Program-made: the position numbers and the translations under genes
Notes under the pieces: model-generated
What the model was told of the DNA's origin: nothing
The model's database searches: none
What the model saw: the letters and a program-made list of their open reading frames with translations, nothing else
In this document: positions 1-64,000 of the stretch, piece by piece
Layout: each line of letters starts with the position of its first letter
How positions within the stretch are numbered: position 1 is the stretch's first letter
From: Eutreptiella sp. 'Long Island Sound 2002'
Taxonomy: Eukaryota > Euglenozoa > Euglenophyceae > Eutreptiales > Eutreptiaceae
Length of the DNA stretch: 64,000 nucleotides
Assembly (NCBI GenBank): GCA_964036045.1
Contig: OZ038384.1
Coordinates: 49,080,843 to 49,144,842, forward strand
Direction: 5' to 3'

Positions 1-649
1 CATTCTCAACCAATGCATGGTTTGGTATCGATTCTCGATACGTTTACATGCTTTTTAGCCCGTGACCTAATGTTTTACTGCACGGAGGACTGTTCGTCAC
101 TTCTCATTCTGTCTCATTTCAGGTTCATCCAGCCTGATTCAGTGCCAATTCAGCCCAATTCAGGTCAGATCAAGCAGATTTCGCCTCATCGAGGCTACAT
201 TTCTATGTTTTTCTGGGACTTACCCGCACTACGTTCTTCGTTGACGTAGCGACACACCCCAGTGTGTTTTTGGAGGGGGAGTGTAAGTGCGGCTAGCCCC
301 ATCTGCTCAGATTTTCAGACATTCTGCCCAGATTGGCTACATTTTGGTCATTTTCTTTGCTTCGGCGGAATTGCCGCCTCGCAGCTCAGTCACAGGATAT
401 TTCCTATATATTTCTGATATGCCGGATTTGATTCCGCGGTCCATTTCCCGTAAATCCGCCGCATTCCGCTATTTTAGCTGGAATCGCCATTTGCCGTTGA
501 CGCGCGCTCGCGGCCCAGATCGGCCATACAATTTTACATAAATGGATTATTTAAATTCATTCGGACAGTTTTGGACACTCAGACGTATTTAGAATAATTC
601 CCCTCAATTTTCTTCATAGACTGGGATTTTCTGCCGGACCACAATCAGC
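1..649. other. Upstream flank, no gene seen
   Basis: No convincing coding region, repeat or RNA gene is visible. The stretch has moderate AT content and contains short direct repeats of a TCAGCCCAATTC type. It may include the promoter or terminal sequence of the transposase gene that follows, but I found no terminal inverted repeat. Confidence 0.4.
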
Positions 650-2578
650 ATGGACCTTGCCTCTGTTGTCGCTGCTCTCGCCTCCGTTGGTGTTCGTGTA
701 TCCGGTTCCAACCCCAATAACAACATCCAGGGAGACTCCTCGCGTGCCTGCCCCACTGGTCTTGCCGGCCCCGAGCCCTCCGGCACCCACAACGACCCAG
801 GGCAGCACTTTCAGGGAACTTTTGGCCGCAAGTCTTTGATTTCGAAGCATGAAGATGACCTTTATCAAGCTATTCGAGCGATTGTTTTAGGTGAGAGTCA
901 GGAGCAGGAGTCCGCCCCTTCTTTAACCCCAAGTCCTACAGTTGTTGTTCCCATTGTGTCTACCATTGATTTGGCCACCTCTTCTTCATCTTCTTCTTCG
1001 GTTTCAAATTCTTTGAATGCAAATTCGTTGCCTACCAACGAGGTTGATGAGGCAAGTGAGACCGAAACGGCAACGCGGTATCAACAACCGCTTTCCGTGA
1101 TGAAGCTCTTTTTTCAGTTGCAAAAGGAAATGAAGATGAAGGAATCCGAATGTGTGGCATATTGTAACAAGCATTTGCGCCCCCTTTTTTGCCCGCTTGG
1201 GAACGATTTGAAGCATCCAACGGTGCAAACTTGGAGGTTGAAAACCATCCCCGCCAAGGAAAAGAAATTGTTAGAGGAGGCGGCCAAACCCAACCCCAAG
1301 AAAGGTAGGGCAAAACGGACACATGCCATCTGAGACTTCACCCGTCATCCCAATTGCCGTGTGTTGCACGGTACGCTTCTTCAAATTGCGTCAATGGTTG
1401 TGAGTCACTCCCAAGCAGGCCTCCCCTTGACACGTGCCATCATTCAGCCATTGGTGGTGGCTTATTTAGATTCCGTGAATGAGAACACATGGAGGCCTAA
1501 GCAGTCATGGTACTACTTCCTTTTCCGCAAGATTGGGCTTTCATGGCGCCGTGTTAGCAAAGCTCAAAGAACCCTCCCCGATAATTTTGAGGAGATTAAG
1601 AACTATGTGACCAAGTTGCATGACGATTACATTCGGCCCCAAATTGAACAGTTGAGTTGTCGCCGAACACAAAAATGGATCCTCTTGTGGGACGTGTACT
1701 ATGTGCATCGGCTAGATTCCATTTTGGAGTGGGTGGCAGACACCTACCCCAATTGCATTTTGCTTTATGTTCCCGCCTCTTGTACTTCAATGCTACAACC
1801 TTTGGATGTGGCGGTGAATAGTGTTTTGAAGCGTCTCATAACTTCGTTCTTTGCGGCTTGGTTGGCTTTGGAAGCTAAGAAGCAATTTGACAACGGCGTA
1901 GCCGCCTCCGAGTTGAAGATGGATTTGCGGTTGACCACATTGCGTGAGCCGTTCATCTCATGGGTTGTAAGTGCAAAGGTATGTTTCATCCACATCTATT
2001 AGACACGAAAGCGAAATGTCAAATACTCATTACTTCAACGCTCACTTTTTGTAGAAAAGAATTGAACAAGTCAAACCCAAGATGCTGAAAGACGGATGGG
2101 ACAAGGCCGGGTTGATGGCCATTTGGGATGTTGTGCAGCGGCCTACCCTGTTCAATGAAGCTTCAGACCGTGAGGTATGGTTGCCACATCATCAATGGTC
2201 TTACGTTACGTTACGTTGCACTTCGTGGAACATTTTTTGATGGTGTGACTGCTCCTTTAGACCGCGGGAACACTATTCCGAGTGGTTGGTGGTCGGTCGA
2301 AGGATTTTGCCGTTTCAGGCGGCGGCATGAATCAGATTATCGAGAATGCACCGCGACAACGGTCCTGTCGCCATGGTGCGGTTGAAGACTCGGGCTCCGA
2401 CTCCGAAGATACGGAGGCGGATGAGGCGGAGTGGGAAGACATTTTGGCTACCATGGGAGATGGGGAGGGTGACGGGGTAGAGGTAACGGATGATGAAAGG
2501 GACACTGTTTTGCCGGATCCTCTGGTCGAGTGCTTCACTCGGTCAGGGAGGCGCGTCAAGCGACCCAAGAGGGACTAG
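650..2578 (+). pseudogene. Pogo/Tigger-like (DDE_1, CENP-B type) transposase, inactivated
   Basis: Three exons are readable: 650-1978, 2055-2174 and 2261-2578. They are joined by two phase-0 GT-AG introns (1979-2054 and 2175-2260). The protein has a Ser-rich N-terminus, then a helix-turn-helix-like region (about residues 150-225), then a DDE_1-type catalytic end with a WDVYYVH second-Asp motif and a VPASCTSMLQPLDVAVN motif typical of pogo/Tigger transposases. The last exon encodes an acidic, Asp/Glu-rich tail. Two lesions are visible. An in-frame TGA lies at 1331-1333, after which the same frame continues. The expected stretch with the first catalytic Asp, normally between the DNA-binding and second-Asp segments, is absent. 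It is therefore a dead or deletion-derivative copy. Family assignment rests on the LQPLDV region and is reasonably secure; exact exon limits are inferred from reading frame and splice consensus. Confidence 0.65.
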
Positions 2579-3440
2579 CACGGTGACAATGCTTTAGTCA
2601 TACTTCGGATCAGTGTTGCTTTGGTGTACTGCTTGTCTTATGTGCCTTCCAGAGGGTGAGAGGGAGTCCACAAAAAAAAGAAAAAGCAATGAAAAAAAAA
2701 AAGAATAAAAAAAACCGGGGGAAGTCCACATGGGGCGCCGAAGGCGCCGAAGCAAAAATTGAGAAAAACATTCAATTACATTATCCGAGACCCCCGTCCA
2801 TTAAAAAACAACATTTTACATTATCCTTTTTTCGGCCACATTATTCTTTTTTAACATTTACATTTTACATTTTCGTTTGTCGTTGACGTTATTATACTGT
2901 AAATCACTTTGTAACCACAGTACTAAAATGTCGTTCGTACAAAAAAATTCTTGGCATCTGTGCTCAATTTGGGAATTTCACTCAATTAGACCGAAAGCCG
3001 GGGAAAATCGGTCTCAGAATCTGGTTCAAAAGTCAATCCAGATTAAATCTGGATTGAGAATGAGGCTCAGGCCAGTACTATCGGTTCAAACAGCGCCGAT
3101 TGGCCGATTTCCTCGTTTTCCTCCACCGGACCCCCTCCGACAGCCGCACCTAAAAGCCTTGTAGCACCTCTACCATCTGGTGGTGCAGAGGCGCCTTTGT
3201 CGGGTGACGGTATGCAGACTGCGGCCCTAGCAGACTGCGAAAGACTGCGCACGAACAGGCGACACGCGCATTTACGACAACCGAAAAAACGACTGCGACT
3301 GATCTACTGCAACTGATCTTCTGCTAAAAGGCGACAAGGATGTTTTGAACCGTTCAGCAGCCCAAATTTATAAAATAATTGCAATATTTTTTCGCCAGAT
3401 AAGAAAACGATACCTTACTGGTAACAAGGCTACTGCTGCT
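2579..3440. other. Non-coding spacer with A-rich tract
   Basis: This follows the transposase stop codon. An A-rich stretch at about 2669-2720 could be a polyadenylation or retro-insertion relic. The rest shows no gene. A perfect short palindrome is listed separately. Confidence 0.4.
3035..3055. repeat. Perfect 10-bp inverted repeat with 1-nt spacer
   Basis: AATCCAGATT, one A, then AATCTGGATT. The two arms are exact reverse complements and could form a tight hairpin or a protein-binding palindrome. No flanking element boundary is evident. Confidence 0.6.
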
Positions 3441-4674
3441 GATTTTCAAGTCCCTCCAAGTGAAAATTGACTCCCTCCTACTCATTTTCAACTCCCTCCT
3501 ACTCATTTTCAACTTGCCCCTGCTCATTTTCAACTCCCTCCAAGTGAAAATCCACTCCCTCCTACTCAATTTCAACTCCCTCTTATTCATTTGCAACTCT
3601 CCCCTACTCATTTTTAACTCCCCCCAAGTGAATATCCACTCTCTCGTACTCATTTTCAACTGCTTCGTGCTCATTTTCAACTCCCTCCAAGTGAAAATCC
3701 ACTCCCTCCTACTCGTTTTCAACTTCCTCCTACTCATTTTCAACGCCCTCCTACTCATTTTCAACTCCCCCCTGCTCATTTTCAACTCCCTCCAAGTGAA
3801 AACCGACTCCCTCCTACTCAATTTCAACTCCCTCCTACTCATTTTCAACTCCCTCCAAGTGAAAATCCACTCCCTCCTACTCATTTTCAACCCCCCCCTG
3901 CTCATTTTCAACTCCCTCCAAGTGACAATCCACTCCCTCCTACTCATTTTCAACTCCCTCCAAGTGAAAATCCACTCCCTCCTACTCAATTTCAACTCCC
4001 TCCTACTCATTTTCAACTCCCTCCTACTCATTTTCAACTCCCCCCTGCTCATTTTCAACTCCCTCCAAGTGAAAATCCACTCCCTCCTACTCATTTTCAA
4101 CTCCCTGCTGCTCATTTTCAACTCCCCCCTTCTCATTTTCAACTCCCTCCAAGTAAAAATCCACTCCCTCCTACTCATTTTCAACTCCCCCCTGCTCATT
4201 TTCAACTCCCTCCAAGTGAAAATCCACTCCCTCCTACTCAGTTTCAACCCCCCCCTGCTCACTTTCAACTCCCTCCTACTCATTTTCAACTCCCTCCTAC
4301 TCATTTTCAACTCCCCCCTGCTCATTTTCAACTCCCTCCAAGTGAAAATCCACTCCCTCCTACTCATTTTCAACTCCCCCCTGCTCATTTTCAACTCCCT
4401 CCAAGTGAAAATCCACTCCCTCCTGCTCAGTTTCAACCCCCCCCTGCTCATTTTCAACTCCCTCTTACTCAATTTCAACTCCCTCCTACTCATTTTCAAC
4501 CCCCCCCCTGCTCATTTTCAACTCCCTCCAAGTGAAAATCCACTCCCTCCTACTCAGTTTCAACCCCCCCCTGCTCATTTTCAACTCCCTCTCACTCGAT
4601 TCCAACACCCTCCTACTCATTTTCAACTCCCCCGTGCTCATTTTCAACTCCCTCCAAGTGAAAATCCAATTTCA
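3441..4674. repeat. 21-bp minisatellite array, about 59 units
   Basis: The array mixes two related 21-bp units. One centres on CTCATTTTCAACTCCCTC, the other on AAGTGAAAATCCACTCCC. They alternate in a loose higher-order pattern. Because 21 is a multiple of three and the units lack stops in several frames, long artificial reading frames run through both strands (repeating 7-residue patterns such as LLLIFNS or RELKMSR). I see no start context, composition or neighbour that would make these real proteins. Confidence 0.85.
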
Positions 4675-5220
4675 ACGGACCTGAGACCTCAGCAGTCTGC
4701 ACATGGTTCCTGATCAGTACAATGTCACCATCTTCCGCTGGTCCAGCCGTACATGTAGATTGGTAAACTTGGGGTCAAACCCCACCAGCCACCCACTGAA
4801 GTTTTTCCATTTTTTGTCACTTGTCTCTGATCTGCATCCAAGGCTGTCGTTTTTTTTTTCATGCAGAAACAAGGATGAAAGAAAGCTGGCGGCAAAGCAA
4901 CATTTTAGCATCGCTGGGGGAGAGGGTGACCTGCTCCCCATTCAAATTTTTTCAACAGCACCTGTAGGGTTCACCGTGACAGCTTGACGAAAACACTGTC
5001 TCCCGTTGCTATACTGCAGGAGCTTGTCAGTGCAGTGCAGTGCCGAGACATGAGTGTGGAGTGCAGTGGTGTACTTCTTCTTTTTGCATCCACATCACTG
5101 TCTACCCAAAGTGATCCCTCCGAGGAATACCATGACACCCGATTAACGTTCAACCCAACATGACACAGGCAAACCCTGAAGGCATGGAACATAAACTTCG
5201 ACATGAAATTTGAAATCTCC
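4675..5220. other. Spacer, no gene seen
   Basis: The stretch lies between the minisatellite and the 3' end of the Mutator-like element. It may hold the terminal sequence of that element, but I could not match terminal inverted repeats. Confidence 0.35.
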
Positions 5221-5706
5221 TTAGTTCTTCGACACTTGAGCCCGCCACTCCAAAAGCTCCTTACACTGATGCAACTCAGCTGGCAAAAGTTGTTCCCCAC
5301 ATGCAGTCCGCGCATACAACTGAGCCAAGTGAGTATCAACCTGCTGAATCATCGAAAGCATATCACTTGCAACTTGTGTGGGAGCTTGTGTGGATGATGC
5401 CGGGTCCTCCTCAGCCGATTCAACCATATTGTGAATGTGTGCATGCAAATGATCATTATACGCGGCCTGCTGCGCACTCAGGCCCCCGGGAGCCTGATTC
5501 ACGGTGGTTAGCGCATCTAAAAGCTCAAGGGCAGCATTCAGCTCTTCCTTCAGCGGCGGACCGCTACCCCTACCCCTATTCCTACCTCTTCCCTTTGTAG
5601 CACCCTTTGTACCATCCCCTCGCTTAGCGGCCTTCCTGAAAGTTGGCTGCATGTTGGCTGCTGCATTTGGCACTGATAAGGACCTCAGTTGCAATCTGAA
5701 ATTGTT
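5221..5706 (-). pseudogene. C-terminal segment of the Mutator-like transposase reading frame
   Basis: An open stretch continues in the same frame as the SWIM-finger segment upstream, separated from it by a TAA at 5707-5709 that lies beside a run of eight T. It encodes a basic Gly/Arg-rich stretch (KGRGRNRGRGSG) followed by a helical Leu/Gln/Glu-rich tail of about 120 residues. The protein-like composition suggests it is the real C-terminus, reached in a working copy by a small intron or a corrected frame. An independent short gene is less likely. Confidence 0.4.
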
Positions 5707-8539
5707 TTAAAAAAAATTTGGATTGAACGACCCAAGATGGAAGCCGACTGAAGATGACCGATGATGCAAAACAGCAAAATAGTGACGACATGGATGCCCG
5801 ACTCGGACAGCAAGTCCACAACTACACCAAAACTTCGTATAGGCACCATCCTCAGCCAATGGATCGAACAGACAAACATAATGTAGACAGTTCATGTAAC
5901 GCGGAGTGCAGCTGGATTCACTTCGCTTTACCTCATAAACTATATTTTTGCCTTGGATTTGGTGCACACGACTGGAGATCGTACAGAATCTCGGTATGTC
6001 TACCAACTCCGTCTCAAGTGAATCGTGACACTGTCGATCATAGTTCCATAAGGGTGCCGCCCTGTTGGCGACTACATATTGCGCCTCCCTGGACACGTCA
6101 TACTCATACACGAAGTACGCAGTTGAAGCATTCATCTGCCGGAGCATTCTATCAAACGCCCAGCTTGTCACCTTGCCTGAAACGAACTTGACATAGAATG
6201 GGAAGGCTTGGTTAGCTATTTGGTGATTGCCGTGCCGGTGATTCACCATTTCAGTATATTCAAGTTTATAGCCCTCCTTGGAGAGCAAGTGCAAAACAGA
6301 TAAAAAAAATGTGGTAGTAACCTTTTCTTGCAGTTAGGTGGCCCTTTATGCGGCAATTCAAAGACTCAGCCCTCTGTGTGGACTTGCAGCCGAAGGTAAA
6401 AACTTCTACCTGCCATGCAACACACCAACGGTCAAGACGATGTAGGGGGGACATGACTCCAAGGTAGTCCTTGACAGATTTCCAGCGGGGGTCCTCCAGA
6501 ATTTTGCGCCAGAGAATATCAGCAGCGTCCTTATCTGGGCACTCCTGAACATGTGGGATGGCGCTCTCAAGAGCAGTGAAATCGTGTTGCTCGAGGGAGT
6601 TTCGGCAGTTTTCGGTAAAATTTTTGTAAATGTGAAAAAGGGAAAGGAAGTGAGCAGTTCGGTCCGGGCGGAAAACCCTGGGAACGGACCCCAAGAGGGC
6701 GTATGCAGCATCACTGAACAAAACCCGGGGTGCACAACCGGTTGCCTTTATCCACTACTGCCAGAGCCACTCATGATCCTCTGCTTTCTCACTGCTTGGC
6801 ATGCAGCCCTGAGCCAGGAGAAGGGTTTGGCCATGTTCGTTGATACCGCAAAAAAGGGCCAATGCCTCGCCGTACCGATTCGATTTGTACGTGTTATCTT
6901 CAAAAATGACTTGTCCATATTTTCTGGCGTTTTTTACTTGCTCTGGCGTCATAAAAAACCATCCTCGTACAACACCAGTGACTGGGTCAGGGGCTTCATG
7001 ATTGAAATACCAGGCAGGATCTGCCTGTTTGAGCATTTTCAGGTGGTTAATCAAACGTGCAAGATCATTTGGGCCCATCTTGCGTTCGATGGACTTGAAA
7101 AAATTTCTGATGTGCTGGGTTGAAAACCCTTTGATTGTTGGGTACGCATCCTCGCTATATTTATTCCTCAAATTTACAAGAATTTGCTCCGGCATTTCAC
7201 GGTGCTCATACGCCCGCTCAAGGTCGTGCCAGAGCTCATCAGGGAGGGCTGATTTGTCCAGTGGGGCGGCCTCCTCCTCGTCAGGCCACAAATGGTCAGA
7301 GTGGTCCCAATTACACTCGGTTAGCTTCCACAGGCCCGTGCCAGGATCATGGGTTAGCGTTGCACCATATGGACACAAATCAGACTTCGTGAGAGGCCGG
7401 GGCTGCTTTTCTGGGTGTGCTCTACTGGTCTCCTTTAGGGGCCCGTGTTGTTTTAGGCGTCCCCAAATGCGACAACCAATACGTGCCCAATTACTCTCGC
7501 CTACAGACTTGCTGGCAACGCTGTTATGTATTGCCAACTCCCCCCGAATCTTATTCAGATATGCAACAGCTTCGGTGTCGGACCGGAAGGTGCAGCCAAC
7601 CTCGTCTCCAGGTCGGGGGGAGTGCTTGCAGGGACAATGGGCTTCGCGTCTCACGCGTTTGCGGGGGGGGATGTCGGGATGAGGTTTAGGATCCGAACGC
7701 GTTGACTGGGCGGCACTAAACTCATGCTTAATTAAGGGGGCCGGATCCGTAGATTCCGTGGGTCCCGAGTCAGATGCCGGGGTTGGAGATAAGATGGCAG
7801 GGGGGTTTCTTACGGGGGCAGGTGTGAATAATGCACCATTCGAAGGGCTTCTCAGAGCTTCTGGGCCTAGCACATCACTGCTTGAAACTGCCACTTCCGC
7901 GGGTTCCGTTTTGACGTTGTCCAACATTGATGAAGAAACAGATCTCAAGGTCGCACAAAATGGATCGGCATATACACCCTCAAAGAGCAAGGTCATCTGG
8001 GCGGTGGTAGGGTGGCCCATGGACGCGTGGAGGGACCAAAAGTTGGTTCGAAGGAAGTCTGCGGTTTGATCCTGCAGCGGGATGCAGTTCCATGCAACAC
8101 CACCACGGAGACGGAACAGGACAAGAACTCGTTCGTTACGGACCCAGGTACCGGTTCTGCGTGAAACTCTGCAAATTCGCTGATGATGAACGGGCACACC
8201 AGTGATGATTCTCACCAAATCTGAGATGGCAGCCTCACTGATATCCTTAGGCACACACAGAACGAGGGTTCTGTCAAGGAGTGACACGAAAATGAAGATC
8301 TCTTTCCTCGCACATCGTCCCTTGTGGAGTAGTCGACACGGTGAGCATCTTCGCCGCCGTCGGTGGCGTCTACGATGCCTCCGATGGAGAAGGGAGAGAA
8401 CAACAGCGGCCGAAAGGAGACCACAAAAGACTATGGTCAGCCCCACAAGGCTCCAGCCGACATCGCAGATTGCGCAGAGCAAAAGCATTAAGATGGACAC
8501 GTCTACAATGAGAGATGAACGTGAGAGGCTAACCCCCAT
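5707..8539 (-). pseudogene. Mutator-like (MULE) transposase with N-terminal ubiquitin-like segment
   Basis: Reading on the minus strand from an ATG at 8539, the parts in order are these. First comes a hydrophobic then Arg-rich leader (residues 1-78, doubtful). A ubiquitin-like segment follows (81-147). A Ser/Pro-rich linker leads to a FAR1/WRKY-GCM-like zinc finger with C389, C409, H413 and H416. The MULE catalytic core has first Asp D548 in EDNTYKSN (codon at 6898-6896), second Asp in LFSDAA (6712) and Glu in RAESLN (6367). A SWIM finger CSCG...CRH lies at 5782-5826. Two lesions break it: an in-frame TAG at 6752-6754 directly after HEWLWQ, and a one-base frameshift in a run of eight T near 6302-6309. 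The catalytic triad is otherwise intact, so inactivation looks recent, or the homopolymer shift is an assembly error. The true start is uncertain; M205 (7927) is an alternative that would exclude the ubiquitin-like part. Confidence 0.7.
8099..8299 (-). other. Ubiquitin-like domain fused to MULE transposase frame
   Basis: Residues 81-147 of the minus-strand frame read IFIFVSLLDRTLVL, then GVPVHHQRI, then VLVLFRLRGG followed by VAW. These align in order with ubiquitin's IFVKTLTGKTITL start, GIPPDQQRL centre and LVLRLRGG end. The segment is about nine residues shorter than ubiquitin before the last strand. The di-glycine is followed by more protein, as in processed ubiquitin fusions. Established knowledge is the ubiquitin sequence; fusion and processing are inference. 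Confidence 0.6.
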
Positions 8540-8848
8540 TATTGATTCACAAAGGTCCTCTGATGCACGAACTTGATAGGCTACCCCCTGACGGTTGATT
8601 TACCGGCGGTCTCTGATGCACGAACTTGATAGGCTACCCCCTGACGATTGATTTACCGGCGGCCTCTGATGCACGAACTTGATAGGCTACCCCCTGACGA
8701 TTGATTTACCGGGGGCCTCTGATGCACGAACTTGATAGGCTACCTCCTGACTATTGGTTTACCAAGGGCCTCTGATGCACGAACTTGATAGGCTACCCCC
8801 TGATTGTTCATTTACTGGGGGCCTCTTATGCACGAACTTGATAGGTTG
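8522..8848. repeat. 53-bp satellite array, left part
   Basis: About six units with spacing of exactly 53 bp, measured from CTCTGATGC starts at 8558, 8611, 8664 and onward. Each unit carries GATGCACGAACTTGATAGG then CTACCCCCTGA. The first unit is degenerate and overlaps the 5' end of the MULE frame. The array stops abruptly where element E begins and resumes at 40024. Confidence 0.85.
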
Positions 8849-8865
8849 GTACCCCATACCCCATA

Positions 8866-9821
8866 TGCGGTATGGGGTGCTTCACCCATACCCGCTGCCC
8901 AGCCTGTGGCGCTCTTCGCCAGGCCAGATCAGGAATTTTCCTGTTGATGCTACGGCATCTTGATTTCTGTGGGATTTCTGTAAAATACCCCAGAAATCGA
9001 TATTTTACGTCTTTTCTGGACTGGCGACGACAGTCGTCGCCTGCGCGACGCAGCTCCAGATCGAGAATTAAACTCTCGATTTCTAAAGATTTTAGGCAAT
9101 TTTATTATTGTTTTATCGTTTTTAGAAATAAAAGATTATAGCGTGACCTTTTTCACGGCGTTCCGCGAAGGTCCATTTTTGCGAAAAGTAGCGCGTTCAC
9201 GCATTTTTCAAAAAATGCTGAGGCGATTCCAGGAATCGCTCAGACGCCTATGGCGTAGCCCAACAGTGGGCCTTTTCATATGTAGGTTGAATTGGCGCAG
9301 AAACGCGTCGTGTCGGCTACGCGACGCGTTGGGGGGAGACGCGCAAAATGAGTGTTTTTGACTCAAAAATCACTTTATTTCGTTGTTTTCCCCCCAAAAA
9401 CCACTGGTTGGCCCAGTTTTGGCAGGATCTCAGTGGAGATCCTGATGGCGACGCCTCGTAGCCGTCAGATTTTCTGATGGCGGCGACGCCGTCGCCTTCA
9501 TTTCGTCTTCTTTTTTATGCTATTTTATAGTATAGAATTGTTACTTATACATTGTACATGTCAACGCATTTGGTTTGCATATCATTTTACATATACCTTC
9601 TCTTTGTCCATAGACGCCAGATTGTGTCCGCGGACGCTCCCCGTGGGGTGAGCAAGGATTCCAAGACCATTTACGCAACTCCAATGGTATCGAAGTTTGG
9701 AATGGACTTCATGTAGTACTTGGAGAGGTTGGGGTGATGGGTTGAAGGATTTTCAATTTTTCAATTTCAATTTCGATTTTTCTGTGGACGCACGGACATC
9801 ACCCCCACCGAAAATGCTTCA
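8866..9821 (+). repeat. Element E 5' LTR
   Basis: It matches 10664-11052 plus 28236-28800. It ends in CTTCA, the reverse complement of the TGAAG that starts the 3' copy, so the intact LTR would have 5-bp terminal inverted repeats TGAAG/CTTCA. The start of this copy is shortened to TGCGG. AT-rich promoter-like sequence (ACATATACC) lies at about 9589-9597. Confidence 0.75.
9652..9672 (+). promoter_or_regulatory. Element E putative self-primer site in LTR
   Basis: GCAAGGATTC (9652-9661) is followed directly by CAAGACCATTT (9662-9672). The latter is the exact reverse complement of AAATGGTCTTG at 9822-9832, the first 11 nt after the LTR. The same GCAAGGATTC sits in the same relation in element D. 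The matching copy in the 3' LTR is at 28636-28656. Confidence 0.7.
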
Positions 9822-9832
9822 AAATGGTCTTG
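9822..9832 (+). promoter_or_regulatory. Element E primer-binding site (self-complementary type)
   Basis: AAATGGTCTTG begins immediately after the LTR's terminal CTTCA. It pairs over all 11 nt with LTR positions 9662-9672. A tRNA-type site would usually begin TGG directly at the LTR edge, which is not seen here. Confidence 0.7.
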
Positions 9833-10652
9833 CCGCTGTCCGCGTGGTTGACTGGCGGACCTGTCGATGAGCTCCCACAACGTCGAGACCGACGCCTGCT
9901 GCCTGGTTTTCGACAACTCCCGCAGCGCAACAGACTGCAGCCAAAGGTATTGCACTGGCGGAAATACAGTGCAAGAAGGGACGCCTGGGCCAAGACTGGC
10001 CCCCAAGGCAACAGCAGCGACGACGACAGCCCTGGGATTAGCTCCAGGAGCTCCTGCGACGACGACGACGATCCCAGCAGAGGTCTTCAGGAAATCTGGA
10101 CCCTGCAGCAGCTTGACAAGTGGAGTGGATGGCAAATCCCAAGAGCAACGACAGCATGCTGCGCGGAAGGCGCTGCTCGTCCACCAGTAACCAAACCAGG
10201 CGCGTTAATTCGTCGCCTTGGGCAGGAAATGGCCCTAAATTCAGGCTCGGTGGAAGGCCTTGCCTTGGGTTTGACCCTAAATAATTTTTTCCGAATTTAT
10301 TGAATTTTTGATTTCCATGCCCATGGAGAAAAAGGGCCAATATGTGCACCTAAGTGCCATCAGTCAGGGCGGAAGGCCCTGCAGCGCCCCTGGTCTGGTC
10401 ACCAGAGGCTACGAGGAGTGCCAGGGACCAGTGTTGTCGCCTGAGGGGCAATTGCCCTATGAATATTTCAAGATCAAAAAAAAAAAAAAAATTTAATTTT
10501 TTTTACATGTGTGTGGTGCTCCCCCCCATGTAAATTACTCACGAAGCCCCCCCCCCCCCACTGTTCTGATGAATCAGTATTGAAACCAGGACACTGCAGG
10601 GGTCAGAGCGCCTCCTTGGCCTTGCCTTCCTTTGGATATAGGCAAGGCTTCT
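9833..10652 (+). other. Element E internal region, no transposon protein
   Basis: About 820 bp. Short open frames with Asp runs (CGACGACGAC repeats near 10060) occur but show no Gag, protease, RT or integrase motif. An A15 run at about 10477-10491 and a long C run near 10548-10559 are present. I see nothing that would make this autonomous. Confidence 0.6.
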
Positions 10653-10663
10653 AAGGAGGGGGG
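10653..10663 (+). promoter_or_regulatory. Element E polypurine tract
   Basis: AAGGAGGGGGG directly precedes the 3' LTR start TGAAGCGG. It is identical to the tract of element D at 25277-25287. Confidence 0.85.
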
Positions 10664-11052
10664 TGAAGCGGTATGGGGTGCTTCACCCATACCCGCTGCC
10701 CAGCCTGTGGCGCTCTTCGCCAGGCCAGATCAGGAATTTTCCTGTTGATGCTACGGCATCTTGATTTCTGTGGGATTTCTGTAAAATACCCCAGAAATCG
10801 TCATTTTACGTCTTTTCTGGACTGGCGACGACAGTCGTCGCCTGCGCGACGCAGCTCCAGATCGAGAATTAAACTCTCGATTTCTAAAGATTTTAGGCAA
10901 TTTTATTATTGTTTTATCGTTTTTAGAAATAAAAGATTATAGCGTGACCTCTTTCACGGCGTTCCGCGAAGGTCCATTTTTGCGAAAAGTAGTGCGTTCA
11001 CGCATTTCTCAAAAAATGCTGAGGCGATTCCAGGAATCGCTCAGACGCCTAT
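10664..11052 (+). repeat. Element E 3' LTR, first piece
   Basis: It starts TGAAGCGGTATGGGG and runs to the insertion point of D at CTAT (11049-11052). It continues at 28236. Removing D and one CTAT restores the order seen in the uninterrupted 5' LTR at 9241-9260. Confidence 0.85.
11049..11052 (+). repeat. Target-site duplication of element D, left copy
   Basis: CTAT. The right copy is at 28232-28235. The uninterrupted site is visible in the 5' LTR of E near 9247-9253. Confidence 0.85.
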
Positions 11053-11073
11053 TGAAGCGGTACCCAGAACCCC

Positions 11074-11778
11074 ATGGCCAGGTTACGGCATACAACCGGT
11101 CTCCGGTCCACTAACCCCATGCACGGCGTGTTCTGTGCCGTGAAGCCCCGCATCGGCAACCGATGCACCGCCAGCGGAGATTTGTGTATCAGAACATCAG
11201 GAATCAACAGGGTTTTATTTTCATATTGTTTCCGTCAATTTTTATGCTTCCGTTCCGATACTCACTGTTTTGACTGCTGGCGGTTGGTTCGCGACTTTAC
11301 CGTAACCGCCAGTTTAACTGTTTATAATGGAAATTTCAACGTTATCCGTCACGAAGGCTCCAAAGTCGCCAGGAACTGCATGGATGCTTCCGCAATTTTC
11401 ATAATTAATACTCGCAACCTTAATCCGAATTTTTCAGGATGTCGAAATCGGATTTTCGACTTCGACATCCCCGCACTTGATTTGACCTCCTTCGAGTGGA
11501 CCTACGTGCTTCCCTATGCACGAATCAACTTCCCTTTTATCCTGCCCTCCGTTTGTCTTAAAGATATGGGCAAAATAAAGTTGATTCGTGAGGCCACTTG
11601 TGAAGGTCATATCTCGTGCCGCTTGCGAGTATTGACGATAAGGAAACGTGGGATGTATTCACAATACTCCCGACGTAATTTAGGAAGCTTTATATGCCTT
11701 GCGTTTCCACACATGCGCGCTAGTGTAATGGATCATGGTCAAGAGGGTAGAGTTTGCGTTATAACTCTTTGGCCATGA
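11074..11778 (+). CDS. Unrecognised 234-residue open frame inside the U3 of element D
   Basis: It starts at an ATG 21 nt into the LTR and is repeated at 25309-26013 in the other LTR with one silent difference. The product is Cys-rich and basic with no domain I recognise, no signal peptide and no membrane helix. The frame is longer than expected by chance in such sequence. However, there is no transcript evidence, and its codon choice does not obviously look coding. It could be an accidental open stretch in regulatory DNA. Confidence 0.25.
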   Translation: MARLRHTTGLRSTNPMHGVFCAVKPRIGNRCTASGDLCIRTSGINRVLFSYCFRQFLCFRSDTHCFDCWRLVRDFTVTASLTVYNGNFNVIRHEGSKVARNCMDASAIFIINTRNLNPNFSGCRNRIFDFDIPALDLTSFEWTYVLPYARINFPFILPSVCLKDMGKIKLIREATCEGHISCRLRVLTIRKRGMYSQYSRRNLGSFICLAFPHMRASVMDHGQEGRVCVITLWP

Positions 11779-13835
11779 CATTGCGTGCGTTAAGATAACT
11801 TTCGAGTGTAGCGCGCAAGTGTTGGTGTTGCATAGGAACTCTCCTTGAGTTCCTATGAGCGATTGACACAAAGTTATGCCCTTGGAGGGGCATGACATAT
11901 CGTGGTGGGAGCTACATTTTTGGGCAATATTTGGTATGTGCCATGTGTTGTGTTGCGTGCCCATTTGGCGGGCCCATTGCTCCAAGACAAGCCCGCCAAT
12001 GGACCTCATATTGTGCAAGCCCCTTCTCCGTACTCCCTACGGTCAATTGCAAGCCTAACCTTCGTGAAGGGAAGCTTGTGTGGTGATCCCGAAGCGATGC
12101 GTTGGGAGCAAGGTGTGTATTTTACATTTTTCCATATTTTCATGTGCCCACTTGGGAAGCAGCGCTCGTAACCTTTCAAGGCGCCCCAAGTGGAGCACAT
12201 ACGTGGGATCGAAGGTCATTGGTGTCAGGTCATTGTGTTTAGAATGTTTAAGTGATTGCACGATCCAAGCCAAAGATATTATAATATAATTATGCGCCTT
12301 TCAAGGCACTTTGGTTTGTCTTTGTGCCAATTTTGCCATTTTTGGCCCGTCATGATGTCAAGTGGCGACCGTGTATTTCAACGTTGCGCTCAATTGACAT
12401 CATGACCCAAGTATGATATGAGGGTACATACTTCGGTGCCCAACATATCTTGGACCCGGCGAATAGCACCTCTTAGGCTTGGCATACCGTGGCCGCCATG
12501 TTGGCGATTTGGGACTATCCCAAATCATGGGCTCACTTGGCGACCCTGCCATTCCCAATACCGGAGGAGTTGGGCGACGCCCCAAAGATATGTTGGACAC
12601 ATATGACTTGACATCAATCCTATGGCACACTCCGGTCCAAGTCGGGCACGTGCCTCATTTGCCCTAACCATGAGCGTGCGCAATTTTGGCCATTTTGAGC
12701 AATTTTCCACTTTTGCTGCCCGCCGTGCCCCATGTTCTGACCTTCGTGCACGCCGGACGCATGGACCAATGGACCATATATGACATGGGTGTTATGGGTA
12801 ATGGTCCCCATGGTCCACACACCACGTGGGCGAAGCGGAGCCGCCTTCGTCAAGGCGCTAGGCCAAATTGAGTATGGGCAATTTTGCCATTTTTGCATTT
12901 GTGGACCCAATTGGGATCGTCACCACGCCGAGTGGCATGGAGATCTTTGAGAGCCAAGTGCATGGGAGTCTCTGTTGGACTCCCGGTGGATCACGTATGG
13001 AATGCCGGATCCGATCTCCAAGCCGGCGTGGAGATATACTATTGGGAGCACACTGAATTTTGGCTCATTTCAAGCAGCCAAAATGACCCAATTTTGGGAC
13101 CCCAATTTCCCCCTTCCGTGTGGTCAATTGGCGGCCCCATTTCTCTAAGCCCATAGGGAGCCCGGACCTAAATCTAAGTTGTACACTCAGATATAAGTCC
13201 TAGGTCCTGCCTCCTACCCTGTGAGCCATTGGCCTTACCTTGGCCGGGCGAGCCGCACGTGGGAATGACACCAATCTTGGTGATTTTGGCATCATGACCC
13301 CACATGACTCATCCGTGTTGCCCTGATGCCGGGACCTCAGAGGGAACCAGGTTGGGTGAGGGCTCCAGGGAGTTCGTACTCGAGGGGCATAGGGTCAGTT
13401 GCCTCGTCCCTACCTCTGGCGGGTCCGGACGAGGGGTCAATTTTGGAGTTTTTCAAGCTAATTTCAGTTTGGGCTGAAACAGCCCATTTTCAGCTACCAA
13501 CTCCTGGGTGATAATGGCGGGGCCATATCTCTGGCTCAGAGAGGAGTTGGGACCTGCCGCTAAGGGAGCATAGGGAGCCACTGTCGGTTGGCCTTGGAGC
13601 CCCTTGGTTCCCAGGAACTCGCCTGTGGCTGTGCGGGACACCTCTCCCATTGGCAGGGTTTCAGGGTCCGGACTGAGCAGGGCATGGGTTGTGTTTGAGC
13701 CCCCGCCCCCATCAGCCACTGAGAGGGTCGGACCTGGGATTGGGATATGAGTCGGGACTGAGTGTCTATTGTCCCTTGATGCCCTTACCCCAGTCCAGTC
13801 TTAACCCCATGTGTACATATCCTGATGTGTTGCTG

Positions 13836-13841
13836 TATATA
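13836..13841 (+). promoter_or_regulatory. TATA box of element D
   Basis: TATATA lies 40 nt upstream of the proposed 5' end of the transcript (13876), followed by a pyrimidine-rich stretch. The same motif is at the equivalent place in the 3' LTR. Confidence 0.5.
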
Positions 13842-13865
13842 CTTTCGTTCCCTCTTTGCAGAGTG

Positions 13866-13886
13866 GCAAGGATTCTGAAACGCTTT
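13866..13886 (+). promoter_or_regulatory. Element D putative self-primer site in LTR
   Basis: GCAAGGATTC (13866-13875) is followed by TGAAACGCTTT (13876-13886). The second part is the exact reverse complement of AAAGCGTTTCA at 13997-14007. Copies in the 3' LTR are at 28101-28121. In Tf1 of fission yeast the first 11 nt of the transcript prime reverse transcription by pairing with such a site. Confidence 0.75.
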
Positions 13887-13996
13887 GTCACATGACAACG
13901 CATTGATGCCCTTGTGAGCGTAGTGCTTTGCCTGCCTGCTCACTTGCGTGTGTCCACCGCAGCGTCCCGTGGCCGGCCCCCCACGGGAACGCGTCA

Positions 13997-14007
13997 AAAG
14001 CGTTTCA
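13997..14007 (+). promoter_or_regulatory. Element D primer-binding site (self-complementary type)
   Basis: AAAGCGTTTCA begins on the first base after the LTR's terminal CA. It pairs over 11 nt with 13876-13886 and does not start with TGG as tRNA-primed sites do. Confidence 0.75.
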
Positions 14008-14447
14008 CCGCCGCGGGGTTACCCAACCCTCGCGTGCCACTCGGGGCCACCAACCCCGAGCAGCGCGTCGCAGCAGCGCGGCGCAGCTCGCAGCTCGCAG
14101 CGCAGCGCAGCGTCCCGCAGCGCAGCGCAGCGGCTCGCAGCGCCACTCAGCGACAGCGCCGAGTTCGTCACGGAGCCCGCAGCGCCGTCCAGTGCTTCGC
14201 CCTGACCGCGCAGCGCCCGTGGAAGAGGTGCACAGACCAGGACTCCTGCATCAGCCCCATCGGCCGACCCGGAGTCCCAACGGCCGACCAGCAAGGCCGC
14301 GTCAACCACCTCCACAACCACCGGCTGACCAGCACCAGCCGCACTTCCAATCCAGTGCTGCAGCACCCTCCTCAACAACCACAACCAGTTCGTTGAGTTG
14401 AACGAGTGCACATCAAGGACTTCAAGATCATCTACGCCCCCGCTGCC
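14008..14447 (+). other. Element D 5' leader
   Basis: Untranslated leader between the primer site and the gag ATG. It contains a run of CAGCG/GCAGC repeats at about 14055-14150 that may fold strongly and could serve packaging. No gene is seen. Confidence 0.5.
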
Positions 14448-17400
14448 ATGGTGAATTGGCAGGAAGCGGGCAGGACGTGGCCGCGGCCCCACCCCCATGC
14501 AGCACGCCTGCTGCATGGGGTGGTTTGGGACCAGCATTACCGCCACAGCAACCCCCAGTGCGAAGGGGGCATGCCCAGGAGCTTCGAGCTCCGCACGGAC
14601 ATCGCCCCCGACCGCCTGCAGGCCGTGGAGGACTGGCTGCGGGCGGAGGGGTACGAGTACCGCCACCAGCAGAGGCGCTGGAGGGCGTGGACCCGGCCGG
14701 ACAGGCCCGGGGAAGGGCTGCGCCCCGACGGGATTGAGGAGGACGAGGACCCCAACGCCTACCCGTCGGGCGCCTCGATCAACGTCTCCCTGTGGGACGT
14801 GATCGAGAGGAAGTTCCCGGAACCGGGGAACGAGCGCAGGCTGCAGGGCAGCAGCAGCGCGTCTCCGGGGACGGAGAAGCGGTCCGCCGGGGACAGGAAG
14901 AGGGACCGGAGGTGGCGGGAGTACCAGGAGTCCCTGGCTGCCGAAGCCGCCCAAGGCACCAAGGGCGGAACCCCAGCCCCCAGTCCCCAACGGCCCAATG
15001 GTGGACGCCACCCCGGCTCCACCACCCTTGGCGACTACATCCAAGTCGCCAAGCAGACCCAGGCCAAGCCCCGTTCGCTGCTCCTGAAGGCCCGGCAGGC
15101 CTCAGCAGGCCCCAGCAGCGACATCGAGTCGGCCCACCGCGGGAGGACGCCGGCCGACCAGGCCAGCTCCAACAGCAGCGTCGCTCCCGAAAGGGACGTG
15201 GCGCGCGCCTGTGAGCGCGCCTGTGGGGTGCCCTGCAACCGTCGGGTTGCCCGGCAACGGGCCAAGCAGTACAGCGCTGCTGTGGAGGGCGCCGCCGGCA
15301 TCGCCCAGGAGGAAGCTGCGCAGTGGGCGCATGGCATGGCCATCCACACCCAGACCGTGGCGGCCATCGCGGCTGGTCTCACGGCCGTAGCCGCCCACAG
15401 CGCAGCAACTGCCCAGGTCAACGGTGAGTTGGCGGCAGCCGACGAGGAAGCCCGCCTGACGCAGGAGGCCATTGCCTGCAAGGAGGCCGAGGTGAAGGCG
15501 CTGGGGGAGGCGCTTGCCCAAGAGAGGGCAAAGAAGGAGGCGGAGGAAAGGGCCCATGCCGCAGCGACGGCTAAGGCCCAGGAGGACGCCGCCAAGAAGG
15601 AAGCCATCGAAGCCGCGCGACGGAAGGTCGCTGAGGAGAAGGCCAAGACGGAGGCGGAGCTGGCGGCGTTGGAGGCGCAGAAGGCGCAGCTGCTGCAGGC
15701 CCGGGAAGCCGAGGCGGCTCGTGCTCGGGAAGAGGCCGAAGCGCGAGCTGCCGCAGCCACCGCCGCCGCAATGGAGGAGGCAGAGGCCAAACTCCGCCAC
15801 GAGACTCCCCCGGGAGGATCGCGAGTGGAGACCCTTCGAAGGCTTTTCGAAGGGGACGCCTCCTCCAGGATGAAGCTGGATGAGGCGGACACGGGCAGCA
15901 GTGGGAGCGGTAGCACCACCGCCCGTCGACGGAGGAGGGGCAAGGGGAAGACCCCCGAGAGGCCGCGGAGGCCAGCGGGTGGGCACCCCCACGACAGTGA
16001 CCCCTTCTTCACCGCCAGTGACGGGGATGAACGAGGCCGTCGACATCGCCAAGTGGTGGCTTGGACGGGCGAAGGTGGCGGAGACGTCCCCATGGAAGGT
16101 GAGGATGAGGATCCCCCTCCTCCCTACCGGAGCTCCGAGTCCTCCGTGACCGAGACGCCCAGGTGGGGCGACATGGACGAAGATGACGACATGGAGTTCG
16201 GCATCACGCGCCCATCCTCGGACCCACCGAGGCGACCGGGCGGAGACCCACCGGGACCCCCTGGCGGAGGACCTTCAGGACCCCCTGGAGGACGCCCACC
16301 AGGTGGACCCCCTGGAGGGGAACCACCGGGCGGGGGAGGACCCCCTGGACCGGGCGGACCCGGCGGAGGCCCTCCTGGAGGACCCCCTGGGGACCCCGAC
16401 GACCCACCGGGGAACGGCGACCCGGATGCCACCTGGTGGTGGATTGTCTACCTCCGCAGGAGAGTCCAGTTGCTCGAGCTGGAGGTAGACACGGGCAAGA
16501 GCGAGATGGCTCGCATCTCCACGGTCGCCGCGCGCGCGCAGAAGGACCTGGACATCGCCAGAGCCGAGACCAAGTCGCTGACCAACGTCGTCAGCGGCCT
16601 GCAGGAGAGGCTGGATGCGCTGGAAGCCCGTGGGAGAGTCAGCAGCGACCACCCACCCCTGGAGTCAGGCTCGTCGGACGACGACTGGGGACCCGGACCA
16701 GGTCCAGGCAGACCCCACGCCCCCGGCGGAGCCCCCAGGAGTCGCCCCAGCGCCAGTGCCCCCTCTCTCTCCGCCCCCTCTCACCACAGCGCGGGCCGCC
16801 GCAACGAACGCGTGCCGCCCGGCAGTGGCAGTGGGGAATGGCGCGATGAGTGGCTCAGCGCGGACTACCACAACCGCCGTGCCCCACCGCGGACGCCTGT
16901 ACGCCCCCGACGCCCGCCACCAGCCCCGGCGCCAATCCCCAGGGCTGGAGGACGTTATGGTGGACTCAGGGATGAGGTCCCCAGAGGAGACGTGGATTGG
17001 GATGTCGGCGAAGGTGAGGACCTGGACCTGGACCTGGACCTGGAGGAGTTCGACATCAGCCCGCCGCGTGGTGTACGACGGGAGGCCGCTGAACGCAGCA
17101 GCCGGCGCCGTGATGAGGATGCGTACATGGATGCAGTACGGCGTGAACATTTCGGTTCAGCGTACGTGGAGGAACCGCGGCGTAGCCACAGGGATTCCAT
17201 GGAGGAGATGGACGTGGCGGCCGTGGGAGTCCGTGGGCGAGGCCGATGGGAACCTCGGTCGACCTCGCGGCCGGCGTTCATGGTCTCTAAGGCCGCGGAC
17301 GCCGCCGTGTGGGAAGACTTGAAGGACATCAAGCCCCCCATGTACGACGGCAACCCCCTCAACCTCGACCGCTTCTTGGAGAAGCTGGACGATTGGGGGC

Positions 17401-18770
17401 TGGCCGTCACTGAAGACCAACCTCCCGCGGATGCGGAGAGATATGTCTTCAAACGGTTCAGGTACCGCCTGCCGGAAGTGCTCGGCGAGCTATACTTCGT
17501 GGCGACCAAGGAGGGGAAAATCAAGACCCTCAAGGACGCCAAGAAGTGGCTCAACGAGCAGGAGCGGGTGGACGCTCCGCAGGTGGCTGCCAAGCGCTGG
17601 AAGTCCATCAAGCTTGAGCATGATGGACGGGAGATCCGCCTACGGGAATGGCGTGACTTCCGAGGGAAATACACCCTCTTCCGCCGCAACGTGGAGGATT
17701 GGAACGAGGGTGACGAGCAGGCTCGCCTGCTCTCCATGCTACCGGAAGCATGGATCAAGAGGGTCACCAAGGAGGAATCCAAGAGGGCCAAGTCCAACCA
17801 CACGGTCAAGATGATGCTCCCCAAGGAGTATCATACGAACGTAGTGAGTTGGGCGAAGAAGAACGTGGCCCGGGATGTCAAACGGCACTCCCTTCGGAAC
17901 GCTCTTCTCATCACCGTCTCGGGCGATCGCGAGAAGACCGCGATTTGGCGCCTTGACGACTGTGAGTTGAGCGGCCAGACCATCCGTCTGCAGCCCATCC
18001 CGGCGCGGATGAGCTGCGACGAGATCCTGGAGTGGGTTGGCGAGGAAGTACTCAAGGAGTACCGAAACCTCCACCACACCCGCGGGTTGAGGCCCGGCGA
18101 CCGCGACGTCAACTACGTTGGCGAGGGGCCTGGCGGGGAATCTGCCATGGACCCAGCGGGAGCCGGCGGCGATGAGACTCTCGTCGACGATGACGACGAC
18201 GATGAGCCCGCCGAAATGGCCGTGTGTGCCTTCGTGGCCAAGAACCTGAGCGCGGGGACCAAGCCAGCAAACTGGAAGCCCCTGCAGCCAGGTTGGAAGA
18301 AGCAGGAGAAGAGGGACCCTCGCCGTATTGGCGACCCTCCGCTGTCCTTTGGGGAGTTCGTACGAGCTCACCCGCAGGGCTGTTTCGTGTGTTATGGGAG
18401 GAAGAAAGGCTTCAACCATGACCACCGAACATGCCCCGTCCACAAGGCCGACACGGAGGCTTACAAGAAGGCGCACGGGTCGAAGAAGCGTGCGCCCGCG
18501 GGTATCCGGGAAACCAAGATGGAGGTGGACAAGGACGAGCTGGCCAAGCTGATGTCGTCGGTGGGAACCGAGTTGGCCAAGGAGATCCAGGAGATCAAGC
18601 GGAACTGGGTCCCCAGGTCGGACAACAAGAACAAGGAGAACAACCAGAATGACCAGAACAAGGACAAGGACAAGAAGGGTAAAGGAGGAGGTAAAGGGGG
18701 AAGGAAGAAAGGCGTCAACGACGTTGAGGCCGAGGAGAACACCCCCTCTTCCACAACCGACGCCCCCTAG
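14448..18770 (+). CDS. Element D Gag, 1440 residues
   Basis: The structural protein that forms the retrotransposon particle. It starts at the first in-frame ATG (MVNWQEAG). About residues 288-454 form an Ala/Glu/Lys-rich coiled coil. Residues about 592-660 are Pro/Gly-rich with PPGG repeats. Residues about 663-727 form a second coiled coil. Residues about 947-1127 resemble the Ty3/gypsy retrotransposon gag (capsid) region. A zinc knuckle at residues 1312-1329 has C1312, C1315, H1324 and C1329. Its CX2CX8HX4C spacing is wider than the usual CX2CX4HX4C. The tail is Lys/Gly/Asn-rich and presumably binds RNA. The protein is far larger than a typical Gag (300-600 residues). Long frames on the minus strand here are shadows caused by high GC. 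The stop is TAG with pol continuing in the same frame. Confidence 0.85.
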   Translation: MVNWQEAGRTWPRPHPHAARLLHGVVWDQHYRHSNPQCEGGMPRSFELRTDIAPDRLQAVEDWLRAEGYEYRHQQRRWRAWTRPDRPGEGLRPDGIEEDEDPNAYPSGASINVSLWDVIERKFPEPGNERRLQGSSSASPGTEKRSAGDRKRDRRWREYQESLAAEAAQGTKGGTPAPSPQRPNGGRHPGSTTLGDYIQVAKQTQAKPRSLLLKARQASAGPSSDIESAHRGRTPADQASSNSSVAPERDVARACERACGVPCNRRVARQRAKQYSAAVEGAAGIAQEEAAQWAHGMAIHTQTVAAIAAGLTAVAAHSAATAQVNGELAAADEEARLTQEAIACKEAEVKALGEALAQERAKKEAEERAHAAATAKAQEDAAKKEAIEAARRKVAEEKAKTEAELAALEAQKAQLLQAREAEAARAREEAEARAAAATAAAMEEAEAKLRHETPPGGSRVETLRRLFEGDASSRMKLDEADTGSSGSGSTTARRRRRGKGKTPERPRRPAGGHPHDSDPFFTASDGDERGRRHRQVVAWTGEGGGDVPMEGEDEDPPPPYRSSESSVTETPRWGDMDEDDDMEFGITRPSSDPPRRPGGDPPGPPGGGPSGPPGGRPPGGPPGGEPPGGGGPPGPGGPGGGPPGGPPGDPDDPPGNGDPDATWWWIVYLRRRVQLLELEVDTGKSEMARISTVAARAQKDLDIARAETKSLTNVVSGLQERLDALEARGRVSSDHPPLESGSSDDDWGPGPGPGRPHAPGGAPRSRPSASAPSLSAPSHHSAGRRNERVPPGSGSGEWRDEWLSADYHNRRAPPRTPVRPRRPPPAPAPIPRAGGRYGGLRDEVPRGDVDWDVGEGEDLDLDLDLEEFDISPPRGVRREAAERSSRRRDEDAYMDAVRREHFGSAYVEEPRRSHRDSMEEMDVAAVGVRGRGRWEPRSTSRPAFMVSKAADAAVWEDLKDIKPPMYDGNPLNLDRFLEKLDDWGLAVTEDQPPADAERYVFKRFRYRLPEVLGELYFVATKEGKIKTLKDAKKWLNEQERVDAPQVAAKRWKSIKLEHDGREIRLREWRDFRGKYTLFRRNVEDWNEGDEQARLLSMLPEAWIKRVTKEESKRAKSNHTVKMMLPKEYHTNVVSWAKKNVARDVKRHSLRNALLITVSGDREKTAIWRLDDCELSGQTIRLQPIPARMSCDEILEWVGEEVLKEYRNLHHTRGLRPGDRDVNYVGEGPGGESAMDPAGAGGDETLVDDDDDDEPAEMAVCAFVAKNLSAGTKPANWKPLQPGWKKQEKRDPRRIGDPPLSFGEFVRAHPQGCFVCYGRKKGFNHDHRTCPVHKADTEAYKKAHGSKKRAPAGIRETKMEVDKDELAKLMSSVGTELAKEIQEIKRNWVPRSDNKNKENNQNDQNKDKDKKGKGGGKGGRKKGVNDVEAEENTPSSTTDAP
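18768..18770 (+). promoter_or_regulatory. Gag-pol boundary stop codon, likely read through (element D)
   Basis: TAG followed by CGG. The frame stays open from here to 23790, and pol has no early ATG (the frame's first usable start before protease would be a GTG). The simplest reading is a Gag-Pol fusion made by stop-codon suppression. Confidence 0.65.
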
Positions 18771-21700
18771 CGGAGCCCCTGCAGCCAAGGGCCCCAGCTA
18801 GGGCGGTCGCAGGATGGTGACGTGGGAAGCGCCGATCCATCCCGGTCGGGAGTCTATAAGCACAAGGGGACTGCCGCGGGCGGAAGGCCCGGTCCGGCGC
18901 CCAGTCGCGGAGGCGGGGTGAGGGCAAGTGAAGGCACGAACCCTTGCACCCGTCCGTCCTTCGCGACCAAGAACGTGTTTGATGTACTACAGGATCTATC
19001 CGAGAGTATCGGAGGATCACCCGGACCGCAGCTGGATGCTGCAGATGGGCAGCCTGAGCCCATTGTCCACGACCTGCACCAGTCGCTTGTGGAGCTTCTG
19101 GAACGGCCGGAGATCCTGAGTTTGCACGCCGTGCGCCGTGTCGGTCGCGAGCGGCAGTTGCATCTTAAGGTCCGTGCCTTATGCGGGGAGGTGGAAAAGG
19201 TATTCGACGTGTTGGTCGACACGGGAGCTCAAGTCAGCTTGGTCAAGGCTGGCCTGCTTCCGCCAGAGTGTCTTACCAACAGTCGGAAACCTGTCAGGCT
19301 GAAGGTGGCGAACGGCCAGTACATGGTGGGAGGCACGAAGGAAGCGGCCATTGGGCTGCAGTTCGTGAACCATCGTGAGCTGAGCCGCCCAGACCTCGGC
19401 AAGGAAATCCTCCTGCACGGTAGCTTCTACGAGGCCGAGATGGACTGGGACATGATCGTCGGGTACGACTTCATGATGGAGACGGACTCCGGCGTCCTCC
19501 CGGCCCAGGCCTCCATGACCCTGTACCAGGACGACCAGCTCTCGTGGCTTTCGTCACCTGAGCACCATGTGGAATGCCAATGGATCCACCCCGAACGCAA
19601 TCAGCTCGAAGTGGCCGCGCTGGACACTGAGCCCACTGGGCCAGCGAACCAGGAGTACGGCGTAAGGCCGGAAGTGGCGCACCGAGTGGTCGCGGACCTG
19701 GGAGCGTCGGATCTGGCCCTGGATGCGTTCTCTTCAGGAACCTCCGCCCATCTGCGGGTATGTGAGAAGTACTGGAGCGCCCAGGACTCCGCGTGGAAGA
19801 AGCACTGGGGTCCGCATCAGGGATTGATGTGGATCCATTGCCCCCGTTGGGACATTCCAAGAGCGATAGCGAAGATTCGCAAGGACCGCTCCAAGGCAGT
19901 GCTGGTTGTTCCTATGGGATGCACCGAGGAGGAAAGTACCCGACATTGGGTAGCCTCATTGACCAACATGACCTTGAACAAGGTCGTCCTACCGGCTGGA
20001 GAGAGTGTCTATCAGGACGCTAAGGGACAGCCCATGCCACCCCAGAGATGGCCAACAGAATTCCACTATGTGGATGGGGGCCTTGATCAGGCCGACACCA
20101 CGGACTTCGTGTGTGTCAACCGCATCATAGCAGAGCCATGGCGGCAATGCTTTGCGGTTCCCCCTGTTGACATCGAAGAATCGGACTCCGAAGACCCCCT
20201 CACTGAAGAGGAGTGGGATCTGGTTCAGGGGTATATGGATCAGCCCTTTCACGACTGGGGAAACCAGCGTGAGGGCAAAGGCCAGGACAAAGCCTGGTGG
20301 GAAGTGGACTCAATCGTCTCTGGTTCCTATGACGGGAATACCTTCGTGCAGAGGGTGCTGGATCACATGTCCAGCCAAGACGAGCCGCCTGGCGGTAACC
20401 CACCCACCTACGGCGATCTGTTCCGAGGCAAGACCAGAGATGGCCCTTTGGGCCACCTGGGAAGACCACCTGAGCCGAAAGCGAGCGGGGTCGCTACCCC
20501 TCAAGTAAGCTCCGTGGTTCAAGTGCCCGGAAAAGCCAAGGCGGAGTCCGATGACTGCCCCAAGATCAAGGCGTTGAGGGCCAGGCTGAAGCAGAAGTAT
20601 GGTGATACCTTCTTCAGCGGTAAGCCTGTGTTTCCCCCACCGGTGCGTGGACCGTATGGCGAGGCCAAGATACGACTGAAGCAGGACCCCCGTGTGTATC
20701 GTCACCGGGAGTTTGCCCTGAGGGGCGAGAGGAAAGAGGCCATGGAGAAGATCCTCCGTGACTTCATCCAGAGAGGCTGGCTTGAGCCGTGCCACTCCGA
20801 GTGGGCCTCTCCCTGCTTCGTCGTCCCCAAGAAGGTTGCCGGTGAGTGGCGGCTCGTGGTCGACTACCGCGGCCTGAACGCCCAAACGCAGCACGACAGC
20901 TATACGCTGCCCCTCATTGAGGATATGCTGCAAAAGCAACACCGGCGGAGGATCTTCACGGTGATTGACCTGAAACATGGTTATCATCAGATGCCTCTCG
21001 CCGAGGAGTCCCGTGCCTGCACAGCCATGAGCACCCCACTTGGACCTCTCCAGTGGAAGGTGATGCCTATGGGCGTTACCAACGGCAATGCGGCTTTTCA
21101 GCGGATGCTGGAGAACCTGCTTGAGCCGGTGCGCGACTGTGCGGACCCCTTCGTGGACGACGTGATCATCGCGTCCGGGGACCCCAGCATGAGCTACGAG
21201 GAGCTCCTGGAGGCACACGAGAGGGACGTCACTCGAGTGCTGGACCTTCTGGTTCGGCACAAACTCACGGGCAGCAGTGACAAGGCCACCATTGCGGTAA
21301 GCGAGGTGGTCTTCGCTGGCCACGTAGTTGGGAACGGGCAGCGAAAGCCCATACCTGGCAAGGTGGCCGCGATTGAGCACTGGGAAAAGCCCAAAACGGT
21401 CTCTGAGCTACGGGCGTATCTGGGGTTCTGCAACTACTACTCGGGGTATATCAAGATGTATGCCGAGTATGCAGCCCCCATGACGACCATGCTCAAGGGC
21501 AACCGAGAGGAGACCAAGAAGGGGTCCAAGAAGGCTCTGGTCTGGACTGAAGAGTCTGACCGTGCCTTTGAGGGGATGAAGCAGGCGCTGCTATCCGCAG
21601 TGGGTCTGCACCTCGTGGATCCCGACCGAGGGTTCGTCCTGCGCACCGACGCTTCCGACTACGCCATTGGCGCTGTGTTGGAGCAAGTGCTTGACGATGG

Positions 21701-23792
21701 GAGGCACGTGCCCGTGGCCTTCTGGAGCCGAGTCCTGGCGGAAGGCCAGAGACGGACGTGGACGCCCCGTGAAAAGGAGGCGTATGCCATCGTCATGGCT
21801 CTCAGGAAATGGGCTGGGTACATAGCCCTCCATCCCGTCACCGTCTGCACCGACCATCAGAGTCTGCAGTCGTGGCACAAGGAGCACGTGGACACCCCCT
21901 CAGGTCCCGCCTCCCGACGGGCAAGATGGCATGAGACCTTGGCCAAGTTCGACCTTACGGTTGTTTATATTCCTGGAAAGGATAACACCGTGGCGGACTG
22001 TCTCAGTAGGTGGGCCTATCCCGCCAGCAAGGGCATGCAGGATATCTCTGCCCATGGCGATGAGGCTGAGACCGCTGAAGCCAAGAGGATCATTGAAATG
22101 GAGCGCCTGATGGAGGAGGAGGATGTTAAATGCTTCGTCGTCATGGCCGCCGATGCCCCCCTCGCATCGAGGGTAAGCAGAGCGGTCAGTGTACTCGCCC
22201 CTGTGGGTGCCGCGGGCGGAAGGCCCGGTCCGGCACCCCCTGTGGGAGTGGAATCCGACAAGCACCTCTTCCCAGAGTCTTGCCTCCAGGACGACTGGAC
22301 CGACGATTACGCCAAGTCTGAGGCCTTTGCGGCCGAGTATAGGGCTGTGACCGACCCTGATGACGGGCAGAAGTGGCCAAAGGGGCTGACTGAGGAAGAT
22401 GGCAAGCTCTACCGGAATGGTAAGCTGCTAGTCCCAGAGTCCCGGGTGCTCGAGCTGTGTGAAGCTTGGCACCACCACATGCTGCACCCAGGGGTCAAGA
22501 AGCAAGCTCTTGACATGCAGCGTCGGTTCGAGATCGACCATATCGTTCTCTACACCGCCATCAAGAAGGTCAGGAAGGGTTGCTCGGTCTGTCAGGCCTG
22601 CAATCCCGACAACCGGAACGTCAAGAAGGAACCCCAATGGACCCCGGTTCCTGACCAGCCCATGGAGAGCGTGGCCATGGACGTCTTCTCCATGCCCGAA
22701 GTGCACATTGGCAAAGAGACCTTTGACTGTGTGGTTCTCTGTGTGGACCGCCACAGCGGCTACGTTGTAGCCGTTCCGGCACGCAAAAAGGGGTTGCTTG
22801 CCAAGGAAGTGGCAGTCATGATGATTCGTCATTGGCTGACCGTCTTTGACATCCCCCGCACCATTTGCAGTGACCGAGGGCCCCAGTTTACTGGTGGCTG
22901 GTTCAAGGCTATGTGTTCCCTCATGGGGATACGTCATGCCAAGAGCGTGGCCTATCTCAGCCGGTCTAACGGCCGTGCTGAAGTGGCTGGAAGGCAGCTG
23001 TTCGAGAAGCTGCGCAAGATCCACATCACCAATCCACGGCGGAACTGGTTCGAGGAGATGTGGCCTGCTCTAAAGGCCCATCATGACACCCCCACTCCGG
23101 GCGGTTTGTCCCCTCACCAGATTCTGTTTGGCAGGGACCCCCTGGGTAGGGGACTTCCCTTGTCTGGTGATGGCATGGCTATGGATGCCAAGGAGTTCTT
23201 CGCGCGGCAAGAGCAAACGGCGCGGGACATCCGCCAGCAGCTTGAGAAGGAGCATGCTGAGCGTCAGAAGTCCGCCCCGAGCTCGACAGCGCAGAAGTTC
23301 AGGGTGGGAGACCCGGTGTGGGTGATCAGACCCCGCCCCATGGGCACCCACCGCACCAAAACCTGGTTCACACCCGGCGAGGTGGTCCGCAGGATTGGTG
23401 AGGACACCTACCGCATCAAGGTGGGTCACGGACAATTCAGGGAGCGCCACGAGAGTCAACTCCGTGTGCGGGAGCCCGACCTCCGTGGCCGGCATGTGTC
23501 CCTGGACTACGCCAAACATGAGGCTGATTCGGACGACGACTATGCTGAGCAGGACGACTATACTGTCGAGAAGATCCTGGCTCAGCGTCCGAAGGCCTCG
23601 GCACCCGGAGGTCTGGAGTTCAAGGTTCGTTGGCGAGGCTATGGGCCGTCCCACGACACCTGGGAACCCGTCTCCTCGTTTGTGCCGCGGGTCAATACTC
23701 CCTTCATGGAGTACATCCGCAAAAACAAGACCAAGATCCACGTTTCGGACTTGGCAGCACTCACCCGGGCGATTGCAGCCAGGGGTGCCTGA
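18771..23792 (+). CDS. Element D Pol: protease-RT-RNase H-integrase-chromodomain
   Basis: Pol copies the element RNA and integrates it. Protease active site DTGA begins at 19218. A spacer domain lies at about 19690-20070. RT has the catalytic FVDD at 21150-21161. RNase H follows with TDASD, EKEAYAIV, TDHQSL and DNTVADCLSR. The integrase has an HHCC finger (HHHMLH then CSVCQAC). Its catalytic core has D in MDVFS, D in SDRGPQF and E in GRAEVAG, with 35 residues between the last two. A GPY/F-like stretch precedes a C-terminal chromodomain (YTVEKIL, then VRWRGYG and TWEPVSSF). The frame is uninterrupted and all catalytic residues I can check are present, so this copy may be functional. Chromodomains direct chromovirus integration to modified chromatin in known cases. 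Confidence 0.9.
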   Translation, partial: RSPCSQGPQLGRSQDGDVGSADPSRSGVYKHKGTAAGGRPGPAPSRGGGVRASEGTNPCTRPSFATKNVFDVLQDLSESIGGSPGPQLDAADGQPEPIVHDLHQSLVELLERPEILSLHAVRRVGRERQLHLKVRALCGEVEKVFDVLVDTGAQVSLVKAGLLPPECLTNSRKPVRLKVANGQYMVGGTKEAAIGLQFVNHRELSRPDLGKEILLHGSFYEAEMDWDMIVGYDFMMETDSGVLPAQASMTLYQDDQLSWLSSPEHHVECQWIHPERNQLEVAALDTEPTGPANQEYGVRPEVAHRVVADLGASDLALDAFSSGTSAHLRVCEKYWSAQDSAWKKHWGPHQGLMWIHCPRWDIPRAIAKIRKDRSKAVLVVPMGCTEEESTRHWVASLTNMTLNKVVLPAGESVYQDAKGQPMPPQRWPTEFHYVDGGLDQADTTDFVCVNRIIAEPWRQCFAVPPVDIEESDSEDPLTEEEWDLVQGYMDQPFHDWGNQREGKGQDKAWWEVDSIVSGSYDGNTFVQRVLDHMSSQDEPPGGNPPTYGDLFRGKTRDGPLGHLGRPPEPKASGVATPQVSSVVQVPGKAKAESDDCPKIKALRARLKQKYGDTFFSGKPVFPPPVRGPYGEAKIRLKQDPRVYRHREFALRGERKEAMEKILRDFIQRGWLEPCHSEWASPCFVVPKKVAGEWRLVVDYRGLNAQTQHDSYTLPLIEDMLQKQHRRRIFTVIDLKHGYHQMPLAEESRACTAMSTPLGPLQWKVMPMGVTNGNAAFQRMLENLLEPVRDCADPFVDDVIIASGDPSMSYEELLEAHERDVTRVLDLLVRHKLTGSSDKATIAVSEVVFAGHVVGNGQRKPIPGKVAAIEHWEKPKTVSELRAYLGFCNYYSGYIKMYAEYAAPMTTMLKGNREETKKGSKKALVWTEESDRAFEGMKQALLSAVGLHLVDPDRGFVLRTDASDYAIGAVLEQVLDDGRHVPVAFWSRVLAEGQRRTWTPREKEAYAIVMALRKWAGYIALHPVTVCTDHQSLQSWHKEHVDTPSGPASRRARWHETLAKFDLTVVYIPGKDNTVADCLSRWAYPASKGMQDISAHGDEAETAEAKRIIEMERLMEEEDVKCFVVMAADAPLASRVSRAVSVLAPVGAAGGRPGPAPPVGVESDKHLFPESCLQDDWTDDYAKSEAFAAEYRAVTDPDDGQKWPKGLTEEDGKLYRNGKLLVPESRVLELCEAWHHHMLHPGVKKQALDMQRRFEIDHIVLYTAIKKVRKGCSVCQACNPDNRNVKKEPQWTPVPDQPMESVAMDVFSMPEVHIGKETFDCVVLCVDRHSGYVVAVPARKKGLLAKEVAVMMIRHWLTVFDIPRTICSDRGPQFTGGWFKAMCSLMGIRHAKSVAYLSRSNGRAEVAGRQLFEKLRKIHITNPRRNWFEEMWPALKAHHDTPTPGGLSPHQILFGRDPLGRGLPLSGDGMAMDAKEFFARQEQTARDIRQQLEKEHAERQKSAPSSTAQKFRVGDPVWVIRPRPMGTHRTKTWFTPGEVVRRIGEDTYRIKVGHGQFRERHESQLRVREPDLRGRHVSLDYAKHEADSDDDYAEQDDYTVEKILAQRPKASAPGGLEFKVRWRGYGPSHDTWEPVSSFVPRVNTPFMEYIRKNKTKIHVSDLAALTRAIAARGA
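19690..20070 (+). other. Spacer domain between protease and RT (element D), methyltransferase-like, degenerate
   Basis: It shows the order LDAFSS, KYWS, a Trp, then IHCPRW, then VLVVPMG and VLPAGESVY. This parallels the domain in A, B and C, where the CPRW position reads NPPF. The missing Asn suggests loss of any methyltransferase activity in D while the fold is kept. Confidence 0.4.
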
Positions 23793-25276
23793 TCAGCGCC
23801 CTGAGCTCTCCCCTGATGTGCCTTGAGGCGCTTGTGAGGCCGACGAACCGTCCCTTACTTGCTTGCTCTCTTCCATCTTTCGGTGACAGAGTGGCCATAT
23901 ACCCCCCCCTGCTGCATCCAGAGGAGGATGGCCCCTCTTTTCTTCTATTCGTCACTCCCCCCCCTGCTGAATCCTTGGGAAACCAGGTAGGGCGACTGAC
24001 CTTCATATTTTTGAGCTCTTGGGGCCTTGAAGCCCATACGACGTTGCGCAACGGATGCCGCTGTCATCGGCATTGCGATTTTTTGGTGTGTGGTCTGGTT
24101 CCATGGCATTTGCGGAATCCAGACCAGTCGACGTGTGTCTCGAGACTATATATGCCTGAACTCAGGCGTTATCCTGTCCATCCTCCTGCATTTGCCTTAT
24201 CCTGACCGTGGCGTGGTTTGGCACTCTGTTCTGAGTGTGTTTACACGCCTATTTGCCCAAGTTGTTGCTTGTTTTTCTGCCCTCCAGGATATGTGCATCT
24301 GTATGTTAAGTGTCATCAGCCCATCGCTGAGGGATGGACTGTTTTTCACCACGAATCGGGATACCGAGGCGCCTTGAGTCGCCGTGTACATATCCTTACA
24401 GCCTGGTCCAGCCTGGACCAGTACTTGATTACAGATTCTGCTGTTTGAGTGCCCGTGATACCGTGTTGCCCTATTCGCTGTGAGGTGTGGAGATCCTGAT
24501 GGCGCCAGGCGGGAAGCCCAGTTGCCTGACTACACTCCCAGCGGTCCGCCACTGTCAGTCCCAGTGTGAGCCTACCGATTTGCAGACGCACTTGCATTCG
24601 GATGGCGGCCTCCGGTGCTCCTGACCTCGGTCAGTCTGCCTGGGAAACTGGTGGTTTGAGGAGTCGACGCCTCCGCCCACACTGCATGAGGACTCCCTCA
24701 TGTATGGCCACGCTTCGTGGTAGTAGGGCGAGGGAAAAGACGGCCTTGATGCCCGATCCCTTCAGGAGGAGTTCCCTTACGATTTGGGGTTCGTAAGGAG
24801 TTCGACTATGGCACTCTGGACTCGCGTCGTATGGATATGGACATGGTGCGCCCGAGGAAGGACCCGTGGGGACTCTCCCCAGTCGGCGGGCCTTGGGAAG
24901 CTTGGGGTAGCCTGATGGATCTTTGTGGTCGCTCTCGACTTGTGGGGCCACCTCGGCCGTCGTGTGACGCCTATGTTGGCCGTGTATGCCACTGCCACTG
25001 TGGTGGTGACCGTAGCAGCCGGCACCCGGTGCGCCTGGTATGGGTTAACGGGTCCTTTGGATGCCGAACAATCGCCGCCAGGACCCGGGACTTGGTACTT
25101 GATACTATACATGTGCTACGAGCTGTTACAGCAGCATACCTATCCCACTGTGGGATACCTATCTTACTGTGACTTACTGAAGCGAGGATGTGACACCCCC
25201 CCCCCCCTTTCAGGAAGTGGTCCTGGGTACCCGCTGCCATGCGTGGGTGTTATCGAGCCCCCCCAGGGTTTGCTCT
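23793..25276 (+). other. Element D 3' untranslated region
   Basis: About 1.5 kb between the pol stop and the polypurine tract, without a convincing gene. A C-run occurs at about 25195-25207. It may contain export or packaging signals, but I cannot point to one. Confidence 0.5.
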
Positions 25277-25287
25277 AAGGAGGGGGG
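25277..25287 (+). promoter_or_regulatory. Element D polypurine tract
   Basis: AAGGAGGGGGG directly before TGAAGCGG of the 3' LTR. It primes plus-strand synthesis in this element class. Confidence 0.9.
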
Positions 25288-28231
25288 TGAAGCGGTACCC
25301 AGAACCCCATGGCCAGGTTACGGCATACAACCGGTCTCCGGTCCACTAACCCCATGCACGGCGTGTTCTGTGCCGTGAAGCCCCGCATCGGCAACCGATG
25401 CACCGCCAGCGGAGATTTGTGTATCAGAACATCAGGAATCAACAGGGTTTTATTTTCATATTGTTTCCGTCAATTTTTATGCTTCCGTTCCGATACTCAC
25501 TGTTTTGACTGCTGGCGGTTGGTTCGCGACTTTACCGTAACCGCCAGTTTAACTGTTTATAATGGAAATTTTAACGTTATCCGTCACGAAGGCTCCAAAG
25601 TCGCCAGGAACTGCATGGATGCTTCCGCAATTTTCATAATTAATACTCGCAACCTTAATCCGAATTTTTCAGGATGTCGAAATCGGATTTTCGACTTCGA
25701 CATCCCCGCACTTGATTTGACCTCCTTCGAGTGGACCTACGTGCTTCCCTATGCACGAATCAACTTCCCTTTTATCCTGCCCTCCGTTTGTCTTAAAGAT
25801 ATGGGCAAAATAAAGTTGATTCGTGAGGCCACTTGTGAAGGTCATATCTCGTGCCGCTTGCGAGTATTGACGATAAGGAAACGTGGGATGTATTCACAAT
25901 ACTCCCGACGTAATTTAGGAAGCTTTATATGCCTTGCGTTTCCACACATGCGCGCTAGTGTAATGGATCATGGTCAAGAGGGTAGAGTTTGCGTTATAAC
26001 TCTTTGGCCATGACATTGCGTGCGTTAAGATAACTTTCGAGTGTAGCGCGCAAGTGTTGGTGTTGCATAGGAACTCTCCTTGAGTTCCTATGAGCGATTG
26101 ACACAAAGTTATGCCCTTGGAGGGGCATGACATATCGTGGTGGGAGCTACATTTTTGGGCAATATTTGGTATGTGCCATGTGTTGTGTTGCGTGCCCATT
26201 TGGCGGGCCCATTGCTCCAAGACAAGCCCGCCAATGGACCTCATATTGTGCAAGCCCCTTCTCCGTACTCCCTACGGTCAATTGCAAGCCTAACCTTCGT
26301 GAAGGGAAGCTTGTGTGGTGATCCCGAAGCGATGCGTTGGGAGCAAGGTGTGTATTTTACATTTTTCCATATTTTCATGTGCCCACTTGGGAAGCAGCGC
26401 TCGTAACCTTTCAAGGCGCCCCAAGTGGAGCACATACGTGGGATCGAAGGTCATTGGTGTCAGGTCATTGTGTTTAGAATGTTTAAGTGATTGCACGATC
26501 CAAGCCAAAGATATTATAATATAATTATGCGCCTTTCAAGGCACTTTGGTTTGTCTTTGTGCCAATTTTGCCATTTTTGGCCCGTCATGATGTCAAGTGG
26601 CGACCGTGTATTTCAACGTTGCGCTCAATTGACATCATGACCCAAGTATGATATGAGGGTACATACTTCGGTGCCCAACATATCTTGGACCCGGCGAATA
26701 GCTCCTCTTAGGCTTGGCATACCGTGGCCGCCATGTTGGCGATTTGGGACTATCCCAAATCATGGGCTCACTTGGCGACCCTGCCATTCCCAATACCGGA
26801 GGAGTTGGGCGACGCCCCAAAGATATGTTGGACACATATGACTTGACATCAATCCTATGGCACACTCCGGTCCAAGTCGGGCACGTGCCTCATTTGCCCT
26901 AACCATGAGCGTGCGCAATTTTGGCCATTTTGAGCAATTTTCCACTTTTGCTGCCCGCCGTGCCCCATGTTCTGACCTTCGTGCACGCCGGACGCATGGA
27001 CCAATGGACCATATATGACATGGGTGTTATGGGTAATGGTCCCCATGGTCCACACACCACGTGGGCGAAGCGGAGCCGCCTTCGTCAAGGCGCTAGGCCA
27101 AATTGAGTATGGGCAATTTTGCCATTTTTGCATTTGTGGACCCAATTGGGATCGTCACCACGCCGAGTGGCATGGAGATCTTTGAGAGCCAAGGGCATGG
27201 GAGTCTCTGTTGGACTCCCGGTGGATCACGGATGGAATGCCGGATCCGATCTCCAAGCCGGCGTGGAGATATACTATTGGGAGCACACTGAATTTTGGCT
27301 CATTTCAAGCAGCCAAAATGACCCAATTTTGGGACCCCAATTTCCCCCTTCCGTGTGGTCAATTGGCGGCCCCATTTCTCTAAGCCCATAGGGAGCCCGG
27401 ACCTAAATCCAGTTTGTACACTCAGATATAAGTCCTAGGTCCTGCCTCCTACCCTGTGAGCCATTGGCCTTACCTTGGCCGGGCGAGCCGCACGTGGGAA
27501 TGACACCAATCTTGGTGATTTTGGCATCATGACCCCACATGACTCATCCGTGTTGCCCTGATGCCGGGACCTCAGAGGGAACCAGGTTGGGTGAGGGCTC
27601 CAGGGAGTTCGTTCTCGAAGGGCATAGGGTCAGTTGCCTCGTCCCTACCTCTGGCGGGTCCGGACGAGGGGTCAATTTTGGAGTTTTTCAAGCTAATTTC
27701 AGTTTGGGCTGAAACAGCCCATTTTCAGCTACCAACTCCTGGGTGATAATGGCGGGGCCATATCTCTGGCTCAGAGAGGAGTTGGGACCTGCCGCTAAGG
27801 GAGCATAGGGAGCCACTGTCGGTTGGCCTTGGAGCCCCTTGGTTCCCAGGAACTCGCCTGTGGCTGTGCGGGACACCTCTCCCATTGGCAGGGTTTCAGG
27901 GTCCGGACTGAGCAGGGCATGGGTTGTGTTTGAGCCCCCGCCCCCATCAGCCACTGAGAGGGTCGGACCTGGGATTGGGATATGAGTCGGGACTGAGTGT
28001 CTATTGTCCCTTGATGCCCTTACCCCAGTCCAGTCTTAACCCCATGTGTACATATCCTGATGTGTTGCTGTATATACTTTCGTTCCCTCTTTGCAGAGTG
28101 GCAAGGATTCTGAAACGCTTTGTCACATGACAACGCATTGATGCCCTTGTGAGCGTAGTGCTTTGCCTGCCTGCTCACTTGCGTGTGTCCACCGCAGCGT
28201 CCCGTGGCCGGCCCCCCACGGGAACGCGTCA
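25288..28231 (+). repeat. Element D 3' LTR
   Basis: 2944 bp, the same length as the 5' LTR with about nine substitutions. It is flanked on the right by CTAT and then the rest of E's 3' LTR. Confidence 0.9.
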
Positions 28232-28235
28232 CTAT
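28232..28235 (+). repeat. Target-site duplication of element D, right copy
   Basis: CTAT, matching 11049-11052. Confidence 0.85.
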
Positions 28236-28800
28236 GGCGTAGCCCAACAGTGGGCCTTTTCATATGTAGGTTGAATTGGCGCAGAAACGCGTCGTGTCGG
28301 CTACGCGACGCGTTGGGGGGAGACGCGCAAAATGAGTGTTTTTGACTCAAAAATCACTTTATTTCGTTGTTTTCCCCCCAAAAACCACTGGTTGGCCCAG
28401 TTTGGGCAGGATCTCAGTGGAGATCCTGATGGCGACGCCTCGTAGCCGTCAGATTTTCTGATGGCGGCGACGCCGTCGCCTTCATTTCGTCTTCTTTTTT
28501 ATGCTATTTTATAGTATAGAATTGTTACTTATACATTGTACATGTCAACGCATTTATTTTGCATATTATTTTACATATACCTTCTCTTTGTCCATAGACG
28601 CCAGATTGTGTCCGCGGACGCTCCCCGTGGGGTGAGCAAGGATTCCAAGACCATTTACGCAACTCCAATGGTATCGAAGTTTGGAATGGACTTCATGTAG
28701 TACTTGGAGAGGTTGGGGTGATGGGTTGAAGGATTTTCAATTTTTCAATTTCAATTTGGATTTTTCTGTGGACGCACGGACATCAGCCCCACCGAAAATG
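28236..28800 (+). repeat. Element E 3' LTR, second piece
   Basis: It matches 9252-9816 of the 5' LTR. It ends at GAAAATG, lacking the CTTCA that ends the 5' copy, and is followed by GTATGGGGTACCCC, an inverted version of the sequence left of E. Confidence 0.85.
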
Positions 28801-28814
28801 GTATGGGGTACCCC

Positions 28815-29525
28815 AGTAAGAAAAAGTCACTGCCATGTCTTTCTTGGAGGGCTTGATCCAGGCTAAGCCCCCCTTAAAACCCTTTGTTGATGCTAAGACA
28901 AACTTAAGTGTTTTTATCTCTCCTTTGTAGCCTAAAGTACATTTTCTCAAAGTAACTAGGGTTGTGACCCTAGCCCCCCCATGAAGTTCACCCCTACCAC
29001 TCAACTGAGCGGAGGTACCTTCCTTCATGGAGGACATACCAAAATAAATCAGGCATTTCATGCTTGTTGGCCTTGGAGGTCAAGGCTAGTGGTCTCCCAC
29101 CCCAAGACCCCTATACTCAATTGTTTCTACCACTTATTGTGGTCCTACTTTGTAACTGTTTCTGAATTCAGTTGCTTGGCCAAGTCATATTCTGTGTGGT
29201 CCTGACATCCATGCCCCTCAGTCCTAACCAGCACCATTTCACCCAAAAGAGTGCACATGAAGTGCCTATTGCAACCTCTGAGGCAAGAGTCAGACCAATT
29301 TTCATATAAAACCTTTTGTATTATCCATTTGTGATTGAATCTATGTGCATAAACCTGCTTTGTCTATCTGCAGCCCTTCTGTGTTACACTGGATTCCAAA
29401 ACCAATCATTGATTCGATCCACATTCAGTCCTTGCTCTACTTGCTGCTTTGGTTTGGGGTTTTCAACTACAAAACCTGCAGGAATACATCAAAAGACCTA
29501 GGGCATAATTCAAGGACATCTTTCC
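28815..29525 (+). repeat. Element A 5' LTR
   Basis: 711 bp, the same length as the 3' copy and as B's 5' LTR. TATAAAA at 29305-29311 is a likely promoter. Confidence 0.9.
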
Positions 29526-29539
29526 GGTTGCAGAGACAG
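29526..29539 (+). promoter_or_regulatory. Element A primer-binding site
   Basis: GGTTGCAGAGACAG follows the LTR. In B the same site reads GGTAGCAGAGACAG and in C GGTAGCAAGAGGCAG. All resemble the complement of an initiator-Met tRNA 3' end (TGGTAGCAGAGG). The A copy carries one change. Confidence 0.5.
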
Positions 29540-29606
29540 TCCCTTGTGACCTTTTGAACCGACCCTGAGAAGAAGTGCAGAACAAAAGCTCAACAACAAG
29601 TTCATC

Positions 29607-31806
29607 ATGTCCGAGCCAAGCGTCAGGACCTGGCCTATCCGAACTGTCCAAGTACAAATGGGCAGCATAGCCCACCCAATGAGTGAACCACCGTACCGAG
29701 CTCCACATCATCTCAGTGGCGCATCTGGGTCCCAAGGAGATCCAGAACGCAGAAGGGCGGAAGAGAATAAAGGCCTTACAACCGAGGCCTTAGCAGCACA
29801 CGGTGGAGACAGCTTCAGTCACCTCCACAGACGTGTGGCTGCTTCAGTATCAAGATTAAATTGTCCAGCTTCATCCTCAACTGCCATTGAACGACCTGAG
29901 GAGTATGAGGAGCTGAAGCAGAAGATGGATGAGTACATCCTACATCAGGAGTACTACAAATCCATCCTTGGGGAAGATGGAGAGGAGCCACTGGCTGTAC
30001 ATGGATCCATACCACGTACAGACCTACGACCTAGGGTCCTACGCGCACTCGGGTCCTCCGTCCACTGCATCCCTGCCAAGACGAACAAGACCTGAGTATC
30101 CAAGACCATGTTATCCAACCCCAACGGCTCCCGAAGTGGGCCCAACACGAGTCGAAGAACAACCTCATCCAAGGCCAACCTACGGTACCCTGGATCAAAC
30201 GGCCGAGCTGTTGGCCAAATTCCTGTCTGGATCAGAAGATCCAGATGTGACGGCCTTATCGGAGGCCATTAAAGCTAAACTGGGTATTGCAGAACCCTTA
30301 CCCAAGCCTGAGTTGCCCTCTCTCTCTCCAGGGCTGAGTACCCTGGCCGAAGATCTCCAGAGATCAAGGGTCTCAAGGCTGTTGCCTAAGGTTACCTGCC
30401 CCAGCCCCTTTCACCCCCGTGCCAGGACAGTGCCTATGGCTGATCTACAGGACGTGCCTGTCACAGAGAGTGAGAGAAGAGGACTGTCAGCCCTGGCCCC
30501 TCTTGCCGGCGTGTCGCCTACAGGCCTAACTCCGGGGGTTGGGAAGACGGGCAGACCAATTGCCCAGGCGAACATCCAGCTGGAACTGCCGGAGTTCGAC
30601 CCCAAAAATCTGCCTGAATGGGCAGAAGAATTTGCAGAGTTCCTTTTGTTGACTGGCCAATCCCATGTGGATGTGGCCACCAAATGTTCACTGCTAAAAC
30701 GCCCATGCAAAAACAAATTTTTGCAGAAACAGGTCAAACAGATTGTGAAAACCTGTTCTACTTGGGCAGATGTACTCCTGAGGTTAGAGAAAACATTCCC
30801 AGTCTATGAGACTGACCTCAGCGTACGCACACAGATCGAGGAGCTACCTATGCTCCCGGAGTTTACATCCGCTGCGCGAATTTCTGAGTATGTGTGCGAC
30901 TTGGAGTACTTATTTTCGAGGATGAACGTGGGCTCCTACGGAGCCACTGAGCCCCACCTGTGGCTCATGAGTAAGATCCCCCAGCGTACGTGGGATGATT
31001 GTCGCTCCACCTCTGAGAGGAATAGCAGGACCCACTCGTACGATACACTGGTGGATCTCTTGATTGAGCTAGCTCTTGAGAGAGAGAATGACTCCCACAT
31101 GGAGAAATTCCTCAAGAAGCATTTGGGACGAGGTGGTACCCCTACCCCGGAACGTGGCGAAGGGAAGGGGCATAAAAATCCCACTAACACCAACCAGGGA
31201 GGTGGTAAAGGGAGGGGCAACCTACGTGCCATGAACGAGGTTCCAACTGATGCAGGCACACCCCCCCTGTTTTACTGCCGACCTGTCAATGACAAGGGGG
31301 GACCTTGTCATGCCTCTGACTGCGATCTCCGCAGTGGTTGTATGCTGCAGATGAAACGTCAGCAGCATACTAAAGATGGGAAGGCTGTGACCCATCGGGA
31401 CCACTTCAGGTGTACCATCACCTGCGGTTACTGTGGCAAACGTCGTCACTATGAGGACGAATGCCACATCAAGAAACGCGAGAGTGACAAACTCAAGCGT
31501 CAGGAGGCGGAGCGCCAGAAGACCCAGACGCCCGCCAGAAATCCCCCGAATGGGGATAAAGGTAAAGCAGGTGGCAAGGGGGGTGGCAAAACTGGACCCC
31601 CTAACCCCCAGAGGCGCTCATCAGCGCCTGTTGCTACACCCACTCCTGCTGCTACACCCGCTCCTGCCGCAGGTGTCCCCCAGAAGCGCCCCCAAGGGGA
31701 TAATGCTACCCCTGAGGGGAATAATTCTAAGAAGAGGCGCTTGGCCTGGATGGCCAAGTCCCTCATGGCTGCCCGGGTGGATGTGAAATTCCCTGATGAG
31801 GAATAG
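29607..31806 (+). pseudogene. Element A Gag, frameshifted
   Basis: It starts at ATG 29607 (MSEPSVRTW). A 7-nt insertion relative to B near 30021-30030 shifts the frame, and the rest reads from about 30030 to a TAG at 31804-31806. The central part (PEFDPKNLPEWAEEF onward) is the retrotransposon gag region. The C-terminal part has a Cys-rich segment and a canonical zinc knuckle CGYCGKRRHYEDEC (CX2CX4HX4C), then Lys/Gly/Pro-rich sequence. Intact length, judged from the sister copy, would be about 730 residues. Confidence 0.8.
31804..31806 (+). promoter_or_regulatory. Gag-pol boundary stop codon, likely read through (element A)
   Basis: TAG GGG GGC GGC, with pol continuing in frame. The context resembles the TAG-GGA-GG context at the murine leukaemia virus gag-pol junction, a known read-through site. 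Copy B has the same bases. Confidence 0.6.
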
Positions 31807-34800
31807 GGGGGCGGCTCCGAAGAGGAGGACTTGGTATCCTGGATCCTCGTGAAAATCGGGGATCAGGTTTTTTGAGCGGTGCTTGACACCGGTGCAACAC
31901 TTTCCATAGTGGCCCGGCGCCTGCTTAAAACGTTCAGGAAAACTAAGACCGTGGCCATAAGAGTAGGGGATGGACGTACCATCCACTCCTTGGGGGGGGT
32001 CGATGTGACCATATGTCTGGGCGACGAAACCGTGACCCAACACTGCAGAGTGTTGGACACTGACGCCTTTGACATCGTCATTGGCACCGACTTTCTAAGA
32101 AGGAACCCCCAGGTAAAAATGCTGTCCCTACAGCGTCCTTACTCTTTGCACTGCGACTTTGGCAGTGGGCTATTCTCCGTTCCTTTGGAGCTGTCAGGAC
32201 GAAAAGAGTCTGGGCTGCGCTACGCAGCCAAGACGAACTATCGTACTGAAAACTACCAGCTGGCCCGTCACGTTCTTGAAAATGGACTGGCGGCCCTACA
32301 GGTAAACCTGGATGAGATCCAGGTGGAATTGTTTGCGAGCCAACAACAGCACATCATGCAGTTGTACTGCTCGAAACAAATGAACAATGCTTTCCGTTTC
32401 TTCTGGAAAGCAATGGGCCTAGCGTATGCTAACCCTCCCTTCTCCCTGCTCGCGAAGGTTCTAACCAAGATCGCTTATGAGGGAGGAAGGGTTGTTATGT
32501 GCACCCCTGACTGGGGCTGCTCTGGTGAACATGCTTACTGGCGCCGTATGCTTGACCGAATGACCGTGGGAAGAGTGCAACTCCCCGACGGCCCCATCTA
32601 TTTGCCTGAGGACTCAGACACAGCTATGCAGGCCCCTGAGTGGGCCAGTTTCCTGTCCATCATCGATGGATCTCTCAATCCTGTACCCCTGTGTGACCTG
32701 GACCAGGTGCTACTAAAAGAGGTCATGGCCGAAAATCGTGGCCTGACCCTTTATGATCTCAAAAATCGATCTCCTGAGCACCTATCTGCCACACTTACAG
32801 GGTGTGAGTCTCCTGATGACTATCTGGAACCTGCAGCTGTAAAAGAGGATGCTGACGACCAACTGTCTGAGATCGCCAGCACTATTCCCTCTGTTTATCC
32901 CAGCTGTGTTGACCTAAAACATAGTGCTTTCCTGGCCCAGCTGTTGCTAGAGGAGGTAGATCTAGAGTCAACCTCTGAACCCGCTTCCTCTGTTGGGAAA
33001 CCAGTGCTACACATGCAGCCTGTGCACACAGGTGAACCCGTGGCTCGGAGTGCTGATGCACTGGCACGGCCTGCTGCTAATAACATGCCATTGTCTGAGC
33101 ATGACACACAAGAACTCCGACGGCTGTTGTACCTGAAGGCCGAAGGTATTGAGCGCCAAGAGCGGCTGCAATACCTCAGACAGACCTGGAAATACTCCAT
33201 CTGGTCTGAGGAGGACGATGAGTCCTATATGCTGCCTGATCCTGAGATACCTCTAGTGTATTCTCTACACTATGGGCAGCAATGTCCCCCTGAGTGGGAC
33301 GATGGTACTGTACGTGCCGAAACTGCTGATCGGCATAAAAAGAAAGAACATGGAAAAAGCAACCTCCATGCTGAGGAGGATTTCCTTCAGAAACTGGAGA
33401 GTCTTAACCTTGACCCCCGCCTGAAGAAACTGCTGGTAACCTATGAGGAGGTGTTCGGCGCCTTGCCGCCTCCCCTTTCTTGTAAAAAACTGGTCCAGAT
33501 GGACCTGAAATTGAAACCAGAATTCGAAAAGACGCGAGTGAGGCGTTGTCCCTATCCCGCTCCACAGGAACAGGTTGAAGAAATCGAGCGCCAGATCCAA
33601 GAATGCATTGATGCTGGCCTCGTTGAAGAGTATAAACATGGGGACTATCCCCATCACTGCAGCCCCTGTTTCCTTGTCGCTAAACCAGGGTCGACTGCTC
33701 TACGTCTTGTTGTAGACTATGGTGAGGTCAACAAGAAAACCCAGAACCACTCAGGGAGTATTCCTAACATGGAAAATACCCTGGAGCGTATTGCCAAATG
33801 CAGGTATAAGACCAAAATGGACAAACGCTCTGGTTTCTGGCAGGTGGACCTAACTGCCGCAGCTCAGGAGCTGTTGGCCTTTATAACCCCTAAGGGTCGG
33901 GTTTTCAAATGGAAGGTTATGCCTTTCGGGGTGGCTAATGCCCCAGCGCTCTTCCAGGAGCTTATGAACAAAATTTTGTACATACTGAGGCGCAGGCCTC
34001 TAGTACAAGAGTTGATTTCTCGGGGTGCAGAAATGGAGGCTCACATCGACGACGTGAGTTTGGGTACTAATACCAAAGAGGACCATGTCCTTCTGCTCCG
34101 TGAATTTTTCACTGTCTGTCAAGAAAACCATCTCCGAATCAAACTCGAAAAATGTGAGTTTATGAAAGAGGAGATGGAGTATTTGGGTTTCGACGTGGGG
34201 TATGGCTGGTGGAAACCAGCCGCGTCTAAGATGCAGCCCCTACAGGACATGCAGATTCGCGATGACCCTAAGAAGGGTCTACACGATGTGGGGAGTTTTG
34301 TGGGCGCCTGTAATTTCTATCGGCGTCACATCCACAATTTTACTTACTCCTCTGCACCCCTCACTGACCTGATCAAGAAAACTACTCCCTGGAGATGGAC
34401 CTCCAGAGAGGAAGAGTGTTTCCAGGAGTTGAAGAAGAAGATTGCCTCCACCAACTGCCTGGGAGTGCCCCGCCCTGAGGGCGAGATAGTCCTGATCACT
34501 GATGCCAGTGATGTAGGGGGGGGAGGTACGATCTACCAATGGCAGGAGCTTATCCCCGCTGAACTAACCCACTGCCATTATCGTACTACTGGACTGAACC
34601 GTGATGGTTCGTTGAAACATGACTATCCTACCAGTGAGTGGCGACTGGTGCCACTGGGACACTGGAATTGGAAATGGAACCAAGCGCCTTCCAACTACAG
34701 CACCTATGACCAGGAACTCCTGGCCGGTATGTTGGTGCTATCGTCGCAATCTCGACTCCTGGGATCTAACCCTATTGTCTGGCTGTGTGACCAGGAGCCT

Positions 34801-36608
34801 GTGAAGTCTTTTCAGAAGGGCCCACCACCGGAAAAAGCAAAGCTAAAACGGTGGTGGACTTACCTGAGCCAGTTCAGGCTGACAGTGCATCATATCCCCG
34901 GGATTAAGAATGAACTGTCTGACTATATATCGCGCAACAACTTCGATGCGCTTTTTGGTGAGAGCTCTGAGGCGCTCGCCAAAGAGGCTTTCCAGCGTAT
35001 GGATGTCCAGCTTGACCTGTCCGTGCGCACTGGTGGAATCCTGGAGGGTTGGAGTCTAACCGACTATCAGTCAGAGTATGAAGAAATTCTCCAAACCCTC
35101 AGCACTGGTCTCGAACCCCGTGTCATTGACGGGCACCAGTGGTATAAAAACAATCAGTACCTCTTCTACGAGGACCGAATTGTGGTGCCTGAGGCACGAC
35201 TGGATGGGTGCCTACAGTGGTCCCATCTCAGTTCTGGTCACACTGGCGCTAATCGCTCAGTGGACTTCTTCCGTGAGTGTTTCTACTCTAGTCTAACCCT
35301 GACTGAACTGAGGTCGCGTATGCAGACCATTGTGGATGCTTGTGGCTGTCATGCCAGCAAGCAGAGCGACAGTAGGGATAGGGGTCTGATCTCCAGCTTA
35401 CCCATACCCTATTGTGCTAACTCTCTTCTCTACGTGGATTACATCCACGGCCTACTACGCTTTGGCGGCTATGATAGTTGCCTCGTGGTCACCTGTGGTC
35501 TATCTCGCTTCACCCGTGTGTTCCCTTGCAATAAGAAAATCACAGGTGAGCAGACTGTAAAAATGTTGGTCGAACAATGGTTCGAACCCTATGGAGCACC
35601 TAAACAGGTGCACTCTGATGAAGATGTACGCATCCGCAGTGACACTGGGTGGTACAAACGAGTGCTAAATGCCCTCAACGTGGAGGTAACCACAGGTGTG
35701 CCCTATACTCACACGTCTAACCCTCTCTGTGAGAGACAGAACCGTGTGGTGGAGCAAAACTTAAGAATCCTGATGAAACAGGAGCGCACCAAGGACTGGG
35801 TACGCCTAGTGCCCTGGGCAGTTCTGTCCATGAACTCACAGCGGAGCTCTTCTACGGGTTTCACCCCCCACGAACTGTTCCATGGAGGACGACCTGCTTG
35901 GTTCTTCAAAACCCCCTTTCCTGAGAACTTCAAGAGCCCTGTGGGAGATTGGCTGGAACACAAGCAGTCTCTGGCTAACCAGGCTGGTACTAACCTGAGG
36001 CACATTCGTGACCGTGAACAGAGCCGACGGAACCGCCTACGGCGACCTGCCAGCTTCAAGGTTGGTGACCTTGTTTTGGTACACCATTCACGCCTACCCT
36101 CCTGGCCACGTAACTGCCTACAGGACCCTTACTTTGGACCCTATCGTATCATCAGGATAGATGGATCCAGGATCCATGTCAGGTGCAGTCCACGTCTAGG
36201 TGGTGAACTGCTGTGTGCACCTCAGCAGTTCAGGCACTATCACTCCCCTGACGACTTGTCTTAGGATGAGTGGCGCCTCAGCGACAGTGAGATTGAACGT
36301 ATAGACCTAGAGAACGCTGCCAGTCCAGAGGAGGCAGACGAACTCGAAGAGATGACCGCCGATGAGATGGCAGTCGATGGTTACTACGTGGTTGCAGGTA
36401 TTGCTCGCCACGAGTATAAACAGGGCTGGAAATTCCTTACCCTGTGGGATGGCTATGGGTTGTCTGAGGCGACCTGGGAACCTATTTCAGCCTCATACAA
36501 CCAGATGGGAGTATCAACCCCATCTTCCGCACTTACCTCGTTGAGAACAACGAGGGGCAGCTCCTAACCCGTGCTGAGACTATGTCCCAGCGTAAGAAGC
36601 GAAACTAA
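31807..36608 (+). pseudogene. Element A Pol: protease-MTase-like-RT-RNase H-integrase-chromodomain
   Basis: An in-frame TGA at 31873-31875 replaces the CGA seen in B, just before protease DTGAT. The frame is then open to a TAG at 36262-36264, where B has TGG. The NPPF motif of the spacer domain is at 32431-32442. RT carries HIDD at 34042-34053 in place of the usual YxDD. RNase H shows TDASD, YDQELLAG, LCDQEPV and NELSDYISR. The integrase has VDYIH, HSDEDVRIRS and NPLCERQNR as its D, D and E motifs. The chromodomain (YYVVAGIARHEY, TLWDGYG, ATWEP) is hit by a 1-nt deletion near 36493. Apart from three or four small lesions it is nearly intact. Confidence 0.85.
32250..32650 (+). other. Spacer domain between protease and RT (element A), Dam/DIRS-methyltransferase-like
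   Basis: The order VELFAS, LYCS, FFW, YANPPFS, VLTKIA, VVMCTPDWG and YWRRML parallels phage and DIRS-type N6-adenine methyltransferases (motif IV NPPY/F followed by a hydrophobic strand and PxW). B matches closely. C reads NPRF. Function is unproven. Confidence 0.5.
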
Positions 36609-37230
36609 TTGCCCTGTGTCAGTCTAATGACAGGTGCAGTGAGCACTCTTCTGCAGACGTGCCTGTGTATGGGTGTAAGAGCAGTTGTCACAGTTGCCCC
36701 GCATTGCATCGCAGGACAGGACCGTTAGCCCCCCGTGACAACCACTCCCTGGCCGAAGGCCATTGGTTTCTCACAGACTACTGCTTACTGAGCACTGCAC
36801 TGACCCTGTCTGTGCCCTGCAGACCCATGCCTATGGTTTCCAGCGTGAGCCAGGTGGCCGCTTATCAGGATTGCAGCCACCCAGCGAGTGTGTGCCTTGT
36901 TGACCATGTGTTGCATGGGTACTGCCCTAATGTAATGACCTTGGAGAGCCAACGAAGAACGGTGGCTTACTACACCAGGGGGGAATGACAAGCAAGGTGT
37001 CATGAGGCAAGGTGTGTCTTCCCTCCTTGGGGACAAGCGAGCCCACAGTTAGGACCCCTGACTGGTCCAGACCCGTGGGGTTCTACCCTTCCTTACAGGG
37101 TTTACCATACCGCTAAGTGTGCTACGTATGTCTGTATGTGTCTCACTTCTCTCCCCAGCGTGGCTCCCGGAGACTGGGCTTCGCTGACGTCGGACCGAAG
37201 GTCCTAATCAGGTACTATTACCACTCCTAT

Positions 37231-37255
37231 GGCGCCCAATTTCTGTGGTGGCGCC
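37231..37255 (+). ncRNA. Conserved GGCGCC hairpin, element A
   Basis: GGCGCC, a 13-nt loop containing CAATTTCTGTG, then GGCGCC. The same hairpin occurs in B (49736-49760) and in the more distant C (59367-59389), although surrounding sequence differs. Confidence 0.5.
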
Positions 37256-37858
37256 TATCCTTGGGGTAGGACGGCAAAAGCCCTACGTACTAAGAGGGGA
37301 GGGGTGGCCAAGTGTGCTAAGGGCATACAAAACGCCCATTTTTGCTACAGGCCAAAAGCTAACGCACTCCCCTGCCCACGAGGAAAAGCACGCGGGACAG
37401 GAGACACCACTACACTACACTCACTAACGCCAGCACCGGCCTTCGAAGGCAGGGTGAGCACTCATCACTTGCACTCACCTCCTGCCAGGCCTGCTGACCC
37501 TTACCCCTACACACGCTACTGGGTGCTGCTGTCGAAGTACACGCAGGCCCTAATGGCCCTCCTGTGAAGAAGACAAGAGAACACAGCGCTCCTAAGCAGC
37601 TGTGGCCTAACAGGGGACGCCAAAACGCGTTTCCCCTGCTAGGGCTTGGAGGGAAGGGATGCTCACGTTGCGTACACAGCGCAGATGTCGTTGAGGTCGG
37701 ACTGCCCTCGCCACTACTGGCTGAGGCACAGTGATTTGATTTGTGATCAACGCCCTTGTTTTGCTGGGGCAGAAAAATGGATAGCCGCCGAAGGCAGCTG
37801 CTGCGTACACCAATCACCCTTAACCTCTCCCCCCTGTACAAAAGAGGCAAATGAAGGG

Positions 37859-38019
37859 GTGTTTGCGACGGAGGAACCAAGCCACACTCCAGGTATTATA
37901 CCCTTCTCAGTGTGACCTATAATACACTGTTCGCAAACACGCTGAAGATTCAGCTACCCCTGTCAAGCAAGCAAGCTTTAAGAAACTCCTCGGGTTCTCT
38001 TAAAGAACGTACCGAGGAG
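37859..38019 (+). ncRNA. Conserved structured RNA element in 3' UTR, element A
   Basis: Outer stem GTGTTTGCGA (37859-37868) pairs with TCGCAAACAC (37931-37940). Inner stem GTATTATA (37893-37900) pairs with TATAATAC (37918-37925). A second hairpin follows: CTCCTCGG (37986-37993) with CCGAGGAG (38012-38019), and GTTCT (37994-37998) with AGAAC (38004-38008). Equivalents exist in B and C. A role in export, packaging or translation is inference. Confidence 0.55.
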
Positions 38020-39016
38020 CCTCTGGGTAGCCTAAACAAGGTTTACCGTGCGCAATTCGCGTGGCCTACCCTTTAATGCATCATGTGCACGCAGGGAAGG
38101 GAGGCTGAACCACGGACTCAACCAGGAGGTGAGCTCCTCCTGGGCTAACCTACCTTACTCACCATGCATCGTGTGAATGCCGCATTGAAACGAACACAAA
38201 ACAAACCTAAGCGTTTTAAGCAACTCAACTTTAACGCCACGGCCGCACACGAACAAACGCTTCCTGCACTTACCTGTGAAGAAGGAAACAAGGGTGAATT
38301 GGGGATACAGGTGAAGCGTCACAGCGTGTGGATGCCTCGATTAGGCACATGCATCGCGAGCACAGCGCATATTCTAACCCTACGTGCGCGCTGCGCGCTC
38401 CATTCGCATCACATACCTTCCATTCCTGTTTTTACCTGTGCAGAGCACGAGAGAAGAACACCCGACCCCCCAACGAGCACAGCGTGGACAACCCTAACGT
38501 TTTGACGAAACAACCAACACGAACGCAATGCGTGAGTGTGAGGTGACACTGACATACCTTAGAGATGGGTTGTTGACCTGCTCTGAGGTGTGGGCTGAAT
38601 TTGAATACTTGTGTCTGAAGTTTATAAAAATTTTGATGCAACTATGCAGAAATTTCCTTTAAAACTTTGAAATCTACGGCTCATACCTTCTTTTCCAAAA
38701 GCCGTTTACAGTTGCACAACCCTTTTCTTGGAGTCCGCTTCCTTTGCGCTTGACTGCGACTTTGAGTTATGTGTAAAAATGACGATTTCCCGCGTGGTTT
38801 CGTCGATTTTTAACGATTTCACTTGCTAAATCGCAACCCCTTCCGCCAAACCGCAGGAATCACTCCCTGCTGGTTCCCTTTTCTATTTTTTCCAGCTCCT
38901 GGGGGTTTGTGTCCTCCATTGGGAGTATTGCTCCGCCCTGGCCCTCGGTCAGGACGTATACTAAAACGCTGCTTATACAGCGATAGCCGTCCGCATTAGA
39001 GCGTTCGACTGTACCC

Positions 39017-39068
39017 TAGTGGGCAAGCACATTGGCTGTAGGGAGGGAGTTCTGGGTTCAAACCCCAG
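39017..39068 (+). other. tRNA T-arm-like sequence with Pol III B box, element A
   Basis: CTGGG, loop TTCAAAC, CCCAG form a perfect T-arm (39052-39068) that includes B-box GGTTCAAACC. TAGTGGGCAAGC upstream resembles an A box. The rest does not fold into a clean cloverleaf. The B copy lies at about 62880-62945. Confidence 0.4.
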
Positions 39069-39306
39069 TACCCCCAAACTTCTTCCAAACGTTTTCGTCG
39101 CACGCCGGCGACTTTTGAGGAATGCCCCATCGAAGGGACATCATTCACGGTACATTACACTGTTTTTCAAGGGTACCTACAGTGTGATAGGCTTCTATGA
39201 AGTGATGAGGATGTTTTTGGTAAGTTTAATGCATTTTTTTGAGGTAATTTTGGGAATATTTGAGCCTTTTTCCTTGGTCCTACTAGCTTCATGAACTAGT
39301 ACTCCA

Positions 39307-39312
39307 GGGGGG
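39307..39312 (+). promoter_or_regulatory. Element A polypurine tract
   Basis: GGGGGG after CTCCA, directly before AGTAAG of the 3' LTR. The same arrangement is at 63183-63188 in B. Confidence 0.75.
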
Positions 39313-40023
39313 AGTAAGAAAAAGTCACTGCCATGTCTTTCTTGGAGGGCTTGATCCAGGCTAAGCCCCCCTTAAAACCCTTTGTTGATGCTAAGACAAA
39401 CTTAAGTGTTTTTATCTCTCTTTTGTAGCCTAAAGTACACTTTCTCAAAGTAACTAGGGTTGTGACCCTAGCCCCCCCATGAAGTTCACCCCTACCACTC
39501 AACTGAGCGGAGGTACCTTCCTTCATGGAGGACATACCAAAATAAAATAGGCATTTCATGCTTGTTGGCCTTGGAGGTCAAGCCTAGTGGTCTCCCACCC
39601 CAAGACCCCTATACTCAATTGTTTCTACCACTTATTGTGGTCCTACTTTGTAACTGTTTCTGAATTCAGTTGCTTGGCCGAGTCATATTCTGTGTGGTCC
39701 TGACATCCATGCCCCTCAGTCCTAACCAGCACCATTTCACCCAAAAGAGTGCACATGAAGTGCCTATTGCAACCTCTGAGGCAAGAGTCAGACCAATTTT
39801 CATATAAAACCTTTTGTATTATCCATTTGTGATTGAATCTATGTGCATAAACCTGCATTGTCTATCTGCAGCCCTTCTGTGTTACACTGGATTCCAAAAC
39901 CAATCATTGATTCGATCCACATTCAGTCCTTGCTCTACTTGCTGCTTTGGTTTGGGGTTTTCAACTACAAAACCTGCAGGAATGCATCAAAAGACCTAGG
40001 GCATAATTGAAGGACATCTTTCT
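39313..40023 (+). repeat. Element A 3' LTR
   Basis: 711 bp, near-identical to 28815-29525. It ends CATCTTTCT and is followed by CCCCCTGACTATT of the satellite. Confidence 0.9.
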
Positions 40024-40821
40024 CCCCCTGACTATTGATCTACCAGGGCCTGTGATGCACGAACGTGATAGGCTACCCTCTGACTATTTATTTACCACGG
40101 GCCTCTGATGCACGAACTTGATAGGCTACCCCCTGACGATTGATTTACCGGGGGCCTTTGATGCACGAACGTGATAGCCTACCCCCTGATTATCGAGTCA
40201 ACAAGGGCCTCTGATGCAAGAACTTGATAGGCTACCCCCTGACTATTGATCTACCGGGGGCCTCTGATGCACGAACTTGATAGGCTACCCCCTGATTATT
40301 GATTTACCAGGGGCCTCTGATGCACGAACTTGATAGGCTACCCCCTGACTATTGACTTACCAGGGGCCTCTGATGCACGAACGTGATAGGCTACCCCCTG
40401 ACTGTTCATTTAGCGGGGGCCTCTGATGCAAGAACTTGATAGGCCACCCCCTGACTATTGATTTACCCAGGGCCTCTGATGCACGAACCTGATAGGCTTA
40501 CCCCCTGACTATTGATTTACCAGGGGCCTCTGATGCACAAACATGATAGGCTACCCCCTGATTAATGATTTACCGGGGTCTCTGATGCACGAACTTGATA
40601 GGCTACCCCTTGACTATCAATTTACCAAGGGCCTCTGATGCACGAACTTGATAGGCTACCCCCTGACGATCGATTTATCAGGGGCCTCTGATGCACGAAC
40701 TTGATAGGCTACCCCCTGACTATTGCTGTACCAGGGCCTCTGATGCACGAACTTGATAGGCTAACCCCTTACTTTTGATTTACGGGGGGCCTCTGATGCA
40801 CGAACTTGATAGGCTACCGTC
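40024..40821. repeat. 53-bp satellite array, right part
   Basis: About 15 units of the same 53-bp repeat as 8522-8848, with variable copies (GAACGTGATAGG, GATGCAAGAAC and others). It begins mid-unit, directly after element A, as expected if the E-D-A nest split one array. Confidence 0.85.
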
Positions 40822-41574
40822 TGACCCATGTATGGCAAGACGTTGCCCTCCCCAGCCTTGAAGGATGCGGAGGGATGAGAGGGGTGGAGGGGGAGGTGAG
40901 GGCTGAGCTTGGGGGGAGGGGGGGGAGGGGAGGGGGGAAGGTTGGGGGGCTTGGGGGGTTGGAGGGGGAATTGGGGGGGCCCCGGGGTTGGAGGAGGGTG
41001 CAGGGGGGGGGGGGGGAGGAGGATGTTGGAAAAGGCTGGAGGGGCGTAGGGGGGAGAGGGGTGGGGGGGCTTGGGGGGGTTGGGAGGTAGGTTTGGGAGG
41101 GCCCGGAGGGGGGGAGCGTGGGGGGGAGATACAGGGGTAAAAGGCAGGAACACTGCGGCGTCTGATGTACGACGGGCATCAACTCAATTGGTGATTGAAT
41201 CATGAATCATTCACAGCCCCACGCACGACAGGCAAGGGAACGAAACAAATCAATAGCAGAAAGATTGAGCAAGTAAAATGTGCGAATCCATTACATCATT
41301 TTCAAGGATCCACTAGCATTTGTTCACACTTGGGTTAAACGGGAGAAACATATGGGGAGTCAGAATCAGGCTGATGACGACAACGCTAACTGACAATTAT
41401 AAGCACGTGGGGGTAAACCATAAAAACTGGCCGGTAACCTGGAAACAAAACTCGCTGGCTGGGATTCGGCCCAGAGGGTGCTGTAGCTTGGTTATCGCCC
41501 CCCTGTAGGGGGATCCTCTGGCACTCGAGGTTCCCGGGGTGTGACCACACAGGATCCGCACATCTGTGGCGTCA
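40822..41574. other. G-rich low-complexity block and spacer
   Basis: From about 40870 to 41130 the plus strand is extremely G-rich with many runs of four to eight G, giving potential quadruplexes. Apparent Pro-rich frames on the minus strand are artefacts of this. The remainder up to element B shows no gene. Confidence 0.6.
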
Positions 41575-41579
41575 CGTAC
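41575..41579 (+). repeat. Target-site duplication of element B, left copy
   Basis: CGTAC, repeated at 63877-63881. Confidence 0.9.
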
Positions 41580-42290
41580 AGTAAGAAAAAGTCACTACCA
41601 TGTCTTTCTTGGAGGGCTTGATCCAGGCCAAGCCCCCCTTAAAACCCTTTTGTTGATGCTAAGACAAACTTAGGTGTTTTTATCTCTCTTTTGAAGCCTA
41701 AAGTACACTTTCTCAAAGTTACTAGGGTTGTAACCCTAACCCCCCATGAAGTTCACCCCTACCACTCAACTGAGCGGAGGTACCTTCCTTCATGGAGGAT
41801 ATACCGAAATAAAACAGGCATTTCATGCTTTAGGCCTTGGAGGTTAAGTCTAGTGGTCTCCCACCCCAAGACCCCTATACTCAATTGTTTCTACCACTTT
41901 TTGTGGTCCTACTTTGTAACTGTTTCTGAATTCAGTTGCTTGGCCAAGTCATTTTCTGTGTTGGCCTGACATCTATGCCCCACATTCCTAACCAGCACCA
42001 TTTCACCCAAAAGAGTGCACATGAAGTGCCTAATGCTATCTTGGAGGCCCGAGTCAGTCCAATTTTCATATATAATATTTTTTGTATTATTCATTTGTGA
42101 TTGAATCTTTGTGTATAAACCTGCATTGTCTATCTGCAGCCCTTCTGTGTTACACTGGATTCCAAAACCAATCATTGATTCGATCCACATCCTGTTCTTG
42201 CTCTACTTGCTGCTTTGGTTTGGGTTTACAACTTCAAAACCTGCAGGATTTCATCAAAATATCTAGGGCATAAATCAAGGACATCTTTTC
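41580..42290 (+). repeat. Element B 5' LTR
   Basis: It begins AGTAAGAAAAAGTCACT. A TATATAATA promoter-like stretch is at about 42068-42078. Confidence 0.9.
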
Positions 42291-42304
42291 GGTAGCAGAG
42301 ACAG
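42291..42304 (+). promoter_or_regulatory. Element B primer-binding site
   Basis: GGTAGCAGAGACAG directly after the LTR. It resembles the complement of the initiator-Met tRNA 3' end. Confidence 0.55.
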
Positions 42305-42372
42305 TCGCTTGTGACCTTTTGAACCGACCCTGAGAAGAAGTGCAGCACGCAAAGCTCAACAACAAGTTCATC

Positions 42373-44554
42373 ATGTCCACGCCAAGCGTCAGGACCTGGC
42401 CCATCAGAACTGTCCAAGTGCAAATGGGCAGCATGGCCCACCCTATGAGTGAACCACCTTACCGAGCACCACAACATCTCAGTGGCGCATCTGGGTCCCA
42501 AGGAGATCCAGAACGCAGAAGGGCGGAAGAAAATAAAGGCCTTACCACCGAGGCCTTAGCGGCCCACGGTGGAGACAGCCTCAGTCATCTCCACAGACGT
42601 GTAGCAGCCTCAGTATCCCGATCCAACTGTCCGGCTTCATCCTCAACAGCGATTGGAGGCCCTGAGGAACACGAGGAGCTGAGGAAGAAGATGGATGAAT
42701 ACATCCTCCATGAGGAGTACTACAAATCCATTCGTGGAGAAGATGGGGAGGAGCCATTGGCAGTACACGGATCCAGACCACGTACAGACCTAGGGTCCTA
42801 CACGCACTCTGGTCCTCCGTCCGACAGAGCCGAGACAGCATCCCTGCCAAGAAGACCGAGACCCGAGTATCCAAGAGCATGTTGTCCAACCCCAAGGGCT
42901 CCCGAAGTGGGCCCGACTCGGGTTGACGAACAACATCATCCAAGGCCAACCTACAGTGCCCTGGATCATACGGCCGAACTGTTGGCCAAACTTCTGTCTG
43001 GATCAGAAGATCCAGATGTGACGGCCCTATCAGAGGCCATTAAGGCTAAACTGGGTATTGCAGAACCCTTACCCAAGCCAGAGTTGTCCTCCCTCTCTCC
43101 CGGACTGAGTACCCTGGCCGAAGATCTTAAGAGATCAAGGGTCTCAAGGCTGTTGCCTAAGGTCACCTGCCCCAGCCCCTTTCACCCCCGTGCCAGGACA
43201 GTGCCCATGGCTGAACTACAGGACGTGCGTGTCACAGAGAGTGAGAGAAGAGGGCTGTCAGCCTTGGCACCTCTTGCTGGCGTATCGCCTTCAGGCCTAA
43301 CTCCGGGGGGTGGGAAGACGGGCAGACCTATTGCCCAGGCGAACATCGAGCTGGAACTGCCGGAGTTCGACCCCAAAAATCTGCCCGAATGGGCAGAAGA
43401 ATTTGCAGAGTTTCTTTTGCTAACTGGCCAATCCCATGTGGATGTGGCCACCAAATTTTCACTGCTGAAACGCTCATGCAAAAAGAAATATTTGCAAAAA
43501 CAGGTAAAACAGATTGTGAAAACCTGTTCCACCTGGGCAGAGGTACTCCTGAGGTTGGAGAAAACATTCCCAGTCTATGAGACTGACCTCAGTGTGCGCA
43601 CACAGATCGAGGACTTTCCTATGCTCCCTGAGTTTCCATCCGCTGCGCAAATTTCTGAATATGTGTGCGACTTGGAGTACCTACGGAGCCACTGAGCCCC
43701 ACCTGTGGCTCATGAGTAAGATCCACGAACGTACGTGGGATGATTGCCGCTCTACCTCTGAGAGGAAGAGTCGGACCCACTCGTACGATGAACTGGTGGA
43801 CCTCTTGATTGAGCTGGCTCTTGAGAGGGAGAATGACTCCCACATGGAGAAATTCCTCAAGAAGCATTTGGTTCGAGGTGGTACCCCTACCCCCGAACGT
43901 GGCGAAGGGAAAGGGGCTAAAAGTCCCACCAACGCCTACCAGGGAGGTGGTAAGGGGAGGGGTAACCTACGTGCCATGAATGAGGTTCAACCCGATGCAG
44001 GTACACCCCCTCTGTTCTACTGCAAACCTGTCAATTACAAGGGGGGGCCCTGTCATGCCTCTGACTGCGATCACCGCAGTAGCTGTATGCTGCAGATGAA
44101 ACGTCAGCAGCATACCAAAGATGCGAAACCTGTGACCCATCAGGACCATTTCAGGTGTACCATCACCTGTGGTTATTGTGGCAAGCGTCGTCACTACGAG
44201 GACGAATGCCCCATAAAGAAACGCGAGAGTGACAAACTCAAGCGTCAGGAGGTAGAACGCCAGAAGACCCAAACACCCACCAGAAATCCCCCGAATGGGG
44301 ATAAAGGTGGTAAAGGAGGTGGCAAGGGGGGTGGCAAAAATAAACCCCCTAACCCCCAGAGGCGCTCATCAGCGCCCGTTGCTACACCCACTCCTGCTGC
44401 TACACCCGCTCCGGCCGCAGGTGACCCCAAGAAGCGCCCCCAAGGGGATAACGCTACCCCTGAGGGGAATAATTCCAAGAAGAGGCGCTTGGCATGGATG
44501 GCCAGGTCCCTCATTGCTGCAGGGGTGGATGTCAAGTTCCCTGATGAGGAGTAG
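42373..44554 (+). pseudogene. Element B Gag, frameshifted by a 26-nt deletion
   Basis: It starts at ATG 42373 (MSTPSVRTW) and is open to about 43680. There, relative to A, 26 nt are missing between TAC repeats (microhomology deletion). The remainder continues in another frame to TAG at 44552-44554. The retrotransposon gag region and the zinc knuckle CGYCGKRRHYEDEC are both present. It lacks the 7-nt insertion that disrupts A's Gag. Confidence 0.8.
44552..44554 (+). promoter_or_regulatory. Gag-pol boundary stop codon, likely read through (element B)
   Basis: TAG GGG GGC GGC with pol open in the same frame, identical to A. Here no second stop precedes the protease. Confidence 0.6.
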
Positions 44555-47500
44555 GGGGGCGGCTCCGAAGAGGAGGACTTGGTTTTCTGGATCCTCGTGA
44601 AAATCAGGGATCAGGTTTTTCGAGCGGTGCTTGACACCGGTGCAACACTTTCCATAGTGGCCCGGCGCCTGCTAAAGACTTTCAAGAAAACTAAGACAGT
44701 GGCCATAAGAGTAGGGGATGGGCGTACCATCCATTCCTTGGGGGGGGTCGATGTGACTATATGCCTGGGCGACGAAACCGTGACCCAACACTGCAGAGTG
44801 CTTGACACCGACGCCTTTGACATTGTCATTGGTACCGACTTCCTACGAAGAAACCCCCAGGTAAAAATGCTGTCTCTCCAGCGCCCTTATTCTTTGCACT
44901 GCGACTTTGGCAGTGGGCTATTCTCCGTACCTTTGGAGCTGTCAGGAACAAAAGAGTCTGGGCTGCGCTACGCATCCAAGACTAACTATCGTACTGAAAA
45001 CTACCAGTTGGCCCGTCACGTTCTTGAAAATGGACTGGCGGCCCTTCAGGTAGACCTGCATGAGATCCAGGTGGAATTTTTTGCGAGCCAACAACAGCAC
45101 ATCATGCAGTTGTACTGCTCGAAACAACTGAACATTGCTTTCCGTTTCTTCTGGAAAGCAATGGGCCTAGCGTATGCTAACCCTCCCTTCTCCCTGCTCG
45201 CAAAGGTTCTAACCAAAATCGCGTATGAGGCAGGAAGGGTTGTCATGTGCACCCCTGACTGGGGCTGCTCTGGTGAACATGTTTACTGGCGCCGTATGCT
45301 AGATCGAATGACCGTGGGAAGAGTGCAACTCCCCGACGGCCCCATCTATGTGCCTGAGGACTCAGACACAGCTATGCAGGCCCCTGAGTGGGCCAGTTTC
45401 CTGTCCATCGTCGATGAATCTCTCAATGCTGTAACCCTGTGTGACCTAGACCAGGTGCTACTGAAAGAGGTCATGGCCGAAAATCGTAGCCTGACCCTTT
45501 ATGATCTCAAAAATCGATCTCCTGGGCACTTATCTGCCACACTTACAGGGTGTGAGTCTCCCGATGACTATCTGGAACCTGCAGCTGTAAAAGAGGATGC
45601 TGACGACCAACTGTCTGAGATCGCCAGCACTATTCCTTCTGTTGATCCCAGCTGTGTTGACCTAACACATAGTGCCTTCCTAGCCCAGCTGTTGCTAGAG
45701 GAGGTAGATCTAGAGTCAAGCCAGTGCTACACATGCAGCCTATGCACGCAGGTGAACCCATGGCCCGCAGTGCTGATGCTCTGGCGCGGCCTGCTGCTAA
45801 TAACATGCCATTGTCTGAGCATGACACTCAGGAACTCTGGCAGCTGTTGTACCTGAAGGCCGAAGGTATTGAGCGCCAAGAGCGGCTGCAACACCTCAGA
45901 CTGACCTGGAAATCCTCCATCTGGTCTGAGGAGGACGATGATTCCTATACGCTGCCTGATCCTGAGATACCGCTAGTGTATTCTCTGCACTATGGGCAGC
46001 AATGTCCCCCTGAGTGGGACGATGGTTCTGTGCCTGCCGAAACTGCTGATCGACAGAAAAAGAAAGAACATGGAAAGAGCAACCTCCATGCTGAGGAGGA
46101 TTTCCTTCAGAAACTCGAGAGTCTTAACCTTGACCCCCGCCTGAAGAAACTGCTGATAACCTATGAGGAGGTGTTCGGCGCCTTGCCGCCTCCCCTCTCT
46201 TGTAAAAAACTGGTCCAGATGGACCTTAAACTGAAACCTGAATTTGAAAAGACGCGAGTGAGACGTCGTCTCTATCCCGCTCTACAGGAACAGGTTGAAG
46301 AAATCGAGCGCCAGATCCAGGAATGCATTGATGCTTGCCTCGTTGAAGAGTATAAGCACGGGGACTATCCCCATCACTGCAGTCCCTGTTTCCTTGTTGC
46401 CAAACCAGGGTCGACTGCCCTACGTCTGGTTGTAGACTATGGTGAGGTCAACAAGAAAACCCAGAACCACTCAGGGAGTATTCCTAACATGGAAAATACC
46501 CTGGAGCGTATTGCCAAATGCAGGTACAAGACCAAAATGGACAAACGCTCTGGTTTCTGGCAGGTGGACCTAACCGCCGCAGCTCAGGAGCTGTTGGCTT
46601 TTATAACCCCTAAGGACCGTGTCTTCAAGTGGAAGGTTATGCCTTTTGGGGTGGCTAATGCCCCAGCACTCTTCCAAGAGCTTATGAACAAAAATTTGTA
46701 CATACTGAGGCGCAGGCCTCTAGTACAGGAGTTGATTTCTCGGGGTGCAGAAATGGAGGCTCACATCGACGACGTGAGTTTGGGTACTAATACCAAAGAG
46801 GACCATGTCCTTCTCCTCCGTGAATTTTTCACTGTCTGTCAAGAAAACCATCTCCGAATCAAACTCGAAAAATGTGAGTTTATGAAAGAAGAGATGGAGT
46901 ATTTGGGTTTCGACGTGGGGTATGGTTGGTGGAAACCAGCCGCGTCTAAGATGCAGCCCCTACAGGACATGCAGATTCGTGATGACCCTAAGAAGGGTCT
47001 ACACGACGTGAGGAGTTTTGTGAGCGCCTGTAATTTCTATCGGCGTCACATCCACAATTTTACTTACTCGTCTGCCCCCCTCACTGACCTAATCAAGAAA
47101 ACTACTCCCTGGAGGTGGACCGTCAGAGAGGAAGAGTGTTTCCAGGAGTTGAAGAAGAAGATTGCTTCCTCCAACTGCCTGGGAGTACCCCACCATGAGG
47201 GCGAGATAGTCCTGATCACTGATGCCAGTGATGTAATGGGGGGTGGTACGATCTCTCAATGGCAGGAGCTTAACCCCGCTGAACTAACCCACTGCCATTA
47301 TCGTACTACTGGACTGAACCGTGATGGTTCGTTGAAACATAACTATCCTACCAGTGAGTGGCGACTGGTGCCACTGAGACACTGGAATTGGAAATGGAAC
47401 CAAGTGTGTTCCAATTACCGCACCTATGACCAGGAACTCTTGGCCGGTATGTTGGTGCTTTCGTCACAGTCCCGACTTCTGGGATCTATCTCTATTGTCT

Positions 47501-49329
47501 GGCTGTGTGACCAGGAGCCTGTGAAGTCTTTTCAGAAGGGCCCACCACCAGAGAAAGCTAAGCTAAAGCGGTAGTGGACTTACCTGAGCCAGTTCAGGCT
47601 GACAGTGCATCATATCCCAGCGATAAAGAATGAACTGTCTGACTATATATCGCGCAACAACTTCGATGCGCTTATAGGTGAGAGCTCTGAGGCGCCCTCC
47701 CAGAGAGGCTTTCCAGCGTATGGATGTCCAGCTTGACCTGTCCATGCGCACTGCTGGAATCCTGGAGGGTTGGAGTCTAACCGACTATCAGTCAGAGTAT
47801 GAAGAAATTCTCCAAACCCTCAGCACTGGTCTCGAACCCCGTGTCATTGACGGGCACCAGTGGTATAGAAACAATCAGTACCTCTTCTACGAGGACCGAA
47901 TTGTGGTGCCTGAGGCACGACTGGATGGGTGCCTACAGTGGTCCCATCTCAGTTCTGGTCACACTGGCGCTAATCGCTCAGTGGACTTCTTCCGTGAGTG
48001 TTTCTACTCTAGTCTAACCCTGACTGAACTGAGGTCGCGTATGCAGACCATTGTGGATGCTTGTGGCTGTCATGCCAGCAAGCAGAGCGACAGTAGGGAT
48101 GGGGGCCTGATCTCCAGCTTACCCATACCCTATTGTGCTAACTCTCTTCTCTACGTGGATTTCATCCACAACCTACCACACTTCGGCGGCTATGATAGTT
48201 GCCTAGTGGTCACCTGTGGCCTATCTTGCTTCACCCGTGTGTTCCCTTGCAATAAGAAAATCACAGGTGAGCAGACTGTGAAAATGTTGGTCGAACAATG
48301 GTTCGAACCCTATGGAGCACCTAAGCAGGTGCACTCAGATGAGGATGTACGCATCCGCAGTGACACTGGGTGGTACAAACGAGTGCTAAATGCCCTCAAC
48401 GTGGAGGTAACCACAGGTGTGCCCTATACCCACACGTCTAACCCTCTCTGTGAGAGACAGAACCGTGTGGTGGAGCAAAACTTAAGAATCCTGATGAAAC
48501 AGGAGCGTACCAAGGACTGGGTACGCCTGGTGCCCTGGGCAGTACTGACCATGAACTCACAGCGGAGCTCTTCTACAGGTTTCACCCCCCACGAACTGTT
48601 CAATGGAGGGCGACCTGCTTGGTTCTTTAAAACCCCTTTCCTGAGGACTTCGAGAGCCCTGTGGGAGATTGGCTGCAACACAAGCAGTCTCTGGCTAACC
48701 AGGCTGGGACTAACCTGAGACACATTCGTGACCGTGAACTGAGCCGACGGAACCGCCTACGGCGACCTGCCAGCTTCAAGGTTGGTGACCTTGTTTTGGT
48801 ACACCATTCGGGCCTACCCTCCTGGCCTCGTAACTGCCTACAGGACCCTTACTTTGGACCCTATCGTATCATCAGGATAGATGGATCCAGGATCCATGTC
48901 AGGTGCAGTCCACGTCTAGGTGATGAACTGCTGTGTGCACCTAAACAGTTGAGGCACTATCACTGCCCTGACGACTTGTCTTGGGATGAGTGGCGCCTCA
49001 GCGACAGCGAGGTCGAGCGTATAGACCTAGAGAACGCTGCCAGTCCAGAGGAGGCAGACGAACTCGAAGAGATGACTGCCGATGAGATGGCAGTCGATGG
49101 TTACTACGTGGTTGCGGGTATTGCTCGCCACGAGTATAAACAGGGCTGAAAATTCCTAACCCTGTGGGATGGCTATGGGTTATCTGAGGCGACCTGGGAA
49201 CCTATGTCAGCCTTCATACAACCAGACGGGAGTATCAACCCTATCTTCCGCACCTACCTCGTTGAGAACAACGAGGGGCAGCTCCTAACCCGTGCTGAGA
49301 CTATGTCCCAGCGTAAGAAGCGAAACTAA
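44555..49329 (+). pseudogene. Element B Pol, multiple lesions
   Basis: Same domain order as A: protease DTGAT, spacer domain with NPPF at 45179-45190, RT with HIDD, RNase H, integrase, chromodomain. Lesions found by comparison with A are a net 28-nt deletion near 45719, TGG to TAG at 47572-47574, a 1-nt gain near 47690, a 1-nt loss in a C run near 48630, and TGG to TGA at 49147-49149. It cannot make a working Pol. Confidence 0.85.
44998..45400 (+). other. Spacer domain between protease and RT (element B), methyltransferase-like
   Basis: Nearly identical to the A copy, including YANPPFS and CTPDWG. It is listed so that all copies can be compared. Confidence 0.5.
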
Positions 49330-50882
49330 TTTCCCTGTGTCAGTCTACTGACAAGTGCCGAGCACTGCACTGACCCTATCTGTGCCCTGCAGGCCCATGC
49401 CTTGTTGACCATGTGTTGCATGGGGACTGCCCTAATGTAATGACCTTAGGGAGCCAACGAAGAACGGTGGCTTACTACACCAGGGGGGAATGACAAGCAA
49501 GGTGTTATGAAACAAGGTGTGTCTTCCCTCCTTGGGAACAAGCGAGCCCACAGTTAGGACCCCTGACTGGTCCAGACCCATGGGGTTCTACCCTTCCTTA
49601 CAGGGTTTACCATACCCCTATGTTTGCTACGTATGTCTGTGTGTGTCTCACTTCTCTCCCCAGCGTGGCTCCCGGAGACCGGGCTTCGCTGACGTCGGAC
49701 CGAAGGTCCCAATCAGGTACTATTACCACTCCTATGGCGCCCAATTTCTGTGCTGGCGCCTATCCTTGGGGGGAGACGGCAAAAGCCCTACCTACTAGAG
49801 GGGAGGGCTGGCGAAGTGTGCTAAGGGCATACAAAACGCCCATTTTTGCTAAGGGCCAAAAGCTAACGCACTCCCCTGCCCACGAGGAAAAGCACGCGGG
49901 ACAGGAGACACCACTACACTACACTCACTAACGCCAGCACCGGCCCTTGAAGGCAGGGTGAGCACTCATCACATGCACTCAACACCTGCCAGGCCTGCTG
50001 ACCCTAACCCCTACACACACTACTTGGTGTTGCTGTCAAAGATGTCTCGGGTCCTAATGGCCCTCCTGCGAAGAAGACAAGAGAACACAGCGCTGCTAAG
50101 CAACTGTGGCCTAACAGGGACGTCACAACACGTTTCCCTGCTAGGGCTATGAGGGAAGGGGTGCTCTTGTTGTGTGGACAGCGCGGATGTCGATGGAGTC
50201 GAACTGCCCTCGCCACTCCTGGCTGAGGCACAGTCAATTGATTGTATGATCAGCGCCCCTGTTTAGCTGGGGCACAAAAATGAGATGGCCGCCGAAGGCA
50301 GCTGCTGCGTGCACCAATCACCCTGAACCTCTCCCACCTGTACAACAGAGGCAAATGAAGGGGTGTTTGCGGCTGAGGAACCAAGCCACACTCCAGGTAC
50401 TATACCCTTCTCAGTGTGACCTATAATACACTGTCCTCAAACACGCCCTGTCAAGCAAGCAAGCGTTAAGAGACTCCTCAGGTTCTCTTAAAGAACGTAC
50501 CGAGGAGCCTCTGGGTAACCTAAACAAGGTTTACCTTGCGCATTTCGCGTTGCCTACCCTTTAATGCATCGTGTGCACGCAGGGAAGGGAGGCTGAACCA
50601 TTACCACATTGACTCCACCAGGAGGTGAGCTCCTCCTGGGCTAACCTACCTTACTCACCATGCATCGTGTGAATGCAGAAGTGAAGCGAACGCAAAGCAA
50701 CCCTATTGCGAGTTTTAAACAAGCCTAAGCGTTTTAAGCAACCCTACTTTAACGCTACGGCTACACACGAGCAAACACTTTCCTTTCCTTACCTGTGAAG
50801 AGAAATCAAGGATGAATTGGGGTACAGGAAAAGCGTCACAGCGTGTGAATGCCTCAATTAGGCACATGCATCGCGAGCACAG
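49330..50882 (+). other. Element B 3' untranslated region, left part
   Basis: Equivalent to 36609-38365 of A. It carries a second polypurine-like tract (49482-49488), the GGCGCC hairpin (49736-49760), the long nested hairpin (50363-50444, one mismatch) and the CTCCTC/GAGGAG hairpin (50474-50507). It stops at element C. Confidence 0.6.
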
Positions 50883-50887
50883 TGCAT
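50883..50887 (+). repeat. Target-site duplication of element C, left copy
   Basis: TGCAT, repeated at 62254-62258. Joining the two flanks restores the sequence seen uninterrupted in A near 38360-38375. Confidence 0.9.
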
Positions 50888-51673
50888 AGTAAGAAAAAGT
50901 GCTTTTCCATTGCTTTGAGGCATACTCTAGTTGTATTAGAGATGCACTGAGCATCCAGGCATTTCTATCTTAGTATTGGTCCCACCAAAACTGGTGATAA
51001 CACATTTTGACCTATGGAACCAAACACCCAATCAGGATATGGAGTGGACCCCTTAATCCCCTTTCAATGTGGGGCAAATAATCTTTTCCTGAGTTGACTG
51101 AGAACTGACATATCCAGGGCAGAGCCTATGAATTTATCTATGTTTTTCCATGAATTCTTAGCTATCCTAGTGGTATGCACCCTAGGGGGCTGGGCACCTC
51201 TTTTTGAGAGGTCCTGGGTTCAATTTCTGGTCAGCCTAGCTAAGTAGGACGATCCCATGTGACATGGCAGTGACCTCATCGCCACATGCCCTGCCACCTC
51301 AGCACATATGGGACCCAAAACAAAGAGTGCACATCTCCTGAGATGGCACTATGGAGATAGAGTGACCATGGGGCAATTTTCCTACTCTTTTCCAAAACAT
51401 TTCAGCTATCTTTGTGAATATGCATTCCGATTTGACCTGAGTTGCAGTTTCTGTGAATATCCAATCATCTTTCACTGTTTACACTGCAGCCCTTCATGCT
51501 TTGATCCTGATTCTCTTCTCCTTGCACACCTCTGGCTTGGGTTAATCGGGGGTTACTGTATTGGAACAAACAAAAGCTTTTCATCTCCAAAAACAAGCAG
51601 CAGGAAACCCTACACCAGCAGCAAGCAGCAGGAGAGACAAAAACACAGTGCTGAAACCACTATAAACTTTTCT
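50888..51673 (+). repeat. Element C 5' LTR
   Basis: 786 bp, ends AACTTTTCT. Contains a tRNA-like cloverleaf at 51158-51243. Confidence 0.9.
51158..51243 (+). other. tRNA-like sequence inside LTR of element C
   Basis: Acceptor-like stem TTAGCTA (51158-51164) with TAGCTAA (51237-51243). D-arm-like CCTAG/CTAGG (51166-51170, 51182-51186). Anticodon-like arm ACCTC, 7-nt loop TTTTTGA, GAGGT (51196-51212), with TTT in the anticodon position. T-arm with B box GGTTCAATTTC. It has extra bases before the anticodon arm and a very short variable region, so it is not a functional tRNA gene. A second copy is at 61738-61823. Confidence 0.5.
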
Positions 51674-51688
51674 GGTAGCAAGAGGCAG
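51674..51688 (+). promoter_or_regulatory. Element C primer-binding site
   Basis: GGTAGCAAGAGGCAG. With the last LTR base it reads TGGTAGCAAGAGG, close to an initiator-Met tRNA complement with one extra A. Confidence 0.55.
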
Positions 51689-51773
51689 TCTGTCTCTGCG
51701 CACCGGCAGCAACCCCGCGCCGTACATCCAGTGCGCCGAGTACAGGCACATATAAGCAGAAGGGTGACTGAAG

Positions 51774-54266
51774 ATGGACACAAGGAAGGAGGACGCCGAC
51801 GTGAAGACAGCGCCAGCGCCTGAGGCACCGGCAAGGCCAGCACCTGGCGCTGTACCTTCGGAGCCCTTACATGGGCCAGTGGAAGCGGCTGAGGACTCGC
51901 TGGATGGACTCCAGACGGCCTTCGGGGCCCTGTCAGTCGAAGAGTTGGTCTCTCAGCCTGTGAAGAGGAAGAGGGAGAGCGATAAGGATGCAGGAGACGA
52001 AGCAGACGAAGGAGAGGAGCAAGGGCAAGACCTGACGAATGCCCCTACCTTCGAAGGCGCACCAAGCGCTTCTGGCCTCCACGCATCACCCTCTCCTTTA
52101 ACCACCACACTCCCAATTCCAGACCCAGCCGCCGCAACATCCACTCCCATAACCAACCCGCCTATGGCAGAGGGCACAGGCTTTACTGGCATGCCTCCCT
52201 ACCCCGCCTATGGTATGGGCCCACCTACCACTGCGCTCCCTGAGGCAACTACTGCCAGTGAGCCGGTGGCTTCCAGCTCTGCGCCGCGATGGTATGCGGC
52301 TGAATATCCCCATCCACTACCCGCTACTGGAACCTATGTGGATGTTCCTGGGTATGCACCTGGGTATGCAACCTTGAGTGGGTTGAGGAGAGGACCCGAA
52401 TCTCTTGGTGGCAGGAGTAGAGGATCGGGAACATCCTCCAACAGGTCCCTGACGCGGTCGGAGATCAACGAGGTGCTCCGAGGAGCCACTTCAAAAATCG
52501 TGGGCGACCTCACTCAAGAGATCCGAGAGAAACTGGAGCCCCTGATGATCCCGCCCCAAGCGTCACCTACCACGGTGGGAATGTCATCCCACCGAGTACA
52601 GGCCAACCACCTGGCGGCAGGGTTGACAAACACCCTGGGGAGCCTGAGGAGCCGACCGATGCCGACTTCTGTAGCTATACCGAGAAGTCCCTTCGTACCG
52701 AGAACGGCCCAGCCGCCCTACAGCCACGTGACGAACTCTACGAGGGCCGAGCTGGACCGGCTGGGGCTGACAGCCTTGAGGGCAATGGTGGACGTGGAGC
52801 CTTATGGCTCTAGTGATCTAGGCGGAGACCCCTCCAATGATGAGCCGCCGTCGATGACTTCTACTTCGCCCTCGGAGGACGATGACCCGGAGGACCCCGA
52901 GGACCCAAAGGGGAAGAAGAAGAAGAAGAAGAAGAAGAAGAAGACCCGACGCCCTGAGGGACGCAGGTCTCAGTAGGCTAAGGCTTTTGCCACCTCCAAG
53001 ATCGTGGTGAACCTGCCTGAGTTCACAGGCAAGGACCTCAGCGAGTTCGCTGAGAATTTTGGCCGGTTTCTCCGATTGACCGGCCAAACCCACGCTAGTG
53101 GGCGAGTCAAGTGCGATCTGCTCCTGCAGTGCTGCAAGACCAAGTACCTGGAGAAGCAGGTCAGGCAGATCGTGACTAACTCCGCCACCTTTGCGGATGT
53201 GTTGGTTGCCCTGGAGAGGCAGTACCCGACCTACGAAACCGACCTCTCCATCAGGGCCGAGATCCAGAACCTGCCCGTGCTGCCCAACAACCCCAAACCT
53301 CGCAGGGTCTCTGAGCTGTTGGCTGACCTGGATCACTGGGCTGGACGACTGACGCCCGGTTCCTACAGCAGCGACGACCTGCTGTTCTGGTTGGTGGCAA
53401 AGCTCCCTCGAGAGCTATGGGACGAGTGCCGTTCGACGGCGGAGCGCAAGGCTAGATCCCTCCGCTACGAGGATCTATGCGTGCTACTCCTGGAGCTGGC
53501 GCTGGAGAAGGAGAGCGACCAGCACTTGAACAACTACCGTCCTGGTGGTGGAGGTTCTGGAGGCCATGGCAAAGGGTACCAAGGGTCCCGACCTGGGCAG
53601 GTGACTACCCCCAAACACGCTCACGCCCGTATCATGGAGAACGTGAGGGAGCTATTCTGGTGTGATGCCAGAGACGAGCAGGGCCACCTGCAGCACGCCC
53701 CTGACTGCGAGCAGCAAGACTGCTTCGTAGTCCAGGGGAAGCAGCAGGAGAAGAACACCGGCGCCAAACCGAAGCTGCCGGATCATTACAGGTGCACCAT
53801 CACGTGTGCATTCTACGGGAAGCGGAAGCACTACGAGGATGAGTGCTACAATAAGCAACGCCTATCGGCGAAGCTTAAGGGTGATGATCCTGGCAAAGGC
53901 TCAGGCAAAGGTGGAGGCAAAGGCAAAGGCAACGACTCCGGCAAGGGCAAGTTGAAAGGACGTGGTCAAGGGCAAGACAAGGGTCAAGGTGGACGAGGAG
54001 GAGGCGCTAACCGCCAGCCCGACAACAAGAACAAGGACAAGAACGGAGGCAACCCCAACCCTAATCCAGGGGGGAACTCCGAGCCCTCTGGAGGGCAGTC
54101 TGGTCCTACCACACGCTCACAAACGCAGGCCCAGCAAGAACAAGGAGCCAAGCGTGAGCATGAAGGTGGTGATGACGGCAACGCTAAGAAGAGGAGCCGT
54201 TTCATGAGGATGGCCCGCAAACTGCGGAACAAGGGGTTCGAGGTGACCTGTCCCGCGGAGTTCTGA
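51774..54266 (+). pseudogene. Element C Gag, one internal stop
   Basis: It starts at ATG 51774 (MDTRKEDADVK). About 400 residues of Pro/Ser/Thr-rich sequence end in a Lys run encoded by an AAG microsatellite (52913-52942). An in-frame TAG at 52974-52976 (CAG TAG GCT) follows. The same frame then carries the retrotransposon gag region (LPEFTGKDLSEFAENF onward), a Cys-rich segment and a zinc knuckle reading CAFYGKRKHYEDEC, where the second Cys is Tyr. The tail is Gly/Lys-rich. A and B have no stop at the corresponding point, so this one is probably a CAG-to-TAG mutation. The gag terminus is TGA at 54264-54266. Confidence 0.75.
54264..54266 (+). promoter_or_regulatory. Gag-pol boundary stop codon, likely read through (element C)
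   Basis: TGA CGG, with pol continuing in frame. TGA followed by CGG is a known read-through context in some plant RNA viruses. Position relative to the protease matches A, B and D. Confidence 0.6.
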
Positions 54267-57200
54267 CGGAGACGCTCTGGTGGCACCCAAGACCTGGTGT
54301 TTTGGGTACGTATCCGACTAGGGGGACGTGAATACCTGGGGGTATTGGACACTGGCGCCACCATATCTATAGTGGCCAAGAAAATTTTACCTTGTGTGAG
54401 CCTGAAGAACACCATGACCACCGCTGCTATACGCATGGGGGATGGACATGTGGTGCACAGCTGCGGGGACTGTGAAGTGGAGGTACCTATGGGCTCCCGG
54501 ACTATCGCCCATCGGTTCTATGTGATGGACACTGAGGCCTTCGACTTTGTACTGGGGACTGACTCCTTCGTACAGCACTCCCAGATACAATCCCTGACGC
54601 TGCAAGCGCCCTACCTCCTCTACGTGGACCACGGCAGTGGCAGAGAGTCTGTGCCACTGGAGCAGTCGGAACATACCTCGAGTTACCTGAGGCTATGGAA
54701 GGAGGAGCCCTCGAACATGATGGCGGCCTCCAAAACTGAGGACTATCAACTATTGGGGGAAGTCCTAGACCAAGGTCTGAAGGAGTTGGGTTACTCTCGA
54801 GAAGACCTGAGTGTGGAGTTGTTCGCCAGCGACAAGCAGCATGTACTGGACCTTTACTGCAGCAAGGGGATGAACTGCAGCTACAAATTTTACTGGCCCT
54901 CTTTCGGGATGGCCTACGGGAACCCCAGGTTCAGTGAACTGGGGAAGGTGCTGACCACGGTGGCCTTGGAACGTTCCCGTATGGTCCTGTGTTCCCCCGA
55001 TTGGGGAGCCCATGGGGGCAACGAATACTGGCGAAACCTCCTGGAAACGCTGACTATCAGCTCTGTTCGTTTGCCTGATGAGGCCATCTACGTGCCTCTG
55101 GGACGCAAGACGCCTATTGGGAAGCCCGGATGGGGGAGTATGCTCAGCGTGGTGGACGGAGGTCCTACCTCCATTCCCTGGGAGGATCTGGACCAGACTC
55201 GGGTCCAGGCTATACAACGAGAAAGTGATGGACTCGCCTTGGGTGACTTGAAGGATCGCCTACGACCTCAAGATGCTGTTGAGACTACACCCGGAGAAGA
55301 TGAGTACGTCGTGACTGACACCAACACCCCCAACTCTCCCTGTCATGTACCTGTTCCTGATGGAGTCTCTGAGTGTGGACTATCTGAGCTACCTAGCTCT
55401 ATCCACTCAGATGACAAAACTGAGCACGACGCCTTCTTCGTGCAAACCTGTGTGGAGGAAGTGGAGAACGCCGAGTACGTCGCCCCACTAAAACCCCTAC
55501 TCTCCATGAGGGTGGAAGACCCCGTGGATGAAGAGCTGGACCCTAGATCCAGGCTCAGGGAGTATGTGGATTCCAAGAGGAAGTTGGTGGCGAAAAAGCT
55601 ATGCTACGCGAAGCCTACCCGCAGCTCATGGCCACTGAAGCAAGGACGTATGGGAGACCTATCCCAATTGAAGGAGGACCTCGAACAAAAGATCACCACC
55701 TGGCAAAGGGAGGTAGATCTTAAGCTCATGAAGAGCGTGTGGGGCGCCCATGTGAGGACCCCAGAGGAGGACGACCTCTTGGAGGAATGTGTATGTGAAC
55801 CCCCTCAAGCATGCCTATGTTGCCATCGTCCACCGGAGATGGTTGAACAAGACCTTCTATATGCCTACCAAGGGCTGAAGGACACTACCACGGGCGAAGA
55901 GTCAGTGGAGGACCACCTCCCGACGTCTATTACTCAGGGGGCAAGCAACTTACACTCTGACGAGGACCTGGAGGACAAGATCAAGATATTGGACCCGCGG
56001 GTACAGAAGCTTATAAGGACCTATCTGGAGGTGTTCGGAGAACTACCCCCTCCAGCCTCATGTGACAAGCTGGTACAGATGGACCTCAAGCTGAAACCAG
56101 AGTTCGTGGGTCACAAGATCCGGAGGAGACCCTATCCAGCTCCTAAAGAGCAGGCCGAAGAGATTGAGCGACAGATACAAGAGTGTATCGACGCTGACCT
56201 AGTCCTGGAGTACAAGGACGGGGACTACCCCCTACACTGCAGCCCCTGTTTCCTGGTGGCTAAACCTGGGTCTACAGCCAAACGGCTGGTAGTGGACTAC
56301 GGAGAGCTGAACAAGAAGACGCTGAACCACTCAGGGTCCATTCCCAATATGGAGTCTACCCTGGAGAAGATAGCCTCCTGCCGCTACAAGACCAAGATGG
56401 ACAAGAGGAGCGGATTCTGGCAAGTGGACCTGACGCCCAACGCACAGGAACTACTGGCCTTCATCACCCCTCAGGGGAGGGTGTTCAAGTGGAAGGTCAT
56501 GCCGTTTGGCGTGGCTAACGCACCCGCTCTGTTCCAAGAGCTGATGAACAAGATCTTGTCCATCCTACGAAGGAGACCTAAGGTGCAGGAGCTCATATCC
56601 CGTGGTGCCCAGATGGAGGCTCACATCGACGATGTATGACTCGGGACCAATACCCAGGAAGATCACCTAATACTCTTGGGTGAGTTCTTTGCGGTCTGCC
56701 AGGAGAACCAGACACGACTCAAGCTGGAGAAGTGTGAGTTCATGCAGGAGACCATGCAGTACCTGGGGTTTGACGTTGGCTATGGGTGGTGGACCCCAGC
56801 GGCCTCTAAGGCCAAACCCCTGATGGATGCCAAGGTACGACAGGAAGTCCCCAAGAAAGGACTTCATGATGTACGCAGTTTCATTGGGGCGTGCAACTTC
56901 TATCGCCGCCACATCAAAAACTTCACCTACACCAGCGGCGTTTTGACTGACTTGATCAAGAAGAGTACTACTTGGCGCTGGGGCCCACAAGAGCAACAAG
57001 CGTTTGACGAGCTCAAAGACAAGGTAGCCAACGCTAAGTGCTTGGGCGTGCTTAGGGCACAAGGGGGGATTATCCTGGTGACGGACGCCAGCAATGTGGG
57101 CGGTGGTGGAACGTTGTTCCAATGGCAAGCACTGGAGAAGGAGGAGTTCGACTCAGCCATTTCCCAATGGGGGACGGAAGGTCTCAAGCGAGATGGAACC

Positions 57201-59198
57201 CTCAAGCACAGCTACCCTGACGACAAGTGGGTCCTAGTACCTCTGGGCCACTGGAACTGGAAGTGGAACCAGGCCAGGGGGAACTACTCCACCTATGAGC
57301 AGGAATTGCTCGCGGGTATGCTGGTGCTATCCTCACAAGCACGACTGTTGGGGAGTAACCCTGTGGTCTGGCTGTGCGACCAAGAACCGGTTCGCAGTTT
57401 CCAGAAGGGTCCCCAACCTGAGAAGGCCAAGCTACGGCGCTGGTGGACCTACCTCAGGCAACTACGGCTGAAGGTACACCATATCCAGGGAGTGAAGAAC
57501 GAGTGTGCCGACTACATCAGCCGCAACAACTTCGACGCCCTGATTGGTGCCCGGTCTGAAGCGCTGGCTAAGGAGGCGTTCAGCCGTATGGACGTCCACT
57601 TGGACCTCAACATGACGATGATACGCCCCCTGGATGGACTCCAACAATCGGAGTACCTGAAGGAGTTTGGGGATATCTACAAGCGCCTGGAGAAACGCCT
57701 TGAACCCCTCCTGGTCAACCAGGACCAGTGGAAGAGGGACAAGAGCTACCTCTGGCACGAGGACCGCATCGTGGTGCCTAGTGACCGAGTCCCAGCGCTG
57801 CTGAAGTGGACCCATGAGTCCAGCGGTCATGTGGGTGCTGACCGTACCCTGAGGCTGTTCAAGCAGTGGTTCCACACTACGTGGACTGACGACCAACTGC
57901 GGAAAACCCTCCAGCCTATCGTGGACAAGTGCCCGTGCAGGTCCTGTAAACCAGGGGATATCAGGGACAGAGGTCTCTACCTGACCCTGCCCATCCCTCA
58001 CTGTGCTAACAGTGTTCTATACGTGGACTACACGGAGATGCCGAAGTTCGGGGGCTATGACTTCGCCCTCATGGTAACCTGTGGGTTGACCAGGTTTACC
58101 AGGGTGTTCCCCTGTACCAAGCACATTACCGGGGAGGAGACTATCAAGATACTCCTGGAGGAGTGGTTTTGTGTCTATGGGGCGCCCAAGGAGATCACCT
58201 CCGATGAGGACGTACGAGTACGCTCAGATACCGGTTGGTACAAGAGGGTCCTGAGATCCCTCAATGTTCAGGTGTCTACGGGGATTCCCTACTCGCACAC
58301 GAGCAACCCTCTATGTGAGCGACAGATCCGTGTCCTGAAGGAGAATGTTCGGATATGGTGCAAAACTGAACGCACCAGAGACTGGGTGAGACTACTCCCC
58401 GTCATATCCTTGATGATTAACTCCCAAGAGAGTTCAGCTACTGGCTACTCGCCCCATGAGCTATTCCTAGGGCGCCCGGCATGGTTCCTACATGCCCCCT
58501 ATCCAGAGGACACCCATTCTTCTGTGGGTGAATGGGTCCAAGAGCAACAAGCGAAGGTGGACAAGGCCAAGGCTATGCTCCAGAGAGTGAGGGAGCGTCA
58601 GTGGAACAAGAAGAACAAGCACCGAGTACCGGCCACCTACCAAGAGGGGGACTGGGTGCTGGTGCACCACAGTCGACTACCCGCCTGGCCACGCTCTACC
58701 AGCGATGACCCATACTTCGGGCCGTACAAGATTCTATCAGTGGATGGACACCGTATCACCGTGCGGTGTTCTCCCCGTCTAGGGGGGACCCTGGTGTGCG
58801 GTGCTCAACACCTGAAGCGCTGCTATGATCCTGAAGACCTCTGTGGGGAGGAGTGGGAGCTGAACGACGAGGAAATCGCCGCTCTGGACCTACAAGGGGC
58901 TGCCAGCCCTATGGAAGTTGAGGGCGAATTCCCCGACATGAACGCCGAGGAGATGGCCAAGGAGGGCTTCTACCTGGTGAAGTCTGTCCTACGCCACCGC
59001 TATCGCCAGGGTTGGCGCTTCCTCACCCTCTGGGAAGGGTTTGGAGTCGAAGAGGCCACCTGGGAGCCCTTCTCTGCATTTGTTCTACCTGAGGGACGCC
59101 TAAACTCAGTTCTGGTTGACTACTTGTCCCAGAACAACCTTGGTGAGTTGCTGAGGCTCGCTGAGACGCTTGCCTCCAAGACTAAAGCTAGGGACTGA
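54267..59198 (+). pseudogene. Element C Pol, one internal stop at the RT active site
   Basis: Protease has LDTGATISIV. The spacer domain reads YGNPRFS at 54918-54935. RT reads HIDDV at 56622-56636, then TGA at 56637-56639 where A has a Ser codon. The same frame continues to 59198. RNase H (TDASN, YEQELLAG, LCDQEPV, NECADYISR) is intact. So are the integrase motifs VDYTE, TSDEDVRVRS and NPLCERQIR and the C-terminal chromodomain (FYLVKSVLRHRY, TLWEGFG, ATWEPFSAF). Integrase zinc-finger cysteines read CPCRSC. Apart from the one TGA the frame is whole. Confidence 0.85.
54770..55200 (+). other. Spacer domain between protease and RT (element C), methyltransferase-like
   Basis: VELFAS, LYCS, FYW, NPRFS, MVLCSPDWG and EYWRNLLE appear in the same order as in A. 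The central NPPF is NPRF here, so catalysis may be lost in this copy or family. Confidence 0.45.
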
Positions 59199-61460
59199 AC
59201 CTTACCCTTACCTGCCAAAGCGTATGTGTGAGTCTACTATTCCTAAGGTCCTGAGAGCAAGCCGCAGAAGTGGTGTCCTAATTATACCCAAGTCTGCACG
59301 CTTGCTAAACCTGGAGGGTTGGCTTATTGATGCCACGGGGTACGCCCCGGGTCTCCCCTCCCCTAAGCGCCCAATTTCTGTGCTGGCGCAAAACCTTTGG
59401 GGAATACCCAGCGTACTAATCCAGGTATTGTTTTCCCTACCTATCGGTCTACTACAGGGAGGGGTGGCCAAAAGCTATGAAGGCATGAAGACGCCGTTTT
59501 GCTAAGTGGCCAAAACACTGACCTAACCACTGCCACAGCCCACCAACCCTGCTAAAATTGCAGGAAAGGGGTGGGACAGTGACACACGCACTACAGGTCC
59601 TACACACCCTACAGTGGCACCATCCTGGTGGGCGAGCACTGCTGCAACCGGCTCAAGCCCCCACTCAGGACTACCACTCCTACACGCACACTCTACTGGG
59701 TGTTGTTGAAGAACATGTCGTGGGTCCTAGTGACTCTCTTGTGAAGAAGACAAGAGAACACAGCGGGGCTAAGCAACTGTGGCCTAACAGGGGACGCCAC
59801 AACGCGTTTCCCCTGCTAGGGCTTGGAGGGAAGAGGTGCTCTTTTTGCGTGCACGGCGCAGATGTCGATGGAGTCGGACTCCCTGCTCTGCCACACGCAG
59901 AGACGGAGTTATCCGTTTGTGTGATCTGCGCCCTTGTTTAGCAGGGCATGAAAATAATGGTATGCTGCTGCACCAATCACCCTACCTGCCCACCTGTAAA
60001 GCAGAGGCAAATGAAGGGGCGTTTGCGGCGGAGGAACCAAGCCACTCTCCACGTATTATACGCTTCTCAGAGTGACCTATAATACACTGTCCGCAAACAC
60101 GCTGAAGAATCAGCTACCCCTGTCAAGCAAGCAAGCTTTAAGGGACTCCTCAGGTTCTCTTAAAGAACGTACCGAGGAGCCCCTGGGTAGCCTAAACAAG
60201 GTTTACCGTGCGCACTTCGCGTGGCCTACCCTTTAATGCGTGTGTGAATGCGCGAGCATGCACGACGGCGTTGGGCAAACCTGCCCATCTGACTCTCAAT
60301 CACGAACTCCACCAGGGGGTGGCCCCGCCTGGGCTTACTCACCTTACCTACCGCTGGAGAGAGAGAGCAAGTGGGCACGTGAGGGGCGCAAGCGAGAAAC
60401 GTCACTATGCACTTGTGTGTATGTCTAATCACCCTGATCTGACCTCTAATCATCTGCAATCTTTCTAATCCATCCCTCTATCGCGTTCTATCGTTGCTAG
60501 CGCTGCTACAAGACTCGTTCACGGAGACACGAGACGAGCAATGTGTATGCGGCATACGAGACGAGCATACCTGTAGTTTATACCTGATTCATTGAAGTCT
60601 TTTCGTTGATTTTCGAATTCTTGAATTTTTGATACTTCTATTAGTGTGGGTGGAATCTGTATGTTTTTTTATTAATGTGTGTCTCGTCATTTTCAAGACC
60701 ACGTGAGACATACGTTTATAATTCCATTATTTCCCCATTTTCCGGCGCTTCGCTAGGAGCCGCTCCTGCGCGCCGCCTTTTTATGCGTAGGAATTTCTTG
60801 ATTTAAAAAATCTAGAGATGACTATAAATTTTATAAAAATGTGCTTCTGATGCACAATTGGATTCTGCTCAGATGTGTTGTCTTAGAAAAATTCTAGGCC
60901 GTCATTTGACGGATTTTGATGTCGTCGCTTCGTTTTTGCGTGGATTCGTCCATAATTCTCCCATTCCTGCCTCTGCAGATACCCACGCGCAGCCTCGCTG
61001 AGTAGGCCGTGTTCGGGCCGAAACGCAGCAGCCTGGAGAGACTGAGCAGAACCCAAGACGCCACCAAGGGGCAATTTAATTTTTTTACGACTCCCTTCGC
61101 CCTAAGACAGGTCACAGGTCGCCAGCAGGTTCACGAGAACCCATGCGAGTGTGTATATTGTGTCTTGCATTGGGTTTGTGTCGCGCTGCGTCTTGGAGGG
61201 AGGGATGCACATGCACATGTTTTGGCATGCTCCCAAACTAACCCAACCAAGCCACAGGAGCCCCGGCAGCGCCATGAGCGCTGAGTCTTCTGTAGGAAAT
61301 GTTACAAACAGAGCAGCAAAAGAGCGCCAGCCATGGTGAGCGCCCATTTTTCTGTGTGAGAGAAACTATAGGTATTTTAAAGTAGATGTGGAAACCAAGG
61401 AAAGGCCCAGAAAAAAATCCCCTTTTCCTAAAATGCGACAGTGGTGGCCACCACAGCACA
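59199..61460 (+). other. Element C 3' untranslated region, structured
   Basis: About 2.3 kb without a convincing protein. It holds the GCGCC/GGCGC hairpin (59367-59389), the long nested hairpin (60019-60100) and the CTCCTC/GAGGAG hairpin (60146-60179), all matching A and B despite poor similarity elsewhere. Confidence 0.6.
60019..60179 (+). ncRNA. Conserved structured RNA element in 3' UTR, element C
   Basis: Outer stem GCGTTTGCGG (60019-60028) with CCGCAAACAC (60091-60100), one mismatch. The last pair is G-C where A has A-T, a compensatory change. Inner stem GTATTATA (60053-60060) with TATAATAC (60078-60085). The following hairpin has CTCCTC/GAGGAG and GTTCT/AGAAC. Confidence 0.55.
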
Positions 61461-61467
61461 AGGGGGG
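61461..61467 (+). promoter_or_regulatory. Element C polypurine tract
   Basis: AGGGGGG, preceded by ACA, directly before AGTAAG of the 3' LTR. Confidence 0.8.
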
Positions 61468-62253
61468 AGTAAGAAAAAGTGCTTTTCCATTGCTTTGAGG
61501 CATAATCTAGTTGTATTAGAGATGCACTGAGCATCCAGGCATTTCTATCTTAGTATTGGTCCCACCAAAACTGGTGATAACACATTTTGACCTATGGAAC
61601 CAAACACCCAATCAGGATATGGAGTGGACCCCTTAATCCCCTTTCAATGTGAGGCAAATCATCTTTTCCTGAGTTGACTGAGAACTGACATATCCAGGGC
61701 AGAGCCTATGAATTTATCTATGTTTTTCCATGAATTCTTAGCTATCCTAGTGGTATGCACCCTAGGGGGCTCGGCACCTCTTTTTGAGAGGTCCTGGGTT
61801 CAATTCCTGGTCAGCCTAGCTAAGTAGGAAGATCCCATGTGACATGGCAGTGACCTCATCGCCACATGCCCTGCCACCTCAGCACCAATGGGACCCAAAA
61901 CAAAGAGTGCACATCTCCTGAGATGGCACTATGGAGATAGAGTGACCATGGGGCAGTTTTCCTACTCTTTTCCAAAACATTTCAGCTATCTTTGTGAATA
62001 TGCATTCCGATTTGACCTGAGTTGCAGTTTCTGTGAATATCCAATCATCTTTCACTGTTTACACTGCAGCCCTTCATGCTTTGATCCTGATTCTCTTCTC
62101 CTTGCACACCTCTGGCTTGGGTTATCCTGGGGTTACTGTATTTCAACAAACAAAAGCTTTTCATCTCCAAAAACAAGCAGCAGGAAACCCTACACCAGCA
62201 GCAAGCAGCAGGAGAGACAAAAACACAGTGCTGAAACCACTATAAACTTTTCT
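61468..62253 (+). repeat. Element C 3' LTR
   Basis: 786 bp, equal in length to the 5' LTR. Followed by TGCAT and the rest of element B. Confidence 0.9.
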
Positions 62254-62258
62254 TGCAT
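62254..62258 (+). repeat. Target-site duplication of element C, right copy
   Basis: TGCAT, matching 50883-50887. Confidence 0.9.
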
Positions 62259-63188
62259 ATTCTAACCCTACGTGCGCGCTGCACGCTCCATTCGCATAGC
62301 ATACCTTTCATTCCTGTGTTGACCTGTGCAGCGCAAAGGAGATTAGCGCCCGAACCCCCAACGAACACAGCGTTGACAACCTCAACATTTTAACGAAACA
62401 ACCAACACGAACGCAATGCATGGGTGTGAGGTGACACTGGCATACCTGAGAGGTGTTTTGTCCACCTGCTCCGTGGTGTGAGTTGAATTTAAATACTTTT
62501 CTCTGAATTTTGTAAAAATTTTGATGTAACTGTGCAAAACTTTCCTTTAGAACCTTAAAAATCTACGGCTCATACCTTCTTTTTCAAAAGCCGTTTACGC
62601 TTGCGCAACCTTGTTTTTGAAGTCCGCTTCCTTTGCGCTTGTCTGCGACTTTGACTTTGCGATTTCCCGCGTGGTTTCGTCGATTTTTAACGATTTCACT
62701 TGCTAAATCGCAACCCCTTCCGCTAAACCGCAGGAATCACTCCCTGTTGGTTACATTTTCTATTTTTTCCAGCTCCTGGAGATTTGTGTCCTCCATTGGG
62801 AGTATTGCTCCGCCCTGGCCCTTGGTCAGGACGTTTACTAAAACGCTGTTTATACAGCGATAGCCATCCGCATTAGAGCGTTCGACTGTACCCTAGTGGG
62901 CAAGCACATGTGCTCTAGGGAGGGAGTCCTGGGTTCAAACCCCACTACCCCCAAAAATTTTCCAAAAGTTTTCGTCGCACGCCGGCGACTTTTGAGGAAT
63001 GCCCCATCCAAGGGACATCATTCACGGTACATTACACTGTTTTTCAAGGGTACCTACAGTGTGATAGGCTTCTATGAACTGATGAGGATGTTTTTGGTAA
63101 GTTTAATGCATTTTCTGAGGTAATTTCCGGAATATTTGAGCCTTTTTCCTTGGTCCTACTAGCTTAGCTAACTAGTACTCCAGGGGGG
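62259..63188 (+). other. Element B 3' untranslated region, right part
   Basis: It matches 38376-39312 of A, including the T-arm-like GGTTCAAACC sequence at about 62930 and the polypurine tract GGGGGG at 63183-63188. Confidence 0.75.
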
Positions 63189-63876
63189 AGTAAGAAAACG
63201 TCACTGCCATGTCTTTCTTGGAGGGCTTGATCCAGGCCAAGCCCCCCTTAAAAGCCTTTTGTTGATGCTAAGACAAACTTAAGTGTTTTTATCTCTCTTT
63301 TGAAGCCTAAAGTACACTTTCTCAAAGTAACTAGGGTTGTGACCCTAGCCCCCCCATGAAGTTCACCCCTACCACTCAACTGAGCGGAGGTACCTTCCTT
63401 CATGGGCATTTCATGCTTTAGGCCTTGGAGGTTAAGCCTAGTGGTCTCCCACCCCAGGACCCCTATACTCAATTGTTTCTACCACTTATTGTGGTCCTAC
63501 TTTGTAACTGTTTCTGAATTCAGTTGCTTGGCCAAGTCATTTTCCGTGTTGGCCTGACATCTATGCCCCACATTCCTAACCAGCACCATTTCACCCAAAA
63601 GAGTGCACATGAAGTGCCTAATGCTATCTTGGAGGCCTGAGTCAGTCCAATTTTCATATAAAATGTTTTGTATTATCCATTTGTGATTGAATCTTTGTGT
63701 ATAAACCTGCATTGTCTATCTGCAGCCCTTCTGTGTTACACTGGATTCCAAAACCAATCATTGATTCGATCCACATCCTGTTCTTGCTCTACTTGCTGCT
63801 TTGGTTTGGGTTTACAACTTCAAAACCTGCAGGATTTCATCAAAATATCTAGGGCATAAATCAAGGACATCTTTCT
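63189..63876 (+). repeat. Element B 3' LTR
   Basis: 688 bp. It differs from the 5' LTR mainly by a deletion of about 22 bp after TTCATGG (near 63404). Ends CATCTTTCT. Confidence 0.9.
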
Positions 63877-64000
63877 CGTACCTTCCCCTAGCCTCGGTAG
63901 CCGCCTTACCTGCACTAATTGGCCAGCGCCGTTTCCCAGGTCCCTTTTGACCTGTTTTTGAGGTCAGGAACAAGGTTCACGCCCACTTACAGCGTAGGTT
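63877..64000. other. Right flank, CGTAC duplication then unassigned sequence
   Basis: CGTAC (63877-63881) is the right target duplication of element B. The remaining 119 bp show no feature. Confidence 0.7.

Follow-up and report, generated by a model that had tools for sequence, protein, structure and literature searches.

Among the closest described systems, the Tf1/sushi group of chromoviruses combines, in the accessible parts of two reports, an LTR primer complementary to a site after the LTR with a chromodomain in Pol (PMC10085805, PMC4600332), and the accessible part of a third report gives self-priming as predicted for the TAR lineage of Ty1/copia elements, with Houba and Osr-1 (PMC6317226). 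Self-priming has hitherto been linked with the Tf1/sushi chromoviruses plus this one copia lineage, and searches of the open-access literature that were not specific to euglenids found no report of a chromovirus from algae or protists that primes itself. The Tf1 primer is 11 nt long. Here, two LTR retrotransposons, D and E, were analysed in a 64,000-nt stretch of the genome of Eutreptiella sp. (the window), for which an initial annotation had proposed 11-nt primer and site pairs of this kind.

Architecture of elements D and E

One LTR of E is interrupted by D, an insertion of a 17.2 kb chromodomain Gypsy-type element. The boundary of D is proven by its LTR pair (11053-13996 and 25288-28231, 2944 bp each, nine differences, 99.7% identical) and by the flanking 4-bp target duplication CTAT. 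Within the LTRs of E, 8867-9251 corresponds to 10668-11052 and 9248-9816 to 28232-28800; since the 3' LTR lacks its last CTTCA, the boundary of E is not provable within the window, and in three genomic copies (L011, L019, L101) the LTR closes with GCTTCA before unrelated flank sets in, which supports this end. The features of the two elements are the following:

8867-9821, +, E 5' LTR, about 955 bp, terminal bases GCTTCA
9652-9661, +, motif GCAAGGATTC in the E 5' LTR
9662-9672, +, E candidate self-primer, CAAGACCATTT, directly after the motif
9822-9832, +, E putative primer binding site, AAATGGTCTTG, first 11 nt past the LTR
9822-10663, +, E internal region, short; the longest listed frame touching it has 185 aa
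10650-10663, +, E polypurine tract with flank, TCTAAGGAGGGGGG, same sequence in D
10664-11052, +, E 3' LTR, first part, with CTAT (D target duplication) as its final 4 bases
11053-13996, +, D 5' LTR, 2944 bp
13866-13875, +, motif GCAAGGATTC in the D 5' LTR
13876-13886, +, D candidate self-primer, TGAAACGCTTT, directly after the motif
13997-14007, +, D putative primer binding site, AAAGCGTTTCA, first 11 nt past the LTR
14397-18770, +, D open frame 1, 1457 codons, in Gag position, in-frame stop at its end
18771-23792, +, D Pol, same frame as open frame 1, with RT, RNase H, chromodomain and integrase core
25274-25287, +, D polypurine tract with flank
25288-28231, +, D 3' LTR
28101-28121, +, copy of motif and primer in the D 3' LTR
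28232-28800, +, E 3' LTR, remainder beyond D, opening with the second CTAT, outer CTTCA absent
28636-28656, +, copy of motif and primer in the E 3' LTR

Open frame 1 of D has no match in Pfam, while in Pol the integrase core scores 29.3 bits, below its cut-off of 32.6 bits, and is followed by the chromodomain (PF00385, 35.8 bits). E has the make-up of a non-autonomous LTR element, namely an LTR pair, a polypurine tract and no pol-sized frame. Scanning the window against Rfam and for tRNAs gave no hits. A search for relics of dinoflagellate spliced leaders stayed at chance level, and a dinoflagellate host was discarded; COX1 points to a euglenid host.

As the initial annotation had described, the 11-mer directly 3' of GCAAGGATTC is in D as in E the perfect reverse complement of the first 11 nt after the LTR, with coordinates and both motif copies confirmed. 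Both matches are exactly 11 nt long and flush with the LTR end, without extension on either side. The annotation had put a chance match well below one in a thousand per element; values of ~6e-4 for D and ~9e-5 for E were obtained from the 43,890 other 11-mers of the window, 26 of which have a reverse-complement match in the D LTR and 4 in the E LTR; dinucleotide shuffles reproduced the match in 1/1500 cases (D) and 1/3000 cases (E). In the control elements A, B and C of the same window, no match lying at most 3 nt off flush is longer than 7, 8 and 5 nt, respectively. The relatedness that had been claimed for D and E needs qualification: their LTRs gave no match to each other in blastn (E-value 1e-3), and what they have in common is the motif, the polypurine tract and the LTR start (TCTAAGGAGGGGGG directly followed by TGAAGCGGTA).

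Flush pairs kept across copies and types

The 2.28-Gb genome of the window's own host was surveyed with two patterns (the motif plus an LTR end, with set positions for AAA and CCG), complementarity not being required. Together the two patterns gave 101 matches, and reversed controls gave 0. LTR leaders make up 91 of the 101, pairing at 11/11 positions in 61, at 10/11 in 25 and at 9/11 in 5, whereas pairing is absent from the unrelated repeats that account for the remaining ten (2-4/11). The 29 distinct LTR combinations, which include one-base variants and are hence not independent, average 9.97 pairs compared with 7.23 for shuffled sites, and 0 of 20,000 shuffles scored as high. The motif alone was rejected as a marker, since among the first 100 motif sites listed (all on contig C1) 28 are the end of one unrelated repeat and 4 belong to another. 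TCAAAAN8CCG occurs in 20 of these 100, of which 19 pair at 11/11 and one at 10/11, and in 0 of the 57 listed contig C1 motif sites outside both LTR clusters. E-type matches number 270, with L009, L010, L020 and L103 among them. Viral contigs searched by Pol, by alignment and by polypurine tract pattern, as well as a collection of genome contigs, gave no useful result, and tblastn returned only three distant records from plasmids and none from phages.

Flush pairing is upheld over many copies and types. The proposal that primer and site have changed together between relatives is supported by several types, each matched to its own site. Its corollary that other copies keep the match applies to four recurrent types, which pair 11/11 with their own site, and does not extend fully to a fifth, TATATC, which pairs at 10/11 in two of its four copies, at 9/11 in the other two and completely in none. 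One single-base change (CAGAAA/CAGAAT) is compensated in 6/6 copies, CAGAAAACTTT/AAAGTTTTCTG becoming CAGAATACTTT/AAAGTATTCTG. The outermost pair is mixed across L148-L152, the CGAAACGCTTT copies (L148-L151) leaving it unpaired in 4/4. Because primer and site lie only ~100-160 nt apart, a single exchanged block may account for some of the joint changes, and covariation can be mimicked in this way; the LTR of L053 is 90.5% identical to that of E (E residues 165-762), yet carries a different primer and site pair. Within the D-like cluster, variation is slight in the primer and in many other stretches too, and this was not taken as evidence of purifying selection on its own, since 62 of 428 windows are equally low in variability (counted without the truncated copy L058).

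A near-complete pair is found in a distant autonomous relative. The TATATC-type leader of the autonomous copy L119 (9/11, two mismatches) lies upstream of a Pol that is 96.6% identical over 1280 aa to P0082, with an RT-RNaseH 48% identical to that of D. An unrooted RT-RNaseH tree, which contains no Tf1/sushi sequence and from which P0148 was excluded by a length filter, puts D into a group of its own (100/100), which is divided from Ty3 and the Haematococcus and Closterium chromoviruses (97/96). Among the relatives of D, some encode a Dam (PF05869) or a DNA methylase (PF00145) domain.

Probable self-priming and its alternatives

D and E are very probably LTR retrotransposons that prime minus-strand DNA from their own RNA, and Tf1-like self-priming is the best reading of their sequences. 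As is characteristic of self-primed elements, each has an LTR segment able to pair with a site directly past the 5' LTR, and pairing is kept by a compensating change in relatives, with mixed results at the outermost pair and in the TATATC type. The 11-mer that follows GCAAGGATTC, close to where R begins, would fold back onto the 11 nt past the LTR. RNA folding gives both leaders a pairing probability of at least 0.96 at primer positions 2-9 when 0-70 nt upstream are included. By analogy with Tf1, the duplex would then be nicked, with the element's own RNase H as the likeliest enzyme, so that a 3' end level with the LTR boundary would be left for reverse transcriptase to extend. D would supply the machinery, and E, which lacks a frame of pol size, would be a rider that has its own matched primer and site pair. 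In this scheme we infer the transcript start, the cleavage, the extension and the identity of the autonomous partner that copies E. A TATA-like stretch precedes the primer by 40 nt in D and by ~70 nt in E, and owing to this difference in spacing the start may not coincide with the primer's first base in both.

It is very unlikely that a host tRNA or tRNA fragment primes instead while the LTR complement merely sequesters the site until particle formation. tRNA-primed Gypsy elements have sites that open with TGG and correspond to the 3' end of a tRNA. The initial annotation had stated that neither site starts with TGG, which is fully true of D, where TGG is absent from the 14 nt after the LTR, and needs qualification for E, where TGG stands three bases in, at +4 (9825-9827). 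This TGG would speak for tRNA priming, as would the GGT(A/T)GCA-type sites of window elements A, B and C, which we take to resemble the initiator tRNA 3' end. However, the site differs by family along with the LTR 11-mer, so that a single tRNA cannot fit all sites, and the complement of E's site, read as a tRNA 3' end, lacks C61, an invariant tRNA position. On these features of the elements' own sequences, together with the lack of TGG in D, tRNA priming was rejected.

We also consider it very unlikely that the pairs serve as a hairpin in the leader, with a role in packaging, dimerisation or the control of translation, and that priming occurs by other means. The predicted leader fold is indeed closed by the 11-nt pair in D and in E, but a plain stem needs no base-exact flushness with the LTR, in the same register, in each type. 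A chance match that arose once and seems conserved since the copies are young would suit the near-identity of the D LTRs and the low variability that the primer of the D-like cluster has in common with many other stretches. This is extremely improbable, as each of several primer types, whether unrelated or diverged, fits its own site and a point change is compensated, and cross-family pairing already contradicts it.

Beyond self-priming of D and E as such, it is possible, though we would rather doubt than assert it, that self-priming is ancestral to a chromodomain Gypsy group outside Tf1/sushi, in euglenids, and that the leader (motif, primer, U5 and site) acts as an exchangeable key, pol-less riders keeping one U3, swapping leaders and switching partners. 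Euglenids add spliced leaders to mRNAs. If the host does so here, the elements under this reading must either retain a genomic RNA that carries no spliced leader or prime internally, and an internal rather than 5'-terminal primer, if true, would be a new form of self-priming. This joint reading is weakened by the lack of complete pairing in every TATATC copy. With its several matched pairs, its many copies and one compensated base, such a separate Gypsy group amounts to a mutational scan of primer selection made by nature. It is relevant to the questions of whether self-priming has had more than one origin and of what determines the partner that a rider uses.

Comparison with known systems

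E resembles TRIM/LARD-type elements in its LTRs and its short internal part, which has no frame of pol size, and differs from them in its own matched self-primer pair and in that a related LTR bears a different pair. KnitGypsy-Dnmt3, an algal Gypsy element with a methyltransferase, is similar to those D relatives that have a Dam or DNA methylase domain, whereas the Pol of D itself has no Pfam match to Dam or DNMT; the accessible text on KnitGypsy-Dnmt3 does not mention self-priming (PMC5890265). D and E are predicted self-primers like the TAR lineage, as far as the accessible part of its description goes, but TAR elements are copia and D is Gypsy. The Tf1/sushi chromoviruses, to which Tj1 and the plant Tcn1 lineage belong, have in common with D the chromodomain in Pol and an LTR segment, in D a predicted primer, complementary to the sequence directly past the LTR, and Tj1 in addition has, like D, an in-frame stop separating Gag and Pol, according to the accessible parts of the reports (PMC10085805, PMC4600332). 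Duplexes like the two that accompany the primer duplex in the Tf1 pretzel did not stand out from shuffles in the D and E leaders (0.29-0.90 of 300 shuffles were equally strong in a coarse test of these two leaders), and D is set apart from the Tf1/sushi group by its 2.9 kb LTRs, by the Dam or DNMT domains of some of its relatives and by its euglenid host.

Nested elements and the match between proposed primer and site

Self-comparison and boundary reading show that nested transposons fill much of the window and that D, a chromodomain Gypsy-type LTR element, is inserted in the 3' LTR of the short LTR element E, with a 4-bp duplication, CTAT.

Features of the window (boundaries of D and E from self-comparison and boundary reading)
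3362-4668: long array with a 21-bp repeat unit; more than one frame is open
6755-8599, minus strand: reading frame matching a MULE transposase
8427-8938 and 39972-40825: two occurrences of one 53-bp tandem repeat, each adjoining an LTR element
8867-9821: 5' LTR of E
9822-10663: interior of E
10664-11052, resuming at 28232-28800: 3' LTR of E, split by D
11053-13996: 5' LTR of D
13997-25287: interior of D
25288-28231: 3' LTR of D
28815-40022: LTR element A
41580-63877: LTR element B
50888-62253: LTR element C

The LTRs of D differ at 9 of 2944 positions. Two long open frames lie in the same frame with a stop between them; the first (14397-18770) has no Pfam match, and the second (18771-23792) matches RT, RNase H and chromodomain above the cut-off and the integrase core below it. 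D and E share 24 nt spanning the polypurine tract (PPT) and LTR start as well as the 10-mer GCAAGGATTC, and blastn found no match between their LTRs. The outer ends of E are short, the 5' LTR lacking TGAA (8840-8870) and the 3' LTR CTTCA (28795-28815); these flanks contain inverted copies of GGTATGGGGTACC, and other E copies in the genome terminate in GCTTCA. E has GCAAGGCTTC at 10642-10651, and the E-like PPT region of another locus, L042, reads TAAGGAGGGGGGTGAAGCGG with GCAAGGATTC directly 5' of it.

The four 11-mers from which the initial annotation proposed self-priming are all present where it had placed them. In both elements the reverse-complement match between proposed primer and site is exactly 11 nt long, the site adjoins the LTR end without a gap, and each primer lies directly 3' of GCAAGGATTC, as had been claimed. 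The initial annotation put the chance well below one in a thousand per element; shuffling the LTR of D produced the match in 1 of 1500 cases and shuffling that of E in 1 of 3000. Among 43,890 other 11-mers of the window, 26 match the LTR of D and 4 that of E. In the control elements A, B and C, whose post-LTR sites are of the GGT(A/T)GCA type, the longest match is at most 8 nt. Their LTRs start with AGTAAG and lack a terminal CA, and the RT-RNaseH of A and C, the two compared, is 27% identical to that of D. In the predicted folds of the leaders (motif, primer, U5 and site), the primer/site pair forms the closing stem in both D and E, with a predicted pairing probability of at least 0.96 for primer positions 2-9; it is lower for the outermost pair in D (0.72-0.93) and falls to 0.44 (D) and 0.83 (E) for the last pairs beside the LTR end.

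Pairing across the genome

In the window's own genome (2.28 Gb; window at C7:49080843-49144842), GCAAGGATTC has 10,687 matches versus 570 for the reversed motif. Among the 100 listed sites examined, all on contig C1, 33 cluster with D, 10 are E-like (8 with E, 2 with a relative), 28 lie at the end of an unrelated repeat, 4 belong to another repeat and 25 to no cluster. The post-LTR pattern TCAAAAN8CCG follows 15 of the 33 D-like sites, all pairing 11/11, and 5 of the 10 E-like sites, of which 4 pair 11/11 and one 10/11; it follows none of the remaining 57 listed sites on C1. L053, one of these five E-like loci, has CAGAAAACTTT and AAAGTTTTCTG as a new pair. Of eight inspected LTR sites lacking the pattern, seven continue past the LTR end as unrelated sequence, and one (L102) is interrupted before that end. 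The unrelated repeat, represented by L012 and 27 loci resembling it with the motif at base 601, shares the 10-mer and terminates mostly in ..GCGCAGTGCAAGGATTCCCC, followed by unique flank; it is possibly a DNA transposon end.

Genome patterns that do not demand complementarity gave 55 matches for GCAAGGATTC N{76,106} TCAAAAN8CCG and 46 for GCAAGGATTC V N{106,135} TCAAAAN8CCG, with none for either reversed control; the second leaves out primers starting with T and with them most D copies. Since the patterns fix AAA at the site start and CCG after the site, the test rests on 8 free bases and the open primer. All 101 matches were read and scored: 91 are LTR leaders, and the other 10 come from other repeats with CCCC after the motif and form 4 pairs (one match) or 2 pairs (nine matches, not independent because all are of one family). 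Counting one-base variants, there are 29 distinct LTR combinations, with a mean of 9.97 pairs; shuffling gives 7.23, and 0 of 20,000 shuffles reached the observed mean. A third pattern, with N{137,167}, has 270 matches and none in its controls; the 100 listed carry E-type primers or close variants, with sites read at L009, L010, L020 and L103.

Covariation and apparent block movement

Whether genomic copies keep the match can be answered for the most part affirmatively, as 61 of the 91 LTR leaders pair 11/11, but 25 pair 10/11 and 5 pair 9/11; many leaders with 10/11 occur once each and resemble decayed copies. The proposal that primer and site change together is likewise supported, with reservations. 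The pair CAGAATACTTT with AAAGTATTCTG, matched in 6 of 6 copies, differs from CAGAAAACTTT with AAAGTTTTCTG by a single compensated base pair, and the leaders of the two types are otherwise recognisably alike by eye. In the TATATC type, however, two copies pair 10/11, two pair 9/11 and none pairs fully, and CGAAACGCTTT gives no match at the outermost position in any of its 4 copies. At L152 the outer pair is compensated, but a mismatch lies elsewhere.

The LTRs of E and L053 are 90.5% identical over residues 165-762 of the E LTR, yet have different primer/site pairs, and the array L120 contains stretches 74-78% identical to the LTR of E together with the TATATC pair; judged from these sequences, leaders therefore appear to move as blocks too. 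L120 (minus strand) repeats every 1500 bp or so and contains TATATC leaders and junctions of PPT plus TGAAGCGGTA; tblastn found no match in it to any of the six proteins tested, five of them Pol relatives and the sixth the frame in the Gag position of D.

Relatives, source organism and known self-primed elements

A TATATC-type leader at L119 (primer TATATCGGTTT, site AAATGGATATA, 9/11 paired) precedes a Pol that is 96.6% identical over 1280 aa to P0082, a Pol whose RT-RNaseH shares 48% identity with that of D. In the RT-RNaseH tree P0082 branches early within D's group, at a fork with modest support; the group itself (17 rows, support 100/100) stands apart from Ty3 and from Haematococcus, Closterium and unnamed chromoviruses (97/96). 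That it lies outside Tf1/sushi is inferred rather than read from the tree, since the latter is unrooted, contains no Tf1/sushi sequence and shows long branches for Ty3, the pararetrovirus row, A and C.

COX1 matches are spread over many small contigs of the genome, 52 of which (C57, C78 and C116 among them) share an identical score of 347.6 bits and might represent a fragmented mitochondrial genome. The best PDB match of COX1 is 8iuf/8iuj, which we take to be the Euglena gracilis respiratory supercomplex, with 684 bits versus 423 for the next; the alignment is long and visibly not identical, so that the source is likely a euglenid other than E. gracilis. A second COX1, in the AT-rich locus L159 (G000:C42:17856-19199; 29% GC), requires TGA to be read as tryptophan; it belongs to a different mitochondrion, perhaps a contaminant.

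Published work describes primer, site and pretzel for self-primed elements, with a distribution over fungi, vertebrates and non-seed plants (PMC10085805, PMC4600332, PMC6317226), and reports other elements in which no self-primer was found (PMC2864245, PMC5006619). The arrangement here matches that of Tf1, from which D differs in its group, the size of its LTRs and probably its host. D is filed by mechanism, as putatively self-priming, and not as a member of the Tf1/sushi family.
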